Source: Ktedonobacteria bacterium
GTDB taxonomy: Bacteria; Chloroflexota; Ktedonobacteria; Ktedonobacterales; JACDGC01
NCBI GenBank assembly: GCA_027459785.1
Contig: DAIDGU010000055.1
Coordinates: 1 to 64,000, forward strand
Length of the DNA stretch: 64,000 nt
Direction of reading: 5' to 3'
Within the stretch, counting starts at the first letter, position 1, and each line of letters starts with the position of its first letter. Position numbers and translations under genes: made by a program. The notes beneath the pieces were generated by a model that searched no databases, had not been told where the DNA came from, and was given only the letters and a program-made list of their open reading frames with translations. Below are positions 1-64,000 of the stretch, piece by piece.

Positions 1-95
1 GGTTTCAACCGCCCGCTCGCACCCCCGCCCGCTTGCACCCCCGCCCGCGCGCACCCCCGCCCGCGCGTCTCTCCTCCGCCCGCCATCCCTGCACC
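1..95. repeat. Repeat family B remnant with tandem tail
   Basis: The window opens with the GGTTTCAACCGCCCGC end of repeat family B, followed by about three 16-bp units of the form GCACCCCCGCCCGC plus two variable bases. The same kind of GC-rich tail of short iterations follows other family B copies (4.83, 48.04 kb). No gene is seen in the first 174 bases. Confidence 0.7.
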
Positions 96-174
96 CATGC
101 AACCGCCCGCCGTCTCCGCACCCAAAAATTCATCGGCACCCTGTTTCGCGGCTCGCATGATTGAATCGTGCTTG

Positions 175-2445
175 CTAGCGTTTCGGGCGGCGGGCCATGT
201 CTTCTTCCGTGCGCACCTGGGTCAGCAACCGGTCGATCTGCTGGGTGAGGGAGGGGTTGATGCGTTTAGCCTGTTCCAGCAGCGCGCGGGCCTCGGCGAA
301 GTTGCCCTGGCGCGTGCAGACGAAGGCGAGTTGGATGATGATCTCGGAGCTGACTAATCCCAGGCGGAGGGCTTGTTCCAGGTGTTGGCGTGCGCCCGCG
401 TAGTCCTCTTGCACGGTAAGGACGTTGCCCAGCAGCGCGTGGGCCATCGCGTCGTTCGCGTCGGCGGCCAGCGCGTCTTCATACACCAGGCGGGCCTCTG
501 GCTGGCGATCGACCATCTCTAGGGCGCGGCCCAGCCGCCAGCGGATCTGCGGCGCTTGCGGTTCCAGGCGTTGCGCGCTCTCGAAGGCGCTGACCGCCTC
601 GTTATGCGCTTCCCGGCTCATCAGCACGTCGCCCAGGTCTGCCCACGCGCCGACCGTCTCTTGCACATCCAACGATTCGCGCAGCAATTGTTCGGCTTCT
701 TCCGTCTCGTTGTGCGCCATCAACATCTCGGCCAGCAGCGTCAACGACTCGGCATTGCGGTCCAGCGTCACCAGTTGGCGCGCGGCGGCCAGGGCGAAGT
801 CCAGCCAGCGGTGATAATTGACCTCGTCGCCGGCCTCCGCGAAGGTCTGCGCCTTGCGGAAATCCAACGTGGCGAGGTCGCGGGTGAAGGTGGCTTTGTC
901 GGGAAAGTGCGCCAGCATGCGCTGGGTGATGGCGGCGGCGCGGTCCCACAGGCCGATCTCGGCGGCGCGGTCGTGCAGGTGTTCCAGCAGCGTGCGGTCG
1001 GCCAGCAGGCGCATCGCAGCGCACTCGCCTCGGCTGAGCGATTCTTGCGCCAGCGCGATCACTTTGAGCGCGTCATCTTGCGATGCATTTTCGGTCTGGG
1101 GGATGCGCTGCGCGCCGGCGTCGGCCTCGGCCCAGAGCGCATCGGCGCGCTGCACCAGTTCGTCCACCGGTTGCGTCTGCGCGGCCAGCGCCTCGTCGCG
1201 GATGCGCCCCAGCTTCCAGCCGCCCCGGATGGCATCGCGCTCCATCGTCACGCCGACCCAGAACCAGTGGCGCAGCGTATCGGGATTGGTCATGGTCGCC
1301 AGCGGCATCTCCGGGATCTGCCCGGCCAGGGGCGATTCTTGAAATTCGAGCGACCAATACAGCGCGTAATTCTGGCGATTCCCGGCGGCGTTCGCCGTTC
1401 CCGGCAGCCAGATGCCGCCTTGCTCCTGCGCCTGCGGCGTGATCGCGCCGATCTGGATGCGCGCCGGCAAGGCTTCGTCGTGCCAGTGGCGGCGCAGCGC
1501 GATGAAGTCGGTCCGCGTCTCGCTCTCGCGCAACGCATGGCGGTCGCTCAGCAGATCATAAGCCAGGGCGTAGTCACCGAAACTCCACGATCCCCAGAAG
1601 TTGACCAGCGTCTCTTCGGCCTCGGCCTCCGGATCGATCAGCAGCCGTTCCACGCTCACGTCCGGCACCACGTCGTCGCGCTGGATGCGCCGCAACAGAG
1701 TGCGACTGATGTCGTTCCAGGTCGGCGGCTGCGTCGCCTTGCGCCATTCGCCCTGGTCCAGCGTCGCTTCGATGAGGGCGCGCACCTGGGGCAGCGACAC
1801 GTGAACCCACGTGAACTTGCCTTCCTCGCGCAAGGGCTGCAACACCTCGCGCTCGAAACGGCGCTGCGAGGCGGCTTCCACGCGCCGCGCCTCATCCACG
1901 ATGCCCTCCCACAGATTCAGTTCCAGCACGAAGCCGTCGATCTCCTGGGGTTGGTTCGGGCGCGTCCAGGCGAGGGTCAGCGTCACTTCGCTCTTCTCGC
2001 GCGTGCGCGAGGCCCAGCCCTGCAGGAACTCCGGCGCGGCGGCCACGGTGGGGGCTTCGTGCGCCAGAGTGGGGCGCGGCACGGCGATGGTGGGCCGCAC
2101 GCCAGCAGTGCGCAGGCGGATGACCGCGCGGCGCGCCTCTTTCGCAGCCGTCTTATCGGTTCCCAGTTCGGCCAGCGCCTCGGCGATATCCGCCGCCGCC
2201 AGCGCGTCGTCGCCGCGCTGGTTGCCTAGCGTCGTGGCAAAGGCGGCTTGTTCCGCCGCGCCCACCTGTGTGATCGGCGTGAGCGCCACGAGCATGCCCT
2301 CGCGGTCGCGCGCCGTGCGCACGGCGGCGGCGATGACGGGGATCTCCTCGATCAGCCGTGCCATAACGGCCTGATCGACAGCGGGAGGCGGCGTGCCGCC
2401 GGACTTCGCCGGCTCATGGGGATGATGGTCGTGGGGCTTGGGCAT
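175..2445 (-). CDS. TPR-repeat protein of unknown function
   Basis: A 756-residue soluble protein. The start MPKPHDHHPHEP at 2445 is preferred over an upstream in-frame start at 2646 because a purine-rich stretch (GAGAAGAGAG) precedes it and the extra residues lie in repeat DNA. The N-terminal half is not recognised. A segment near the middle (ETLVNFWGSWSFGDYALAYDLL) has the look of an NTF2-like fold, which is a guess. The C-terminal 230 residues contain tandem tetratricopeptide units (AWADLGDVLMSREAHNEAV, IRWRLGRALEMVDRQPEA, AHALLGNVLTVQEDYAGA), so a scaffold or partner-binding role is likely. No signal peptide or membrane segment. It stands alone between repeat blocks. Confidence 0.8.
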   Translation of the reverse strand: MPKPHDHHPHEPAKSGGTPPPAVDQAVMARLIEEIPVIAAAVRTARDREGMLVALTPITQVGAAEQAAFATTLGNQRGDDALAAADIAEALAELGTDKTAAKEARRAVIRLRTAGVRPTIAVPRPTLAHEAPTVAAAPEFLQGWASRTREKSEVTLTLAWTRPNQPQEIDGFVLELNLWEGIVDEARRVEAASQRRFEREVLQPLREEGKFTWVHVSLPQVRALIEATLDQGEWRKATQPPTWNDISRTLLRRIQRDDVVPDVSVERLLIDPEAEAEETLVNFWGSWSFGDYALAYDLLSDRHALRESETRTDFIALRRHWHDEALPARIQIGAITPQAQEQGGIWLPGTANAAGNRQNYALYWSLEFQESPLAGQIPEMPLATMTNPDTLRHWFWVGVTMERDAIRGGWKLGRIRDEALAAQTQPVDELVQRADALWAEADAGAQRIPQTENASQDDALKVIALAQESLSRGECAAMRLLADRTLLEHLHDRAAEIGLWDRAAAITQRMLAHFPDKATFTRDLATLDFRKAQTFAEAGDEVNYHRWLDFALAAARQLVTLDRNAESLTLLAEMLMAHNETEEAEQLLRESLDVQETVGAWADLGDVLMSREAHNEAVSAFESAQRLEPQAPQIRWRLGRALEMVDRQPEARLVYEDALAADANDAMAHALLGNVLTVQEDYAGARQHLEQALRLGLVSSEIIIQLAFVCTRQGNFAEARALLEQAKRINPSLTQQIDRLLTQVRTEEDMARRPKR

Positions 2446-2597
2446 TTCGGGCGCTCTCTTCTCTCTATCCCGCGCACGGGTGACGTGATCCTCGTTATGG
2501 TATTGCTGAGGATGACACGGTGAACATTCCGTATCATCATAGCACACCGCGAGGGGGGCGATAGGTGGACGGGAGGCAGTGCATGCCAGCGCACACC

Positions 2598-2702
2598 GGG
2601 GGGCAGCGTCCCATGCGCCGCACGGTCGCCGGGGGCAGCGTCCCATGCGCCGCGCGGTCGCCGGGGGTTGAACCCCCCGGCTCGGAAAAGGAACCCCTAG
2701 CG
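2598..2702. repeat. 32-bp tandem duplication and hairpin
   Basis: Two adjacent 32-bp units (2599-2630 and 2631-2662), each GGGGGCAGCGTCCCATGCGC followed by 12 more bases, differ at one base. They are followed by the hairpin-forming CCGGGGGTTGAACCCCCCGG (2661-2680) and a CTCGGAAAAGGAACCCCTA segment that recurs, slightly changed, at about 26054-26081. The interval 2446-2745 contains nothing else recognisable. Confidence 0.7.
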
Positions 2703-2745
2703 GGCTAGGACGAGACAGATTTGTCGATTCGTCTTTGTGCCAGCG

Positions 2746-3459
2746 TTAGGCTTCGCCGAGAGCGGCGCGGGCCTTCGCGGCGGCTTGCTGCAAGGCGGCG
2801 CGTCCGTTGCCCAGGATTGGGCTGCCGTGGCCGAAGACGAGGTTGTCGGCGGCGAGGTCGGCCAGGGCGACGGTGGTGCGGTTGGCGAGCGGCGTGTCAT
2901 CGTTGACGGCATCAAAGGAGGTCGCCGGTGTGCCGCTGAAGTTGTTGAGCGCGTCGCCGGCGATGAAGAGGCTGCGGGCAGGCAGCAACAATGCGCAGTG
3001 GCCCAGCGTGTGGCCCGGCGTGTGCATGACGCGCAGTTCGCCCAGGCCGCCCAGCGCGAAGGTTTGACCATCGGCCAGGTCGTCATCCACCCGGCAAGGC
3101 TGCCAGGGGAAGGCGACCGGCACGACCGCGCGCATCACCACACCCGTCGGTCCCTTGGGCATGCGGTTCGGCTCCGCGCCGGAGATCTGCGGGGCATCCA
3201 GCGGGTGCGCGAAGACGGGCGCACGCGATACCTCGCGCAGTGCCGCTGCGCCACCGATGTGATCGAAGTGCCGGTGCGTCAGGATGATGCGGCGGATCTC
3301 ATCGGGCCGGCGACCGATGTGCGTGAGATAGCGCAAGACGGTTCGGCTGAATCTGCCGGGGCCAGCGTCGATGACGGTGAGGCCGTCATCCCGATCGACC
3401 AAAAGATAGACGGTGGAAACTGCGTTGCCGATACGATGCACCCCAGGCAGAATCTCCAT
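2746..3459 (-). CDS. Metallo-beta-lactamase-fold hydrolase
   Basis: A 237-residue cytoplasmic protein of the MBL-fold superfamily. The zinc-binding HxHxDH motif is THRHFDHIGG at residues 61-70 (His62, His64, Asp66, His67); further conserved parts are the N-terminal VIDAGPG, HTPGHTLGHCALLLP, and the late FIAGDAL. These are the metal ligands of glyoxalase II-like and related hydrolases; the substrate cannot be told. The start at 3459 follows a good GAGGAG site. It is a single gene with repeat arrays downstream of its promoter side (3.5-3.9 kb). Confidence 0.9.
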   Translation of the reverse strand: MEILPGVHRIGNAVSTVYLLVDRDDGLTVIDAGPGRFSRTVLRYLTHIGRRPDEIRRIILTHRHFDHIGGAAALREVSRAPVFAHPLDAPQISGAEPNRMPKGPTGVVMRAVVPVAFPWQPCRVDDDLADGQTFALGGLGELRVMHTPGHTLGHCALLLPARSLFIAGDALNNFSGTPATSFDAVNDDTPLANRTTVALADLAADNLVFGHGSPILGNGRAALQQAAAKARAALGEA

Positions 3460-3572
3460 TGATTGTTGTGCTCCTCAATTGCTTCATGCCAATCTAAACG
3501 TAACGCAAGATCACTGATAGCCATGCCGGTCACACGACAATCAGGACGACAGCCATTCCTGATTAGCAGGAG

Positions 3573-3832
3573 GACCGCCATGCCTGTCGGTCACGCTTCC
3601 CCAGAGGACAAACATTCCTGTCGGTCACGCTTCCCCAGAGGACAAACATTCCTGTCGGTCACTACGATCCCCCGGAGGACAGACATTCCTGTCGGTCACT
3701 ACGATCCCCCGGAGGAAAGACATTCCTGTCGGTCATTCCGATCCCCCGGAGGACCGCCATGCCTGTCGGTCACGCTTCCCCAGAGGACAGACATTTCCCC
3801 TCACCCCGGAGGACAGACATTCCTGTCTGTCT
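3573..3832. repeat. Repeat family A array
   Basis: Seven or eight copies of a short palindromic element, best copy GGACAGACATTCCTGTCTGT, in variants such as GGAGGACCGCCATGCCTGTC. Arms GGACAGACA and TGTCTGTCC flank a TTCC loop in the ideal form. Copies are 25-36 bp apart and joined by short CGCTTCCCC or TACGATCCCC linkers. The 3460-3946 interval holds only this array; reading frames through it are artefacts of the repeat. Confidence 0.85.
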
Positions 3833-3946
3833 GTGGTGGCCAGCCATATCCGCCCTACGCCCTTGTATGCGCACGATTGATCGCGCCCTGCGCCGCCCCC
3901 TCGTGTCGCGCCCCACCAGGGCCAACGCGCTGAGCGTGTAAGCACA

Positions 3947-4663
3947 TCAGGTGCGTGCGCCGAAGAGCGCGCGACCGATGCGCACCAGCGTCGCGCCCTC
4001 GGCGATGGCCGCAGGAAAGTCGTTGGTCATGCCCATCGAGAGGTCAAGCCAGTCGTCGCCCAGCGCGGCGCGGATGGTATCGCGCAGTTCGCGCAGATGG
4101 CGGAAGACAGGGCGCACAGCGGCGGGATCGGCCACATTGGGCGCGACGGTCATCAGCCCGGAGCCGCGCAGGTGTGGCAACCCCGCGATGATGTGCGCCA
4201 GGGGCAGCGCCTCTGCTGGCGCGACGCCCTGTTTGGTCGCCTCGCCCGCTACATTCACCTGGATCAGCACCGGTAGCACGATCCCGCGTTGCGCCGCCTG
4301 GCGCGCGAGATCCTCCGCCAACGCCTGACTGGTGACGCTGTGGATGCGCCCAAAATGGTCCACCGCCACCCGCGCCTTGTTGCGTTGTAGCGTGCCGATC
4401 ATCTCCCACCGCGCATCGGGCAGTTCCAGCGCCGCGATCTTGCTGACGGCCTCCTGCACACGATTCTCACCGAAATGCCGCACGCCCGCATCATACGCCT
4501 GCTGGATCAGTTTCGGCGGCACGGTTTTCGTGACGGCGATGAGCGTGATCGTCGCCGGATCGCGCCCCGCCCGTTCAGCCGCCGCCGCAATCGCCCCGCG
4601 CACACGCTGCACCTGCGCAGCAACCGCCCCGACCTCAACCCCTGATGACACTTCCGGCGACAT
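3947..4663 (-). CDS. yggS: YggS-family PLP homeostasis protein
   Basis: A 238-residue protein of the YggS/PROSC (COG0325) family, which binds pyridoxal 5'-phosphate and buffers it in the cytoplasm. Visible signatures are the PLP lysine in LIAVTKTVP (Lys46), [22 protein letters not shown], and the C-terminal LSMGM...[13 protein letters not shown] phosphate-binding end. Length matches the family. The start at 4663 follows an AGTAGGG site. In many bacteria yggS sits beside cell-division or YggT genes, but here it is a lone gene flanked by repeats. Confidence 0.95.
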
Positions 4664-4769
4664 ACACCCTACTTTTCATGAACACAAAATCTCCCCCATG
4701 CTACTTGTTTAGAGGGGGAGTGCAACCCACGTTGCTCGCTGATGAATCGATCGGGTAAGCCGTACCCCA

Positions 4770-4885
4770 GTCCGCGACGGCGGACTTCGTCGCCGAAGGC
4801 GCTTAGGCGCGGTTTCAACCGCCCGCCGTCCCGTCGCATCGGCCACCGCCCGCCATCCCTAACGCATCGGCCACCGCCCGCCCCG
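4770..4885. repeat. Repeat family B half element plus tail
   Basis: A single half copy: hairpin GTCCGCGACGGCGGAC, then TTCGTCGCCGAAGGCGCTTAGGCGC split by a few bases, then GCGGTTTCAACCGCCCGCC (end about 4827). Two iterations of a CGCATCGGCCACCGCCCGCC unit follow to about 4885. No gene is visible in 4664-4938. Confidence 0.8.
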
Positions 4886-4938
4886 TTTGCGGCTCCCCCG
4901 ATCAATTCATCAATCGTCGTTCTCCGTCAGATGATCGG

Positions 4939-5211
4939 CTACTTGTTGAAGTGTTTGTCCACCTCATAGGCGGTCAGGCCACCCAGCACGCCGATCAGCA
5001 AGGGATGCTTGGCGATGCCCTGGAGGAAACCAGGGTGGTTTTGCCCGGCGTGGTCGTGCATCTCCACAAGCTGTTTCGCCGTCACGGTGCTGAGATTGAC
5101 ATTGGCGAATTGCTGGGCCGTGCCGGCTTGTTGAAACTGTTGCATGAACTGCTGAGCCAGCGCGGTGCGCTGTTCCTGCGGCAACTGATTATACACCTCT
5201 TCGAGCGACAT
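4939..5211 (-). CDS. Small hypothetical protein
   Basis: A 90-residue protein with a strong GAGGAGG ribosome binding site eight bases before its ATG, which supports it as real. The N-terminal 60 residues are Gln-rich and helical (QQFMQQFQQAGTAQQFANVN); the last 30 contain a weakly hydrophobic glycine-containing stretch (HPLLIGVLGGLTAYEVDKHF) that could lie on or in a membrane. I do not recognise the family. It is not closely linked to its neighbours. Confidence 0.7.
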   Translation of the reverse strand: MSLEEVYNQLPQEQRTALAQQFMQQFQQAGTAQQFANVNLSTVTAKQLVEMHDHAGQNHPGFLQGIAKHPLLIGVLGGLTAYEVDKHFNK

Positions 5212-5360
5212 AGCGCGAACCTCCTCGGTGACGTGAATATGCGCGGCCTAGCTGGCCGCTGGGGATGATGCGCGCAAGTCTCAGGCCATGCCAGCGGACG
5301 GCACCTGAACCTGAAACCAGGCCGGCATTGGGCAACGCGACATCTCTAGCATAGCGCATT

Positions 5361-6299
5361 TCACCGCCCGCGTGCCACTCGTTCCATTTGCACGTGGTGC
5401 CACCAGAAAAAAGTCGCCCAGCCGCGCCAGCCGGCCCATGCCGCCGCCCGCTCGCGCACCTCGGCCTCCGTGGCATGGCGGCCCAGCCCATAGGCCCGCC
5501 CGATGGCTGCGCGTAGGCCGATGTCGCCGGCGGGGATGGCGTCTTGCGCGCCCAGCCCGCGCATCAGCACGCATTCCGCCGTCCAGCGGCCCACGCCCTT
5601 GTGCTGCGTCAGGTGCGTGATCACCTCAGCCGGCGGCAACACGGCCAGCGCGGCGAAATCGATGCGCCCATCAGCCACGGCGCGGGCCACGCCCAGCACC
5701 GCCGCCGCCTTCTGCCGGCTGAATTGCCGTGCCAGCAAGTCGCCCTCGTCCAGCGCGGCGATGGCCGCCGGCTCCGGCAGCAGGGGATAGCGTGCGCCCG
5801 CGACGGTGAGGTGCCGGCCCGCCAGATCATACAGCGCGCGTTTGACTTTGGCTGCGAAAACGGTGGTGATCTGCTGGCCAATGATCGCGCCGATGAGCGC
5901 CTCGAAGGGCGATGCCAGCAAGACGGGCCGCAGGCCCGGATAGGGCGCGACGACCGCCGCGAAGATCGGATCGCCCGCGACGATCTGCCCGAACGGCGCG
6001 GGATCAACCCCCAGCGTGAAGGTGCGGCGCACCTGCGCCTCAGCGGCAGCCAGCACGGCAGCATCCACCACCGCGCCGGTCACTGCCAGCCGCAACCGTG
6101 GCGCGGCGGTCGTCCCCGTCGCCCATACGGTCAGCAGCACATCCTGCCCCGCCAGCCGCAGCGCCCGCCGATAGGTCGTCGCATCGATGCGTTCCAGGAG
6201 CGCCGTATGCGATGCCCGCAGGTAGTCCAGCGCCCGCGCGAAGGCATATGGCGCGGCGGGGACGATCTCGATCTGGTGCATGTCCATCGGCGCGATCAT
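5361..6299 (-). CDS. AlkA-like DNA-3-methyladenine glycosylase
   Basis: A 312-residue HhH-GPD base-excision glycosylase that should remove alkylated purines. The helix-hairpin-helix is at about residues 230-250 (HLTQHKGVGRWTAECVLMRG) and the catalytic aspartate in PAGDIGLRAAIG is Asp259, as in AlkA; the lysine of bifunctional EndoIII-type enzymes is absent. The N-terminal 110 residues fit an AlkA N domain. The ATG at 6299 overlaps the stop of the upstream alkyltransferase as ATGA, so the two are translationally coupled; a longer open frame to 6632 lies wholly inside that upstream gene. It is the last gene of the alkylation-repair operon. Confidence 0.9.
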   Translation of the reverse strand: MIAPMDMHQIEIVPAAPYAFARALDYLRASHTALLERIDATTYRRALRLAGQDVLLTVWATGTTAAPRLRLAVTGAVVDAAVLAAAEAQVRRTFTLGVDPAPFGQIVAGDPIFAAVVAPYPGLRPVLLASPFEALIGAIIGQQITTVFAAKVKRALYDLAGRHLTVAGARYPLLPEPAAIAALDEGDLLARQFSRQKAAAVLGVARAVADGRIDFAALAVLPPAEVITHLTQHKGVGRWTAECVLMRGLGAQDAIPAGDIGLRAAIGRAYGLGRHATEAEVRERAAAWAGWRGWATFFWWHHVQMERVARGR

Positions 6300-7099
6300 G
6301 CTGGTCGCTCTGTGTCCAGCAGCGTCGGGCGGTCCGGCGCGCAGCGCGGGCAGGGGCGGAAGCCAGCAGCCTGTGCCGCCGCGAGCGAACGGAAGACGAC
6401 ATGGGCGCGATCCCATGCCTGGCGCGGTCGCGCACAAGCGGGCCGGCAGACGACAGCCGCCGCCCGCACGCCCAGCCACACCGGCGCTCCGCCGCCGACC
6501 CGCGCGGCCCACGTGGGGTAGTCCGCCGCGTCCGCTGGCAGCGCGCCTTCCAGTGCCAGCAAGCGGTGCTTCAGCGGCAGCCCCGGACCGTAGTCGCGCA
6601 GTCGCCCGTCGGCGGCGATAATCCGATGGCACGGCACGAATGGCGCATAGGGATTCGCCCCGTTCGCCGCGCCGACCGCCCGCGTGGCCATGGGCGCTGC
6701 CAATTCCCGCGCGATGTCACCATACGAACACGTCGCGCCGTATGGTACTGCTGCCACCGCCGCCCACACCGCCCGGAAAAACGCTGTCCCCTGGACATCC
6801 AGCACCACCGTGAACTGCCGCAACTCGCCCGCGAAATACGCCGCCAGTTCGGCCAGTGCCTGGCGGACATGATGTTCCGCCGCGCCCGTCCCTGGCTGCA
6901 CGACGGCGATCAGCGGCTGGGCGCTCGACGCCACCACTGGCGGCGCACCATGCCAGTCTGGCAGCCACACCTGGCGCACCCCCTGCGCCGTCGCCGCCAC
7001 GCGCGTCGTCCCCGCCCACGTCGTCACCGTCCCCACCGCCAGCGCGGCATCGTCCCGCCCCAGCTTACCCCGCGCCGCATCATCGATTACCAGCATCAT
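6296..7099 (-). CDS. O6-alkylguanine alkyltransferase with C-terminal Ada zinc domain
   Basis: A 267-residue protein. Residues about 1-190 are an MGMT/Ogt domain with acceptor Cys157 in VPCHRII and the helix-turn-helix RAVGAANGANP. Residues 215-255 carry a domain like the N-terminal methylphosphotriester domain of E. coli Ada, with Cys218, Cys222, Cys250 and Cys253 (VCRPAC ... RPCPRC). In Ada this domain comes first, so the order is reversed, and no AraC-type helix-turn-helix is present. The frame is open to 7225, but those extra 42 codons are repeat family C DNA, so the start at 7099 (or 7096) after AAAAGGGC is preferred. It lies between a paralogue upstream and alkA downstream. Confidence 0.85.
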   Translation of the reverse strand: MMLVIDDAARGKLGRDDAALAVGTVTTWAGTTRVAATAQGVRQVWLPDWHGAPPVVASSAQPLIAVVQPGTGAAEHHVRQALAELAAYFAGELRQFTVVLDVQGTAFFRAVWAAVAAVPYGATCSYGDIARELAAPMATRAVGAANGANPYAPFVPCHRIIAADGRLRDYGPGLPLKHRLLALEGALPADAADYPTWAARVGGGAPVWLGVRAAAVVCRPACARPRQAWDRAHVVFRSLAAAQAAGFRPCPRCAPDRPTLLDTERPA

Positions 7100-7104
7100 C
7101 TTGC

Positions 7105-7190
7105 CCTTTTCTTCATAGCCTTCGTGAACCTTTCGTGGCCCTTTCGTGGTCTTCGTGAACCTTTCGTGGCCTTTGTGTTCGATCTCGATC
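7105..7190. repeat. Repeat family C (CACGAA-type) element
   Basis: A run of CTTCGTGAACCTTTCGTGG-type iterations (four to five imperfect units). A similar stretch occurs at 36858-36945. It falls between the two alkyltransferase genes and extends the second one's open frame upstream with a low-complexity Lys/Thr/His-rich segment. Confidence 0.65.
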
Positions 7191-7200
7191 TCATCTCTCG

Positions 7201-8130
7201 CTACGCCGGTCGGCACAGCTTGCATGGCCGATACCCCTGCTGCACCGCCTCGTCAGCGGAATGGAAATAGACCGTGTGCCGCTCCTGCGCATGCTTCATG
7301 GAATAGCACGTCGGCAGGCAGAAGATCTTTGTGTTGCGGCTGCCCCGGAAGCGCAACCCCGCCCGCGTGAGCGCCTGAAGCTGGTCCAGGTTCACGCCCT
7401 CGTAGGCCAGGATGTCCGGTTTGCGCAACTGGCCACCGCCGGAATAATGGCCCAGCGCGCCGTCGGTGCGGATGACGCGATGGCAGGGGATGACCAGTGG
7501 CAGGGGGTTGCGGGCGAGCGCGGTGCCGACGGCGCGCACGGCCTTCGGCTGCCCTACGGCGCGGGCGATCCAGGCATACGAGCGCACCTCGCCGCGTGGG
7601 ATGCGCTGGGCCTGGGCCAGCACGGCGCGCTGGAAAGGCGTCAGGCCCGCCAGTTCGTCCGCAGCCACCACTTGGCGCTGCCCCGCGATGGCCGTGAGGA
7701 TGCGCCGCGCCAGCCGCGCCGGCACTTCCGCCGCCCGTGCCGGTGCCGCCCCCACCACCTGGCGTGCGCCGGCCACGAACTCCGCCTCCGTCTTGCCGGA
7801 GATGAGCCGTAGCTTGTCGCCCGCGAAAGCGACCCACACCTGGCCCACCGGCGTCGCCAGCGGCGCATACCGTAGGTCCGGCACGCTGCCGACCAGTTCC
7901 GCGCGCAAGGCCGCGCGAAAGGCAGGATCGATGATGCCGGCGGGCGCGTCCGCGCGCAGCGCGGCGGCGAGGGCAACCAGCGCGGGATCGCCCGCGACGC
8001 GGGGCGGATCATCGTGGGTCGGATCATCGTGGGTCGGATCATCGTGCGGCAGATCATCGTGGGGCAGACATTCCTGTCCGCCGAATGACAGACAAGAATG
8101 TCTGTCCCCCAGGTTTTTCAGTTTCTTCAT
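7201..8130 (-). CDS. Alkyltransferase-Ada zinc domain protein following ECF sigma gene
   Basis: A 309-residue protein with four parts. Residues 1-45 are a repeat-derived, His/Asp-rich stretch (units of HDDPT). Residues 48-80 (DPALVALAAALRAD ... DPAFRAALRAEL) resemble short segments I recall at the start of genes behind ECF sigma factors; unverified. Residues 85-250 are an MGMT domain with Cys216 in IPCHRVI. Residues 260-309 are an Ada-type zinc domain with Cys271, Cys275, Cys303 and Cys306 (FCLPTC, RPCKLC). As in its paralogue the order is reversed relative to Ada and there is no AraC domain. The ATG at 8130 overlaps the sigma-factor stop as ATGA. Confidence 0.85.
   Translation of the reverse strand: MKKLKNLGDRHSCLSFGGQECLPHDDLPHDDPTHDDPTHDDPPRVAGDPALVALAAALRADAPAGIIDPAFRAALRAELVGSVPDLRYAPLATPVGQVWVAFAGDKLRLISGKTEAEFVAGARQVVGAAPARAAEVPARLARRILTAIAGQRQVVAADELAGLTPFQRAVLAQAQRIPRGEVRSYAWIARAVGQPKAVRAVGTALARNPLPLVIPCHRVIRTDGALGHYSGGGQLRKPDILAYEGVNLDQLQALTRAGLRFRGSRNTKIFCLPTCYSMKHAQERHTVYFHSADEAVQQGYRPCKLCRPA
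7985..8112. repeat. Repeat family A copy inside coding sequence
   Basis: Two opposed family A copies (GGGCAGACATTCCTGTCC and GACAGACAAGAATGTCTGTC, about 8055-8108) plus four 15-bp units of the GGATCATCGTGGGTC type (about 8008-8067) lie inside the first 45 codons of the alkyltransferase gene and keep its frame. The same ATCATCGTGGGGC edge borders the intergenic copy at 20.63 kb. Confidence 0.8.
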
Positions 8131-8726
8131 GCTTGTGGCTCCCTCTCGCGCCACTCGCCGCTGGCCGTCGCGGCGGCGCGCAGCGCCTTCAGCGCGCGAT
8201 AGGCGATCTGTTTGGCGGCGGCGGGGGTCTTGCCCATCTGCTGGGCGATGGCGGCGTAATCGCAGTCCCGCGCGTAGCGCAGCACCAGCACGCGCTGATA
8301 GTCCAGCGGCAGCGTCGCCACGATCTGCCATAGCGCGGCGCGTTCTTCTTGTGCGATCAGGCCATCCAGCGCGGCGGGCGCGTCATCCGCTGGCTCGCGT
8401 CCCTCCGGCAGCGCGGCGAGATCCTGTGCATCGTGCTGGCGGCGGCGCTCGCGCACCACGTTCACCGCGATGCGCACCACCCACGCGGCGAAAGGCGTCC
8501 CCTGCCAGCGATAGCGCGGCAGCGCCTCCAGCGCGCGACGAAAGGCCTCCGCCGTCACATCCTGTGCTGCGGCATGGTCGCCCGTCTGGCGGAGCGCGCA
8601 GCGATAGACCGCCTCGATAGCGCGATCATACAGCGCGCCGAAGGCGGCGCGATCTGCCTGCGCCTGGCGCACCAATTCCGCCTCATCGGCGGCGCATGTC
8701 GTCACGGGCGTATCTGCTTTGACCAT
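8127..8726 (-). CDS. ECF-family RNA polymerase sigma factor
   Basis: A 199-residue extracytoplasmic-function sigma factor. Region 2 spans about residues 25-95 (YDRAIEAVYRCALRQTGD, PFAAWVVRIAVNVV) and region 4 about 130-185 (LPLDYQRVLVLRYARDCDY, IAQQMGKTPAAAKQIAYRA). The start at 8726 follows GGGAG. Its stop overlaps the next gene's start as ATGA, so it heads an operon with two alkyltransferases and an AlkA-like glycosylase. The inference is that it directs the response to alkylation damage in place of Ada's missing activator domain. No classical transmembrane anti-sigma gene is adjacent. Confidence 0.9.
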   Translation of the reverse strand: MVKADTPVTTCAADEAELVRQAQADRAAFGALYDRAIEAVYRCALRQTGDHAAAQDVTAEAFRRALEALPRYRWQGTPFAAWVVRIAVNVVRERRRQHDAQDLAALPEGREPADDAPAALDGLIAQEERAALWQIVATLPLDYQRVLVLRYARDCDYAAIAQQMGKTPAAAKQIAYRALKALRAAATASGEWREREPQA

Positions 8727-8811
8727 CTCACTCTCCCGTTCCCACGCGGGGCGTCTTTCCAGCGACGCTACTACATATATGCGCCACGGGGAGCGATGGT
8801 AACACGCCGCT

Positions 8812-9396
8812 TTATCCCATAATGTCGGTTTGCGCCTGGCGGATGCGCGCGTTGATGAAGGGCGCGAAGTGGTCGCGGTAGCGTTGCTGCACGTCGGGCA
8901 AGCGCCAGTCGTTGCCGGTGATGGTGTGGCGACAGACCGCCGCGCCGCATTGGCACGGCTGATCCAGCACCCAACCCGGTTCGATAGTCGTCAGGGCATA
9001 GTCCAGCGTCAGTTCCTCGCCTGCGGCGATGGCGCGACGGGCGATAATCGTCACTTCATCGGCCAGCCACAGATTCGCGTCACACGCGTGGTTGATTGAT
9101 CCTGCGATCTGATCGGGCGCTTGGACCAGATCGACCAGATGCAACCCTTCGCCGATCTGCGTCGCATTGAAACGTTCTACCGACACGACATATGCCTGGA
9201 ACTCCGCTTCCGTGAAGAGCGTGCCGCCCATGATGCTGACGATCTCGCCCGGTTGAAATGCCGCCCGCGCGAACATGCCGCCCCCCTGAATGTGTGAGGG
9301 GCGGATCGCAACGCGCGCATCGTACCACGTTGTGGGCCAATATGTTTTGTCTTTGGTCGCCTGTGTCATCTTTGCGGCCTTCGCGTCTTCGTCCAT
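8812..9396 (-). CDS. SET-domain protein
   Basis: A 194-residue protein with a compact SET lysine-methyltransferase-like fold: GGGMFARAAFQPGEIV near residue 40, SINHACDANLWL (the NHxCxPN-like knot motif), and ARRAIAAGEELTLDYAL, followed by a post-SET-like cysteine cluster CQCGAAVC. The target is unknown. The ATG at 9396 overlaps the aminotransferase stop as TAATG; an internal start at 9369 has a better AAGG site, and the first nine codons are Ala/Lys-rich, so the start is uncertain. It is cotranscribed with the aminotransferase. Confidence 0.8.
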   Translation of the reverse strand: MDEDAKAAKMTQATKDKTYWPTTWYDARVAIRPSHIQGGGMFARAAFQPGEIVSIMGGTLFTEAEFQAYVVSVERFNATQIGEGLHLVDLVQAPDQIAGSINHACDANLWLADEVTIIARRAIAAGEELTLDYALTTIEPGWVLDQPCQCGAAVCRHTITGNDWRLPDVQQRYRDHFAPFINARIRQAQTDIMG

Positions 9397-10598
9397 TAGC
9401 CGCGCCGCTGCTTGACGAAGCGTTCGATGCGCGTCAGCGCCTCCTCGATCTGCTCATAGGAGGTGCAATAGGCACAGCGGATGTGGCCCGCGCCCGCCGC
9501 GCCGAAAGCGTCGCCCGGCACCACGGCCACGTGTTCGGCCTGGATCAGTTGCTCGGTGAACTCGTCGGCGGTCAGGCCAGTGGAGGTGATGTCGGGGAAG
9601 GCATAGAACGCGCCGCGCGGCGCGTGGCACGTCAGCCCCATGCGGTTGAAGCCGTCCACCATCAGCGTGCGGCGACGGGTGTATTCCGCGACCATCGCCT
9701 GCACGTCGTCCTCGCCATGCTGCAACGCTTCCAGCGCCGCCGCCTGGGCGTCGGTCGGCGCGCACATGATGGCGTATTGGTGGACCTTGAGCATCGCTTC
9801 CAGGATGTGCGCGGGGGCGGCGGCGTAACCGATGCGCCAGCCGGTCATCGCGTAGGCTTTCGAGAAGCCGTTCAGCGTCACCGTGCGCGCCCACATGCCG
9901 GGCAGCGATGCGATGCTGATATGCTCCGTGCCATACACCAGCCGGCTATAGATCTCGTCGCTCAGCACCACCAGATCGTGCTCGTGCGCCAACGCGGCGA
10001 TGCCTTCAAGCTGAGGGCGCGAGATCACCGCGCCGGTCGGGTTATTCGGCGATCCGAGTAAGATCGCCTTGGTGCGCGGCGTCACCAGGGCGGCGTAGTC
10101 CGCCGCCAACGGCTCGAAGTCGTTCGCCGCGTGGGTCGGCACCGGCACCGGTACGCCGCCCGCGAAGATGATGCCCGCCTCATACGCCACATAGCCCGGA
10201 TCGGCCACCAGCACCTCGTCGCCCGGATCGACCAGCGCCCGCAGCGCGTCATCCAGCGCCTCGCTGACGCCGACCGTCGCCATGATCTCCGTCTTGGGAT
10301 CATACGTCAAGCCGTTGCGCGTCTGAAGCTCCTGGGCGATGGCCTGGCGCAACGCCAGCGTGCCGTAATTTGAGGTATAGTGCGTGTCGCCGGCGTTAAT
10401 CGACGCGATGGCCGCCTCACAGATGTGGCGCGGCGTCACGAAGTCCGGCTCGCCAACCCCCAGAGAGATCACATCCGGCATCGTCGCGGCGATATCAAAG
10501 AAGCGGCGGATGCCCGACGGCTTCACCCGCTGCACCCGCTGCGCCAATAACTCCCGGTGGGCCGCCTGCGTGGCGGGCCGATCCGATGTCGCGTCCAT
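9396..10598 (-). CDS. PLP-dependent class I/II aminotransferase
   Basis: A 400-residue fold-type I aminotransferase of the aspartate/aromatic group. Visible are the N-terminal SLGVGEPDF, SPNNPTGAV (Asn186), VLSDEIY (Asp214), the PLP lysine in NGFSKAYAMTGWRIGY (Lys247), and a C-terminal IRCAYCTSYEQIEEAL segment. Which amino donor it uses cannot be said. The start at 10598 follows AAAGG; the open frame further up to 10694 lacks support. Confidence 0.92.
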   Translation of the reverse strand: MDATSDRPATQAAHRELLAQRVQRVKPSGIRRFFDIAATMPDVISLGVGEPDFVTPRHICEAAIASINAGDTHYTSNYGTLALRQAIAQELQTRNGLTYDPKTEIMATVGVSEALDDALRALVDPGDEVLVADPGYVAYEAGIIFAGGVPVPVPTHAANDFEPLAADYAALVTPRTKAILLGSPNNPTGAVISRPQLEGIAALAHEHDLVVLSDEIYSRLVYGTEHISIASLPGMWARTVTLNGFSKAYAMTGWRIGYAAAPAHILEAMLKVHQYAIMCAPTDAQAAALEALQHGEDDVQAMVAEYTRRRTLMVDGFNRMGLTCHAPRGAFYAFPDITSTGLTADEFTEQLIQAEHVAVVPGDAFGAAGAGHIRCAYCTSYEQIEEALTRIERFVKQRRG

Positions 10599-10732
10599 CG
10601 TGCCAACCTTTCTGCGTGCATGAATGACTGTGTACCGCTTCGTTATAGCACGACAAAAGGGCAGGCCGCAACACGATGCCCAGCACGCCGACAATCACGG
10701 GACAGCGCTGGAAGTCGGACCCGTTACGCTAT

Positions 10733-10792
10733 CAGTCGGAAGACATTACGCTATCAGTCGGAGGACAGACATTCCTGTCTGTCCAGGTCTGC
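10733..10792. repeat. Repeat family A copy
   Basis: Two TTACGCTATCAGTCGGA units (the second leading into GGACAGACATTCCTGTCTGT and a final CC) make a perfect 9-bp-arm palindrome. The 10599-10827 interval has no other feature. Confidence 0.75.
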
Positions 10793-10827
10793 TCTGCTCA
10801 AGGTTTACCAGAAAAGGGTAGCAGATA

Positions 10828-12945
10828 TCAGTTGTAGCCTAACTCTTTGGCTTTCTGTATGGCCAATTGGCCTTCGATACGCCGCGTTGGATTCAGCCAA
10901 CCCGCCGAGGCTTGCAGGGCTTGGCCTTTCAACGACCAGGCTTCCCCATTCGAGGCATCCAGAGCAATGGCGCGGTCGAAGCAGGCAATGGCTTCATCAT
11001 AGCGTTGCAAGGTATTCAGGACACGACCTTTGTTCGTCCAGTTTTTCGCTTCTTGCGGCTTGATCTGCACGGCGTGGTCGAAGGCAATGAGCGCCTCGGC
11101 GTTCTGGTGCAGATTGACGAGGTAGAGCCAGCCTTTTAAGGTATAGGAAAAGACATCCTGCGGATTAATGCTGAGGGCGTGGTCATAGGCGGCCAGGGCT
11201 TCATCATAGCGTTTGAGATCCTCCAACGCGATGCCTTTGCTACGCCAGGCGAAGAGGTCGCGCGGGTTGATGGCGATGGCGTGGTCGCAGCAGGCGAGGG
11301 CATCGGCGGGGCGTTGCAGGTTATTGTAGGCGAAGGCTTTGTTCGTCCAGGCTTTCGCCAATTGCGGATCCAGGGTGAGCGCCTGCTCGAAGCATTCGAT
11401 GGCCGCATCATAGTGTTGCTGGCTGTTCAGCGTGAAGCCTTTCCCATTCCAGGCGCTGGTGTCGCGCGGATCAAGCGCCAGGGCGGCATCATAACAGGCA
11501 ATCGCCTCCGCATAGCGTTTGAGTTTGGTCAGTGCCTCCGCTTTATTGACCAATGTGGCTACGTCCTGGGCATCGAGGGCCAGCGCGCGATCATACGCGA
11601 CCAGCGCCTCCTCACAGCGGTCCAGACCGAAGAGCGCGTAGCCCTGCATCTCCCACGATCCGGCATCCTGCGCGTCAATGTCCAGCGCCTTGTTGATGGC
11701 GGTCAGGGCATCCTGAAAATGGCCGTTGTCGAGCAGGTACGCGCATTTGCAGCGATAGGAGCCGGCGTTGCGCGGATCGACCACCAGCGCCTGCTCGAAG
11801 CAGGCCATGACCTCCGCATAGGGCTTTTGCAGGTTGCTAAATGCCAAACCTTTATCGGCCCAGGCATCCCCATTCTGCGGATCGAGCGCGATAGCTTGAT
11901 CATAGCAGGTGATCGCCTCCGCATAACGCTTCAAGCTGCTGAGCAATTGCGCTTTGCCGATCCTTACATACGCTTCTTGCGGTTCGAGTTCGATGGCGGT
12001 GGCATAGCAGACGAACGCTTCATCAAACCGTTGCAACAGACGCAAGGTGAAGCCTTTGTTGGCCCAGGTGGAGGCGTCGTGGCCATCTAGGGCGATTGCC
12101 CGATCATAGCAACTGAGCGCGTCATCATACCGCTTCATACCCATGAGTGCGAGACCCTTGTTGATCCAGGGAAACGTATACTGGGGGTCGATCTCAATCG
12201 CGCGGTCATAGCACGTGAGCGCTTCATCCACCCGCTTACTAACCCGCAGCGCGCTCCCTTTGTAATTCCAGCCAATCGCATTGCGCGGATTGAGGCGAAT
12301 GGCTTCCTCGCTGGCGCTGAGCGCCTCCGGCACCTTGTTCAGATAGATCAAAGCACGCGCTTTGTTGCTCCACGCGAACGAGTTGAGCGGCGCGATCATC
12401 ACCGCCGTCTCGAAGACCGCCAGCGCCTCCTGGTTACGTTTTTGCGCCAGTAACGCGGTGCCACGTTCCAGAAGATGGTCGATGGTGAACGCGCCCGGCG
12501 GTGGAGGCGACATATCCCCCGGCGCGGCAAGCGCCAGTAGCGCCAGCGTATGCTTGATCGCTTCCGCCGATGGCAGGGCCGTGCAGCCGCCATTTTCGAT
12601 GCGCTTGAAATCGGCCAGGAACAGCCAAATGTCCTCTTCGGGCGTATCGTGCGCCAGCACTGGCAGGATGATGCGCGATCGCTCGGTGTCACGCCGATAC
12701 AGATTATACGCCCAGGTACATTCATCTTTGACCCAGCGGGATTGTAGCGCCGCCGGCGAGAGAACCACGATGAAGATGAGGCGACGTCGTAACTCCGTCT
12801 CAATCGTCTGCGTCAACTCCGCCGCGCCGAGATCCTGCTCATCATACCAGACATCCGCCCCGGCCTGGGTGAGAGCCGCGACTAACTCCTGGCAAAACGC
12901 ATTATCCGTATGCCGGTGACTCACAAAGATCTTGGTATCTGCCAT
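10828..12945 (-). CDS. TIR-domain protein with tandem TPR repeats
   Basis: A 705-residue protein. Residues 1-135 form a TIR domain: KIFVSHRHTDNAFCQELV, ADVWYDEQDL, and LSPAALQSRWVKDECTWAY, where Glu75 sits at the position of the NADase catalytic glutamate of enzymatic TIR domains. Residues about 165-690 are some fifteen 34-residue TPR units of the type AWxNKGxxLxxLxRYDEAIxCYDxAI. The ATG at 12945 follows GGGGGAGAG; the frame is open to 13041 without support. Bacterial TIR proteins are often immune or signalling NAD-cleaving enzymes, but no companion (cyclic nucleotide synthase, Argonaute, SLOG effector) is adjacent, so the role is open. Confidence 0.88.
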   Translation of the reverse strand: MADTKIFVSHRHTDNAFCQELVAALTQAGADVWYDEQDLGAAELTQTIETELRRRLIFIVVLSPAALQSRWVKDECTWAYNLYRRDTERSRIILPVLAHDTPEEDIWLFLADFKRIENGGCTALPSAEAIKHTLALLALAAPGDMSPPPPGAFTIDHLLERGTALLAQKRNQEALAVFETAVMIAPLNSFAWSNKARALIYLNKVPEALSASEEAIRLNPRNAIGWNYKGSALRVSKRVDEALTCYDRAIEIDPQYTFPWINKGLALMGMKRYDDALSCYDRAIALDGHDASTWANKGFTLRLLQRFDEAFVCYATAIELEPQEAYVRIGKAQLLSSLKRYAEAITCYDQAIALDPQNGDAWADKGLAFSNLQKPYAEVMACFEQALVVDPRNAGSYRCKCAYLLDNGHFQDALTAINKALDIDAQDAGSWEMQGYALFGLDRCEEALVAYDRALALDAQDVATLVNKAEALTKLKRYAEAIACYDAALALDPRDTSAWNGKGFTLNSQQHYDAAIECFEQALTLDPQLAKAWTNKAFAYNNLQRPADALACCDHAIAINPRDLFAWRSKGIALEDLKRYDEALAAYDHALSINPQDVFSYTLKGWLYLVNLHQNAEALIAFDHAVQIKPQEAKNWTNKGRVLNTLQRYDEAIACFDRAIALDASNGEAWSLKGQALQASAGWLNPTRRIEGQLAIQKAKELGYN

Positions 12946-13140
12946 GCTGGCTCTCCCCCTGTTGCCACGCGGCGACCGACCGAACCTCACAGGAAGCGTG
13001 TGGTTGAGGGTTGCACGTCGCTCGTACATCCTCACTAGCATCTTTCAAAGCTTCAACAGTTTTAACTGAGGTATGGTCAACTCTTTCTCGCAATTTCCGT
13101 TGGCTACGCTGAGATAAACTATATGGGGCAGCCCTCTATC

Positions 13141-13240
13141 TTGTCAAGTTAGCCCAGCGCGGCGTGCTAAAACCTGGCGATCCTGCGCGGTATGGGCCAG
13201 GCGGGATAGCTGGGCTACGATCTTCCCAGGTGACTTGTCA
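13141..13240. other. Nested inverted repeats in divergent promoter region
   Basis: The 12946-13314 gap lies between divergently transcribed genes. It contains TAGCCCAGC (13150-13158) paired with GCTGGGCTA (13209-13217) and, nested inside, CCTGGC (13173-13178) with GCCAGG (13196-13201). This could fold as a two-stem RNA or cruciform. No promoter hexamers could be fixed with confidence. Confidence 0.4.
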
Positions 13241-13314
13241 AACTGATGCATGTCGGGTACAATGCAGGCCGAACGTGAAACGAACGGACAGGGGTGCGCG
13301 AAGGGAGGGCGGGC

Positions 13315-15615
13315 ATGACGGCGCAGGGCAAGCCGGTGGTCGTGTTGGAATTGGCGCAGCCAGTGGTGGCCGCGCTGGCGCTGGAACCTGTGCGCCACGA
13401 CGCCGCGCGGGAGCCGCGCGAGCGTCGCGGCACAATTGGTGATGCCCAGTTTCATCTGCGCGCCGCACGACCCACCCTCACTTTCCCCGCGCCGGATCGC
13501 GCCCGCCTGGGCCTGGCCATCGAGGGCGGCGTGCTGTTACCGACGGGGCGCATCCTCTCGCTGGATGCCTTCGTGACGGCGACCGCGCCGGTGGAACTGG
13601 ACCGCACAGCCGCCGGCTGGCAGCCCCGCTTGCCCTTGACCACGCTGGAACTGGGTGAGGTGCGGCTGAGCTATGCGGGGCGCGATCTGCCACCGGATGA
13701 CCAACGCGCCTTTCAGGATCTGCCTGCCGAGGCTGACCTCGCGCCCCTGCGCGCGGCGCTGGCCGACGAGATTCGCGCGCTCTGCGCGGAACTTCCGGCG
13801 CTGCCGCTCGCGCCGCCCTTCGCCGCCCCCGACCTGACGATGCAGGCGCACATCCTGCCCGAAGAGCGCGGCGCGGCCCTGGCCTTGGTGGCCACGCCAG
13901 ATGATGCCGCCACCGCCGATTGGCCCATGGTTACACGCTCACCCCAGACGGCGGCACTCCTGATCAATGGCGACGCCTTCACCGCCGCGTTCGCCCAGGT
14001 CGTGGCGGAAGCGATCCCGCACCTGATCGCGCCGGAACTGGGGCTGACTGCGCTTAACGGCACGTGTGCGCAAGATCGCCTATGGTTCGCCGCGCAGGCA
14101 CGCTGGCGTGACGCCGGTCAGGATGACGCCGAGCAGGGCAATGCCGAGCAGGACGACACGCGGATCGACGCGACCATCGAGGCGCTGGTGCAATGGGAAG
14201 ACGATCATCTGCGCCTGGAAGTCGAGCGCGTGGTGCTCGAAAGCCCCCCCGGCGGCGAGGCCGCCGCGCAGGCATTGGGCAAGGCGCTGGCCGCGGACAT
14301 CTTCTGCGACCGGCTGGCGGACCTCACCGAGCAAGCCTTGCGCGCTGCACTCGCGCCGGCGTTCAGTCCGGCGCAGGCCGGCTTCTCCTGGCGTTGGTCG
14401 GCCCCGGAAGGCAGCGCGCTGGCCGATTTCGTCTTCACCGCCGCTCAGGTGCGAGTGACCGATGGCTATCTCGCGCTGCTCGGCACGATCCCATTGCCCG
14501 CCGTTGGCGCGCTGCAAGACGACCTGCCGGAGTTCGATCTGCGCATCGCGGGGGCGCCGGAGCCGTTGGACGCAGGGCCGGCGACGCTGGTGCAAGTGAA
14601 CGCCACCAATCTGCGCAATGCCACGCCCCCCTGTGATTATGCCTGGTGGAACGCCACCACCGGCGCGGCCCTGGCGCAGCATGCGCCCGCGCTGGCAGTT
14701 ATCTTGCACGCGACTGAGGATGATCCTGCGGATACGCTGCCGCACGATTTTGCTGGCGTCGCCAGCACTGCCGACCACGTAACCCTGCGCGCCGCGCTGA
14801 TCAACGCGCTGGGGCGCGTGGCGCAAGCCGCCATCGAAGTGGATTTGGAGGCGCTGACGCGCCCTGTCGCCGAAGTGCCGCTCGCGCCCGTCGCCTTTGC
14901 GGCGTCCGCCGTCACCGCGCCGACCGGCGCGCAGACACGCCTCGGCACGGCGTATCAGCCGACGGTGCGCGCGGTGGAAGCACGCTCATCGCTGCTGGGG
15001 ATGTTGGCCGGCGCGCTGGCCGTCTTTGCGATCATCTCGACGCTGGCCGCGTTCCTGTTGACCAATGCGGCGACGCCGCGTTCGACCACGACCACCGCGC
15101 TGCAACGTACGGCCACGGCGACAACGAACGTGCAGGTTACGCCGCTGGTGCCGACCTCCACGCCGCGCCCCCAACCCACGCACAAGCCGGCTCCGACGAC
15201 CACGCCCGAAGCCTTCGGCCAATTCGCCGTCACGCCGCATCCCTTGAATATCACGTGTCCCGCGCCAGCCGCCAGCCCAACGCCCGCGCCGAGCGCCACC
15301 GGCACCCTCGCGCCTACTGCCACGCCCGCGCCCACTGCCACGCCCACCGCGAGTACGCTGACCTTGACGAACGCGGGCAATGCGCGCGTAGACTGGCAGG
15401 CGGTGACGTATATATCGTCGAGCGCCGGCACCACGCAGCAAGCCTGGGCCGTCCTCACGCCCTCCGCTGGCGTCCTGGCCCCCGGCGCGTCGGTCGCCAT
15501 CGCCGTCATGCCGGCTCCCACGTTTTGTACCAGCACGGTCGGCACCTTCACGATCCAGTTCACCGCGACAGCGGGGCTGGCCGTGCCGCTCAACGTGTCG
15601 GTGACACATTCCTGA
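13315..15615 (+). CDS. Unrecognised membrane-anchored protein with extracytoplasmic BACON/Ig-like end
   Basis: A 766-residue protein starting at an ATG preceded by GGGAGG. Residues 1-555 form an unrecognised region with no signal peptide. One transmembrane helix follows at about 560-583 (LLGMLAGALAVFAIISTLAA), then a Thr/Pro linker of about 100 residues, then a C-terminal domain of about 85 residues (TLTLTNAGNARVDWQAV, LTPSAGVLAPGASVAI) that reads like a BACON/Ig-type beta-sandwich. By the lack of an N-terminal signal and the linker character, the large part should be cytoplasmic and the beta-sandwich outside. Two cysteines (ITCPAP, TFCTST) could bridge the outer domain. It is divergent from the TIR-TPR gene. 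Confidence 0.75.
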   Translation: MTAQGKPVVVLELAQPVVAALALEPVRHDAAREPRERRGTIGDAQFHLRAARPTLTFPAPDRARLGLAIEGGVLLPTGRILSLDAFVTATAPVELDRTAAGWQPRLPLTTLELGEVRLSYAGRDLPPDDQRAFQDLPAEADLAPLRAALADEIRALCAELPALPLAPPFAAPDLTMQAHILPEERGAALALVATPDDAATADWPMVTRSPQTAALLINGDAFTAAFAQVVAEAIPHLIAPELGLTALNGTCAQDRLWFAAQARWRDAGQDDAEQGNAEQDDTRIDATIEALVQWEDDHLRLEVERVVLESPPGGEAAAQALGKALAADIFCDRLADLTEQALRAALAPAFSPAQAGFSWRWSAPEGSALADFVFTAAQVRVTDGYLALLGTIPLPAVGALQDDLPEFDLRIAGAPEPLDAGPATLVQVNATNLRNATPPCDYAWWNATTGAALAQHAPALAVILHATEDDPADTLPHDFAGVASTADHVTLRAALINALGRVAQAAIEVDLEALTRPVAEVPLAPVAFAASAVTAPTGAQTRLGTAYQPTVRAVEARSSLLGMLAGALAVFAIISTLAAFLLTNAATPRSTTTTALQRTATATTNVQVTPLVPTSTPRPQPTHKPAPTTTPEAFGQFAVTPHPLNITCPAPAASPTPAPSATGTLAPTATPAPTATPTASTLTLTNAGNARVDWQAVTYISSSAGTTQQAWAVLTPSAGVLAPGASVAIAVMPAPTFCTSTVGTFTIQFTATAGLAVPLNVSVTHS

Positions 15616-15654
15616 ATACTCCCAGAGGATGGATTTTCCTTGAATATCTGCTAG

Positions 15655-15812
15655 AAGGCGGCCATGCCTGTTCGCCGGGTGACAGACAGGAATGGCTGTC
15701 CTCCAGGGGGGGGAGCGAGACAGACAGGAATGGCTGTCCTCCAGGGGGGGAGCGAGACAGACAGGAATGGCTGTCCTCCGGGGGGACGTGGGGCGGCCAT
15801 GCCTGTCCGCCA
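15655..15812. repeat. Repeat family A array
   Basis: Four to five copies in the GACAGACAGGAATGGCTGTC orientation, about 37-38 bp apart, separated by CTCCAGGGGGG-type linkers. The 15616-15822 gap contains only these. Confidence 0.8.
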
Positions 15813-15822
15813 ATCCTCAATC

Positions 15823-17472
15823 CTATGAAGCTTCGGGCAGCGTGACGCGCTCATAGCCCAGCGGACGCGCCGGTGCCGGCTCCGCCCCGGCGGCGGGCGG
15901 GGGCAACGCCGGCGGCGGTGCCACGCGGATGATCGGCAGCGGGAAGGGCGCGTCGCCCCGGCGAACGCGATGGCCGGCGAGCAGCGTCGCATAGACCACC
16001 AGCGCCACGAAGGAGATGATCGTCAGCGGTTCCGGCTGGGCGAAGGGCCAGCGCGCCGTCACGCCCGTCACCTGCGCCAGCAATACGTTGAAACCGGCCA
16101 GCGCCAATGCGAAGATCCACAGTGTCAGCAGCCCGACCAAGCCGATCAGTTCCATGAAGCGCAGGGTGTTTTCCGTGACATGCCGCTGGAAGACCAGCAG
16201 GCCCGCCGCCAACGCCGCGCCCAGGCCCGCCACCAACAGCCCCACCAGCGCGAACAGCACATCCGCCGTCAGGCTCACCCAGTCGTGATGCACCAAACTG
16301 TACGGGTCGCAGGCCAGGGCTGGATTAGTGCCATGCAGGCAGCTAAGGCCATGCAGGTACAGTTGCGTGAAGTGCGCCGACACTGCCAGCCCGACGACCG
16401 CCGCCAGCACCAGGAACGGCCACAGCAGCGTCCGTAGCGCCAGCCAGGCTCCCGTCGCCGTCTGCGCGCCCTGCCGGCTGACGGCAGTCAGCAGCGTATC
16501 GATCACGGTTTCCACCACACCCTCGGTGCCTTTTTCGGTGCCGGTCTCGTCACCGACCTCCTCAATGGGGTGCGGCAACACGGGACGATCGACCGCGTTG
16601 AGCGCGGCCAGGCCGTGCGTCAGCGCCGTTAGCGCCAGCACCAACAAGCCCAGCGAGAGGTACAAAAACATCTGATTGCGGTCCACCAGGGGACAATTCG
16701 TGGCGCAGGTCGCCGCGCTGATGGCGGGCGGCGCGGCGAGGTCGCGCGTGTTGATGAAGCTGATGATGCGCCCCATCACCTGCGGCTGAAAGACGCCCCA
16801 CAAGATCGCCGCCAGCGCGCCACCGGCGATGAGATCGCCGGCCATCACTTCGGCGAGGCTCGGCGTCACCACTGGCACGGATCGCTGGCTGCCCCGCCGG
16901 ATCATCACCTGCGGCGTACACGCGCCGCCACGGGCGCAACGTACCCAGCGCCGGAGGCTGTCCGCCCAAAAGATGCCCAGGATGCCGTAGTTGATCACGG
17001 CGAGGACGGTATTTTGGGGGAAGGCGATATGGATGTTGAGCGCCTGGAAGATGGTGATCCCGTTCGAGCTGATGCCCTCGAATTGATTGCGCAGATAATA
17101 GCCGACGATAACCAACACCATCGCAATTCCCGTCATCGCCAGCATCTGCCGGCGCTGCCGCCGCATCGTAGCATCGCGGAAAATCGCCGCCTGGAAGACG
17201 AGCAAAAGCGCGCAGAGCCAGAAGAAGAGCAGCCACGGTTCGTGGAACAGCCATTCTAAGAAATTAGGGTAGCCCGCGCTGCCGTTCACCGTTGGCTTCA
17301 GCGACGCATAGCCCTGGAAACCGGCCAGCACGAAGGCCAGCACGCCGCTCAGCCCCAGCGCCACCACCAGTCCCGGCGGATATTGCACGAGGAAGGTATG
17401 CTGTTTCTCGTCATAGAGATCGGTCACAGCGGGCCGCATATTCGGCAACCGCTCGTTTGGATGCAACGCCAT
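15823..17472 (-). CDS. Multi-pass membrane protein of unknown function
   Basis: A 549-residue integral membrane protein with about ten predicted helices, for example VVALGLSGVLAFVLAGF, WLLFFWLCALLLVF, GIAMVLVIVGYYL, LYLSLGLLVLALTALTHGL, and LIGLVGLLTLWIFALALAGF. The N-terminal about 30 residues and the Pro-rich C-terminal tail (PPPALPPPAAGAEPAPA) are soluble. An Asp/Glu/Thr-rich loop lies near residue 305. No transporter or enzyme motif was recognised. The start at 17472 follows AGGGG. Confidence 0.8.
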   Translation of the reverse strand: MALHPNERLPNMRPAVTDLYDEKQHTFLVQYPPGLVVALGLSGVLAFVLAGFQGYASLKPTVNGSAGYPNFLEWLFHEPWLLFFWLCALLLVFQAAIFRDATMRRQRRQMLAMTGIAMVLVIVGYYLRNQFEGISSNGITIFQALNIHIAFPQNTVLAVINYGILGIFWADSLRRWVRCARGGACTPQVMIRRGSQRSVPVVTPSLAEVMAGDLIAGGALAAILWGVFQPQVMGRIISFINTRDLAAPPAISAATCATNCPLVDRNQMFLYLSLGLLVLALTALTHGLAALNAVDRPVLPHPIEEVGDETGTEKGTEGVVETVIDTLLTAVSRQGAQTATGAWLALRTLLWPFLVLAAVVGLAVSAHFTQLYLHGLSCLHGTNPALACDPYSLVHHDWVSLTADVLFALVGLLVAGLGAALAAGLLVFQRHVTENTLRFMELIGLVGLLTLWIFALALAGFNVLLAQVTGVTARWPFAQPEPLTIISFVALVVYATLLAGHRVRRGDAPFPLPIIRVAPPPALPPPAAGAEPAPARPLGYERVTLPEAS

Positions 17473-17630
17473 GCTAACGCCCCTGACACATAATATCCCC
17501 TAATCTATGCGCGAATCTCATGCCGAGACGATGTGCCAAGCGCCGATACGCCCGCTTTCTTCGCGTGCGCTCGCTGTGCGTCACCGACCTGTGCGGGCGT
17601 TTTATACGCTTTTCGGATGATCACTATGGG

Positions 17631-17775
17631 TACCGGAGGACCGCCATTCTCCCTAATCACGGAGGACAGACATTCCTGTCGGTCACGCTCCCCGGAGGAC
17701 CGCCATTCTCCCTAACACCGGAGGACAGACATTCCTGTCTGTCCGGCCCCGATGGCCACTGTCTTTCCCCCAAAT
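17631..17775. repeat. Repeat family A array with conserved flank
   Basis: Two pairs of GGAGGACCGCCATTCTCCC and GGAGGACAGACATTCCTGTC units, ending in CTGTCCGGCCCCGATGGCCA and ACTGTCTTTCCCCC. The GGCC...CACTGTCTTT flank also follows the copy at 35.64-35.73 kb, so the full element is longer than the hairpin. The 17473-17789 gap holds nothing else. Confidence 0.8.
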
Positions 17776-17789
17776 TGGTATTAACTCCG

Positions 17790-19049
17790 TCATAGCGCGA
17801 TCTGCATTTCCACCGTCGTCCCCTGACCAGGACGCGAGCAGATGGCGAAGCGGTCGGTGACGGCGCGGGCGCGCTCATACATGCTGAGCAGCCCCCACGA
17901 CTGACCGTGGGGATAGTGGGCCAGCACGGCATCCGGATCAAAGCCCGCGCCGTTGTCGCGCACGATCACCTGCACCAGGCGTCCGTCCGCGTCTGTCGCC
18001 GGCACCAGGCGCACCTCGACGGCGCACGCCGTGGCGCGGGCATGCTTGTGAACATTCGTCAGCGCCTCGCGGATGATGAGGTAGATGGCGCGCTCGCTGT
18101 GCGCGGGCAGCCGCTCGGCCAGGTCCAGGTGCAGGGTCAGGTGCGGACCTGCGTCGCGCTGCATGCGCTCGATCAGGTGGGGCAGCGCGGCGGCCAGGCC
18201 CGCGCTTTCAAGCGTCGGCGGACGCAGATCGAAGAGTACCCCCCGCAGATCCTTGGCCGTCCGCGTCAGGGCGGTATAGATGCGCCGCAGTTCCAGCCGC
18301 GCCTCTTGCGGGCGCTGATCCAGCAGGTGATCCGCGTATTCGAGGGTCATCGCGGCATTGCTGATCGCCTGGACGGGACCGTCGTGGAGGTCGCGTGCCA
18401 GACGGCGGCGCTCGTCTTCGGCGGCATCTGCCGCGCGCTGGCGTTCCAGGCGCAGATCTTCGTCGCGGCGGGCGATGGTCAGCGCCAGCACGGCCTGCGC
18501 GGCGACAGCGCGCAGCGCCTCTAGCACCGGCTCGGCGAAACCGCTCTCTGCCCGCGCCACTTCCAGCACGCCCAATAAAGCATCGTCCGCGCGCAGGGGC
18601 AACGCGATGATGGCGCGTGGTGTGCCGCCCAGCAAGGCAGCATCCGGCGCGGCGAAGGCGGACGTGAAGCGGCCCGCCGCATGCAGATCGTGCGCTAGCG
18701 CCACCTCGCCGGTACGCGCGGCATAACCGGCCATGCCCTCGTGCAGCCCCAGCGCCGTCAGGTGCGCCAGCGGCGTCAGCCCCGAATGCGCGCCCGAAAA
18801 CGGCAGCGCCGTGGGATTCAGCCCGTTGACGACAGCCAGTGGCACCAATGCCTCTGTCACCGGCTCGAAGGCCAGCAGCGCGCCGTACCCCTGGCCGACG
18901 ACGGCGGCGGCCCGCGCTAACAGGCGCATGCGCCGGCCCATGTCCGGCTCCTCGGCCACCACTTGCGCGGCGTGCAATACGATCAGCGCGCCCTGCCACG
19001 CGCTCTGCTGCGTCCCATCGGCGGCAGGCGGGGCTACGGATGAAAACAT
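17790..19049 (-). CDS. GAF-domain sensor histidine kinase (HisKA_3 type)
   Basis: A 419-residue cytoplasmic kinase. A GAF-type sensor covers about residues 35-190. The dimerisation/phosphoacceptor helix of the NarX/DegS type follows near residue 220 (RRRLARDLHDGPVQAISN, His in DLHD). The HATPase region has REALTNVHKHA, VRDNGAGFD and WGLLSMYERA. Family members pair with LuxR-type response regulators, but none is adjacent, so the partner is elsewhere. The ATG at 19049 follows AAAGGAG. No membrane helices. Confidence 0.92.
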   Translation of the reverse strand: MFSSVAPPAADGTQQSAWQGALIVLHAAQVVAEEPDMGRRMRLLARAAAVVGQGYGALLAFEPVTEALVPLAVVNGLNPTALPFSGAHSGLTPLAHLTALGLHEGMAGYAARTGEVALAHDLHAAGRFTSAFAAPDAALLGGTPRAIIALPLRADDALLGVLEVARAESGFAEPVLEALRAVAAQAVLALTIARRDEDLRLERQRAADAAEDERRRLARDLHDGPVQAISNAAMTLEYADHLLDQRPQEARLELRRIYTALTRTAKDLRGVLFDLRPPTLESAGLAAALPHLIERMQRDAGPHLTLHLDLAERLPAHSERAIYLIIREALTNVHKHARATACAVEVRLVPATDADGRLVQVIVRDNGAGFDPDAVLAHYPHGQSWGLLSMYERARAVTDRFAICSRPGQGTTVEMQIAL

Positions 19050-19189
19050 AGGCGGGACTCCTTTCCCGAATGCCTAATCAGATCCTTCAAAATCAAAAGA
19101 GGGGAATGCTCCGCTTAACGCAGATTTCGTGCCTATGGTCTGGCGTGCTGTCCGCCGCACAGGTGCGCGGGCGGTGTCCCCATGCCAAG

Positions 19190-19400
19190 ACGGGCGGCGA
19201 GACACGGGCGGGCGGTTGGCGCACAGTGGGAACGAGCGGGCGGTTGATGCCCAGCGTGGGAACGAGCGGGCGGTTGAAACCGCGCCTAAGCGCCTAACGG
19301 CGACGAAGTCCACCGTCGCGGACTCGCATCCCAACCCGCGACGGCGGGTTTCGTGGCGGAACGCCCCTAGGCGCGGTTTCAACCGCCCGCCGGCCCCTCG
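19190..19400. repeat. Repeat family B, full inverted element
   Basis: A 125-bp imperfect palindrome (19266-19390): GCGGGCGGTTGAAACCGC at one end, GCGGTTTCAACCGCCCGC at the other, with two inner hairpins (GTCCACCGTCGCGGAC, ACCCGCGACGGCGGGT). Upstream are three iterations of GAGCGGGCGGTTG-like units from about 19190. The 19050-19418 gap holds no gene. Confidence 0.85.
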
Positions 19401-19418
19401 CCCACCGGCCCCGTCGCA

Positions 19419-20447
19419 TCAACCGCGCGCAAATGTGACCAGAACATCCGTGGGATAGCTGCCTACCGGCACCTGTGCGACGACGGTGGCGCGGGCGGCG
19501 TCGATGACGCTGATCGTGTTCGCCTCGGTGTTCGCGGCGAAGATGTAGCGCCCGTCGGGGCTGGCGGCGACGCCGTGCGGTCCCGCGCCGGTCGGCACGG
19601 TGGCGACGACGGTCTGGCGCGGGATGTCTACGATGCTGACGGTGCCATCGGCATTGTTCGCCACCACCACGCGGTCGCTCTGGGGGATCGTCGTGACCAG
19701 CGCCGGTCGCCGGCCCACGTTCACCCCGCCGAGCAGGGCGTTATGAGTTGTGTCGATGATCCATAGCTTGCCGAAGGTCAGGTCGCTCACGTAAGCCCGG
19801 CTGCCGTCGGCGCTGAGCGCCACGCCGAAGGGCGACGCGCCGGCAGGCAGCGCCACCCGCGCCACCACACGCCGCGCCTGTGGATCGATGACAACGAACG
19901 CGCCGCCACGCGGGCAAGCGACATAAAGGCGGCTACCGTCGGGAGCCATCGCGATGCCATGCGGGCCGGCAGGCGTGGGGATGGTGCCGGTTGCGCGGCG
20001 CGTGGCGACATCCACCACCGTCACCTCCGTGCCGCCAAAATCGGTGATGAAGGCTGTCGCACCGTCAGGTGTGAAAGCGATATGCACGGGGGCCGCGCCG
20101 ACGCGGATGGTCGCCACCACCGTGCGCGTCACCAGATCGATCACCCAGACGGTGTAGCCGCCGCTGTTCGTCACCCACAGATAGCGCCCGCCCGGTTGCA
20201 GCGCCAGCCCATGCGGCCCGCCACCCACCCCCAGCGTCGTCTGGCCCAGCAGCGCCACGTTGCCGGATTGCAGATCGGTCACAGCGACCTGATACGCCGC
20301 CAGCGACACGGGCAAAGGATACGCCGCCAGGCGCGACACGGTTCCCTCGTTTGTCTGCGCCGCCGTTCCCCGGCTGACAAGCACAACGACGAGCAGCGCC
20401 ATCGCCACGATGATCCCCGCCGCCGCTGCCAGCCGTTTTATGCTCAC
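19419..20447 (-). CDS. Secreted or anchored YVTN-type beta-propeller protein
   Basis: A 342-residue protein starting at GTG (20447), preceded by GGAGGG. An N-terminal hydrophobic segment (IIVAMALLVVVLVSRGTAA) is a signal peptide or anchor. The remainder is about seven 40-residue YVTN/NHL-like blades (GPHGLALQPGGRYLWVTN, PVHIAFTPDGATAFITD, GPHGIAMAPDGSRLYVA). Such propellers act as binding platforms or lactonases; no catalytic residues are clear. Regular spacing of blades and even composition suggest an intact gene. Confidence 0.88.
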   Translation of the reverse strand: MSIKRLAAAAGIIVAMALLVVVLVSRGTAAQTNEGTVSRLAAYPLPVSLAAYQVAVTDLQSGNVALLGQTTLGVGGGPHGLALQPGGRYLWVTNSGGYTVWVIDLVTRTVVATIRVGAAPVHIAFTPDGATAFITDFGGTEVTVVDVATRRATGTIPTPAGPHGIAMAPDGSRLYVACPRGGAFVVIDPQARRVVARVALPAGASPFGVALSADGSRAYVSDLTFGKLWIIDTTHNALLGGVNVGRRPALVTTIPQSDRVVVANNADGTVSIVDIPRQTVVATVPTGAGPHGVAASPDGRYIFAANTEANTISVIDAARATVVAQVPVGSYPTDVLVTFARG

Positions 20448-20552
20448 GCCTGTCGCCCTCCGTCTCGTCCCGCATCTCCATTATGCCAGAGTGATGCTAC
20501 TGTGCCAAGATGTCTAGGAGATGCGATAGACAATGGCAGGCCGGTAGCAAGG

Positions 20553-20655
20553 AGCCACCGGGCGACCACAAGGGTGCGCCCCTACAGACGCAATGGCAAC
20601 CGGATCGGGGGGCAGACATCGATCATCGTGGGGCGGACATTCCTGTCCGCCGCCT
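20553..20655. repeat. Repeat families F and A
   Basis: GGGCGACCACAAGGGTGCGC (20557 onward) is the inverse of the CTTGTGGTCGCCC units at 38.17-38.22 kb. It is followed by a family A copy with arms GGGGCGGACA and TGTCCGCC around TTCC (about 20630-20655). The 20448-20673 gap holds nothing else. Confidence 0.65.
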
Positions 20656-20673
20656 CCTGCCAGGCACTCGCCC

Positions 20674-21810
20674 TCAACTTTGCGGCAGATCGAAATAGCC
20701 AACTTCATTGCTGGTAAACACGCCTTTCTGGAAAATCAGCCAGAAGACGCGATCATTGAAGATTTCACCAAATTGACCGCTATCTCCTTGACCGATGGCG
20801 AAAGGCGTTACCGCACCTGATGGCAGGTGGACTAATTGAAATTGCTGGTTATTGAAATCCAGGCACACCACATAGGGGCGATCCTGGCTGATGGCTGGTC
20901 GTATACAATTCTCAGTGATCGCAGCATGTTCCTGGTTAGCATCGCGGTCATAGATATTCAGTGTCATCGCTTGGCTATCGCCCCAAATAAAATAATGCGC
21001 GTTGAAATCATCTACCGCCCAATTGAAAGCTGACACTTGTTGTGGTGAAGATTGGCTGAGATCCCACAGGTAAGGGACGCTGGTGCCATTGGATGTACCA
21101 GAAACATCGACCAGCGTGTAAAAGAGGGTCATACCATGCAGCAATAAGCCCTCATAGCGATGGTCCCCTGGCGCGGTTTGCAGAATCTGTGTTGCGCCTG
21201 TTGCCAGGTTATATGCGTGCAGCACCCCGCGATACGGGTTCGCTACACGCTCGGTCGTCGCCCAAACGATGCTATCGCCATCGGCGGCGAATGCATTATC
21301 ATACGTCAGGTGGAATTGATCGTTCTCCTGCACATACGAATCGATCAGACGATCTTCGCCGCTCACCACGTTGACCGCGCGAATGGACCAGTGCGCGCCG
21401 CTGTCGTCATTTTCCTCATACACGATCCAATCACCGGCGGCAAAAGCTCCATTCATACCGCGTAACGCTCCCCCAGGTGCTGGCGTTGGGGTTGCCAGCA
21501 AACGGATGGTTTGCGTTGCAAAACTATAATAGTACAGTTTAGAATGATCGATAGAAACGCCTTGCGCTGAGGAAAGCAGTCCCAGACCTGAGCTACTGGG
21601 TATAACATCAACGAATTGATAATTGCCCAGGGCAATCGTATGGATCGGCGGAATAACGGGTGGGATAGCGGTCGCCGTAGCAGTAGGCGAAGTCACACTT
21701 GTGCTTGTGCTTGGTGTTGCCGGCGCTGAAGTATGCGTGCTGGCAGCGCAGGCAGCTAGAGTGATCGCCACCACCACGATCGCTGTGATCTTTATCACTC
21801 GCAAACGCAT
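20674..21810 (-). CDS. Lipoprotein, possible beta-propeller
   Basis: A 378-residue lipoprotein precursor. The signal ends in a lipobox (AITLAACAAS, Cys about residue 21), followed by a Ser/Thr/Pro linker to about residue 55. The rest has repeated beta-type segments (GDWIVYEENDDSG, DSIVWATTERV, PYLWDLSQSSPQQVS, DRVFWLIFQKGVF) typical of TolB/propeller-like proteins, though no defined repeat motif could be assigned. Start ATG at 21810 follows GGAAGGA. It is read in the same direction as the C39-like peptidase upstream. Confidence 0.78.
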   Translation of the reverse strand: MRLRVIKITAIVVVAITLAACAASTHTSAPATPSTSTSVTSPTATATAIPPVIPPIHTIALGNYQFVDVIPSSSGLGLLSSAQGVSIDHSKLYYYSFATQTIRLLATPTPAPGGALRGMNGAFAAGDWIVYEENDDSGAHWSIRAVNVVSGEDRLIDSYVQENDQFHLTYDNAFAADGDSIVWATTERVANPYRGVLHAYNLATGATQILQTAPGDHRYEGLLLHGMTLFYTLVDVSGTSNGTSVPYLWDLSQSSPQQVSAFNWAVDDFNAHYFIWGDSQAMTLNIYDRDANQEHAAITENCIRPAISQDRPYVVCLDFNNQQFQLVHLPSGAVTPFAIGQGDSGQFGEIFNDRVFWLIFQKGVFTSNEVGYFDLPQS

Positions 21811-21888
21811 GCGGTGTTTCCTTCCATTTTTAAAAGTGGGTGCTGTAGCTACTTATCCACACCACCCATGCTAAACGAACGATAGATG

Positions 21889-22849
21889 TTAGTAGATGAT
21901 GAGGCCCGTCGCGCCTCCCGTGGTGGTATCCTCAGCTTGCCACATCGTTCCCCAGGCAAGGCTATGATCGCCGGCTATCGTTGCACCATCCGAGGAAGAG
22001 GCGCTATCAGCTACATAGGCATTTGACGAATCGTAGCCGTAGCCTTTAATGACGTGGTTGATAACTTTCCCGCCAGTGTAGCCATTCCACCACGGTAACT
22101 TATCAGCGTTGGCGCGGAAGACCATCGGATGCCCATCGTTGCCGATATCGAACTCGGCGTCGCCCTGCATTGAGGATTGGGAGGTGGTGAGCGTCACGTA
22201 ATAGTAGGTGTAGCTGTACAAGCCGTGTTGCTGGAGGTAGTCGTTCATGCCATCGGCTTCCCACTGCGCGGGTGTGCCATATTCGTAGGGGAATTCACTG
22301 ATGCCGTAGCGGCCATCTTGCGGCAACCACTCACCTTGCGCCATCCAGGCCATGAAGCCTTCGCCTCCGGAATAGGTCACTGTGCCGGAGCCGAAATCTG
22401 GATCTTTCTTAACGGTCATCGAGCCAAAGCCGAGGACATCGCTAGAAGACCAATCCAAAATGACGGCGGTCGCTGAGCCTGGCCCACACCAGTTAGGCTG
22501 ATCAGATGGCTCTTGAACGTAGTTAAGGCCACCATAGCTACCGCACATCGGATGAATGGCGTTGGAGATAGGACCGTTGATCTCGCAAATGATTGTGGGG
22601 GACACAACCGTGCCTTTTGTGGGATGCTTACTCGCAAACCAGTGTGCGGCACGCAGAGCCTTGGCTCGTTGATCTTGCACCTCGGCAGCGGTGAAGGGAC
22701 GCACAATGCCGCCAGCAGCACCAGGAGCCTCACCTACCGGCCCCCCCCCCCCGCGCGGCGAGCGCGGCAGTAGGCTGCGCCACGGCGAGCAACACCGCGC
22801 ACAGTGACAAAATGCTGGACACAAGCGCTTGACGTGATGAGATGGGCAT
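21889..22849 (-). pseudogene. Secreted C39-like cysteine peptidase, frame broken at a 12-G tract
   Basis: Two frames must be joined. From ATG 22849 (AAGGAAG site) runs a Sec signal peptide, MPISSRQALVSSILSLC followed by a hydrophobic stretch to PTAALAA. At 22741-22752 is a run of twelve C (G on the coding strand); after it this frame stops at 22730. The other frame (PVGEAPGAAGGIV onward, to 21889) carries the body: QPNWCGPGSATAVILDW with the candidate catalytic Cys, KVINHVIKGYGYD with the His, and AYVADSAS with the Asp, as in peptidase C39-like proteins. Eleven or fourteen G would restore one frame of about 320 residues. It may be a sequencing error, a dead gene or a phase-variable one. Confidence 0.8.
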
Positions 22850-22980
22850 CAAACTTCCTTTCTGTCTACAGCGCCCCACGCCCGTTCGTGGGGCAGCCCA
22901 ACTGTAACAGCATGGGCGGTGGCATGTCAAGCGCTTTTTATACGGTTTGTCATGACTTCGCCGCAGATTGGCATTTACGA

Positions 22981-24267
22981 TCAGGCGGTCGTCGCGGCGG
23001 TGATTGCCGGCAGCGTCAGCGTGAAGATCGCGCCGTGGGCGCGGTCCGTGCCGCTGGCGACGGTGAGCGCGCCGCCGTGGGCCTCGGCGATGCCCTTGCT
23101 GATATACAGGCCCAGGCCGAAGCCCGTGATGCCCTCGGCGTTCGCCAGGCGCTTGAAAGGATCGAAGATCTCGTTGACCTTGTCGGGGGGAATGCCCTTG
23201 CCCTCGTCGGCAACGCTGAGCGCCACCCACGCCGGGCTGGTCTGGGCCAGGGTGACGGTGATGGCCGTGTCGGGATACGAGAACTTGACCGCGTTTTCCA
23301 GCAGATTATTCAACGCTTGCACCAGGCGGCCTTCATCATATGTGCCGGATAGCGTCGCTGGCGCGACCAACACGAAGTGGCGATCAGCATGCGCCTGTTG
23401 GTAGAACTCCACTTGCTTGCGCACCATGCTCGCCAGGTCGCATGAGGCGGGGCGAATCTGGAATTGGCCTGCGTCGATGCGCGTCATATCCAGCAGATCG
23501 GTGATCAGGCGGTTCAGGCGTTCCACCTGCTCGTCGATGGCTTGGGTGAAGGCCGTGAAATGTGGGCCATGCTCGGCATCTTTCGCGATGAGTTGCGCAC
23601 CGAACTTGATTGGCCCCAGCGGCGCACGCATGTCGTGAGCAACCATCGCGATGAAGCGCTCGCGTTTCGCCTTCTCGGCTTCCAGCGCCGTTTTGGTCGC
23701 ATCCAGTTCGGCCAGCCGTTCGCGCAGTTGCGCCGTCGCCTCCTCGATCTCCGTGCGCAGATTCGCGTTCATGCTGTCAATCGTCGCGTTCGCCACTTCC
23801 AATTGCTGCACGCGGCGGGCCAGCTCGTCGGTCAATTGCAGCCGCTCGAAGACATGGCGCACGCGCAGCTTCAATTCCTCCACGTCGGTCGGCTTGACGA
23901 GATAATCATACGCGCCCTCGCGCATCGCCTGAATCGCCGATTCCAGCGAGGCATAGCCGGTGAGGACGATGGCAACGGTTCGCGGCGCGGTCCGCCGCGC
24001 CTCGGCCAGCACATCCAGCCCGTCGATGTCGCCCAGGCGCAGATCCGTCAGCACCAGATCATATTGTTGGGCGCGCAGGCGGTCGATGGCCATGCTGCCA
24101 CTGCTGGCGCTATCGACCGTATAGCCCTCTTGCTCCAGGATCGCCTGGATCGTCACCATCACGCCCTGCTCGTCATCCACCACCAGGATGCGCCCGCGCG
24201 CGGAGCCAGGGATGGGCATGCGGCGCGGGCGGGTGCGCGTGCGCCAGGTCGGATCTTCGCTATTCAT
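22981..24267 (-). CDS. Hybrid protein: receiver domain plus histidine kinase
   Basis: A 428-residue soluble protein. Residues 25-140 are a response-regulator receiver domain (RILVVDDEQGV, phosphoacceptor Asp in LVLTDLRLGD, IVLTGYAS, YLVKPTD). A coiled-coil linker (about 150-210) leads to a HisKA domain with His in FIAMVAHDMRAPLGPIKF and a HATPase with NLLENAVKFS, VADEGKGIPP and GFGLGLYIS. Receiver-first kinases usually take phosphate from another kinase; the upstream kinase gene (24357-25943) is the obvious candidate. The start at 24267 follows AAGGAG at a slightly long spacing. Confidence 0.92.
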   Translation of the reverse strand: MNSEDPTWRTRTRPRRMPIPGSARGRILVVDDEQGVMVTIQAILEQEGYTVDSASSGSMAIDRLRAQQYDLVLTDLRLGDIDGLDVLAEARRTAPRTVAIVLTGYASLESAIQAMREGAYDYLVKPTDVEELKLRVRHVFERLQLTDELARRVQQLEVANATIDSMNANLRTEIEEATAQLRERLAELDATKTALEAEKAKRERFIAMVAHDMRAPLGPIKFGAQLIAKDAEHGPHFTAFTQAIDEQVERLNRLITDLLDMTRIDAGQFQIRPASCDLASMVRKQVEFYQQAHADRHFVLVAPATLSGTYDEGRLVQALNNLLENAVKFSYPDTAITVTLAQTSPAWVALSVADEGKGIPPDKVNEIFDPFKRLANAEGITGFGLGLYISKGIAEAHGGALTVASGTDRAHGAIFTLTLPAITAATTA

Positions 24268-24308
24268 GATTATGCTGGCTCCTTAGTGCAAGACTGCCGG
24301 CGGTATTG

Positions 24309-24368
24309 ATTGAAACCAATGTGCGCGCCTTAGGGGCGTTCCGCCACGAAGCCCGCCTACGCGGGCTG
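24309..24368. repeat. Repeat family B half element overlapping a stop codon
   Basis: TTGAAACC ... GCGCCTTAGGGGCGTTCCGC and GCCCGCCTACGCGGGC. The hairpin pairs differ from other copies but still match each other. The last codons and TAG stop of the kinase gene (24357-24359) lie in this element. Confidence 0.7.
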
Positions 24369-25943
24369 GTTGAGATCGTGTTCGCCGGATTGGTCGGGGG
24401 AACGGATGAAAGGGAGCGCCACCAGGAAAGTGGTGCCTTTGCCAACCATGCTGCGCACGATAATCTGCCCCCCGTGATGCTGAATGATATCCTGGCATAC
24501 CCACAGGCCCAGGCCCGTGCCTTGCCGTTCGGTTTTCGTTGAGAAGAACGGCTCGAAGACGCGCGGCACAATCTCCGGCGGAATGCCCCCGCCGTCGTCG
24601 CGGATGCGCACGACCACGTGGCGACCTGCCAGCAGTTCGGCGTCGCCCTCGTGGGCCAGGCGCGTCTGCACCAGCAGCCCGCCCCCCTGCGGCATCGCCT
24701 CGCGCGCGTTCAGCAACAGATTCAAAAAGACCTGTTTGAGCTGATCCGCTGAGGCCATGACCAGCGGCACATGCTCGTCCAGATGCACCGTCAGCGTGAG
24801 GTGGCCCTGGCGCAGTTGCGGCCCCAACAATTGCAAGGCTTCCTGCAAGACCTGATTCACGTCCGTCGGCGCGAAAGCCACCGAGGGGCGCGACAGGCCG
24901 AGCATCTGGCGAATGATGCGCGAAACGCGCTCGGTCTCGCGCTGCGCCAGTTCCAGAAATTGATAGTCGGGGTCAGCCGGATCGCTGCGCTGGACGAGCA
25001 AATAGAGCGCGTTCTTGATCGCTTCCAGCGGATTATTGATCTCGTGGGCGATGCTCGCCGCCAGCCGCCCCGTCGCCGCCAGCTTCTCCGATTCAAAGAT
25101 CTGCTGGCGAATGCGATGCTCCTCCAATTCGCGGGCGCGCGTCATATCGTGCAGCACGGAGACGATGCCCTGCTGGCCAGCCAGCGCATCCGGCACCTGG
25201 CTGGCCGAGATCGCCATGACGACCGCTTCCTGTGTGCGCGGATCGGTCAACTGCAATTCGCCCTGGTGGACTTCATCGCTGACATCCTGCGCCAGGAAAG
25301 CGCGCAGGCGCGTCAGGTTGCGCGCGATGATATTGATCTGGTCGCTCTGTTCCTCGGCATCCGGCGCGAGGGCCACGTCGAAAAGCCGTGCCGCCGGCTC
25401 GTTCATGCTGATGAGCGCGGTCCCCGCGCTGAGTACGATCGGGTTGGCCGCGTAGCGCATCAGCAAGGCTAACTGATCCGTTTCGCGGCGCTCGCGCAAC
25501 GCGGCGTCCGCGCCCATGAAGATCGTGCCGATGGTCTCGCCCAGCCCCAGCAGCCGCGCCTGCTGCTGCGGCGGGATCGGCTGCGCAGCCAGCGCCAGCA
25601 GCACGGCCAGCGGAGCCGCTGCCGGTGCCACGCGCACCGGCACGCCGCACCAATGCATGTGGCCAGCGATGAGTGATTCGGTGCTGCCGCAACAGATGCG
25701 CCCGGCCTGGGCCGTCTGCACGACGGGATGGCGCGCATCGCTCGCGCGCACCACCAGGGCGCGCACGCCTTCGCCCGGCACGCCCACACCGCAGAGGCCC
25801 CGCCACTGCACCAGCACGCCGCTGTCCGCGTCGCGTTCCGCCGTCACCAGCACCAGCGCCACCTCCGGCAGTTCCACCGCCCGCCGCTCCATCTGCGCCA
25901 GGATGAGGCTTTCGACCGCGCCGCCAATGATGATCTCAGTCAT
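24357..25943 (-). CDS. Sensor histidine kinase (NtrB/HisKA type)
   Basis: A 528-residue soluble kinase. The first 155 residues are unrecognised (several Cys, including RICCGSTES). A PAS-like sensor covers about 160-275 (LMRYAANPIVLSAGTALISM ... VSVLHDMTRARELE). HisKA follows with His in RLAASIAHEINNPLEAIKNA, then a HATPase with NLLLNAREAMPQGGG, IRDDGGGIPP, FFSTKTERQGTGLGL. The ATG at 25943 is chosen because GAGGAGGG lies nine bases upstream; the in-frame ATG at 25952 is too close to it. It is 90 bp upstream of the receiver-kinase gene and probably cotranscribed. Confidence 0.9.
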   Translation of the reverse strand: MTEIIIGGAVESLILAQMERRAVELPEVALVLVTAERDADSGVLVQWRGLCGVGVPGEGVRALVVRASDARHPVVQTAQAGRICCGSTESLIAGHMHWCGVPVRVAPAAAPLAVLLALAAQPIPPQQQARLLGLGETIGTIFMGADAALRERRETDQLALLMRYAANPIVLSAGTALISMNEPAARLFDVALAPDAEEQSDQINIIARNLTRLRAFLAQDVSDEVHQGELQLTDPRTQEAVVMAISASQVPDALAGQQGIVSVLHDMTRARELEEHRIRQQIFESEKLAATGRLAASIAHEINNPLEAIKNALYLLVQRSDPADPDYQFLELAQRETERVSRIIRQMLGLSRPSVAFAPTDVNQVLQEALQLLGPQLRQGHLTLTVHLDEHVPLVMASADQLKQVFLNLLLNAREAMPQGGGLLVQTRLAHEGDAELLAGRHVVVRIRDDGGGIPPEIVPRVFEPFFSTKTERQGTGLGLWVCQDIIQHHGGQIIVRSMVGKGTTFLVALPFIRSPDQSGEHDLNQPA

Positions 25944-26309
25944 CGCTGCCATCCCTCCTCATCCCCGCTGTAATACTGATATGTGCCAACCGCCGTGCGC
26001 GAAAAGATCGCTGGGCAGACCACCGGGAGCATCGATTGAAAGTAACCATCGTCCCGGCTCGGAACAGGAACCCCTACGGACTATGCGTCATGCGCTCGTC
26101 AGCCTTGTGTAGTGTCTTCTGTCATTCTATCTACATCTTAGGTGATTGGGGGCGAATGGGGGCGGGGATGGCCAGAAGGGGCTATGACGGGAGCGACTGC
26201 AACCTGCCATAGAATTCGCAAAAGGAGTACGTGCAGCAGAGTTTGGGGGAATATGGCAACAAAGTGTACTTCATGCAAGGGCTACTGCCAGTTTTGGGAA
26301 AAGGCGGTG
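25944..26309. other. Intergenic region without a supported gene
   Basis: This gap lies at the edge of the less GC-rich island. It contains a second copy of the CCCGGCTCGGAACAGGAACC element (about 26054-26081; compare 2675-2702). Small plus-strand frames near 26230-26330 are not convincing. Confidence 0.5.
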
Positions 26310-27590
26310 TTACTGGCGAAATTTGGCTGAGAAGCGCGTGAAAAGACGTTGCACCCATAAAGTTTTGTTCCATGACCACAACAATAAACCGACACTCAAG
26401 CCTGTGATTGCAAGGGCCAAACCACTATCAAAGGCGGAAACGACATGACGGGTAGCGACGCTCGTTATCCATGTTTGCCATTCCTGGTACGTTGCCATTA
26501 TTAGCGCCGGCAAAATGAACCAGATGAGCAAAGCACTCGCCAAGGCAACACCAACAACTGTGATTATGGTATATGCCAGCACAAATCGATCCATTGCTTG
26601 CGGCATCTCCTCGTCCTGTTGCCAGGTTGAATGACTTTTACCAGCATCGTGTAGACGCGCAAGGAAATCATGCCAAAGTTTGAGCAACACTACCTGTGTG
26701 CGTTCGGGCAGATCGTGACGGTTGGTGAGATCGGCAAGCAGATGATACATATCGGTTTTAAGGAAAATTTGCAGTTCCCAGGCAATACCCAGATAGAGCG
26801 AGATGAGCAAAATGCCAATAAGACGATAGAGCGATACAGGCATGAGCAAGATGTGATGATCTGCTAAAAATAGGCTGATTGCCCCTATCGCTGCCAATAC
26901 AAGATCATTGCGCATGCCGCCAGCATAAATGATCAGACGTTGCCGGCGGGGCAACTGCCAGATACCACCGATCCGGCTGACAGCAACGAGGAAGAAAAGA
27001 CGGTGGCCAAAGGTTAACTCAGCGGTAATGCCGAATGCGCGTGCCGCAAACAAATGGCCGCACTCGTGTATGAAGAGGATAAGCATACCGATAAAAAACA
27101 ATGAAATCGTATCAACGGCATACGAATTATTCCAGAGGATATCAAGGGTTTGGTGATGAAAAACAACATCAATCCCCCAGAATACGGGTCCGAGTACGAT
27201 CAGGATCAATGAAAGTGCCAACATGAGTGGTGAATAGAACCATGCTACCGCTGCCGGCGATATGTGTCCCAACCAGTTTTGGCCAATCGCTCGTTCACCA
27301 ACAATCTCTTGCTGATCAATTGCTTGAACCAATCCAGCGTCAGCGAGTGCTGAGACGAGATCGGCTACATCAATATCCTCCTGGAAGTGTTCTAAAAGGT
27401 ATGTATGAACGGTGCTGATGCTTGCACCGCTTTGCAACTGTTCAATCGCTCGGATGCCGATTGCTGGCAGGGCGATTGCCGTGTTAGTTGGCGCACAGCC
27501 GACGATCCACTCTTCCGCATCCGTCTCTGAGGGGCGCATGAAGATCGCGCGAAACCGCACCTTAGAATCGTCACGCACATCGCATGTCAT
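26310..27590 (-). CDS. M50-family membrane peptidase with PqqD-like N-terminal domain
   Basis: A 426-residue protein. Residues 25-92 look like a PqqD/RRE-type winged helix (IALPAIGIRAIEQLQSG, VADLVSALADAGLVQ), the fold that binds RiPP leader peptides. The membrane part from about 120 has several helices, the zinc motif HECGH at 175-179 (ILFIHECGHLFAAR), and the second M50-type aspartate in FLKTDMYHLLADL (Asp281). This resembles the M50-like peptidases of peptide-modification loci such as YydH. The likely job is leader removal or release of the modified 26-residue peptide. The ATG at 27590 overlaps the ThiF-like gene's stop as ATGA; the frame is open to 27629 but that lies inside that gene. 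Confidence 0.85.
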   Translation of the reverse strand: MTCDVRDDSKVRFRAIFMRPSETDAEEWIVGCAPTNTAIALPAIGIRAIEQLQSGASISTVHTYLLEHFQEDIDVADLVSALADAGLVQAIDQQEIVGERAIGQNWLGHISPAAVAWFYSPLMLALSLILIVLGPVFWGIDVVFHHQTLDILWNNSYAVDTISLFFIGMLILFIHECGHLFAARAFGITAELTFGHRLFFLVAVSRIGGIWQLPRRQRLIIYAGGMRNDLVLAAIGAISLFLADHHILLMPVSLYRLIGILLISLYLGIAWELQIFLKTDMYHLLADLTNRHDLPERTQVVLLKLWHDFLARLHDAGKSHSTWQQDEEMPQAMDRFVLAYTIITVVGVALASALLIWFILPALIMATYQEWQTWITSVATRHVVSAFDSGLALAITGLSVGLLLWSWNKTLWVQRLFTRFSAKFRQ

Positions 27591-28702
27591 TGCTGTTCTC
27601 CTTGCACCAGCGTGCCACATGCGGCACATGTCGCTTGACGTGGCCAGGGAAAATCTTCAAGGGCAAATTGCATGAGGTCGAGTTGAAACATATGATCATA
27701 GGTCATAGGTTGTATCATGCCGGTTATATGTTTGATGATCTCACCACAGGTGATGCTGGCAGCAGCGGCGGAGACAAAGTATGTGGTGGGGTGGCGTAAG
27801 CGCGACGCTTCATTGATCCATGCCAGTTGTTCAGGCAGCGATTGCCCCTGCCGTTCGTGGGGATAGCACATCAGGCAACCTGTCACCCCCGGCACAACAA
27901 ATGGCCCCACTTCGGCCAATGTGCCACGATAGCCACCATTGATAAACGGTACGCCGGTTGCCAGCGCAACCTGATTCATCCAGTCATTGATATGATCTCC
28001 ATCAGCACATAAGGCAACAACATCGATACCTTGCAACCGTGCCGTGAGATCGTCAGCGTCCTGAATGAAATGTGGGATGGCATCAAAATGAATATCAGGA
28101 TTGAAGCGGTGTAAATGTTCGGCAGCAAGGGTCGCTTTGGCGTGTCCGATATCGTCAGTGGTGTACAATACCTGACGATTCAAGTTGCGCAATTCGACGG
28201 TGTCACCATCAATGATGCGCAGATAGCCCACGCCGGCAGCGGCTAGCCCGATGGCAAGATTGCTGCCTAATCCGCCTAAGCCAATGACAGCGACACGCGC
28301 CTGTTTCAGTCGTGCTTGCAAAGCATAGCGCTGTTGACCAGTGGTATCGAGAATGGAAAAAAACCGGATTTGATTCGCATAGCGGTCGCTATCGGTCGCG
28401 CTTAGTTCAGTCGGAGGCACAGCCGCGGCATCTTCAATCAAGCTTAATGCGGCAAGATCTTCAAGCGTCTCAGCAACATCATCCGCTGTCACCGAGGGAA
28501 ACCGTGCTTGCAATTGTTGGACGATCTCCGCGAAGGGATGTTGGCCATCCAGTAGCGAGAGCAATAGCAGTTGTGTTTCATCAATATCCTCAATCAACGC
28601 ACCTCGCTCCCGACCGTAATGAAAGCCGATGTTCATTTGATGTGCCGTGGAATCGGCAACTGCATGCAAATGGCGTTTCAAACAAGGCTTAATGAAGTGC
28701 AT
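27587..28702 (-). CDS. E1/ThiF-like adenylating enzyme with N-terminal RRE-like domain
   Basis: A 371-residue protein. Residues 1-95 resemble a peptide-binding RRE/PqqD-like domain (TQLLLLSLLDGQHPF, VAETLEDLAALSLIED). Residues 130-371 are an E1-like domain with everything needed to adenylate a carboxylate: GLGGLGS (141-147), IIDGDTVELRNLNRQ with Asp165 and Arg176, Lys189 in GHAKATL, Asp234, and a four-cysteine zinc site (Cys276, Cys279, Cys359, Cys362). The architecture matches MccB (microcin C) and PaaA (pantocin), which act on short ribosomal peptides. The ATG at 28702 follows GGAGGG; the frame extends upstream only over the peptide gene. Confidence 0.88.
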   Translation of the reverse strand: MHFIKPCLKRHLHAVADSTAHQMNIGFHYGRERGALIEDIDETQLLLLSLLDGQHPFAEIVQQLQARFPSVTADDVAETLEDLAALSLIEDAAAVPPTELSATDSDRYANQIRFFSILDTTGQQRYALQARLKQARVAVIGLGGLGSNLAIGLAAAGVGYLRIIDGDTVELRNLNRQVLYTTDDIGHAKATLAAEHLHRFNPDIHFDAIPHFIQDADDLTARLQGIDVVALCADGDHINDWMNQVALATGVPFINGGYRGTLAEVGPFVVPGVTGCLMCYPHERQGQSLPEQLAWINEASRLRHPTTYFVSAAAASITCGEIIKHITGMIQPMTYDHMFQLDLMQFALEDFPWPRQATCAACGTLVQGEQQ

Positions 28703-28726
28703 GGCACCCTCCATAGTATGAAAGAA

Positions 28727-28754
28727 GCGGTATCGAGCAGGAGTTCGATACCGC
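28727..28754 (-). terminator. Attenuator-like hairpin after the peptide gene
   Basis: On the minus strand, GCGGTATCGA and TCGATACCGC form a perfect 10-bp stem around an 8-nt loop, followed by TTCTTTC. It lies between the stop of the 26-residue peptide gene (28765) and the start of the ThiF-like gene (28702). A partial terminator here would give more peptide than enzyme, as in many RiPP operons. Confidence 0.75.
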
Positions 28755-28764
28755 ACGAACGACC

Positions 28765-28845
28765 TTAGCAATAAGGCCAACAGAATGGCATCGTATAAGC
28801 GGGTAGCTCGGCCTTGGTCAAGGTGCGGATCTTCAGCTTTTTCAT
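28765..28845 (-). CDS. Candidate RiPP precursor peptide, 26 residues
   Basis: A short gene, too small for ordinary ORF calling. ATG 28845 is preceded by AAAGGAGCCAGTAAAG and the stop is TAA at 28765. The peptide begins MKKLKIRTLTKAEL, a basic leader-like part, and ends PAYTMPFCWPYC, an aromatic, proline-rich candidate core with Cys22 and a C-terminal Cys26. It is directly followed by a strong hairpin and then by an E1-like enzyme and an M50 peptidase, each with a leader-binding-like domain. I do not recognise the sequence family. The RBS, position and downstream attenuator support it; function as precursor is inferred from context. Confidence 0.75.
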   Translation of the reverse strand: MKKLKIRTLTKAELPAYTMPFCWPYC

Positions 28846-28904
28846 CTTTACTGGCTCCTTTCATCTCAAAATCATGCGTCGCCTTTGCCGAGGCTGAAAC
28901 GCAT

Positions 28905-28924
28905 CAACAGAGATATCTCTGTTG
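28905..28924. promoter_or_regulatory. 20-bp perfect palindrome upstream of the peptide gene
   Basis: CAACAGAGATATCTCTGTTG is a perfect palindrome 60 bp upstream of the peptide start, in the 184-bp gap after the regulator gene. Its half-site CAACAGAG recurs twice upstream of the regulator's own start. A candidate operator for the XRE-type regulator; -10 and -35 boxes could not be fixed. Confidence 0.6.
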
Positions 28925-29029
28925 TAGACAAGTATGCCTGATATGCTTGCACAATTCCATGCAAAATCTGCAGTTTGCCTGCAACTTCGTGGTAAAGGAG
29001 CGATGCTGCGAATGGGAAACAGATGCGCC

Positions 29030-31708
29030 TCAAGAAATTATCTGTAACTGCTGCAACGCTTCGAACGATGACGAAAAACCTTGCTCCCACAGATCCTGCC
29101 AACGGTTCGGCTCAAGAGCGGTCTGTGAGGTCAGGACGATCTGGAGTAAGAGGCGCTGTTCTAACGGATCGAGCTTTAAGTGGCGCTGTTCGCACCACTT
29201 GTTCAACATTCCAAGCCAAAGCACTGCGCATTCCACGTCACCTTTATGGTATAGCAAGCGGACGTAGCCCAACAGGCATTTATAAGTGTAAGGAGGAAAA
29301 TCAGCCTCGGCAAAGTTTGCTAGTGCTTCATCATAGACATCTTGTGCTCCGACTAAATCGCCCTGCGCAGTGCGACAATTACCGAGCAGGGTTAAAGCGA
29401 CGGCAAGTGAAGACAGCGCCTTACTCGCACGGAAATAGGCGATACTCTGCTGGCACCAATCTTCTGCTTGCGCATATTGCCCCTGCAATTGCGCGTTTTC
29501 TCCCAGATTCATCAGGGTAATCGCCGCTTCAAAGCGGTTGCCCAGCGAATAATGGAGCGCTAAAACTTCTTTGAAGTAAGCCGTAGCACGTGCATAATCG
29601 CCCCGCGTATGCGCCAGGACACCGAGGTTTCCCAATACCAGCGCAACCCGGAAGGTGTCACCGCGTTGGTATTGGATCGCCAATGCTTCTTCTTGGCACT
29701 GTGTTGCGCGATCATAGTCGCCCTGCATACGCAAGATATTGCCTAGATTGTCCAGGCCAATAGCGATGTCACATTGGCTCCCTATGGTTCGGTAAAGTGC
29801 CAGGGCTTCTTCCTGATAGCTTTGTGCTTCTTGATATTTGCACTGTGCCTTGAGTACGAGGGCAAGGTTGGTAAGGGCGTCTCCCATGCCTCGCACGTCA
29901 CCGCGTTGCCGTTGCTGTTCCAAACATGTATTTAGCCATGTGGTTCCCTGAATGAAATCTCCTTGTTGATAGGCAAGCAGCCCAGCCCCATTCATCGCTT
30001 TGGCATACAATTCTGTGTCGTCAGAGGGAATGGTTGCCAAGGCCCATTCGAGATACTGCCGGCCTTCGCTTATGAGGTCACGAATGCGCCAATATCGGAA
30101 GAGCTTGCTCACCATACGCAATCCGAGAGACGGTGCATGCGGAATAGCCCATTCCAGTGCCAGGCGAATATTGATATGTTCTTGATCCAGCCGAGCAACC
30201 CATTGGTGTTGGTCCGGTCCCCACAGATGGGGACTGGCCGCATCGATTCGATCACTCACATAGAGGGCATGGACACGGGCGATCAGGTCTGCTTCTCCAA
30301 GTGCTTCGGCCTGTTGCCAGGCAAACTCGCGCAGGGTGGTAAGCATGGTAAAACGAAGCGCTTTTTGTGGCTCTTCAATACGTTGAATGAGATGATGTTC
30401 GCAGAGGGACAATGCTACCTCAAAGGCATTGATTGAAGCATCTGGCGTAGTTGCATTTGGAGAAGAAGGCGGTTGCAGCGCAAGCAGGTCATTCAATTGC
30501 GTGAGCAAATGCTCAAGATGCTCATATGGACAGCCGCCGACAAAACGCGCGAGGAGGCGTAAACAACGCGATTCAACAGAAGTAAGTAATTGGTAACTCC
30601 AGTCCCAGGCATCATGCAAGGTGAGATGGTGTTTGGGCGCGTCCTGTGGCCCATGCATCAGGATCTGCTGGTGCTGATGCAGTTGACTGAGGATGTCCTC
30701 AACCGGGAGTAAGCGGACACAACTAGCAGCCAACTCGATTGCTAGTGGCAGCCCATCGAGATGGTGACAGATGGCCAGGATGGTTTGCGCATTTATCTGA
30801 GATAGGCTGAATGTTGGTTGGATCATTTGAACGCGCTCAACAAAGAGTGCGACCGCCGGGTTCATTTGCAGCGCAGCTAATGAGGCAGCCTGCAAGGGGA
30901 TGAGAGTTGACGAAGACGGGATTCCTGCGCCCACACGTCCATTCTCAGCCTCTATAAAAGGCTCTGATAGCTGCAAAAGCGGAAAGGGATGGAGTTCGAG
31001 TTCATGCTCTCCCCTAATGCGAAGCGGTCGCCGGCTGGTGAGCACAATTATGAGGTAGGGGCAGTGTGCAACCAGATCGGCAACAAGTTGCGGCAGCGTC
31101 GACAAATGTTCAGCATTATCGAAAAAAAGAATCATATGCCGATTAGTCAGCATGGTAATCACGTGTTCTTTGAGTGGACGCGCAGCTTGTTCGTGTTCGC
31201 CTAAAGTATCCAGGATGGTGCCGAGAACGGCATCAATGCTGGTCAAAGGGGCCAACCAGAGGACCGCACTGCCATCGACGAAGTGGTGTTGCATTTGACA
31301 GGTTGCGGTCCAGGCGAGACTGGTTTTACCCACTCCAGCAGTCCCTGTGATAGTGATGATACGGTATGCCGGGCATCTGAGCATCTGACAGAGACTCTGC
31401 ATCTCCGCATCCCGCCCTATCAAAGTAATAGGTGGTTGAGAAAGGGATATGTGCTGAGAATGTTCTTGTGGCGAGGATGTAGCACGTTGGGATGCGAAGA
31501 ACGTGATGCGTTGCTCAGGCGAGAGCGCCAAGGAATCTGCTAGTAAAGCAAGGGTACTTGAACGAGGAGGGCGCTCATTGTGGTTTTCGATGTTGATGAT
31601 GGTCCGAACACTGACACCGGACCGTTCTGCCAACGCTTCCTGTGTCAGGCCGGCTTGTTGTCGATAGCGTTTCACTAACACACCCAAGTGCGACGTCTTA
31701 TCCCGCAT
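29030..31708 (-). CDS. XRE-HTH / NB-ARC / TPR regulator
   Basis: An 892-residue STAND-type regulator. Residues 5-65 are an XRE helix-turn-helix (LTQEALAERSGVSVRTIINI). An NTPase domain follows with Walker A GTAGVGKTSLAW near residue 125, Walker B MILFFDNAEHL and GLPLAIELAA. About 300 C-terminal residues form TPR units (IGLDNLGNILRMQGDYDRA, LVLGNLGVLAHTRGDYARA). The start at 31708 follows GAGG. Proteins of this design switch genes on or off when a ligand binds the TPR/NTPase part. It lies immediately upstream of the peptide gene in the same orientation and shares the lower GC content of that island, so control of the peptide operon is the natural inference. Confidence 0.88.
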   Translation of the reverse strand: MRDKTSHLGVLVKRYRQQAGLTQEALAERSGVSVRTIINIENHNERPPRSSTLALLADSLALSPEQRITFFASQRATSSPQEHSQHISLSQPPITLIGRDAEMQSLCQMLRCPAYRIITITGTAGVGKTSLAWTATCQMQHHFVDGSAVLWLAPLTSIDAVLGTILDTLGEHEQAARPLKEHVITMLTNRHMILFFDNAEHLSTLPQLVADLVAHCPYLIIVLTSRRPLRIRGEHELELHPFPLLQLSEPFIEAENGRVGAGIPSSSTLIPLQAASLAALQMNPAVALFVERVQMIQPTFSLSQINAQTILAICHHLDGLPLAIELAASCVRLLPVEDILSQLHQHQQILMHGPQDAPKHHLTLHDAWDWSYQLLTSVESRCLRLLARFVGGCPYEHLEHLLTQLNDLLALQPPSSPNATTPDASINAFEVALSLCEHHLIQRIEEPQKALRFTMLTTLREFAWQQAEALGEADLIARVHALYVSDRIDAASPHLWGPDQHQWVARLDQEHINIRLALEWAIPHAPSLGLRMVSKLFRYWRIRDLISEGRQYLEWALATIPSDDTELYAKAMNGAGLLAYQQGDFIQGTTWLNTCLEQQRQRGDVRGMGDALTNLALVLKAQCKYQEAQSYQEEALALYRTIGSQCDIAIGLDNLGNILRMQGDYDRATQCQEEALAIQYQRGDTFRVALVLGNLGVLAHTRGDYARATAYFKEVLALHYSLGNRFEAAITLMNLGENAQLQGQYAQAEDWCQQSIAYFRASKALSSLAVALTLLGNCRTAQGDLVGAQDVYDEALANFAEADFPPYTYKCLLGYVRLLYHKGDVECAVLWLGMLNKWCEQRHLKLDPLEQRLLLQIVLTSQTALEPNRWQDLWEQGFSSSFEALQQLQIIS

Positions 31709-31857
31709 GTGAAGAGCCTCATTCCTACTCTTTCATAACTGCTCCAGCCGTGCTATTCATGGCAACTTCACCCTATGTGTTGCTTTGCTCGCTACTTCAT
31801 ACCGCGCACGATCCTTGCAGTTGTAAAAAAGGGTTGCAGCATAGCAGGTGTTATCGT

Positions 31858-31892
31858 GCAACAGAGGTACCCACCTTCTTTTGCAACAGAGA
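31858..31892. promoter_or_regulatory. Two CAACAGAG half-sites upstream of the regulator
   Basis: GCAACAGAGG (31858-31867) and GCAACAGAGA (31883-31892) lie 25 bp apart, about 150-180 bp upstream of the regulator start, and match the half-site of the palindrome at 28905-28924. Autoregulation is possible. The rest of the 31709-32028 gap shows nothing clear. Confidence 0.45.
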
Positions 31893-32028
31893 CCGGCTAT
31901 TCCCCTCTCCATCGTATACGCTTGCAATATCCTGTGTCAATCCTGAAAGACCTTTAGAGCAACATCCACCGACATCGACCATGCAGGGGGGAAAACTGCG
32001 GCTAAGGGCGACGCCACGAAAAGACGTA

Positions 32029-34956
32029 TCACGCCGGCTCAGTTGCCAGGGGTAGCGTGAACCAGAAGGTCGCGCCGTGGCCGGGGCTGCTCGACAGGCC
32101 CACCTGGCCACCGTGGCGCTCGATCACCGTTTTGCAGAGATAGAGGCCCAGGCCCAGCCCGACATTCGAGCCGTTTTCCACAACGGCTTCCGGCGCGCGG
32201 TAAAAGCGGTCCCAAACGAGAGCTTGTTCAGCCACCGCGATCCCCGGCCCTTGGTCGCGCACCGCTACGCGCGCGGTACCTTCTGCCAGAGCAAGTTCGA
32301 CCGCGATGGGCGTATCCATCGGCGCATATTTGAGCGCGTTCACCAGATAGTTCGTCACCACCTGGCCGATGCGCCCGGCATCCATGGCCACCACCACGGG
32401 CGCGGGGGGCAGTGCTAGCTCGATAGCACGCGACGGCCACAGCAGGCGCTGTTCCTCGACGGCCTCGCGCACCACCACACTCAGATCGCCGCGCACGATC
32501 TGGAACTGCAACAGTCCGGCTTGATTACGGACCATATCGATCATATCCTGCACGATGCGGTCCAGGCGGGCAATGTGCCGATCTGAGCGTTGCAAGAGGT
32601 CGTGCGCGCGGGCCAGCCGCGCATCCACCGCGTTCGTCGCCACGAACTGGTCAATGGCGCGGACGGCGATCTGGAGATTGGCTTTGATGCTGGTGAGGGG
32701 GGTACGCAATTCATGGCTGGCGATGCCCAAAAATTCGTCGCGCTGCCGCGTGGCGGCCTCCGCCGCCAGCCGCGCCGCTTCTGCCGCCGTCAGTTGCGCG
32801 CTCAGCCGGCCCCGTTCCAGCGCCTCCGCCGCCAGCCGCCCGATGCCCGCCAAGAGATCGTGGTCCCACGGCGCGAACTCATCCACCTGACCCTGCGCTG
32901 CCGTGCGCGCACGCCCGATGGTCAGCAGGCCGACGAGCTGGCCGGCTACGACGACCGGGGCCGTGATGCCCGTCCCCAGGTGAAAGCGATCCACAGCGAA
33001 AGGCGAGACGATGGGCGTTTCCGCTGGAAAACGTTGCACCAACACATTGCCCGCCCGCAGATAAGCTGCCATCTGGACGACGCGCGCATCATTGGCAGGC
33101 TTGAAGGCCGACACCGAAGCGCGCCATGCGGCGAGTTCAGCGGGCGGCAGATGATACATCGCAACCGGTTCAAGGCGCAACGCCGGCTCCGTCTCATCCA
33201 CCAACAGCGCATGGGCGATATCCACGCCGTCGAGTTGACTGAGCGCCTCGGTGAGCCGGGCCAGGAGCATGCGTACATCCGCCTGCGTTGCCGGTTCCGT
33301 CACGATCTGCGCGACGCGCAACAGCACGGCCAACGCCTCCTGCGTGCGCCGTTCCAGCGCATAACGCGCGGTGACATCGCGGGTGACGATGACGGCCCCG
33401 TTTATCTGCCCATCGGTGGCGCGCACCGGCCCACCGCTGGTGCTGAGTTGCAGATCGCGTCCATGTGGCTGGCGCATCTGGGTGTCCACGCCCACCAGTT
33501 GTTCTCCGCGCAGAATGCGCGCGACCGGCGTCTGGTCCGCCGGGAGGGGCTGCCCCTGCGCGTCGCGCACCCCGAAAGCCGAAATGCGCTCGCCAAACGG
33601 CGTCGCCAGGTACGTTTCATCAACGAGGTTGGGATTGATCAAGCGCGCGGCGGGATTGCTTTGCACTAACTCGCCGGCAGCGTTATAAACGTAAATGCCG
33701 TCCGTGATCGCCGCGAAGACGGCTTCGAGTTCGGCGGCGCGGGCGGCGACGGCGGCTTCCAGGCGCTTGCGGTCGGTGATATCGAGGGCGAAGGCCATGA
33801 TGCGCAACGGTTGTAGGGACAACAACACGCCGGCCAGGATAATAGGGACCGGCGTGCCATCGCGTCGCAGATAAACTTTCTCGAACGGCGCGCAGGCACC
33901 ACGCGCCAGCAGTTCTTGCGAGGCGCTGTCATCGGCAGCTTCCCAGCCCGGCGGCGTGAGGTCTTGCCAGCGAATACGGCGGGCGGCGACATCTTCAGCG
34001 GCATAATCCAGCATCTGCAAGAAAGCAGCGTTGGCTTCGAGCACGGCGTCGGCATCCGCCACGAAGATCCCGATGATATTGCGATCAACGACCGTGCGGA
34101 ACTTGGCTTCGGCTTCCCGCGCGGCGGCAAGCACCGTTTCGAGATCGCGGCGTGTGGCGCGCTCCTGGGCGAGTACGGCTTCCAGGCGCGCTTCGCTGGC
34201 TGTGCGCGTGGTGATGTCGCGGTGAATCCCGATGGTGCCAACCACCGCGCCCTGGTCGTCCACCAGCGCCCGCACGGTGGCCATGCTGATGCTAGGCGTG
34301 CCATCCTTGCGCCGATATGCCAGCTCGCCGCGCCACTCGCCCTGCGCCAGCACGGTTTCCAGCACGGCGGCTGATTGGGTGGTGGGGGCCGAGGGAAGCC
34401 GTAAGACTGCGGGGGATTGTCCTAGCATTTCCTGGCGCGTGAAGCCGAAAAGCATCTCGGCTGCCGCGTTCCAGTCCGTGATGCGCTCTGCGCGGTCGGT
34501 TACGATGACGGCGTCGGTGGTGGCATCGAAAACCTGCGCCCGCTGCTGCGTGCGGTCACGCTCCTGCTCGACTTCGGCGAGCGGGCAACTCACGCCGCGC
34601 CAGTGGGTGATCGCTCCTTGGGCATCCAGCACCGGCGTTGCCTGCATTAAAAAGCGGCGATACACACCATCCGCCCCGCGCAGGCGCTGGGTCACGGAGA
34701 GCGGCTGGCCGCTTTGCAGGGCGTGTACCCAGGCGAGCATCGTCGTTTCACGATCATCCGGGTGGATGACACTATCCAGCCAACCAGCGGTGGGCAGCGG
34801 TTCCGGCTGGCCTGTGTAGGCCCGCCAGGTCGGGACATCCTGCATCAAGCGCCCGCTGGGCAAGGCTTCCCAAAATAACGGTCCCACGGTGGCCACTTCC
34901 TGTGGTGGGTGCGATGGCTTGCGCCCTCGACGGGGCGAAGGGGTGGGACGCGCCAT
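32029..34956 (-). CDS. Multi-PAS/GAF sensor histidine kinase
   Basis: A 975-residue soluble kinase. Four PAS domains are suggested: about 25-130 (PAS_3-like, SVIHPDDRETT), 140-255 (TTDAVIVTDRAERITDWNAA), 290-390 (VDRNIIGIFVADADAVLEAN) and 405-515 (ITDGIYVYNAAGELVQSNPA). A GAF domain covers about 535-720. HisKA has His in FLGIASHELRTPLTSIKANL and the HATPase has YLVNALKYAPMD, VRDQGPGIAV and GLGLGLYLCK. No membrane segment and no adjacent response regulator, so the signal is probably cytoplasmic and the partner is elsewhere. Start follows GAGAGAG. Confidence 0.92.
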   Translation of the reverse strand: MARPTPSPRRGRKPSHPPQEVATVGPLFWEALPSGRLMQDVPTWRAYTGQPEPLPTAGWLDSVIHPDDRETTMLAWVHALQSGQPLSVTQRLRGADGVYRRFLMQATPVLDAQGAITHWRGVSCPLAEVEQERDRTQQRAQVFDATTDAVIVTDRAERITDWNAAAEMLFGFTRQEMLGQSPAVLRLPSAPTTQSAAVLETVLAQGEWRGELAYRRKDGTPSISMATVRALVDDQGAVVGTIGIHRDITTRTASEARLEAVLAQERATRRDLETVLAAAREAEAKFRTVVDRNIIGIFVADADAVLEANAAFLQMLDYAAEDVAARRIRWQDLTPPGWEAADDSASQELLARGACAPFEKVYLRRDGTPVPIILAGVLLSLQPLRIMAFALDITDRKRLEAAVAARAAELEAVFAAITDGIYVYNAAGELVQSNPAARLINPNLVDETYLATPFGERISAFGVRDAQGQPLPADQTPVARILRGEQLVGVDTQMRQPHGRDLQLSTSGGPVRATDGQINGAVIVTRDVTARYALERRTQEALAVLLRVAQIVTEPATQADVRMLLARLTEALSQLDGVDIAHALLVDETEPALRLEPVAMYHLPPAELAAWRASVSAFKPANDARVVQMAAYLRAGNVLVQRFPAETPIVSPFAVDRFHLGTGITAPVVVAGQLVGLLTIGRARTAAQGQVDEFAPWDHDLLAGIGRLAAEALERGRLSAQLTAAEAARLAAEAATRQRDEFLGIASHELRTPLTSIKANLQIAVRAIDQFVATNAVDARLARAHDLLQRSDRHIARLDRIVQDMIDMVRNQAGLLQFQIVRGDLSVVVREAVEEQRLLWPSRAIELALPPAPVVVAMDAGRIGQVVTNYLVNALKYAPMDTPIAVELALAEGTARVAVRDQGPGIAVAEQALVWDRFYRAPEAVVENGSNVGLGLGLYLCKTVIERHGGQVGLSSSPGHGATFWFTLPLATEPA

Positions 34957-35199
34957 ATAACAAACTCTCTCTCATGCGCGGTAAGACGTGGCCACAGCGG
35001 CGGTGCCTTGGAACCTACATGTGATCAGCAAAAAAGCTGGGTCTGCGCAACGCTTGGCCTGCTGCACTGCTGCGAGCTGGGCGGCGGCGCGACGGGTGCG
35101 ACCCGGCTGGTTAGCGACTCCGACGTAACTAACTAAAAAAAGCGGGCTGTGACGGCGAGCGATGCACTGGGGACGGCGGGTGGCGGGCAATGCGACGGG

Positions 35200-35265
35200 G
35201 ACGGCGGGCGGTTGAAACCGCGCCTAAGCGCCTAGCGGCGACGAAGTCCACCTGCGTGGACTGGA
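35200..35265. repeat. Repeat family B half element
   Basis: GGCGGGCGGTTGAAACCGCG, GCCTAAGCGCCTAGCGGCGA and the hairpin GTCCACCTGCGTGGAC, preceded by GGCGGGTGGCGGGCAATG-like iterations (about 35170-35205). The 34957-35286 gap contains no gene. Confidence 0.75.
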
Positions 35266-35286
35266 GGGTATTTCTTTGCGCGGTGG

Positions 35287-35526
35287 TCAGTGGTTGGCAT
35301 GCGGCAGGCTCGGTGACGATGGCGTGGCATGGGGTACGGTGCCAGCCAGCGCGTCGCGTTCGCGCATGTGTTGTGCCGCATCGAGGACGGCGCGCACGAT
35401 CAATGAACTGGCGCTGGTGAAAAGGCCGCCATCTTCCTGTTTGAGTACCGCCAGCGCCTCGTAAAAAGCGGTGCGCTGCTCAGCGGGGATCGAGACATTG
35501 ATGGACGCTTTCTGATCGGAGTGCAT
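35287..35526 (-). CDS. Small RHH-like protein
   Basis: A 79-residue protein. The ATG at 35526 is preceded by GAGGAA; an in-frame TTG at 35574 is less likely. The segment KASINVSIPAEQRTAFYEAL followed by SASSLIVRAVLDAAQH has a beta strand plus two helices, as in ribbon-helix-helix DNA-binding proteins, but the match is weak. The C-terminal 20 residues are low complexity. No toxin-like partner is next to it. Confidence 0.55.
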   Translation of the reverse strand: MHSDQKASINVSIPAEQRTAFYEALAVLKQEDGGLFTSASSLIVRAVLDAAQHMRERDALAGTVPHATPSSPSLPHANH

Positions 35527-35639
35527 AAGGTGCCGTTCCTCGCTCTTCGTTTTAATAACCACCTGTTCCAGCAACTTTTATGCCATACTTACAACATGGC
35601 AGAATGCAAAAATGGCAGCAGCACTGTTTTATACCCCTT

Positions 35640-35760
35640 GCGGGTACAGACGGTGAGCATTGGGGCCGGACAGACAGGAATGGCTTTCCGGCCCCTCTGA
35701 CCACTGTCTTTTTCCGAATAGGATATAACAGGGCGGACGTGAAGGTCCGCCCCACGAAAG
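35640..35760. repeat. Repeat family A, two elements
   Basis: GGGGCCGGACAGACAGGAAT with CACTGTCTTTTTCCGAATAGG, the extended form also seen at 17.73, 47.78 and 58.10 kb, then GGGCGGACGTGAAGGTCCGC, a 22-bp hairpin. They fill most of the 35527-35786 gap. Confidence 0.7.
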
Positions 35761-35786
35761 ACAACGGCATTTCCCGCGAGGGGTGA

Positions 35787-36833
35787 TCAGGCGCTCGCGC
35801 CGGTCATCGGCTCGACGGGAACGGGTGCGCCGCTGGGCGCGGCCACGCGCACGCCGGTTTTCAGCACGTTCATCGCCACCACCGAGCCGGCGACGAGCGC
35901 GACGCCCGCGATTTGCACCGGCGTGGCCGGCGCTTTCAAGACGAAAGCCGTGATCAGCAACGTGGTCGCTGGGAAGGCCAGTTCCGCCAGCGTGGCATAG
36001 CTGGCGCGCGTGTGGCGCAGCCCCCGATAATAGAGCAGCAGTCCCAGCAGGCCCGGCACCAGCGCCAGCAGCACCAGATAGAGCGCGGCGTTCGGCTGGC
36101 TCAGCCCCTGCGCGAAGGTGTGCGGCAGGTTCGGCACCGTCAGCAGCGCCCACACCAGCAAGAAGGGCAGCGCCATCGCAAAGCGCCCGGCGGTCAGCGT
36201 GACGAACGCCAGTTTGTCGCTCAGCAGCCGCCCCATCGCCGTCGATGCTCCCCAGAAGAACGCCGCGCCCAGCGCGATCAGCGCGAACTGAAGCTGCGCC
36301 CCGCCGATCAGCGTGAAGGGCGTCAGCAGGCTTTGCCCAGGCTGCGCGAAGGCGATCAGGTACGCACCGACCGCCGAGATAACGAAGATCGGCGCGTAAA
36401 GCCAGGTCAGGCGCTCGCGCAGGAAGATCACCGCCGCCAGCACGGCGAAGAGCGGCTGCGTCTGTTGCAGCAACACCAGCGCGTTGATGGCGCTGGCCCC
36501 CGCCCCATATTGCCCGTGGGCAAACAACTGGCCGGAAAGCAAAAATCCCTGCGAAAACAGCACCGTCGCCGTGGCGGAGCCGCCCCAGCCGATGAAGGCC
36601 AGCGCGCCCCACTGCCCCAGATTCAGCGAGCGAATCTCTTGCCAGCCGCGTATCACCACCGGCACGGCGAAGACCGCCAGCACCAGATGTTCCCCCAGCA
36701 CCAGCGTCACGGGGCTGAAGACAAAGGGTTCGGTCAACTTGGCGCGCAGAAACGTGTCCGTACTCCAGGTGGCCGCGCCCAGCGCCACCAGCAGCAAGCC
36801 CAGATTCGACAAAGAGCGTTGTCGCGCGTTCAT
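35787..36833 (-). CDS. EamA/DMT-family transporter
   Basis: A 348-residue integral membrane protein with ten helices in two EamA halves (LGLLLVALGAATWSTDTFL; INALVLLQQTQPLFAVLAAVIFLRER; LQFALIALGAAFFWGASTA; ASYATLAELAFPATTLLITA). The pattern of a helix pair around an RER motif is typical of drug/metabolite exporters; the substrate is unknown. ATG 36833 follows AAAGG; the open frame up to 36869 runs into repeat family C. Confidence 0.9.
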   Translation of the reverse strand: MNARQRSLSNLGLLLVALGAATWSTDTFLRAKLTEPFVFSPVTLVLGEHLVLAVFAVPVVIRGWQEIRSLNLGQWGALAFIGWGGSATATVLFSQGFLLSGQLFAHGQYGAGASAINALVLLQQTQPLFAVLAAVIFLRERLTWLYAPIFVISAVGAYLIAFAQPGQSLLTPFTLIGGAQLQFALIALGAAFFWGASTAMGRLLSDKLAFVTLTAGRFAMALPFLLVWALLTVPNLPHTFAQGLSQPNAALYLVLLALVPGLLGLLLYYRGLRHTRASYATLAELAFPATTLLITAFVLKAPATPVQIAGVALVAGSVVAMNVLKTGVRVAAPSGAPVPVEPMTGASA

Positions 36834-36857
36834 GCAAGACCTTTCATGGTGTGTCTG

Positions 36858-36945
36858 TCGTGAACACAAAAGCCACGAAACACACGAAATTTTCGATATA
36901 TTTTCGTGTCCTTCGTGAAATTTCGTGGTCTTCGTGTTCGATTCC
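36858..36945. repeat. Repeat family C (CACGAA-type) element
   Basis: GAACACAAAAGCCACGAAAC and TTTCGTGTCCTTCGTGAAAT with further TTCGTGG iterations; partly self-complementary. Same type as 7105-7190. Lies upstream of the EamA gene. Confidence 0.65.
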
Positions 36946-37001
36946 GTTGCCCCTCCTACCTAACAAGAGGGGGCTGAACCGCGACGACGCTCCACGACTC
37001 G

Positions 37002-38003
37002 TCATGCGCGCGCGGGTAACTTCAGCGCAGGGATCACTTCCCGGCCATAGGCCGCGATGAAGGCTTCCTGGTTGCGTCCAACGTTATGGACGTAGACCTC
37101 CGTAAAGCCCAGGTCCAGGTAGTGCTGGATCTGCGCCGCGTGCTCGGCGAGATCCGCCGACATCAGCACGCGATTGGTGAAGTTTTCGGGGCGGACGAAC
37201 TTCGCCATCTCCGCGAAATCTTCAGGGTTGCGAATGTCGCCCTTGGGATAGGGCATGCCGCCGTTGGGCCATTCCTTGACGGCCTGGGCCACGGCTTCTT
37301 CGCGGGTGGGCGCATACGACACGTGCAACTGGATGATGCGCGGCATCGTCGCCGGATCTTTGCCCGCTTCGCGTGCGCCTTTCTCGAAACGCTGCATCAG
37401 CGTGGCGATCTTCTCATCGGATGCGCCCACGGTGATTATACCATCGGCGAGCTTGCCCGTGCGTTCGCTGTTGATCGGCCCCGACGAGGCGACGTAGATC
37501 GGCGGCGGATTCGCTGGCAGGGTATACAGCCGCGCACTTTCCAGTGTGAAATGGTCGCTCTTGTGCTTGACGACCTTGCCAGAAAAGAGCTTGCGGATCA
37601 GTGCGATGGCGTCGAAGAGCTTTTCGGAGCGTGCGCCGGCCTCCGGCCAGTAGCCGCCAACGATATGCTCGTTGAGTGCCTCGCCCGCGCCGATGCCCAG
37701 GTAGAACCGCCCCGGATACATCGCCTCCAAGGTCGCCGCCGCCTGTGCCAGAATTGCCGGATGGTAGCGATAGCCCGGTGCCGTCACCCCCGTGCCGAAC
37801 TTGAGGCTCGTCACCTGGCCGACCGCGCCCAACCACGCCCACACGAAAGCCGCCTGCCCCTGCTGCGGCGTCCACGGTTGAAAGTGGTCCGACGCCATGA
37901 GCGCGCGGAAGCCATGCTCTTCCGCCAGGCGACTATAGCGCAACAGGTCGTTGGGGCTGAATTGCTCGAACATCGCCGCGTAGCCGATGATGGGGGTTGC
38001 CAT
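37002..38003 (-). CDS. F420-dependent LLM-class oxidoreductase
   Basis: A 333-residue luciferase-like (LLM) TIM-barrel protein of the F420-dependent glucose-6-phosphate dehydrogenase-like group. Visible are IGYAAMFEQFSPNDLL, ALMASDHFQPWTPQQG, GTGVTAPGYRYHPAI, YLGIGAGEALNEHI and ADGIITVGAS. It would use coenzyme F420; the substrate is not certain. The ATG at 38003 follows AGAGGAG. It shares orientation with PPDK upstream but is separated from it by 222 bp of repeats. Confidence 0.9.
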   Translation of the reverse strand: MATPIIGYAAMFEQFSPNDLLRYSRLAEEHGFRALMASDHFQPWTPQQGQAAFVWAWLGAVGQVTSLKFGTGVTAPGYRYHPAILAQAAATLEAMYPGRFYLGIGAGEALNEHIVGGYWPEAGARSEKLFDAIALIRKLFSGKVVKHKSDHFTLESARLYTLPANPPPIYVASSGPINSERTGKLADGIITVGASDEKIATLMQRFEKGAREAGKDPATMPRIIQLHVSYAPTREEAVAQAVKEWPNGGMPYPKGDIRNPEDFAEMAKFVRPENFTNRVLMSADLAEHAAQIQHYLDLGFTEVYVHNVGRNQEAFIAAYGREVIPALKLPARA

Positions 38004-38084
38004 GTTTGCTTGCTCCTCTGTCTGATGATGGGAAACACACACAGAGGAGATCATAGCATCATCGGGCGGGGTGGTGCATGGGCA

Positions 38085-38225
38085 ATGCAGTCGGACAGGC
38101 ATGTCCGCCCCACGATCGCCCCCGCTCCATCCGCAGATGGGGAGGGGCCGAGGGTGGGGCCACCTGTAGGGGCGTACGCTTGTGGTCGCCCTGCCCTTAC
38201 TTGTGGTCGCCCTGGGATGGGGCCA
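38085..38225. repeat. Repeat families A and F
   Basis: GTCGGACAGGCATGTCCGCC (family A, about 38090-38115), then CTGTAGGGGCGTACGCTTGT and two copies of TTGTGGTCGCCCTG (about 38172 and 38200). Family F recurs inverted at 20.55 kb. Confidence 0.65.
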
Positions 38226-41033
<2,808 letters not shown>

Positions 41034-41175
41034 CGTGCGATACTCCTTGTGTTGATGCGACGGCACGCCGTCGCCAGGATGATTGAAGGGATGAGCGCCG
41101 TTGCGCCTACATTATACAATGTCGCACGAGGCAGCATCGCCCCCAACGCGCGGACGCCACAGCGCGCCCGCCCTG

Positions 41176-41221
41176 CTCGACAGAATGTGTTAGCCAGTGA
41201 TATCATAGCGCATGCGGCAAG
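41176..41221. repeat. 46-bp direct repeat D, left copy
   Basis: CTCGACAGAATGTGTTAGCC ... GATATCATAGCGCATGCGGC; 43 of 46 bases match the right copy at 44675-44720. It lies about 145 bp upstream of ppdK. The 41034-41598 gap shows no gene; the second half has lower GC content. Confidence 0.8.
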
Positions 41222-41598
41222 GGGGGGTAAACGCATCATGCATTGAAAAGTCTGGATCAAACCCCTTGGTGAGCATATCCAAGCATATCAGTTCAAGCGT
41301 GTTGCTCGGTTATTTCATGTTTAGTCGTCCAATCTGGTATCGCCCTCCACACACCGGCAACTGCGTCATAGGACACTCGCGCATGGACTTCCATCACTTC
41401 ATCAATACGCCATAATGGCTTCGGCATCGTTCACTTGTATCTCTGATTGATAAATTTTCTGTGGTATTGGAGACCACCGGATTAAGGCTGAGCATTTTTC
41501 GCCTCTTGTCCCTCTGGTTGAGTGACTTTGGCAAACTTATACCGTTCTATTTGTTGAGACGCAAGCATGTAATCATATTGCAAAGGAGTTTACATCCC

Positions 41599-42891
41599 AT
41601 GCAGGTTAAATTCACGTTCAGCGTAAGCCTTCTTCTTTTTGTGCTTGCCATGATGTATGGCCTCAGCACACCTGTTCATGCTCAAGCGCAGGATACGGGG
41701 TATAGCATCAAACTCACCTATTCAGGTGCCGGCACCATCCCGTTTGGCGAATCCATCGGTGCTTTCACCGCAGATTTCACCCATCCCACGACCAAGCCCT
41801 CGAACGGAGAAACCGTAGATCTCTATGTCGATAATGCGATTGGGACTGCTTACGCGGGAGATGATCGTTACGTCAGCAATACAGAAGACAGTATCTACTT
41901 CTCTGGCGTGAGCGGCCTTTCCGTGGGAACGCACCAATTTCAGGCAAAATATTATCTTACGACCACCTCAACCTGGATTCTCAGCAACGTTCTGACGGTC
42001 ACGATGGGTAAAGGCACGACCCAACTATCATGCGGCTTTACTAATCCCGCCTACACCTATGCGCCTGACCAAACGCTGCTGATCACGATGGCCGTCAATG
42101 CAACTTCTGGCAACGGCACAGTTGATTGGCGCAATGGCACTTTCACCGTCATATTCAAGGGTTCTGTGACAGTGACTGAGGCCAATTTGAAGGCCAATGA
42201 TCAGGAACAGGTGACGGTGCAAGCGCCGCAAATAACGGGTTCTTTCCAAGTCATCTGCCAGTTTGATGGATCGCCAAACTATAGCGGCGGACCAGGTGCT
42301 GGTTTCTCGATCGCCACCATCATCAGCCAACAACACAAAACTGGCCAGATTCAGTTATATTCCAACCCGACAACCGTGCAAGCAAACCAGACCGTCACGT
42401 TTTATGTAGTCATACCAGCGGGGAATGGCCTGCCAACGCCAACTGGTTCCATTGATATCAGCATCGCAAACGCCAGCTCACGTCCTATCCCATTGGATGC
42501 AGCTGGGACAACGCTTGTGCGCGGGATCGCACCGCCTAGCGTCTATGGCAACGTCTCTATTCTTTATTTCGGCGATGGGGTCTATACCTCTGAGTACCTC
42601 AACTTCCCATTGACCAATCCGCCCATTCCCTCATCAAGCGGCGGATCTGGGTCGGGCAATGGTAATGCAAACACGCCAACCCCTACCATTCATGCAACAG
42701 CGACACCGACTGTCAGTGCATCCGTCACACCCAGCGCCGTTGCAACTGCAACTCCTACTGTTGCGAAGGACACCACCCAATCCCCGTTTCTATCGGCAAT
42801 GCCGGTGTTGATCGGGGGCGGGAGTGCGGCCATCGTGTTGAGCGGCTTTGCTGGCATAGTCGTCATGCGGCGGCGTAAAGACCTCCTTTAA
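41599..42891 (+). CDS. Surface protein with Ig-like domains and C-terminal anchor
   Basis: A 430-residue secreted protein. ATG 41599 follows AAAGGAG; the frame is open to 41461 without support. Signal peptide (KFTFSVSLLLFVLAMMYGLS, cleavage near VHAQA). Residues about 30-345 contain three beta-sandwich-like units (SGLSVGTHQFQAKYYL, ITGSFQVICQFDGSPNYSGG, YGNVSILYFGDGVYTSEYLN) of the bacterial Ig-like repeat type. A Ser/Gly then Thr/Pro-rich stalk follows, then one transmembrane helix (IVLSGFAGIVVM) and an RRRKDLL tail. Likely a cell-surface binding or structural protein. Confidence 0.85.
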   Translation: MQVKFTFSVSLLLFVLAMMYGLSTPVHAQAQDTGYSIKLTYSGAGTIPFGESIGAFTADFTHPTTKPSNGETVDLYVDNAIGTAYAGDDRYVSNTEDSIYFSGVSGLSVGTHQFQAKYYLTTTSTWILSNVLTVTMGKGTTQLSCGFTNPAYTYAPDQTLLITMAVNATSGNGTVDWRNGTFTVIFKGSVTVTEANLKANDQEQVTVQAPQITGSFQVICQFDGSPNYSGGPGAGFSIATIISQQHKTGQIQLYSNPTTVQANQTVTFYVVIPAGNGLPTPTGSIDISIANASSRPIPLDAAGTTLVRGIAPPSVYGNVSILYFGDGVYTSEYLNFPLTNPPIPSSSGGSGSGNGNANTPTPTIHATATPTVSASVTPSAVATATPTVAKDTTQSPFLSAMPVLIGGGSAAIVLSGFAGIVVMRRRKDLL

Positions 42892-43216
42892 CTGGGGTGC
42901 AGTCGAACCACAGCGGGCGAGACGAGATTCTCATACTAGCGGGGAGAGGGGATCATTCTCCGCTTGTTTGTCGCTATGCGCACCGTAGCACCTCGCTATG
43001 GTGAATGCGTGTCGCACGCCATGCGACGCCGGTGACGCAGATCCCCATCTCGGAGTTAAATCTGTACTCCTCAATCGGGTGTTGGCATGATTAACCGGGA
43101 CCGATCGCAGGCCGCTAGCGCGGTGCGCTGGTGGAAGGAATGGCAGTTGTGAGATTATAACTGTCTTAGGTGGCCATATACCCGGTCTTACCTGATAGGA
43201 GACCGATTATTGTAAA
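42892..43216. other. Intergenic region, possible terminator
   Basis: After the surface-protein gene, AGCGGGGAGA (42938) and TCTCCGCT (42957-42964) can pair with a 2-nt bulge and are followed by TGTTTGT, a weak terminator candidate on the plus strand. Nothing else recognised. Confidence 0.35.
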
Positions 43217-44455
43217 GCATGTTCACTAACTTGTCGCAGGAGGAAACCATGCATCTTCATATGGCAGATCATTATTGTTGACGCTTGCTCTATCGGCACT
43301 GCTCGTCGTCGTTGCTGGCTGCGGCGCGTCTACCTCAGTTGGCCACACGAGCGGTACCACGGGGACGCTCACTACGACAACGACGATGACGCCTACACCA
43401 ATAATAAGGGCAGCAGCAACTACCCACACCATCGCTGTCGATTGGGCCTACATCATCGTATCCCGTGGCTCTGCTCGCTCATTTTTCGCTCGGCGGCCGG
43501 AACGGCCCTGGCGGTTCACCAGGTTTCCCACAGGCCATCTATTACCTGGATGCCGTCACCTGGACGGTAAACGTGTGTTAGTGGTCCAGGAGAACATCGT
43601 TCCCGATCCCTTAGCTCTACCTGGAACACAGAATTGGACTATCTCCGTGGGCTGGCTCAGCATTCCTGGCGATCATTTCTCGCCCATCACTCTGCCTGGT
43701 GGGAGCAATGCCTAAAACTATTCGTATACCATCCTACCTGCCTGGGCCGAAGATGTCGTCGATCAGTTTGTGTGCGCCAGCGTGGTGGATGCAGCCCACC
43801 GGTACAAACTTCCCACGAAAGTGTGGTCCAACGATCCGGCAACAAACGCGGCGCGCGTCGTCTTCCCTGGCATACCCTTGACCACCTCCGCCGACAAGAG
43901 TGTAGTCATCGCTAACGATTCTACAAATGGACTGGAAGGGCAAATCTGCTGATGATCACTCTCACGCCGCTCAAGGGGACGGTTGCACCCGCTATCAGCG
44001 TGCTGAGAGTGCTAGCCTTCACCTGGCCCCTATTAGTCTATACGGTGCGGAATCTCAGCACCCAAGCCCTCGCCGGCCATGCTTACGATCACTAACCCTT
44101 AACGAATGTGGCGCTGTTCCAGCTCGCGCCATCGCTGCAATCTATCACACCAATCCAGCAAGCGAGATTTGCCATCGCTGTTGGCAGCGATACGCTTTTC
44201 GCTAGCTATGCTGATGAGGCTGCGCAGGACACCAACCTAGGCGAATTTGATCACCTGATGGCCCCAGGCAATGGGCTGGTGCCACTCTGGCAATATCAGG
44301 TCGGCGACGTTTCGCTGGCGGCAGCTCTAGCACAGTTGGTTGCGCTCCTGAGCAGCATAGGAATTGTGTGGGATCGCTTGAACCGCCAAGCTTACTCGCT
44401 CTATATTCAAGACGGCCTGGACTACGCCTACAGCATCGCTACTGACGCATGAGTG
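43217..44455 (+). pseudogene. Decayed lipoprotein gene
   Basis: A run of plus-strand fragments in different frames that read as one former gene. An RBS-like AGGAGG precedes a short start (MHLHMADHYC, then a stop). A lipoprotein signal follows (LLTLALSALLVVVAGCGAS, lipobox VAGC, 43275 on) with a Thr-rich linker. At 43715 the frame stops; the body continues in another frame (YSYTILPAWAEDVVDQFV to 43952), and again from 44108 (FQLAPSLQSITPIQQARFAI) to 44452. At least three disruptions. The segment sits between the two 46-bp direct repeats. Confidence 0.65.
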
Positions 44456-44674
44456 GGGATGGTGGCGACGGGCTGTGGTGCCTTAGCCAGCAGGGGAGCG
44501 GACACCACTCTCTATAGGTTTTACCTGTATGCCGCGAGCGGCGTGCCGACATGACCAACCGGAGTGCTGCTCAGTGTGACACTGGCAGAACCCGCTGCGA
44601 CGAGCATGCAGCGCACGGCGGTCGCGCCCAGCAGTGCCTCAAGTTTAGGAATGACTCTGCCACCGCTCATCCAG

Positions 44675-44720
44675 CTCGACAGAACGTGTTAGCCAGAGAT
44701 ATCATAGCGCATGGGGCAAG
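44675..44720. repeat. 46-bp direct repeat D, right copy
   Basis: CTCGACAGAACGTGTTAGCC ... GATATCATAGCGCATGGGGC; same orientation as the copy at 41176-41221. The two copies bracket about 3.5 kb. Confidence 0.8.
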
Positions 44721-44746
44721 AGATTGCATGCGCTCAACCCGCTAGC

Positions 44747-44784
44747 CCAAAAAGAGCGCCTGGGAAGCAGTGCTTCCCAGGCGC
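44747..44784 (-). terminator. Rho-independent terminator of the stress-protein gene
   Basis: On the minus strand GCGCCTGGGAAGCA pairs perfectly with TGCTTCCCAGGCGC, followed by TCTTTTTGGG. It lies 29 bp after the stop of the gene at 44813-45412. Confidence 0.85.
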
Positions 44785-44812
44785 AGATGGCCCTTCACTC
44801 TCAGCAGCAATA

Positions 44813-45412
44813 TTACGGCTGGGTGAGCGGCGGATTTTGATTTTGCGCCGTCATATCGGGAGGGTTAGCTGTCTCATCGAAGCCCTGCCAGCCCTGCTGT
44901 TGCCACTGCTGGCGGCGCGTGTTCACGTCGGCAGCGTTGTCGCGGCGCAAGAGATCGGTCACTTCCTGCACGCGATCCTGCTGGACGTTCGCCGTTACCA
45001 GGATGTTGCCGCGCTTGACGCCTTCGGCGTAGAAGTGGGACTCGTCTTTCGAGAGGCCCATGCCGGTGAGCGCGCCGACGATGCCGCCGCCCGCCGCGCC
45101 GATGCCCGCGCCCAGCGCCGTGGTGCCGATGACTGTGCCGATCGTGCCAGCAGCGATCACGGGGCCGATGCCGGGGATGGCGAGCGCGCCGATGCCCACG
45201 AGCAAGCCGGCCACGCCGCCCAGCACCGTGCCACTAACGGCCCCTACGCCGGCATCCGTTCCCAGATCCTGGCCCTGCTTTTTGCCCTGCTGCAACACGT
45301 CTTTACGCGCCATCACGCCGATGTCGTTCTTGGTGAAGCCCATACCCATCAGGTCGTCCACGGCTCGGTCGGCGTCGCGCGTGGACTCGAACATGCCAAC
45401 TACGGTTGTCAT
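44813..45412 (-). CDS. General-stress protein 17M-like, glycine-zipper protein
   Basis: A 199-residue protein. Residues 1-55 match the YflT/heat-induced stress protein pattern (TTVVGMFESTRDADRAVDDL, GFTKNDIGVM). A glycine-rich hydrophobic centre of about 60 residues (GAVSGTVLGGVAGLLVGIGA, GIGAAGGGIVGALTG) could insert in a membrane. Then SKDESHFYAEGVKRGNILVT and a Gln/Pro-rich tail. The ATG at 45412 follows AAAGGAG. It ends in a strong terminator and is a single gene. Function in stress is known only at family level. Confidence 0.85.
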   Translation of the reverse strand: MTTVVGMFESTRDADRAVDDLMGMGFTKNDIGVMARKDVLQQGKKQGQDLGTDAGVGAVSGTVLGGVAGLLVGIGALAIPGIGPVIAAGTIGTVIGTTALGAGIGAAGGGIVGALTGMGLSKDESHFYAEGVKRGNILVTANVQQDRVQEVTDLLRRDNAADVNTRRQQWQQQGWQGFDETANPPDMTAQNQNPPLTQP

Positions 45413-45647
45413 CCTGTTTCTCCTTTCATGCACAGAGCTGTGCATAACCACAGAGATAGGGAAGCAAAGCCTGTGCCAGTTATACGTTGAGCCGGCCTGC
45501 TCGCTGTTGCAAAAAAGTGTTACGCATCACCATCTCCGCTGTTACGCTGAGACCATATAATGGGTGTAAGGGATAGGAGAGATACAAAAGGGGTCTTCCA
45601 ATCCCTATGTTCGCTCGCATATCAACTATGATTTGAGAACATTCTGC

Positions 45648-47111
45648 ATGAACGATACCACGCCACCTTTCGACGAAACCCAGCCATTGCCGCCAGTTAC
45701 ACCGCCCCAACCACTAATTGGTGAAAGCGATCTGCCGCCACAAGCCATGCCGCCGGCCACCTTGCCGCTGTCGCCCCCGCGCCGGAGCAATCTGCCGCAG
45801 ATGCCGCCGCGCCCGCATGCCACGGTGCGCTGGGGGCCGTTGCTCGCGGGCAGTGTCGCGCTGGGGATCGTGCTGGGCGTGCTAGGCGTCGTGCTGCGCC
45901 GCGCGCTGGTGGTGACGACGACGACCATCGTCTTAGCGACCGCGACGGCCACCGCGTTGCCGCCGACGGCGACGCCAGCACCCAGCCCGACCGCCGCACC
46001 CACCAGCACGCCCGCCCCAACCGCCGCGCCCACGACACCGACCAATCAACAGCTTGATACATATATCAACACGCTGACGCCTGACCAGCAGATCGGCCAA
46101 CTGCTGATGGTGATGGTCTATGCCGACAGCTATAACAGCCAGCTCGATCAGGCATTGCGCCAGTGGCACATCGCCAACGCGCTGGTGTATACGCAATATA
46201 ATGGCGGGCCGCTGATGCCGCCGACGCTGGCCGGGTTGCGCCAGTTGGTCGGCGATTTGCACAGCCACGCCGATCAGCCGCTGCTGATCTCCATCGACGA
46301 AGAGGGCGGCGGCGTTGATCGGCTGGGGCCGTATTACGGCGCGTCGCCGTCACCGTGGGCGCTGGCCGCCACGGGCGATCCGCAACGGGCCTATGCCCAG
46401 GCGCAACTGGACGCCAGCCGGCTGCGCGGCCTGGGCATCAATGCCGACTTCGCGCCGCTGGCCGACATCTTTCAGGGCGGCGTGGAAGACCAGACGCGTA
46501 CCTTCGGCACCACCCCAGCGCAGGTAACGCAGTATGCCGGCGCGTTCCTCAATGGCTTGCAACAGAACGGCGTTGTCGGCACGCTGAAGCACTGGCCCGG
46601 CATCGGCAGCGAGAGCGCCAATCCCGAAGTGACGCTGCCCACCATCGCGCATAGCCAGGCGCAACTGAACGCCACGGATTTCGCCTCCTTCCGCGCGCTG
46701 CTGGCCGACAATCCGGGCATGGTGATGGTGACGCATGTAATGGTCCCCGCCTATGACCAGACCTACCCCGCCTCGCTCTCGCCGACCCTGATCGACGGCG
46801 TGCTGCGCGGCCAACTGGGCTACCAGGGCGTCGTCATCACCGATTCGATGGATATGGGCGGTTTGCTCACCTTCATGCAACAGCAGGGCATCAGCGATCC
46901 GGCCCAGGCCACCGCTGCCGCCAGCGTGCAAGCGATCCTGGCCGGCAACGACATCATCGAATGCCCCATCGAGCCGGATCGCCTGGCAGCGGTCGTCGCC
47001 GCCGTGAAAGCCGCTGTGCAGTCGGGGCAGATCTCGCCGGACCGCCTGCGCCAATCGCTGCGCCGCATCATCCGCCTGAAGGCGCGCATGGGGCTGATCA
47101 CGTTGCCGTAG
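45648..47111 (+). CDS. GH3-family glycosidase, NagZ-like, membrane-anchored
   Basis: A 487-residue protein. A Pro-rich cytoplasmic N terminus (about 1-60), one transmembrane helix (LLAGSVALGIVLGVLGVVL), a Thr/Ala/Pro linker, then a glycoside hydrolase 3 domain from about residue 135. It shows LLISIDEEGGGVDRLGP, GTLKHWPGIGSESAN and the nucleophile Asp399 in VVITDSMDMGG. NagZ enzymes cleave N-acetylglucosamine from cell-wall fragments. The His of the Asp-His acid/base pair in the NagZ loop after KHFPG is not present here. The first ATG (45648) is chosen over an upstream TTG; the RBS is weak. Confidence 0.85.
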   Translation: MNDTTPPFDETQPLPPVTPPQPLIGESDLPPQAMPPATLPLSPPRRSNLPQMPPRPHATVRWGPLLAGSVALGIVLGVLGVVLRRALVVTTTTIVLATATATALPPTATPAPSPTAAPTSTPAPTAAPTTPTNQQLDTYINTLTPDQQIGQLLMVMVYADSYNSQLDQALRQWHIANALVYTQYNGGPLMPPTLAGLRQLVGDLHSHADQPLLISIDEEGGGVDRLGPYYGASPSPWALAATGDPQRAYAQAQLDASRLRGLGINADFAPLADIFQGGVEDQTRTFGTTPAQVTQYAGAFLNGLQQNGVVGTLKHWPGIGSESANPEVTLPTIAHSQAQLNATDFASFRALLADNPGMVMVTHVMVPAYDQTYPASLSPTLIDGVLRGQLGYQGVVITDSMDMGGLLTFMQQQGISDPAQATAAASVQAILAGNDIIECPIEPDRLAAVVAAVKAAVQSGQISPDRLRQSLRRIIRLKARMGLITLP

Positions 47112-47122
47112 TGGGGCCGGGC

Positions 47123-47758
47123 CTAGCCGCCGTGGAGGATGCGCCCGTCGATGAGCGCGGCGAAGCGTTCGGCATCCGCGATGGAGACGTTGGGGCCGAC
47201 GAAGTTGGTGGTGATGGCGATAGCGACATTGCCATCAGTGAAAGCGAGCGTGGTGGTAGTGGCGACAGTATCGCCGGCGTGATAGCTCTGCACGTAGACC
47301 TGATGGTGCTGGCCGGGCGCGGCGACGGCCAGTTCCGTGCCGGGCGCGGGCAGCGCGGCCAGGCGCGCGGCGTGCCAGCCAGCGGCGTCCGCGGCGCTGG
47401 GAAACAGATCGACCTCGATGACGGCGCGCACCGTCGCGTTATACACACCCGGCTCCGGCGACGTGAAGGTGAAGACGCGATACGTCCCCCCCTCGCGCCC
47501 CCACTGCCCTAGCGACGCGGCCAGCGCCGGCTGGCCCAGGATTTGCGCGAGTTGCGCGTTCGTGGGTGCCTGGTCCACGGCCAGCAAGTCGTCCTGTGGC
47601 ACGTCACCTAGCTGAATCGTCAGCGCCGCCACCTGGGTCGGCGCGATCTGCACGCGCGCGCTCGTCGCCTGCCCTGGCAGGTGCGCGCAGCCGGCGAGCA
47701 GCGCCACCACCGGCAGGATACCCCACCAGGAGCGCGTCAAAGTTCTGCATCCTTGCAT
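47123..47758 (-). CDS. Lipoprotein of unknown function
   Basis: A 211-residue lipoprotein precursor with a lipobox in VVALLAGCAHLPG (Cys about residue 24). ATG 47758 follows GAGGAAG. The mature part has alternating beta-type segments (GTYRVFTFTSPEPGVYNATV; GQHHQVYVQSYHAGDTVATT; NVAIAITTNFVG). I do not recognise the family. It converges with the GH3 gene, the stops being 11 bp apart. Confidence 0.8.
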   Translation of the reverse strand: MQGCRTLTRSWWGILPVVALLAGCAHLPGQATSARVQIAPTQVAALTIQLGDVPQDDLLAVDQAPTNAQLAQILGQPALAASLGQWGREGGTYRVFTFTSPEPGVYNATVRAVIEVDLFPSAADAAGWHAARLAALPAPGTELAVAAPGQHHQVYVQSYHAGDTVATTTTLAFTDGNVAIAITTNFVGPNVSIADAERFAALIDGRILHGG

Positions 47759-47769
47759 ACAATCTTCCT

Positions 47770-48075
47770 CTACTTCCTATACCCATTTCGGATAAAGACG
47801 GAGGCCATCGAGGCCGGACAGACAGGAATGTCTATCCTCCGGGGGAACGTAATGACAGACAGGAATGTCTATCCTCCGGGGAACGTGACAGACAGGAATG
47901 TCTGTCCTCCGGGGGAACGTGACAGACAGGAATGTCTGTCCTCCGGTACCATATTGATTATCCGCAAAAGGTATTACTCCAGTCCACGCAGGTGGACTTC
48001 GTGGCGGCACGCCCTTAGGCGCGGTTTCAACCGCCCGCCGTCCCCCCTCGCCCGCCGTCCCCCCTCGCCCGCCGT
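47770..48075. repeat. Repeat family A array followed by a family B half element
   Basis: Four family A copies (GGACAGACAGGAATGTCTAT, then GACAGGAATGTCTGTCCTCC types, 47815-47945) with the extended left flank TACCCATTTCGGATAAAGAC. Then GTCCACGCAGGTGGAC, GGCGCGGTTTCAACCGCCCG and three 17-bp CGCCCGCCGTCCCCCCT-type units to about 48070. No gene in 47759-48087. Confidence 0.8.
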
Positions 48076-48087
48076 CCCCGGCAACCA

Positions 48088-48795
48088 TCAGTCGTGGCTC
48101 ATACCGTTGAACCGCGCGTAGAGCGTCGAAGCGTGGCCGTTCGCCGAGGCTGGCGGCGCTTCTAATTCCGGCGAAATGCTGACGCGGCAGTGAAAGGCGC
48201 GCTCGAAAAGATCGCGCTTCTCGTGGGCGCGCTGCATCACCTCGCGCAGCGTGGCATGGTCGCCGATGTGGTGGCTGGCACGGATCAGCACGTGGGCCGG
48301 CTTGCCAGCAGCCGACAGCACATGCCCGAACAGATGCGTCACGCCGCCGTCGTGCGCGTAATCGAAGGCGTCGGCCAGGCGCAGGATGCCGCCGAGTTCC
48401 GCCACGCGCTGGCGGGCGGCACGGGTTAGCGTTCGATAGACGGCATGGCTTTTCTGGGGTAGCGCCTTGCGATGATAGCGCGCGATGCAGGCGACCTCGT
48501 CGTGTTCGTCTTCGTTCAGGCCGGGCAAGGTGGCCGCGCGAATCAACCGTAGACTGGCCTTGTGGTGGCCGCGATATGCCACCAGGATGCCGGCGTCGTG
48601 CAGCAGCGCGGCGCGTTCCAGCAGATCGAGTTCGCGCGGGCCAAAGCCATGCATCGGCCAGGTGACGTAAAACAATTCCTGGGCCAACTGCGCGACATGC
48701 CGCGCGTGGGGCAGATCGTCCACCGGAATGCCGCCCATATAATACGCTAATTGCTGCTCTTCCAGAAGGTGGCGATCACTACTATCACTTTTCAT
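48088..48795 (-). CDS. HD-domain protein (Ppx C-terminal domain-like)
   Basis: A 235-residue protein. HD-superfamily signatures: LPHARHVAQLAQELF, RAALLHDAGILVAYRGHHKAS and DEVACIARYHRKALP, close to the C-terminal HD domain of long Ppx/GppA phosphatases. The ATG at 48795 follows GGAGGA and overlaps the CHAD gene by 11 bp. It is the third gene of an operon whose first gene is a Ppx-CHAD fusion lacking this domain, so it may act with it in polyphosphate or (p)ppGpp turnover. Confidence 0.88.
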   Translation of the reverse strand: MKSDSSDRHLLEEQQLAYYMGGIPVDDLPHARHVAQLAQELFYVTWPMHGFGPRELDLLERAALLHDAGILVAYRGHHKASLRLIRAATLPGLNEDEHDEVACIARYHRKALPQKSHAVYRTLTRAARQRVAELGGILRLADAFDYAHDGGVTHLFGHVLSAAGKPAHVLIRASHHIGDHATLREVMQRAHEKRDLFERAFHCRVSISPELEAPPASANGHASTLYARFNGMSHD

Positions 48796-49366
48796 AGGAC
48801 AAATCCTCCGCCGTTGGCGGTGTGGGATCGGCGGCCCCGTCGCGGGGCAGCGCCGTGAGGGTATGGAGCGCGTGGCGCAGCGGCGCGAAGGCGTCGCGCG
48901 CGGCGATGTCTTGCCACAGCGCCAGGCTGCGGCGCTGCTGGGCGTCGCGCTCGGCGGCAATCGCGCCCAGCAGCGTATCCAGGCTATGGCGGCGGCGCGC
49001 TTTACGCGCGCGGTCGGCCTCGTTGCGCCGATTACCTGGCTCCGGCTTGCCCTGGATCATGGCATCTTCTATCGAAACGAACAAGGCATCCAGATCGTGC
49101 AAGGTGCCTAGCGCGGCTTGCAGCGCCTTCAAATCGTCCAGGCAGGGCGCGATCTCCGCTGGCAAAATGGCCGCGAAGGCATCCAGTGCATAGCGGAGGC
49201 GCTTGGCGGCGATGCGCATCTGGTGATGCTCATGGGCGCGGTCCGGCTGAGGCAGGAACACGGCCCAGACGTAGACCGCCGCCAGGTGGCTGGCCAGCGC
49301 CTCGTGCGCCGCCAGCGCGAAGGGCATGTCGGGGCGCAGCGCCCGCGACGGAATGATCTCAGGCAT
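48785..49366 (-). CDS. Stand-alone CHAD-domain protein
   Basis: A 193-residue helical CHAD protein: HHQMRIAAKRLRYALDAFA, LGTLHDLDALFVSIED and many conserved His/Arg/Lys residues that in known CHAD domains bind polyphosphate. The ATG at 49366 follows GGAGG and overlaps the upstream gene's end by 8 bp; the long N-terminal open frame above it is a shadow of that gene. Middle gene of the three-gene operon. Confidence 0.88.
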   Translation of the reverse strand: MPEIIPSRALRPDMPFALAAHEALASHLAAVYVWAVFLPQPDRAHEHHQMRIAAKRLRYALDAFAAILPAEIAPCLDDLKALQAALGTLHDLDALFVSIEDAMIQGKPEPGNRRNEADRARKARRRHSLDTLLGAIAAERDAQQRRSLALWQDIAARDAFAPLRHALHTLTALPRDGAADPTPPTAEDLSYEK

Positions 49367-50915
49367 GCTGTGCCTCCTCGGCGGTGGGCGGCGTTTCGCT
49401 AGGGCGGCTGAGCCGTGCCGCGTCCAGATGGACGCGCTGAGCATCCGCCAGGCGGAGCTGTGCGACGAGTGCGTGGAACTGGTCGATACGTTCGCCGCGC
49501 AGCGCACGGCGCAGGGTGCGCCGCGCCGAGGCGCGTTCGGCTTGCCGCAGTTTAATGAGGTAGCGCAAGCCAGGAGCCAGTTCCGGGTCGGCCTCGCGCA
49601 GACGCGTCGCCAGACCCTCCAGCGCCACGTCCGCATCGCGCACCGCCCCCAGCGCCTCCGCCAGCTTGCGCGCGGCACGGCCCAACCGCCGCGCGGCAGG
49701 TGCCGGAAAGCACGGCTGGAAGATCTCCAGCAGGGTACGCAGCTTGCGCGCGGCGACGCGCATGTCATGCACCGCCTCCCCATCACCGGCCAGGGCGTCC
49801 TTGCGCAGATGCAGCATCGCCTGGGCCTGCTCATGGATCAGGTGCCAGGCCACATCGGCGGTGGGCTGCATGGCGAGATGCGCGGCAGGAGGATGGTCGT
49901 GGTGATGATGGCGACGGTGGCCGTCGCCGCCGTCATCGGTCGGCTCCGCCGCCTGGGCGTCGGCGAAGGTGCCATGATCGATGCCACGCCGCGCGCCGGC
50001 CAGCCAGTCATCGCCATACTCCGCCGCCGCCAGCACGATGCCTTCGCGGATGCCCGCCGGACTGACGAGGATGCCGGGCAACTGCAAGCGATCCACCAGC
50101 GCCGCCAGGACGATGGTCCCCGCCGGCAGCAGGCGGGCGCGTTCCAGGCGCAGCCGATACTGCGCCGCCACCAGTTCGGCGGGCTGCGCCAACATCACTG
50201 CCAGCGCGGCATCCAGGTCGCCGCGCCGCAAGACGCGGTCGCCCGCCGCACGGCCCTGGATCTGCTGCACCAGGCGCATCAGCGCATTGACCGTGCCGCC
50301 GCTCACCAGCAGTTCTTCCACTCGGCTGAGCTGGGCAATGGCCGCCAACGTCTCCGTCAGATAGGCGCGCAGTAGCGCGACCGCCTCCGGTAGCGGCGGA
50401 TCGCCCAGGGCGAAGCGTTCGTGCATGAAGGCTGAGCCGAGCGGCAACGACGTGCGCCAGGTGCCGTAGCTCAGTTCCGCGATGATCACTTCCAGGCTAC
50501 CCCCGCCGAGATCCGCCACGGCCACGCTGGAAGGCAGGTGTCGCCCGTGAGTGACGCCGTGAAAGGTCAACGTCGCTTCGTCCAGACCGGAAAGCACCAG
50601 GGGTTCGATGCCGCACATCACGCGCACCGTGCTGATGAGTTCACTGGTGTTGCGCGCCTGGCGGGCGACCTCCGTGGTGACGATGATGATGCGCTCCGCG
50701 CCGAAGCCGTGCGCCACCCCCGCCAGGTGGTTGATGGCGTCCACCGTCGCGCGAATCCGTGTCTCCGTGATGTAGCCCATGCTCCACACGCCGTCCGCCA
50801 GGCGCACGAAGATCGATTCGTCGGCGAGCACGGTCAGGTGCGCGCCATCGGTCGCCGCGACGATCAGGTGGACGGTGTTGCTGCCAATATCGATGGCCGC
50901 CAGGCATTGGTACAT
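49359..50915 (-). CDS. Ppx/GppA phosphatase fused to a CHAD domain
   Basis: A 518-residue protein. Residues 1-310 are an exopolyphosphatase/guanosine pentaphosphatase ASKHA domain: AAIDIGSNTVHLIVA (7-20), VADLGGGSLEV, LLVSGGTVNAL. A His/Asp linker (DGHRRHHHHDHPP, near 340) leads to a CHAD domain, about 350-510 (HDMRVAARKLRTLLEIF, AVRDADVALEG). The start follows GAAGGACG. CHAD domains bind polyphosphate, so the fusion should hold its substrate close to the phosphatase. First gene of the overlapping operon with the CHAD and HD proteins. Confidence 0.92.
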   Translation of the reverse strand: MYQCLAAIDIGSNTVHLIVAATDGAHLTVLADESIFVRLADGVWSMGYITETRIRATVDAINHLAGVAHGFGAERIIIVTTEVARQARNTSELISTVRVMCGIEPLVLSGLDEATLTFHGVTHGRHLPSSVAVADLGGGSLEVIIAELSYGTWRTSLPLGSAFMHERFALGDPPLPEAVALLRAYLTETLAAIAQLSRVEELLVSGGTVNALMRLVQQIQGRAAGDRVLRRGDLDAALAVMLAQPAELVAAQYRLRLERARLLPAGTIVLAALVDRLQLPGILVSPAGIREGIVLAAAEYGDDWLAGARRGIDHGTFADAQAAEPTDDGGDGHRRHHHHDHPPAAHLAMQPTADVAWHLIHEQAQAMLHLRKDALAGDGEAVHDMRVAARKLRTLLEIFQPCFPAPAARRLGRAARKLAEALGAVRDADVALEGLATRLREADPELAPGLRYLIKLRQAERASARRTLRRALRGERIDQFHALVAQLRLADAQRVHLDAARLSRPSETPPTAEEAQHA

Positions 50916-51009
50916 GGGCTACGTCCTTCGCAGGAATAGGGGGCTATAACAGTTTATCATACGCAGACGGACCGCGCTTGTCAAGGACGATCCGCCCAAA
51001 TTTCAGTAT

Positions 51010-51282
51010 GCGCCGGTAGTGGGACGGGCGGGCAACGGGGGATGGGCGGGTGACGGGGGATGGGCGGGCGGTTGAAACCGCGCCTAAGCGCCTAGCGGCG
51101 ACGAAGTCCGCCGTCGCGGACTAACTCCAGTCCACGTAGGTGGACTTCGTGGCGGAACGCCCCTAGGCGCGGTTTCAACCGCCCGCGTCTCCGCCGTGAC
51201 ATCAACCGCCCGCACCGTTCATTGCGCTATACAGGCACCAAACAGTTCATGGGGCGGACAGCAAGGCCCGCCCCACGCTGGA
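51010..51282. repeat. Repeat family B full inverted element, then family A hairpin
   Basis: A 123-bp imperfect palindrome (51064-51186) with ends GCGGGCGGTTGAAACCGC and GCGGTTTCAACCGCCCGC and inner hairpins GTCCGCCGTCGCGGAC and GTCCACGTAGGTGGAC. It is preceded by two ACGGGGGATGGGCGGG units. TGGGGCGGACAGCAAGGCCC (51250 on) is a diverged family A hairpin. No gene in 50916-51295. Confidence 0.85.
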
Positions 51283-51295
51283 TGTGGTGGGGTCG

Positions 51296-53416
51296 CTACT
51301 CGTCGGAGGTGCGCACGTGTTGCAGTTCGCCCACCTTCTCGGCGTGGCCGTTTTGCTGCGCCTGGGCGGGGCGCGGCGTCGGCTCCGTCGGGATGTGATC
51401 GGTGAACCAATCCGCGATGGCGTTCAGGCGTTCCACGCGCAGGCGTGGATGCCCGCTGCGCGACAGCTCGTGGTTCGATCCCTCGAAGCGCAGGAACTCG
51501 ACCTCGCGCCGCAGCCACTTGAGCGCCATGAACAACTGTTCCGCCTGCTCGACGGGGCAGCGCCAGTCTTCATCGCTATGGATGATCAGCAGCGGCGTCG
51601 TGATCTGATCGACGTAGGTGATCGGCGAGTGCCAGGCATAGCGTTCGGGATTCTCCCACGGCGCACCCTCCCAGTTCTCCTTCGCCATCCAGGGACCGAT
51701 GTCGCTGGTGCCGAACTTTGAGGCTAGGTTGCTGATGCTGCGCTGCGTCACGGCGGCCTTGAAGCGGTCAGTGTGGCCGACGATCCAGTTCGTCATGATG
51801 CCGCCATAGCTGCCGCCCGTCACCGCCAGCCGGTTCGGATCGATGAAACCCATGCCGAGGACGGCATCCACACCCGCCATCAGGTCTTCGTAGTCTTCCT
51901 GGCCCCAGCGCCCGCTGACAGCTTTGCTGAAGTCGCGGCCATAGCTGGTGCTGCCGCGCGGGTTGGTATACGCCACCACGAAGCCTTTGCCCGCGAGGAT
52001 CTGGAACTCCTGGTTGAAGCTGTAGCCATAGCTGGTGTTCGGGCCGCCGTGGATCTCCAGGATCATCGGATATTGCTTGCTGGGATCGAAGTTCGGCGGC
52101 TTGATGAGCCAGCCCTCGATGTCCCAATCGTTCGCGCCCTTGAACTGGAACGTTTCTGGCGTGCCGATGTAGACCTCGCTCAGCAGATCTTTGTTCACGT
52201 CGGTCAGGCGCGTCGTCTGGCCCCCATCGCGCCGGAAGACGAAGATATCGCCGGGCTGATGCACGTCGGCCAGCGCCAGCGCCAGGGTGGTCTGCGCGTC
52301 GTCGAACGAAAAGCCCAGCACATGGTGGTCGCCGGTGGTGACAGGAGTGAGCGCGCCATCCGCGACGCTCAGTTCATAGATATTGCCCGCGCCGCGCGCG
52401 TTCGCCAGCACGAAGAGCGCCTGGCCGTCGTTGCGCCACACCGGCGTCACGTCTGGATGGTCGGTGCGCATGTCGCTGCCGATGGCATCGCTGAAGGTCT
52501 CGTAATGGGCTTCCGTCAGGCAACGTGGTTGCTCGCCGGGCCGCATGACGTACACGTCGCTGTGGCCGCCGCCATGCCACATCGGCCCGCCCAAAAAGGC
52601 GATCTGCTGGCTGTCGGGCGACCACGCGGGATGCGCGGCTTCCAGTTCATCGCTCGCCAAGATCGCGTGCTGGTTCGAGCCGTCGGCATTCATCGCCCAG
52701 ATCTCGCCGCGCGGCACGTACCAGCGGTCCTCATGGCGATCGGACTCGAAGGCGATCTGTTTGCCGTCCGGCGACCAGGTCGCGCTGCCGTTATCCCAAT
52801 CGCCGTCGGTGAGTTGGGTCACTTCGCCGCCTGCCGCCGGCACCACGAAGAGATGCGTGCGCTGCTCATAGATGTAGCCGGCGTTGTTGAAGCGATACAT
52901 GATGCGCGTGATGCGGTGCGAGCGCGGCTCACGCTTGCCGTTGTGTTCCGGAATCTCCGGTGGATCGCCGGTGCGCGCCGTGAAGAGCAGCTTGCTGCCA
53001 TCCGGCGCCCAGGTGGGATCGCCCGCGCCATACTTGGCAAACGTCACCTGCCGCGCCTCGCCGCCGTGCGCGGGGATGACCCACACCTGCGGCTTGCCCT
53101 TACCCAGCCGCTTGTCGCGCTTGCCAGCGTCCTCGCCCTCTGGCGGCGCGGGCAGCGGCCCCTGGCGCGCGGAAACGAAGGCCAGTTGGCTGCCGTCGGG
53201 TGACCAGCGGGGGGTGGTGCCGTCGCTGGTGAACTGCGTCGCCGCGCCCAGACCGCCGCCCGTGGGCGTGAGCCAGATGGCGTTGCGATACTCATTGGTC
53301 TCGCGGTCGATGGTCTTCAGGACGAACGCGATGCGCTGGCCGTCGGGCGACACCTGGGGGTCGCCGACCCATTGCCAACGATAGAGATCCTCGGCGGTGA
53401 TAGGACGTTGTGCCAT
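51296..53416 (-). CDS. S9-family prolyl oligopeptidase-like serine peptidase
   Basis: A 706-residue cytoplasmic peptidase. Residues about 15-430 form a beta-propeller of TolB/PD40-type blades (DPQVSPDGQRIAFVLK, TPRWSPDGSQLAFVSA, ATWSPDGKQIAFES). The C-terminal alpha/beta hydrolase has the nucleophile Ser536 in VTGGSYGGIMTNW, Asp in LIIHSDEDWRCPVEQ and His in EGSNHELSRSG. This is the acylaminoacyl-peptidase/DPP-type layout. The ATG at 53416 follows AGAGGAAA. Confidence 0.93.
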   Translation of the reverse strand: MAQRPITAEDLYRWQWVGDPQVSPDGQRIAFVLKTIDRETNEYRNAIWLTPTGGGLGAATQFTSDGTTPRWSPDGSQLAFVSARQGPLPAPPEGEDAGKRDKRLGKGKPQVWVIPAHGGEARQVTFAKYGAGDPTWAPDGSKLLFTARTGDPPEIPEHNGKREPRSHRITRIMYRFNNAGYIYEQRTHLFVVPAAGGEVTQLTDGDWDNGSATWSPDGKQIAFESDRHEDRWYVPRGEIWAMNADGSNQHAILASDELEAAHPAWSPDSQQIAFLGGPMWHGGGHSDVYVMRPGEQPRCLTEAHYETFSDAIGSDMRTDHPDVTPVWRNDGQALFVLANARGAGNIYELSVADGALTPVTTGDHHVLGFSFDDAQTTLALALADVHQPGDIFVFRRDGGQTTRLTDVNKDLLSEVYIGTPETFQFKGANDWDIEGWLIKPPNFDPSKQYPMILEIHGGPNTSYGYSFNQEFQILAGKGFVVAYTNPRGSTSYGRDFSKAVSGRWGQEDYEDLMAGVDAVLGMGFIDPNRLAVTGGSYGGIMTNWIVGHTDRFKAAVTQRSISNLASKFGTSDIGPWMAKENWEGAPWENPERYAWHSPITYVDQITTPLLIIHSDEDWRCPVEQAEQLFMALKWLRREVEFLRFEGSNHELSRSGHPRLRVERLNAIADWFTDHIPTEPTPRPAQAQQNGHAEKVGELQHVRTSDE

Positions 53417-53514
53417 GATGGGTTTCCTCTTCCTCTGTGAAAGCGCATGATTGGGCGTCGTGCAGGTGGGCGGCGGGCGCGATAAGTCGTACCCGTACAA
53501 AGCCGCGCCAAGGA

Positions 53515-53575
53515 CGGCGGGCGGTTGAAACCGCGCCTAAGGGCCGTGGGCCACGAAGTCCGCCGTCGCGGACTG
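53515..53575. repeat. Repeat family B half element
   Basis: GGCGGGCGGTTGAAACCGCG, CCTAAGGGCCGTGGGCCACG and the hairpin GTCCGCCGTCGCGGAC, between the S9 peptidase and PIG-L genes. Confidence 0.75.
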
Positions 53576-53631
53576 AGATCGCTCTCCCCCTCTCCATTGC
53601 CGATGGGGAGGGGGCCGGGGGGTGGGGCCGG

Positions 53632-54420
53632 CTACCAGCGCCAGAAGCGTTCGATCTTGATGCCGGGAAAGTGCGTGCGGATGGAGCCGGTGTAGCTTTC
53701 CACCATCTGGCGCATCTTTTCCTCGGAGCCAAAGAGCTGCGGCACCTGGCTGCGATAGAGCGCCATCGCCGTCAAGCGGTCAGGCAGTTGGGTGGAGACT
53801 TCGGTGAGTTCCTGTTCCATCTTCAGGCCCAGTTCGCTCTGGCGGTCTTGCAGCGCGCCGGGGGAAGCGACATAGGGGAAATCTTCGTAGAACTTGATGT
53901 TGACCCCTTGTTGATTCAGCCGGTCGGCGGCGGAACAGACCAATTGGTGATCGACATGGTGGCCAACGCCCAGCGGCGCATACAGCACGGCCAGCGGCGA
54001 ACGGCTGCGAATCTCCAGCAGGATCGCCGCCAGTTGCTCTTCGATGTTGAGGTCGGCGGGGCGCACGGTGCCGAAAAGTGCCTCGCGGCTGTCATAGCCG
54101 CGATAGAGCGCGTCGGGGAAGTCGAGCCACAAGGCGTCGGCTCCCACCGTCTCGCAGGCGGCAGCGTCTTCTTCCTTGCGGCGCGTGACGGCCTCTTGCG
54201 CCGACGCGCCGAAACCCGTTTCGCGCTGCACTTGCGCGGCGAACGGCGTGAGCGCGCCGCTGCCCGCGCCGCCGAAGACGGTGATGACGAGCGTGTGGCT
54301 GCTGGCCAGGCGTTGCAGGCCCAGCGTGCCGCCGCACGAAAAGACAACATCGTCATAGTGCGGTGATAAATAGATCTGCCGGTGATGCCGGTCGATCTGG
54401 TCGATGGATTGCAGGATCAC
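53632..54420 (-). CDS. PIG-L family deacetylase
   Basis: A 262-residue zinc-dependent N-deacetylase of the LmbE/PIG-L family. The zinc motif is SPHYDDVVFSCGG (His21, Asp23, Asp24) with the third ligand region VGHHVDHQLV. Family members deacetylate GlcNAc-type or small-thiol sugar precursors (for example in mycothiol or bacillithiol pathways); the substrate here is unknown. GTG 54420 is chosen because GGGAGGA lies nine bases upstream; the ATG at 54465 lacks a site. Confidence 0.88.
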   Translation of the reverse strand: MILQSIDQIDRHHRQIYLSPHYDDVVFSCGGTLGLQRLASSHTLVITVFGGAGSGALTPFAAQVQRETGFGASAQEAVTRRKEEDAAACETVGADALWLDFPDALYRGYDSREALFGTVRPADLNIEEQLAAILLEIRSRSPLAVLYAPLGVGHHVDHQLVCSAADRLNQQGVNIKFYEDFPYVASPGALQDRQSELGLKMEQELTEVSTQLPDRLTAMALYRSQVPQLFGSEEKMRQMVESYTGSIRTHFPGIKIERFWRW

Positions 54421-54471
54421 GGCATGGTTCCTCCCTGGGCGAAGTGGGCGTATGACGCATGTCATACTCCA

Positions 54472-55146
54472 TTATGCAACGGTTTCCAGTGCGGATGCAA
54501 AGTCAAGCGGAATCGGTGCGAGGAACGTGCGTGGCCGCGCGCCCCCCAGGGCCGGCACGCGCAGGGTGATCGCCTCGGCATGCAGCAGCAGGCGTGGGAA
54601 GGTGGGATATGCCGGCGCATAGACCGGGTCGCCGGCGATGGGATGGCCGATGGAGGCCAGGTGGGCGCGCAACTGGTGCATCCTGCCGGTGACGGGTCGC
54701 AGCCGCACCAGCGCATGCATCGCCCCGCGCTGGATGACCTCGTAGCGCGTCTCCGCCGCCTGGCCGTCTGCGCGCACGATGACGCGCCGCCGGTCGTCCG
54801 GGTCGCGCCCCAATGGCGCGACAATAGTACCCGCATCGGCGAAATCGCCACCCCACACCAGGGCCAGGTAGCGCTTGCCGACGGTGTGGTCGCTGAACTG
54901 GCGCGCGGCCACGCGCAACGTGTGCGGCGAAACGGCCAGCAGCACCACGCCGGAGGTATCTTTATCCAGCCGGTGCAGCAGCCACGGGCGCGCCAGCCCC
55001 CGCGCGGCATACCACGCCGCGACGTAGTCCACCAGCGTGCCGTCGGGATGCTTATACACCGGATGCGTCACCATCCCCGCCGGCTTTTCCACCGCCAGGA
55101 TGTGTTCATCCGCGAAGATGACGCGCAGGGGACATGTTTCACACAT
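54472..55146 (-). CDS. RluA-family pseudouridine synthase
   Basis: A 224-residue RNA pseudouridine synthase without an S4 domain. The catalytic aspartate is Asp61 in LLHRLDKDTSGVVLLA. Other family blocks are ILAVEKPAGMVTHPV, GKRYLALVWG and PVTGRMHQLRAHLASIGHPI. It would modify rRNA or tRNA; the site cannot be read. The site before ATG 55146 is weak (AAGAGAC). Confidence 0.92.
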   Translation of the reverse strand: MCETCPLRVIFADEHILAVEKPAGMVTHPVYKHPDGTLVDYVAAWYAARGLARPWLLHRLDKDTSGVVLLAVSPHTLRVAARQFSDHTVGKRYLALVWGGDFADAGTIVAPLGRDPDDRRRVIVRADGQAAETRYEVIQRGAMHALVRLRPVTGRMHQLRAHLASIGHPIAGDPVYAPAYPTFPRLLLHAEAITLRVPALGGARPRTFLAPIPLDFASALETVA

Positions 55147-55274
55147 CGGTGGTCTCTTGGTGAGCCTGCCGTGCAGCCATCGGCCTACCTCCTAACTTGC
55201 AGAACAGCCTTCACCGCAGAATACCATATCGTAGCAGAGAAACGCGGTGACACACCATTTTCAAAGCCCACTTA

Positions 55275-55340
55275 CTGGTGGGAGCGTGACCCACCAGCAG
55301 GATCGCCCGGTCAAACAAAAATCCTGTCTTGTTGACAGGA
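55275..55340. promoter_or_regulatory. Two perfect hairpins upstream of the glycosyltransferase gene
   Basis: CTGGTGGG/CCCACCAG (55275-55297, 7-nt loop) and TCCTGTC/GACAGGA (55322-55340, 5-nt loop, followed by AAAAG). They lie in the 55147-55456 gap between divergent genes. They may be terminators or leader structures; nothing else recognised. Confidence 0.5.
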
Positions 55341-55456
55341 AAAGAAGCGATACTGTACTATTCAAGCTGCATCTGCCACAGGCGTGTGCGCGTGCGTATT
55401 AGACAATTTTTCAGTTAACAGTGCGCCATAGCAACACAGGAAAGGGACACATACTT

Positions 55457-58009
55457 ATGAGGCAGGTTGTCTCTACTGAAGCGATTGACCAATTGGAAAC
55501 GCAGACATTGCGCAAAGTGGCGCAATCATCATCCCCGCCACGTCAAGCGCCCCAGCTCGCATGGGATGTCCTCGCGCTGCTGCCGCCACTCCTGCTGATG
55601 GTCCTCCAAGCCGCGCGTATTCTAGCAACTGGCACACTCGATTATATCAATGATCCCACAAACCCTGCCTTTGGTGATGGCGATTTATATCGCTATGTCA
55701 ACATGGCGCTGCCGAATGGTGATTATAAATTGGCACATGAGCCACCGTATCTGTATCGAATCTTGGTGCCGCTTATCGTTCACGGTTTGTACCTGTTGGG
55801 CGTACCTTTTCGCACGGGCTTTTTTACGATCACTACCCTATCGGTGAGCATCTCGACCATCGCGATATACTACCTGGTACGGGGCTGTCAGCTCTCGCGC
55901 TTCGAAGCTTCCTGCGCGGCCATTGCCTATATTCTGTTACGTTGGGCGGTAGCCCTTGTGTTCAACGATTATTTCTTGATCGATGCCGCCGCTCAGATGT
56001 TTGTCGTCCTCATTCTGCTGGCCGTACAGCGCAAGCAGTTTACGCTCGTCATCGTCCTGGCGACCATCGGCATAGTCTGCAACGAACGCACTTTTTTCGG
56101 CATCGCTGTCGGATGTGTACAACTCATCTGGCCGTATCTCAGAACAGCGGCATACGGGCGTACCCTCCTTGCGCGCATACGCCGCATACCGGTACGAGCG
56201 TGGTTGCAACTCGCGGGCCTGATCATCTTGCCCGTGCTCGCCTTTCAAGTCGTTCATCATGTGCAACACCCCTACTACAACACGCAGTTACTGGTTGAGA
56301 TCAATGAATATTCAAAGACCCACTTCAGGTACGGCTATAACTTTACATCGTTAAACTATGATCTTAATGGAGCAACCACATACACCTATGGCGTGCTCTT
56401 CTTCGCGGCGACATGGGGATTGCTGCTGGGGGCATGGCGGCGTACTCAGTTTTTCGCATTATCGTATACAATCGGTCTGGTGGTGATTCTGTACTCATTT
56501 TTGCTTTCGGCAGATCTGCAAAGGTTGAGTATTCTTGGCTGGCCTTTCATCATCTTGGCTGCCGCCACTGGCTTGAATGAGATCGCGCGGCGCTTGCGCA
56601 TTTCGGTGACGTGGCTGTGGGTGGTGGTTCTTTTGGCCGAATGTATTTTTCAAGCCTCGATCATGTTTCAGGTCATCCCCCAACGCTACCAGCACTATTT
56701 CACGAATTATGGGTTTTACAGCAGTGCCACATTGACCCTTCTGCTGGCAGCGTTGGCGATCCTGGCGGCGTTGCGTGCGCCCCTGCCGACACCGGCGCTG
56801 GCGGTTCCCGTCCCCGCGACCGATCCCGCTTACGATGTGTCGCCGGACATCCAGCGTACGGAACGGCTGCGACGTGTGCAAGTCAACGACCTAGCCCCCT
56901 TGCCGACCGATCAGGATAGTCAGTTTTGGCTCGGCGTGCAGGGAGGGTTAACCGCCCTCAATGCCCGCTGCCTGTGGTTAGCCAGCCAGCGCCTGCACGA
57001 ACTGGCGACGACGATCCTCGTCCCGTTGGTGGAACAAGCACAACATATTCAACCATCGGCGTCAGCAACCCAGATCCACTGGCAGCGCGTGATGGGCCGC
57101 TGGCAACCACGTGAGCAGGTGCCGGCGGCGCTCTGGCAAGCCTATGATCGGTTGGTGGCGGACTACCGCCTGTTGCGCGCTCAGGTGCGCTTACCTCTGG
57201 CACCCATGCCCCAGCGAGAAGCTGAAATTGCGGCGCAGCTAGCCGCTGGTCCTACCAGTGTACCCGATGACTTCGCCACCGTCATCACCTGGCAGACGCT
57301 TGCCATCGTGCTGCCAGCGTATAACGAGGAGCAGGTCATCGCGCAGAGCGTGCAGGATTGCTTGCGCGCTGTCCATCATTTTTGTCCCAATGCGGAGATC
57401 ATTGTGGTGGATGATGGTAGCAAAGATCGTACCGGCGCGATCATCGATGAATTGGCCTCACGGGATGCGCGGGTGGTCGCGGTGCATAATCGCCCGAATC
57501 GCGGCTACGGCGGTGCGCTGCTGGCCGGCTTCGCGGCGGCGCGCGGCGAATTGCTCTTTTTCATGGATAGCGATGGCCAGTTCGACATCCAGCAGATCGC
57601 CGATCTGCTTCGCTGTGAGGTGGCGCAGCCGGGGACGGTGGTGCTGGGCTATCGCGCCCACCGGCGCGATCCCTTGTTCCGGCGGCTGAACGCCGCCGGC
57701 TGGAAGCGCCTGGTGCGGCTGACGCTGGGCTTGCGCGGCATCCGCGATATTGACTGCGCCTTCAAGCTTTTCCCCATGCGCCTGATTCGCGCGGCCCATG
57801 TGGAAGCCGAAGGCGCGATGGTCAACACCGAATTCCTGGTTAAGTTTCAGCGCATGCACGTGCCGATCGTTCAGGTGCCGGTGCGCCACTTCGTGCGCAC
57901 GCACGGCACGGCGACGGGCGCGAACCCGCGCGTGATCCTCAAAGCGTTCCAGGAACTGATGCGCCTGCGGTTGCGGTTGCATCAGTGGCAGCCCCCCGCT
58001 GAGGTCTGA
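55457..58009 (+). CDS. Polytopic membrane region fused to a GT2 glycosyltransferase
   Basis: An 850-residue protein. Residues about 30-440 hold ten or more helices with a luminal DGDLYRYVNMAL segment, reminiscent of GT-C-type membrane glycosyltransferases. A soluble helical spacer (about 470-600) leads to a GT-A domain of the dolichol-phosphate mannosyltransferase-like type from about 610: AIVLPAYNEEQVIAQS, IIVVDDGSKDRTG, RGYGGALLAGF and the metal-binding Asp704-Ser-Asp706 in FFMDSDGQFD. It probably transfers sugar to a lipid carrier and perhaps onward. ATG 55457 follows AGGAAAGGG. Confidence 0.85.
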   Translation: MRQVVSTEAIDQLETQTLRKVAQSSSPPRQAPQLAWDVLALLPPLLLMVLQAARILATGTLDYINDPTNPAFGDGDLYRYVNMALPNGDYKLAHEPPYLYRILVPLIVHGLYLLGVPFRTGFFTITTLSVSISTIAIYYLVRGCQLSRFEASCAAIAYILLRWAVALVFNDYFLIDAAAQMFVVLILLAVQRKQFTLVIVLATIGIVCNERTFFGIAVGCVQLIWPYLRTAAYGRTLLARIRRIPVRAWLQLAGLIILPVLAFQVVHHVQHPYYNTQLLVEINEYSKTHFRYGYNFTSLNYDLNGATTYTYGVLFFAATWGLLLGAWRRTQFFALSYTIGLVVILYSFLLSADLQRLSILGWPFIILAAATGLNEIARRLRISVTWLWVVVLLAECIFQASIMFQVIPQRYQHYFTNYGFYSSATLTLLLAALAILAALRAPLPTPALAVPVPATDPAYDVSPDIQRTERLRRVQVNDLAPLPTDQDSQFWLGVQGGLTALNARCLWLASQRLHELATTILVPLVEQAQHIQPSASATQIHWQRVMGRWQPREQVPAALWQAYDRLVADYRLLRAQVRLPLAPMPQREAEIAAQLAAGPTSVPDDFATVITWQTLAIVLPAYNEEQVIAQSVQDCLRAVHHFCPNAEIIVVDDGSKDRTGAIIDELASRDARVVAVHNRPNRGYGGALLAGFAAARGELLFFMDSDGQFDIQQIADLLRCEVAQPGTVVLGYRAHRRDPLFRRLNAAGWKRLVRLTLGLRGIRDIDCAFKLFPMRLIRAAHVEAEGAMVNTEFLVKFQRMHVPIVQVPVRHFVRTHGTATGANPRVILKAFQELMRLRLRLHQWQPPAEV

Positions 58010-58089
58010 TGCCGATTGCGGATGAACACTCTTCCGCCCCTCGACAACACCCTCCGCATCCTGGTATACTGTTGAGCAGGAGAATCACA

Positions 58090-58275
58090 AGCACTGATAC
58101 CGTATTTGGGTACAAGCGGGGCCGGACAGACAGGAATGTCTGTCCTCCGTGGTTATCGAGAATGGCAGTCCGCCGTGTTGACCGTGGGGCGGACATGCCT
58201 GTCCACCGTGTTGACCGTGGGGCGGACATGCCTGTCCGCCAGGCGACCGACACGAATGTCTGTCCTCCGATACCC
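58090..58275. repeat. Repeat family A array
   Basis: Extended form with left flank GATACCGTATTTGGGTACAA, GGGGCCGGACAGACAGGAAT, then two units of TTGACCGTGGGGCGGACATG (58179 and 58210) and a final GACACGAATGTCTGTCCTCC. The 58010-58465 gap contains no other supported feature. Confidence 0.8.
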
Positions 58276-58465
58276 TTACGGATCACTCGAATAAGGTGTG
58301 AGCGGTGGTTCCCCCAGAGGCAGGATGCCTGGCACACCCACGCGCAGAAGGATTGCCGGTGGCGCATGGCCGGCGCTCTCGTCAGGGATGGCGGGGCGTG
58401 GCAGAAGATGCGGCTGCTGGCTCACCCCGGCGACGCCCGTCGCCGTGAGGGATCGGGGGCCAAGG

Positions 58466-58693
58466 ATGCACGATACTGCCGTTTCCACCGTCGTTCGCCG
58501 TCACCTGCGCCTGCACACCGCGCAGCGCGTGCTGGAAGCCTACAGCGCCGGCGAACCCTTCGAGAAGCTCTTGCGCGGCCTCGCGCCGGACCAGCGCCGC
58601 GCTGTCGAAGGCTTGCTGCGCGCCGCCGCCGAAGCCTGGGGCAACGCTGTGGCCGCCGCCGAGCGTCCTGCTGACGATGGCTGGTTGCGCTGA
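58466..58693 (+). CDS. Small hypothetical protein
   Basis: A 75-residue protein, ATG 58466 preceded closely by GGGGGCCAAGG. Mostly helical with basic N terminus (VRRHLRLHTAQRVLEAYSAG) and Ala-rich C terminus. Not recognised. It converges with the BON-protein gene, stops 28 bp apart. The open frame is longer upstream, without support. Confidence 0.5.
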   Translation: MHDTAVSTVVRRHLRLHTAQRVLEAYSAGEPFEKLLRGLAPDQRRAVEGLLRAAAEAWGNAVAAAERPADDGWLR

Positions 58694-58720
58694 CGGCCCT
58701 ACCGCGTGGCACCGGGAGCC

Positions 58721-59074
58721 TCAATAGAACCAGCGCGCGATGGCGGCGCGGGGCGGTGCTGTGCCGTCTTTGCGCGGCTGCATGTCGGCGACGGCCAGCC
58801 CTTGCCCCGGCAGCGCCAGCAGATCCCACACGGCATAAAGGCCCGCCTGTTGGCGCAGCAGCCCGCGCACAAACTGGCGCTCGTCTTCCGTCGCCGTCTG
58901 GCCGCGCACATGCGCCACCCCGCCGTCCACCGTGATCGCCAGTTCCAGGCGGGCGGTGCGGTCGTCGTGCGCCAGGCGGTCGCGCAGCGCCTCCGCGAGC
59001 GTCATATCGCGCAGTTCGTCCCAGGTCGGGGGTCGCGCGCTGGCCGGCGTCGCCGGCATGGTCCCCTGCATCAT
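58721..59074 (-). CDS. BON-domain protein
   Basis: A 117-residue protein whose centre (DRLAHDDRTARLELAITVDG, GVAHVRGQTATEDERQFVRG, LLRQQAGLYAVWDLL) reads as one BON domain, a phospholipid- or surface-binding module found in OsmY-type proteins. No signal peptide is seen. ATG 59074 is preferred because AGGAAAGG lies at normal distance; ATG 59080 abuts it. Confidence 0.72.
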   Translation of the reverse strand: MMQGTMPATPASARPPTWDELRDMTLAEALRDRLAHDDRTARLELAITVDGGVAHVRGQTATEDERQFVRGLLRQQAGLYAVWDLLALPGQGLAVADMQPRKDGTAPPRAAIARWFY

Positions 59075-59151
59075 CGCCATCCTTTCCTGCTGTGCATCGT
59101 GTTAAAAAGATGCCACGTTCAGAAAGGCCGCAAGAACGATACCGGCGCGCC

Positions 59152-59790
59152 TCACTGGGCCGCGCGCAGCGACGTGATGTATTGGGCGATGCCGTTGAGG
59201 ATGAATTGCACGGCCAGCGCGGCCAGCAACATGCCCAGGATGCGCGAGAGGACCAGGATGCCCGTGGTGCCAACCCGGCGCGCGATCATTTGGCTCAGCA
59301 TCATCGCGCCCCAGGCCAGCAGCAGCGTGACGGCCCCCGCCACGGCCACCGCGCCCAGCCGCACCGGATCGTTGCCGGCCAGCGAGACGAGCAGGATGAC
59401 GCTGGCGATGGTCCCCGGCCCGGCGATCAGCGGGATGGCGAGAGGGAAGACGCTGACATCCTCGCGGGTGCGCGCCTCGGCTTCTTCGCGCGGCGTTTCG
59501 CGCGCACCGGATGGGCGACCAAAGAGCATGTCGATGGCCACCAGGAAGAGCAAGCCCCCGCCGGCGATGTCGAAGGCGTCCAGCCCGATGCCCAGGCTCT
59601 GAAACAGCAGCCGTCCGAAGATGCCGAAGAACGCGATCACCAGCGCGGCGATGACCGAGGCGCGCGTGATGATGTGCCGCCGCTCGCGCGGTGTGGCCTG
59701 GCCCGTCAGCCCCAACACCAGCGGCACCAGCCCCACGGGGTCCACCACCGTCAGGAAGGTCACCATCACTTTGAGCGCGAATTCTGGCAT
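59152..59790 (-). CDS. MarC-family integral membrane protein
   Basis: A 212-residue protein with six helices and MarC/UPF0056 hallmarks: FLTVVDPVGLVPLVLGL near residue 12, AIPLIAGPGTIASVIL, and RILGMLLAALAVQFILNGI at the C terminus. Function of the family is uncertain. A loop of charged residues (RETPREEAEARTREDV) separates the halves. The ATG at 59790 is a family-typical start (MPEFALKVMV). Confidence 0.9.
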   Translation of the reverse strand: MPEFALKVMVTFLTVVDPVGLVPLVLGLTGQATPRERRHIITRASVIAALVIAFFGIFGRLLFQSLGIGLDAFDIAGGGLLFLVAIDMLFGRPSGARETPREEAEARTREDVSVFPLAIPLIAGPGTIASVILLVSLAGNDPVRLGAVAVAGAVTLLLAWGAMMLSQMIARRVGTTGILVLSRILGMLLAALAVQFILNGIAQYITSLRAAQ

Positions 59791-59881
59791 AACACCCACA
59801 CAGCACGAAATCACCGGCAGTGCGGCATAACCCACGCTGCCCGGCACGCGCTCATTATATCATCCCTCGCATGAGTGTGGC

Positions 59882-60517
59882 TTACATTGTCCTCGCTGCC
59901 CATGCGGCCAGCTCGCCCGGCGGCAGCGCCCGCGCGCCCAGCGCCAGCAGCGGCGCGTTCTCGCGGCTGGGCAGCGTCAGCAGCGGCTTGCCCCAGCCGG
60001 CGACCTCCGCCGCCAGCGCCAGCAGATCGCCCCCCGGCGCGGCATGCGCGATGCACACGGCCCCGGCCAGCGCCGCCACGCAGCGGTTGCGCACCCGCGC
60101 CAGGTCCGCCGTCACGCGCCGCTCGTCATCGCTGAAAGGTGCCAGGAGCAGCAGCCGCCCTTCCGCCAGCGGCCCACGCAACTCCGCCGCCACGCGCATC
60201 CCGCCGATCCCCCGCGCCGGACACACGATCACCGGCTGCCGCCCGCGCAACAGCACCGTCAGGCACTCGCGCTCCAGCGGCGCGTGAAAGCCGCCCGCCA
60301 CCACCACTCCCGCGTCGCGCAGCGCCACCGCCAGATCGAAGATCCCCAGGATGACATCCCCCGGACACGCGACGGAACAGAAAAACGCGAGCGCGGGCCG
60401 CGCCAGCGCCGCCAGATCGCCCCGCACCGCGACGCGCGCTGGCATCCCCGCGCCCAGCGCCGCCAGCCCGGCGGGCCACGCGGGATGCGCGGGCGTCAGT
60501 TCATGCAGGACGTTCAT
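59882..60517 (-). CDS. DprA/Smf-like Rossmann protein
   Basis: A 211-residue protein with a DprA-like Rossmann fold: VAVRGDL, LAVALRDAGVVVAGGFHAPL, LLRGRQPVIVCPARGIGG and WGKPLLTLPSRENAPLLALGA. It lacks the full length of transformation DprA (SAM-like and C-terminal domains). It starts 6 bp after hicB, so the three genes are likely cotranscribed. Stand-alone DprA/SLOG-like domains occur in nucleotide-sensing defence systems, but a role here is not shown. Confidence 0.75.
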   Translation of the reverse strand: MNVLHELTPAHPAWPAGLAALGAGMPARVAVRGDLAALARPALAFFCSVACPGDVILGIFDLAVALRDAGVVVAGGFHAPLERECLTVLLRGRQPVIVCPARGIGGMRVAAELRGPLAEGRLLLLAPFSDDERRVTADLARVRNRCVAALAGAVCIAHAAPGGDLLALAAEVAGWGKPLLTLPSRENAPLLALGARALPPGELAAWAARTM

Positions 60518-60523
60518 GCGCGT

Positions 60524-60739
60524 TCAAGAGGCAACGGGAACGTCGATCCATGCGGCCTCCGAGGGCGGCGGGATAGGATCGCCGTCGGCGAGCATGCCAC
60601 GAATATGGAAGGCGATGGCCTCGCGCATGCTCCGTTTCGTCTCTTCGATGGTATCCCCCACGGCGATGCAGCCTGGCAAGTCGGGACAATATGCGCTGTA
60701 ATTGTTGCCCGCCTTTTCGATGATGATGATGTAGCGCAT
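60524..60739 (-). CDS. hicB: HicB-type antitoxin
   Basis: A 71-residue HicB partial RNase-H-fold antitoxin: MRYIIIIEKAGNNYSAYCPDLPGCIAVGDT is split as RYIIIIEKAGNNYSAYCPDL then PGCIAVGDT, with helix ETKRSMREAIAFHIRGML. ATG 60739 overlaps the hicA stop as TGATG and follows AGGAGGAAG. No separate DNA-binding domain is present. Second gene of the hicA-hicB pair. Confidence 0.93.
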   Translation of the reverse strand: MRYIIIIEKAGNNYSAYCPDLPGCIAVGDTIEETKRSMREAIAFHIRGMLADGDPIPPPSEAAWIDVPVAS

Positions 60740-60936
60740 CACTGCTTCCTCCTGGGGATGTGGGCCTGCCGATAGATGCTCGCCAGCGTAGCCGGTGCCA
60801 CGTCGCTGCCCAGTTTGCCCGGCACCGTCACCCGCCCCTTTTTCGTGGGATGTTTGTATTGGCGGTGAGAGCCTTCGGTCGCAACGAGATACCAGCCATC
60901 GGCCTCGATGATGGCAATGAGATCACGCACCTTCAC
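60739..60936 (-). CDS. hicA: HicA-type mRNA interferase toxin
   Basis: A 65-residue HicA toxin (dsRBD-like fold): KVRDLIAIIEADGWYLV, the catalytic histidine in EGSHRQYKHPTKKGRVTVPG. GTG 60936 after GAGGG gives the family-typical start; an earlier GTG at 60954 is possible. It should cleave mRNA when not bound by HicB. It lies 85 bp downstream of the restriction-modification gene. Confidence 0.93.
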   Translation of the reverse strand: MKVRDLIAIIEADGWYLVATEGSHRQYKHPTKKGRVTVPGKLGSDVAPATLASIYRQAHIPRRKQ

Positions 60937-61021
60937 GCCGGCCCTCGCTTTCACTATACCAGATGACGTGATTCCGTCGCTACTGCTAGCTCATCCCATA
61001 CCCCCGCCCTCACCCCCGCCC

Positions 61022-64000
61022 TCACCCCTCCGCGTCGCCCTCGTCCGCCTCTTTGCCCATCCGATACTTGATGTCGTAGTTGATGATGAAATCCAATTCC
61101 TCCTCCGTGAACCCGTAATGCCGCGCCAGCACCCGGTCGATCTCGTCAATGATTGGCTTGGAGAGACGAGGATAGAACTCATCGTATTCAGTAATTCCTT
61201 TTCTGCCTTTACGTATTTTTCTTTGTTTATGTCTTTTATAATCACTCATAAGAAGATCTCCGAAGTTGACAAACTCTTTGTTTTCCAATAGATCTTCTAA
61301 AGATATAGGAATATCCAACATGACATTATATGTTTTATTTCGACAATCTGAATAATTCAACCAAAACCAATAATGCAAACTACTGTTTAGTATCAAACTT
61401 ATTATTACTGGATTGATTCGCTCGTCTTTTACCAAAACAGGGCGATCAGCAGTTGAAATTGATTCGACCCCATCTTTCACTATTGGTGAATCAAAATCAC
61501 GTGCCTTTGTCCAATATATTCCTCCATAGCAATATATTATCGATCTAGGTACCATCTTTTCACAAGGTACACACCATTGAGAAAGTCTTTGTTTTTTCGA
61601 AAATATTTTATTTGCAATACTGTTTTCAAAATTATAACTAAATTTAGGATATGCATAGATCGGGTGATTTTCAGGTGAAGTAACGTAAGCATAGTTAATT
61701 GTTTGAAAGAGGGTATTTCTTGAATCTGCTGCCCATCTTAATAAGCATGTAGTATACATCATAATAGAGTTATAGGAGCTTGTGTCGTTTATAGCAATAA
61801 AAATGGTAAGAAAATTTTGCGATCCTTCAAATAACTGATCGGGTCGATTAGAAAAATACGATATCCATACTGATTGGCTCATCGATTTTATTATCATTTC
61901 AGCAGGAATCATATTAGGTGTACAGAACATAGAAAGTGGCACTATCAACGAAACATAACCTCGACGAGATAGCAAGGCAAATGCACGTTCTGTACACATC
62001 GAATATAAGTTAGCTGTCGAAAGAGTTTTTAAGTTAAGGACTAGATATTGTCTCTTTATCTTGCTATACTCCACATACGGCGGGTTCCCGATGATCACAT
62101 CGAAGCCGCCGCGCGCCATGATCTCGTGGAACTCGGCGTACCAGTGGAAGGGCTGGTGGCTGGCACGCCAGGGGGCGAACTGCGCGGGATCGTCGGCCTC
62201 CACGGCATATTCCCAGGCCAGGTAGCGATCCAGCGTGTGGGTGAGGGCGGCCATGCGGGCGCGCAGGGCGCGCTTATCGTCGGGGCTGACGCGCCCGCCC
62301 AGCGCCGTCTGTTGCGCGCGAAAGCTCTTGAGCGCCGCCGCCAGGTTTGTGGCATCCTCCTTGATCTTACCCAGCACCGCGCCTTCCTCGTTGCCGTTGC
62401 CCAGCCGCGTCGTCACGGCGCGCTCGATCTCCTCCCACGTGGCATAGCCCACCAGCGTGTTGCCGGCGCGGATGTTGAAGTCAATATCCGGCAGCGGCTC
62501 GATCTTCTGCGCATCGTTCACCTGGGCCACCAGCTTCAAAAAGAGGCGCAAGCGCGCGATCTCCACCGCCTCCTGCATGATGTCCACGCCATAGAGGTTG
62601 CGCACGATGATCGATTTCAGGATGAAATAGGCGCGGTTGGCATGCTGGGCCACCTCGCCCAAAATGGTGCGGAACTCCGGATGGCGCTCGCGCCCGCCCT
62701 CGCGCTCCAACCGCGCGTCGTCCTCGGCCACGAACGATTCCATGCGGTCCAGCGCCGCCTCGTAGAGGGGTGCCAGGATGTTGAGCGCGGCAAAGAGGAA
62801 CGCGCCGGAACCGCACGTAGGGTCCAGCACGCTCACCCGCGTCAGCGCGTGATACAGCGCCAGCAACAGATCCGATCCCTCGCACTGCTGGATCACGTCG
62901 CGGGCGAAGGTGATGCTATCCAGGTTCAGCGTGATCAGGTCATTGATCTGCGTCACCTCGCCGGCGGCCAGCTTGGCGCGCACCTCCTGGCAGCGTTGGC
63001 GGCGGGCCACATGTTCGCGCCACGTCTCCGTGGGCAGCGCGAAGGGCTGGTCCTCCAGCGTTTCCGGCGCGGGGCGGTTCCACCCGCCGCGCTGCTGCAC
63101 GTCCGCGATGCCCGCCGCGATCGCCGCCGGCAGCGGCACATCCACGCCCCGCCGCCCCGCCGCGAAGATGTAGCGATCCGGCTCGGCGCGCAGCAGCCGC
63201 CAGATCGGCCCGTCGGGCGCGAAGGCGACCTTGCATTCCGGCTGCGCGGCATCGAAAAGAAAGGGGATGATCGTGTTCTTGCTGATATACTCCGTGATGT
63301 CCTCTTTGGTGTAATACGCCCCCATCTGCTTCTGGTTGATGAACTTCTCGAAGATATAGCCCAGAATGTCGGGATTGATCTCGGTGTCGCCGCGCCCTGG
63401 CCGGCTATCCAACACCCAATCATACGCATCGAACAGATCGAAGACGCCAGCGAAGGCTTCATCGGGGATATCCAGCGTGGCCTCGTGGTCGCGCTCGATC
63501 ACGTGCTTCTCGAAGAGGCCGCCGTTCAGGTACGGCACGTCGCCCAGCAGCCGGCGCATCTCCGCCGTGCGCTCGTCGGCTTTGCGCCCCAGCCCCTCAT
63601 GAAAGAACGGCAGCAAGAACGAGCGATAATACGTGAAAAAACCGTTGCCCGTGCCGTTGCGCAAGCATTCATCCAGCTTGTGCCGCAGATAGCCGGCATC
63701 ATTATTCAGCAGCCGTTTGCGCTGGATGAAATAGGCGAACATCAGCCGATTGAGCATCAGCGAGGCGTACCACTTGCGCGTTTCGCCGTCGTCGTTCAGC
63801 CCGTCCAACCCGGCGATCTGCCCCGTAAAGATCTGGTGCCGTGCCGCGAACTTATCATAGAAGCGCTTGGTCGCTTTCTCCACGCGCAGCGCTTCCAGCC
63901 GCGCATCCACCACCACGCCGGTCAGGTCGTCTTCTTCATCCAGCCGGAACGCCAACTGGGATGCGAAGCCGGCCAGCTTGGCCCCGCTCTGCCCGCGATA
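61022..64000 (-). CDS. Eco57I-type DNA methyltransferase / restriction-modification protein (partial, mosaic)
   Basis: A protein of at least 992 residues whose N terminus lies beyond the window; the frame is open to the last base. The SAM motif region is near LTRVSVLDPTCGSGAFLFAA and the catalytic motif IV is VIIGNPPYVEYSK, so it is an adenine-type N6 methyltransferase as in type IIG/PglX-like enzymes. After NPPY the GC content falls sharply (about 62085 to 61190) through the part that should be the target-recognition domain, then returns to GC-rich in the C-terminal IIDEIDRVLARHYGFTEEEL end. Whether a nuclease domain is present cannot be seen in this window. Confidence 0.88.
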   Translation of the reverse strand, partial: YRGQSGAKLAGFASQLAFRLDEEDDLTGVVVDARLEALRVEKATKRFYDKFAARHQIFTGQIAGLDGLNDDGETRKWYASLMLNRLMFAYFIQRKRLLNNDAGYLRHKLDECLRNGTGNGFFTYYRSFLLPFFHEGLGRKADERTAEMRRLLGDVPYLNGGLFEKHVIERDHEATLDIPDEAFAGVFDLFDAYDWVLDSRPGRGDTEINPDILGYIFEKFINQKQMGAYYTKEDITEYISKNTIIPFLFDAAQPECKVAFAPDGPIWRLLRAEPDRYIFAAGRRGVDVPLPAAIAAGIADVQQRGGWNRPAPETLEDQPFALPTETWREHVARRQRCQEVRAKLAAGEVTQINDLITLNLDSITFARDVIQQCEGSDLLLALYHALTRVSVLDPTCGSGAFLFAALNILAPLYEAALDRMESFVAEDDARLEREGGRERHPEFRTILGEVAQHANRAYFILKSIIVRNLYGVDIMQEAVEIARLRLFLKLVAQVNDAQKIEPLPDIDFNIRAGNTLVGYATWEEIERAVTTRLGNGNEEGAVLGKIKEDATNLAAALKSFRAQQTALGGRVSPDDKRALRARMAALTHTLDRYLAWEYAVEADDPAQFAPWRASHQPFHWYAEFHEIMARGGFDVIIGNPPYVEYSKIKRQYLVLNLKTLSTANLYSMCTERAFALLSRRGYVSLIVPLSMFCTPNMIPAEMIIKSMSQSVWISYFSNRPDQLFEGSQNFLTIFIAINDTSSYNSIMMYTTCLLRWAADSRNTLFQTINYAYVTSPENHPIYAYPKFSYNFENSIANKIFSKKQRLSQWCVPCEKMVPRSIIYCYGGIYWTKARDFDSPIVKDGVESISTADRPVLVKDERINPVIISLILNSSLHYWFWLNYSDCRNKTYNVMLDIPISLEDLLENKEFVNFGDLLMSDYKRHKQRKIRKGRKGITEYDEFYPRLSKPIIDEIDRVLARHYGFTEEELDFIINYDIKYRMGKEADEGDAEG

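Follow-up and report, generated by a model that had tools for sequence, protein, structure and literature searches.

A predicted minimal RiPP operon pairing an RRE-bearing E1-like enzyme with an M50 membrane protease in Chloroflexota

E1-like enzymes that carry an RRE and act on short peptides are a recognised group of RiPP enzymes (PMC12150305; PMC12250964, in its available text), and the ThiF-like adenylyltransferase (TLAT) RiPPs include enterofaecin (EnfB), indolylamide (IndF), GRC thiolactone (GrcB), pantocin A (PaaA) and microcin C (MccB). This group of enzymes is growing and its characterised members form disparate bonds; those in the cited papers come from Enterobacterales, Bacillus, enterococci, streptococci and one Hyalangium. 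For EnfB, the ATP/Mg residues are R167, K180 and D225, and a (V/I)RKA motif in the leader is important (PMC12250964, available text). Membrane proteases of the M50 type are likewise known from other peptide pathways: the daptide peptidase (MpaP/DapP) is a site-2 protease (PF02163) with an RRE fused to its N-terminus (PMC10036551, available text), and the pearlin enzymes TglG and TmoG cut off a C-terminal residue (PMC10885120, available text). The locus described herein most probably represents a minimal TLAT-type RiPP operon, with the variation that its protease is a site-2 (M50) enzyme fused to an RRE. Its two enzyme types thus each have precedents; for their pairing, full-text searches found no description of an E1 plus RRE-M50 combination in print, their scope excluding the supplement of PMC12150305, in whose networks E1–M50 clusters may be present. 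The first-pass annotation had known of no described class with this exact gene set. Within the scope of these searches this stands for the pairing, but it overstated the novelty of the parts, as both RRE-E1 RiPPs and RRE-M50 proteins have been published (PMC12150305, PMC12250964 and PMC10036551, the latter two in their available text).

The window, i.e. the whole 64,000-nucleotide stretch analysed, contains a block of low GC content (51.3 % for 26300–31750, compared with 64.3 and 63.3 % in the 20 kb on each side), in which open reading frames and their translations place four minus-strand genes in the order regulator, 26-codon gene, RRE-E1 and M50 (Table 1). The M50 start codon and the E1 stop codon overlap as ATGA, and coordinates, translations and GC content all agree with this arrangement as first annotated, as does the lack of YcaO and radical SAM genes, neither of which was found on scanning the operon's four genes and ten further ORFs of the window. 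Within the operon there is also no ABC or MFS gene, and the closest genes flanking it encode sensor kinases. The regulator displays Pfam matches to HTH_3 (8.7e-12), NB-ARC (1.8e-5) and TPR_12 (2.2e-32), and a relative of it (35 % by tblastn, with the first 305 residues compared) adjoins the E1–M50 pair of G016 in divergent transcription; this HTH–ATPase–TPR protein probably controls expression of the operon. The hairpin between the precursor and E1 genes has a z of -2.96, with none of 200 shuffles folding equally well, and the precursor is possibly produced in excess as a result. Terminator-like sites across the region number 8 against 6.3 expected (sd 2.4), a total not exceeding chance.

Table 1. 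Features of the operon and of its predicted products
Feature	Position	Strand	Description
Regulator gene	29030..31708	-	892 aa; N-terminal HTH, STAND/NB-ARC-type ATPase, C-terminal TPR repeats
Ribosome-binding site	28855..28858	-	GGAG, 9 bases 5′ of precursor ATG, from sequence
Precursor gene	28765..28845	-	26 aa, MKKLKIRTLTKAELPAYTMPFCWPYC
Putative leader	28804-28845		residues ~1-14; predicted boundary
Putative core	28768-28803		residues ~15-26, PAYTMPFCWPYC; predicted boundary
Hairpin	28727..28754	-	10 bp with T-rich tail, terminator-like; separates precursor and E1 genes
RRE-E1 gene	27587..28702	-	371 aa; ThiF-like adenylyltransferase
E1 RRE	28427..28660	-	residues 15-92; PqqD/PaaA-like N-terminal domain, sequence profile
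E1 adenylation domain			residues 108-359; R176, Q177, K189, D234
RRE-M50 gene	26310..27590	-	426 aa; site-2-type membrane metalloprotease
M50 RRE-like domain	27297..27566	-	residues 9-98; N-terminal
M50 HExxH metal site	27054-27068	-	residues 175-179, HECGH
M50 second metal ligand	26751-26753	-	D280, alignment

The E1-like protein matches the Pfam ThiF domain at 6.7e-48, and its best solved relatives are MccB (2e-32) and PaaA (5e-30). The earlier claim that it retains the adenylation residues and a Cys4 zinc site is borne out: GxGGxG, R176, Q177, K189, D234 and the four cysteines (C276, C279, C359 and C362) are invariant across 17 aligned E1s, the window's included, and the ATP/Mg residues are also intact when aligned to MccB and PaaA. 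R176, K189 and D234 are spaced as the corresponding residues of EnfB (PMC12250964, available text), and Q177 and K189 as Q167 and K179 of IndF (PMC12150305). The protein has in common with the TLAT enzymes an RRE or clamp domain joined to an adenylation domain, the catalytic residues of which are the same as theirs. A profile of its N-terminus, built from 11 of the 17 E1s, matches PaaA at E 4.3e-7 and MusD, TfuB1 and LynD at 0.005-0.008, with RREs mixed with winged-helix regulators amongst the lower matches. In Pfam, at E ≤ 0.1, 7 of the 17 N-termini match PqqD and 5 match PaaA-like_N, the window's own PqqD match (4.5e-4) being under Pfam's cut-off. By these profiles the domain clearly matches an RRE; an AlphaFold model from three E1 sequences (pLDDT 50, pTM 0.49) is too poor for judging the fold. 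Residues 258-369 also pass TIGR03882 (40.8 bits, cut-off 36.9), the sole pass among 25 NCBIfam models listed, which is a likeness to the leader-binding E1-like proteins of TOMM (YcaO) pathways. In contrast to these, however, the match falls in the C-terminal part of the E1, the operon has no YcaO, and the protein's own ATP site is intact.

The protease has a Pfam M50 match of 3.8e-7, and its HExxH motif and D280 are invariant in 14 aligned M50s, again including that of the window. Its N-terminal domain aligns with the E1 RRE in hhalign (probability 54%, E 1.3e-4, 64 columns), compared with 0.1-0.2% for four control pairs. A PDB search with a profile from 12 of the 14 M50s yields seven matches at E ≤ 10. 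RREs account for three of these (TbiB1, 0.017; TfuB1, 0.26; a PqqD family protein, 1.3), although a designed helical pore ranks first (0.012, over 28 residues); a single-sequence AlphaFold model (pLDDT 52, pTM 0.26) is, like that of the E1, too poor for a judgement of fold. RRE-like N-termini had initially been read into both enzymes, and the profiles agree, clearly for the E1 and weakly for the M50. The RRE–M50 layout favoured by these matches would be that of the daptide peptidase (PMC10036551, available text), and 4 of the 14 M50s match the daptide protease model NF041824 at E ≤ 0.1 (best 7.1e-11), the window M50 giving no match. Unlike daptide clusters, the operon has no MpaB, MpaC, MpaD or MpaM, and the precursor lacks both the C-terminal Thr and ELExMEAP. 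A membrane M50 adjoining a short peptide gene is also found in epipeptide loci (EpeP/YydH/LiaK), but these have a radical SAM enzyme. The comparison with YydH drawn at first sight proved weak, and YydH/LiaK was rejected as the family of the window M50 (NF058609 at E 0.003 and 17 bits, the cut-off being 225).

The window peptide has no family match in NCBIfam or Pfam, and a pairwise search with the 26-mer alone retrieves the peptide of G016 at no better than E 0.75 and misses that of G019, which makes such a search too weak to reveal kinship. Against a leader profile it reaches a leave-one-out score of 17.3, which was never attained when the region upstream was shuffled 400 times, and a stricter profile, from which the window and two close relatives had been excluded, puts it at rank 1 among the 1020 short ORFs of the 64 kb; by both results the gene exceeds a chance ORF. 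The leader contains IRTL, with IRKL or VRRA in relatives, and a very short adjoining precursor whose conserved leader bears a [VI]R motif is again a likeness to the TLAT RiPPs. The core of pantocin A contains a Glu-Glu cyclisation site, whereas the window peptide has a single Glu (E13), which lies within the leader, and no such pair in its core. In comparison with enterofaecin, IRTL is only partly like (V/I)RKA, and the core motif FCWPYC is unlike WWIVI; an enterofaecin-like WWIII peptide occurs in a Niallia relative (L081). The position of W23, four from the C-terminus, resembles W6-I9 of IndA (PMC12150305), but the ind cluster has an M16 protease in place of an RRE-M50, and NWYFI in place of FCWPYC.

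Searched against genome contigs, the window E1 alone recovers 21 loci. Only at L001 does the match extend well past the adenylation domain's conserved core, and the leader profile finds no leader peptide at that locus. Amongst 400 Chloroflexota genomes, with the 4 best candidates per genome scored, 10 match the E1 at 1e-40; five of these do so through the adenylation domain only and are excluded from the relatives counted. Adjacent E1 and M50 genes are present in 11 examined loci from Chloroflexota (the window, G016 and G293) and Actinomycetota (G573/L093, L073, L077, L078, L079, L080, L082 and L083), whilst in two Bacillota (L076 and L084) both lie in one gene run with other genes between them. 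A conserved peptide gene beside these pairs, the absence of which would have spoken against the pathway, is present in all 11, as a short gene with a common leader situated 5′ of E1 in eight and 3′ of M50 in three. The peptides of L073, L078 and L079, which are 3′ of M50 and not reached by a scan 5′ of E1, score 18.6, 27.5 and 27.5 with a leader profile not trained on them, against 7.0, 6.8 and 6.0 for the best other ORFs, and the L104 peptide was likewise found out of sample (20.2 versus 5.7). Across 21 loci, four of them M50-only, the leader score is reached by three or fewer of 400 shuffles in 17 cases and by none in 15. L076 also has a leader-bearing peptide; none that convinces was found at L084, which has one weak candidate only, or at L075.

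The two enzymes also occur apart. At four loci (G019, G042, L074 and L075) the E1 has no M50 neighbour, and at G019 and L074 a leader peptide lies beside it. Conversely, five genomes (G606, G565, G144, G137 and G077) have an M50 together with peptides of the same leader and no full-length RRE-E1 that could be found, and in G085 the M50 itself is present, again with no full-length RRE-E1 found in the genome. This natural series (E1 only, M50 only and both), with its shared leader, makes the step performed by each enzyme, and a handover of the leader from RRE to RRE, directly testable. It adds to the known systems a three-gene pathway from Chloroflexota and Actinomycetota, of which Bacillota have looser versions, and a readable leader motif common to two unrelated enzymes, each seemingly RRE-bearing.

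Judged from its sequence, the window operon consists of a leader-bearing short gene beside an RRE-E1 and an overlapping M50 with an RRE-like N-terminus, catalytic residues being intact; along with the leader peptides at 11 of 11 pairs and the RRE profile matches, this supports its initial reading as a minimal RiPP pathway. In such a pathway the E1 RRE would bind the leader at KIRTLTKAEL, and the E1 with ATP would adenylate a peptide carboxylate, most likely that of the C-terminus. The acyl-AMP could be attacked from within the core, yielding a macrocycle, or by an outside amine, yielding another C-terminal product. Cys22 is a candidate nucleophile for a five-residue AIP-like thiolactone, C-W-P-Y-C, and Trp23, spaced like the W(-4) of IndA, for an indolylamide. 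The M50 would bind the same leader through its own RRE and cut it off at the membrane. The product may serve in signalling or as an antimicrobial. One ring type cannot fit all loci, since the cores vary (~4 to 12 residues, in precursors of ~19 to 40) and some, such as GLQV and QNPAT, are nearly without a side-chain nucleophile; a single ring for all cores is thereby ruled out. The CWP motif itself may be unconnected with the E1, as one M50 peptide, from a genome where no full-length RRE-E1 was found, has the tail PFSCWPF, resembling that of the window. Products predicted to be so small would be easy to synthesise and to assay.

A bolder version, which we consider rather unlikely, is that of an autoinducer-like cyclic peptide made without AgrB. 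Here the E1 would join the carboxyl end of FCWPYC to Cys22 (thiolactone) or Trp23 (indolylamide), a single RRE-guided M50 would perform both leader removal and release of the ring, and the HTH–ATPase–TPR protein would act as sensor-regulator. As the leader is common to separable E1 and M50 modules, leader and M50 would form the older chassis, to which E1 chemistry was added.

It is improbable that the peptide instead serves as a pearlin-like scaffold, its C-terminal residue being modified and then cut by an M50 carboxypeptidase to give a small molecule. TglG and TmoG resemble the proposed role of the window enzyme in being membrane M50s that act on a ribosomal peptide, their known removal of the C-terminal residue (PMC10885120, available text) would suit this, and most of the peptides end in a small residue (C, A, T, G or S). 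Against it, no other enzyme is encoded in the window operon, whose closest neighbours are the sensor kinase genes, 4 of the 14 M50s are akin to the protease of daptides, a remover of leaders, and the cores vary in a manner unlike a reused scaffold.

We also regard it as quite improbable that the peptide belongs to the M50 only, the E1 being a bystander. M50 and leader peptide sets do exist without an E1, and the window tail resembles an M50-only tail in L096; yet the M50-less E1s of G019 and L074 also adjoin a leader peptide, and in the window, as at four other loci, the genes for E1 and M50 share 4 bases.

Chemistry of the microcin C kind, with the E1 adding a nucleotide at the C-terminus to give a Trojan-horse antibiotic, appears very improbable, even though MccB is the best solved relative of the E1 and the peptide, E1 and MFS transporter of G019 are ordered as mccA-mccB-mccC. 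MccB modifies a C-terminal Asn, and MccA is a 7-mer. Of 15 E1-associated peptides counted, that of the window included, none ends in Asn (window C, G016 A, G019 T, G293 G, L074 R, L076 T, L077 S, L080 G, L081 I, L082 S, L083 T, L093 G, L073 A and S, L078/L079 V), and the leaders are of ~12 residues or more. The exception, outside these 15, is a weak candidate peptide from a short basic ORF that follows the E1 of a viral contig (L099), which does end in Asn; viral contigs gave five E1 relatives and no M50 relative.

Finally, that a chance short ORF merely adjoins a sulfur-carrier-type E1 and an M50 of regulated proteolysis, with no RiPP involved, is scarcely credible given the leader profile tests, the out-of-sample peptide finds and the RRE matches, for all that the peptide belongs to no NCBIfam or Pfam family and pairwise similarity alone fails to link it to its relatives.

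Compared with these alternatives, the TLAT-like operon with an RRE-fused M50 remains the preferred reading. The M50 profile matches six Actinomycetota genomes, with G628, G487 and G564 (~76 bits, long frames) standing outside the locus counts, as does a third M50 place in Nonomuraea.

What appears new in the window operon is the pairing of a ThiF-like adenylyltransferase (E1) of the TLAT type with a putatively RRE-fused M50 protease, both parts being of known kind. The first-pass annotation had claimed novelty for the whole set, and this stands for the pairing, which was not found described in a full-text search (supplements and most subscription papers lying outside it), but not for its parts, each already known from TLAT RiPPs and daptide proteases. 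Judged by sequence, the predicted E1, RRE and short precursor together agree with TLAT RiPPs in the features tested. The operon does occupy a low-GC block, as had been claimed (51.3 % GC at 26300-31750 vs 64.3 and 63.3 % in the flanks), and no RiPP tailoring genes occur among its closest flanking genes, which are sensor histidine kinases instead. Across the 4.84-Mb source genome (88 contigs, the window being contig C55), searches gave a single leader peptide of this type, a single M50 of the family and a single full-length RRE-E1.

Positions of the window operon, its closest neighbours and the tandem arrays of related loci
Feature	Position	Strand	Remarks
Regulator gene	29030-31708	-	ORF and translation
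Precursor gene, 26 codons	28765-28845	-	GGAG nine bases 5′ of ATG
10-bp hairpin, T-rich tail	28727-28754	-	
E1 gene	27587-28702	-	
M50 gene	26310-27590	-	ATG overlaps TGA of E1
Sensor histidine kinases flanking operon most closely	22981-24267, 24357-25952, 32029-34956		
Tandem leader-peptide array, L058	6556-8664		13 genes
Tandem leader-peptide array, L059	6147-7730		9 genes
Tandem leader-peptide array, L097	4629-6474		11 genes

In Pfam the window E1 has a match to ThiF at 6.7e-48 and a weak one to PqqD, which at 4.5e-4 stays below the cut-off; its closest solved relatives are MccB (2e-32) and PaaA (5e-30). Among the 25 NCBIfam models listed, that of the TOMM leader-binding family TIGR03882 is the single one whose cut-off the enzyme passes, through its C-terminal part. 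Residues G141, G143, G144, G146, D167, N173, R176, Q177, K189 and D234, together with four zinc-type cysteines, are invariant in all 17 aligned E1s, the window's included. In PMC12250964, R167, K180 and D225 of the enterofaecin enzyme EnfB are reported as necessary for ATP and Mg, and their spacing is exactly that of R176, K189 and D234 in the window E1.

The proposal that both enzymes begin with leader-binding domains fared unequally. For E1 it is borne out by profile: built from 11 of the 17 E1s and run against the PDB, the N-terminal profile placed PaaA first (4.3e-7), followed by MusD, TfuB1 and LynD (0.005 to 0.008) and, lower, by PqqD proteins interspersed with winged-helix regulators; Pfam at E-values up to 0.1 gave PqqD in seven of the 17 and PaaA-like_N in five. 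For M50 the resemblance is weak, as a profile from 12 of the 14 M50s matched seven PDB entries at E-values of up to 10, comprising three RREs (TbiB1 0.017, TfuB1 0.26, a PqqD family protein 1.3) and four designed or unrelated proteins, with a designed helical pore ranking top (0.012, over 28 residues). PqqD was matched at E up to 1 by 4/14 M50s (best 0.019). Comparison of the two N-terminal profiles aligned 64 columns with a probability of 54 % and an E-value of 1.3e-4 (55.5 % and 1.2e-4 in reverse), against probabilities of 0.1 to 0.2 % for four control pairs of other domains. AlphaFold models of E1 and M50 each had a pLDDT of about 50.

The window M50 matches Peptidase_M50 (3.8e-7), and H175, E176, H179 and D280 are invariant in the 14 aligned M50s. 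Its predicted RRE-M50 layout would be that of the daptide proteases, although the window protein itself has no match at E 0.1 to their NCBIfam model, NF041824, which is matched by four of the 14 (best 7.1e-11).

With regard to relatives, full-length RRE-E1 is rare in Chloroflexota, occurring in 5 of 400 genomes (G000, G016, G019, G042 and G293). In G016, peptide MKKLRIRVLTKTELTRLSTDVIDPNA lies 5′ of E1 (52 %), M50 (43 %) follows, and a regulator relative is divergently transcribed; G293 has E1, M50 and peptide MQKVTIQIRKLEKIETTGARHAQGAG. In G019, peptide MKKLHIRRCSSKELPRLSPYAPT and E1 are followed by an MFS transporter gene, and M50 is missing. The leader match of G042 sits in a frame opening at a different ATG, so that the gene is perhaps disrupted or has another start; relative to its G019 counterpart, this gene near the full-length E1 is out of register, and a second, half-length RRE-E1 copy comprises the adenylation part only (L098, G042:C10:242373-242921). 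Further adjacent E1-M50 pairs, from a plasmid collection and Actinomycetota genomes, belong to Streptomyces (three loci examined), Actinacidiphila, Nocardia, Nonomuraea (two) and G573. The two genes adjoin in 11 of the loci examined, with a 4-base overlap in five (the window and the actinomycetotal L073, L077, L079 and L083). One or two genes separate them in Priestia, where peptide MKKIVVRKLATVTVPQLRPGT occurs in three identical copies, and in Macrococcus armenti. The plasmid locus of the latter (L084 3566-7675) is a single run of E1, an arginase-family protein, an isochorismatase-family hydrolase and M50; at a guess, the arginase may act on peptide Arg.

A short leader gene, which the first-pass annotation had expected beside such pairs, is present at all 11, lying 5′ of E1 in eight (shuffle test) and 3′ of M50 in three (rank). 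The leader profile spans 12 positions, using 12-mers chosen by eye and leaving out the scored locus. The shuffle test took short ORFs in the 500 bp upstream at 21 loci (17 with E1, four M50-only; L079, L001, L059 and L097 left out), with 400 dinucleotide shuffles each: 15 loci were reached by no shuffle and two more by 1 and 3 of 400, whilst L073 (240/400), L078 (259/400), L075 (107/400) and L084 (25/400) failed in this upstream region. Because near relatives were not left out jointly, a stricter profile excluding the window, G016 and G019 was run. By this the window peptide ranks first of 1020 short window ORFs (13.8; next 7.3), that of G016 first of 252 (10.4 vs 7.8) and that of G019, narrowly, first of 371 (9.9 vs 9.2). 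The full profile found peptides 3′ of M50 at L073 (two, 18.6 and 14.6; next ORF 7.0), L078 (27.5; next 6.8) and L079 (27.5; next 6.0), all absent from its training, L078 and L079 being near relatives with one peptide sequence in common. L001, L075 and L084 have no convincing leader peptide. A pairwise search with the 26-mer alone placed the G016 peptide at E 0.75, under two unrelated places, and missed that of G019.

No full-length RRE-E1 turned up in a whole-genome search of G606, G565, G144, G137, G077 and G085, some being drafts; M50 and leader peptide, both present in the first five, thus form a module of their own. The M50 profile matched 6 of 396 Actinomycetota genomes at 1e-20, three strongly (four places); E1 adjoins M50 in G573, but not in G606 (two places) or G565, whose M50-associated peptides have the same leader (MKKLVVRKLEPIKTSANADCVPAAA, MKKITVRKAGSVRLTANANSLYAPFSCWPF, ...MKKFAIRDVETVKTTAAALYIPFFCGGGGWPF). 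In G144, G137 and G077, of one genus (g52), arrays of 13, 9 and 11 genes encoding MKKITIRKAETLKTTAAFYAGGCG plus a variable tail, often Gly/Pro-rich, precede M50, which in L058 and L059 was seen to be followed by a 628-aa TPR-repeat protein (repeats by Pfam in that of L058). These array loci are a RiPP-like family in their own right. A Streptomyces sp. NBC_01450 plasmid (L104 4314-7957) has leader peptide gene, M50 and TPR protein arranged as in the arrays, and the annotation of the 10.4 kb covered lists no E1; its peptide, an annotated 57-codon gene, was found by the full profile (20.2; next 5.7). The window tail PFCWPYC resembles PFSCWPF of the M50-only locus L096, which weakens the tie of the CWP motif to E1. 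A PF(S)CWP tail is common to these unrelated hosts (window 28768-28803).

For the E1 group, PMC12150305 and PMC12250964 describe adenylation of a peptide carboxylate and subsequent nucleophilic attack, with N-P bonds, a thiolactone, an indolylamide or an imide as products, and PMC10036551 describes removal of daptide leaders by an RRE-fused site-2 protease. From this chemistry and protease role we infer that the window leader would be bound by the RREs of both E1 and M50, that E1 would adenylate the peptide C-terminus, that a core residue or an amine would capture it, and that the leader would be removed at the membrane. Ring closure at Cys22 would yield a thiolactone of five residues, a size shared with staphylococcal AIPs; Trp23, four from the C-terminal end like W6 of IndA, is the other candidate site and could give an indolylamide. 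Since relatives have very short cores (GLQV, QNPAT), no single side-chain ring serves all.

Two further E1 settings were noted by eye. On a Niallia taxi megaplasmid (L081 4516-11525), E1 stands with a WWIII-type peptide, ABC-like genes and a short membrane protein containing HExxH; a kinase and a LytTR-like regulator lie alongside on the opposite strand. This enterofaecin-like set may include its own M50-like protease. On a 154-kb viral contig (L099 1724-5978), two methyltransferase-like genes flank an E1 relative, with an MFS-like gene near and a basic 24-codon ORF with C-terminal Asn directly 3′. Elsewhere in the window, low-GC stretches at 20674-22824 and 41461-42891 hold three ORFs (311 to 476 aa) with no Pfam match at 1e-5, and an Eco57I/MmeI-type restriction-modification methylase gene (61022-63955) extends into the lowest-GC part (38 % at 61001-62000). 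A separate low-GC stretch encodes a protein in which a TIR domain precedes numerous TPR repeats (10828-13041), possibly of defence or signalling function.
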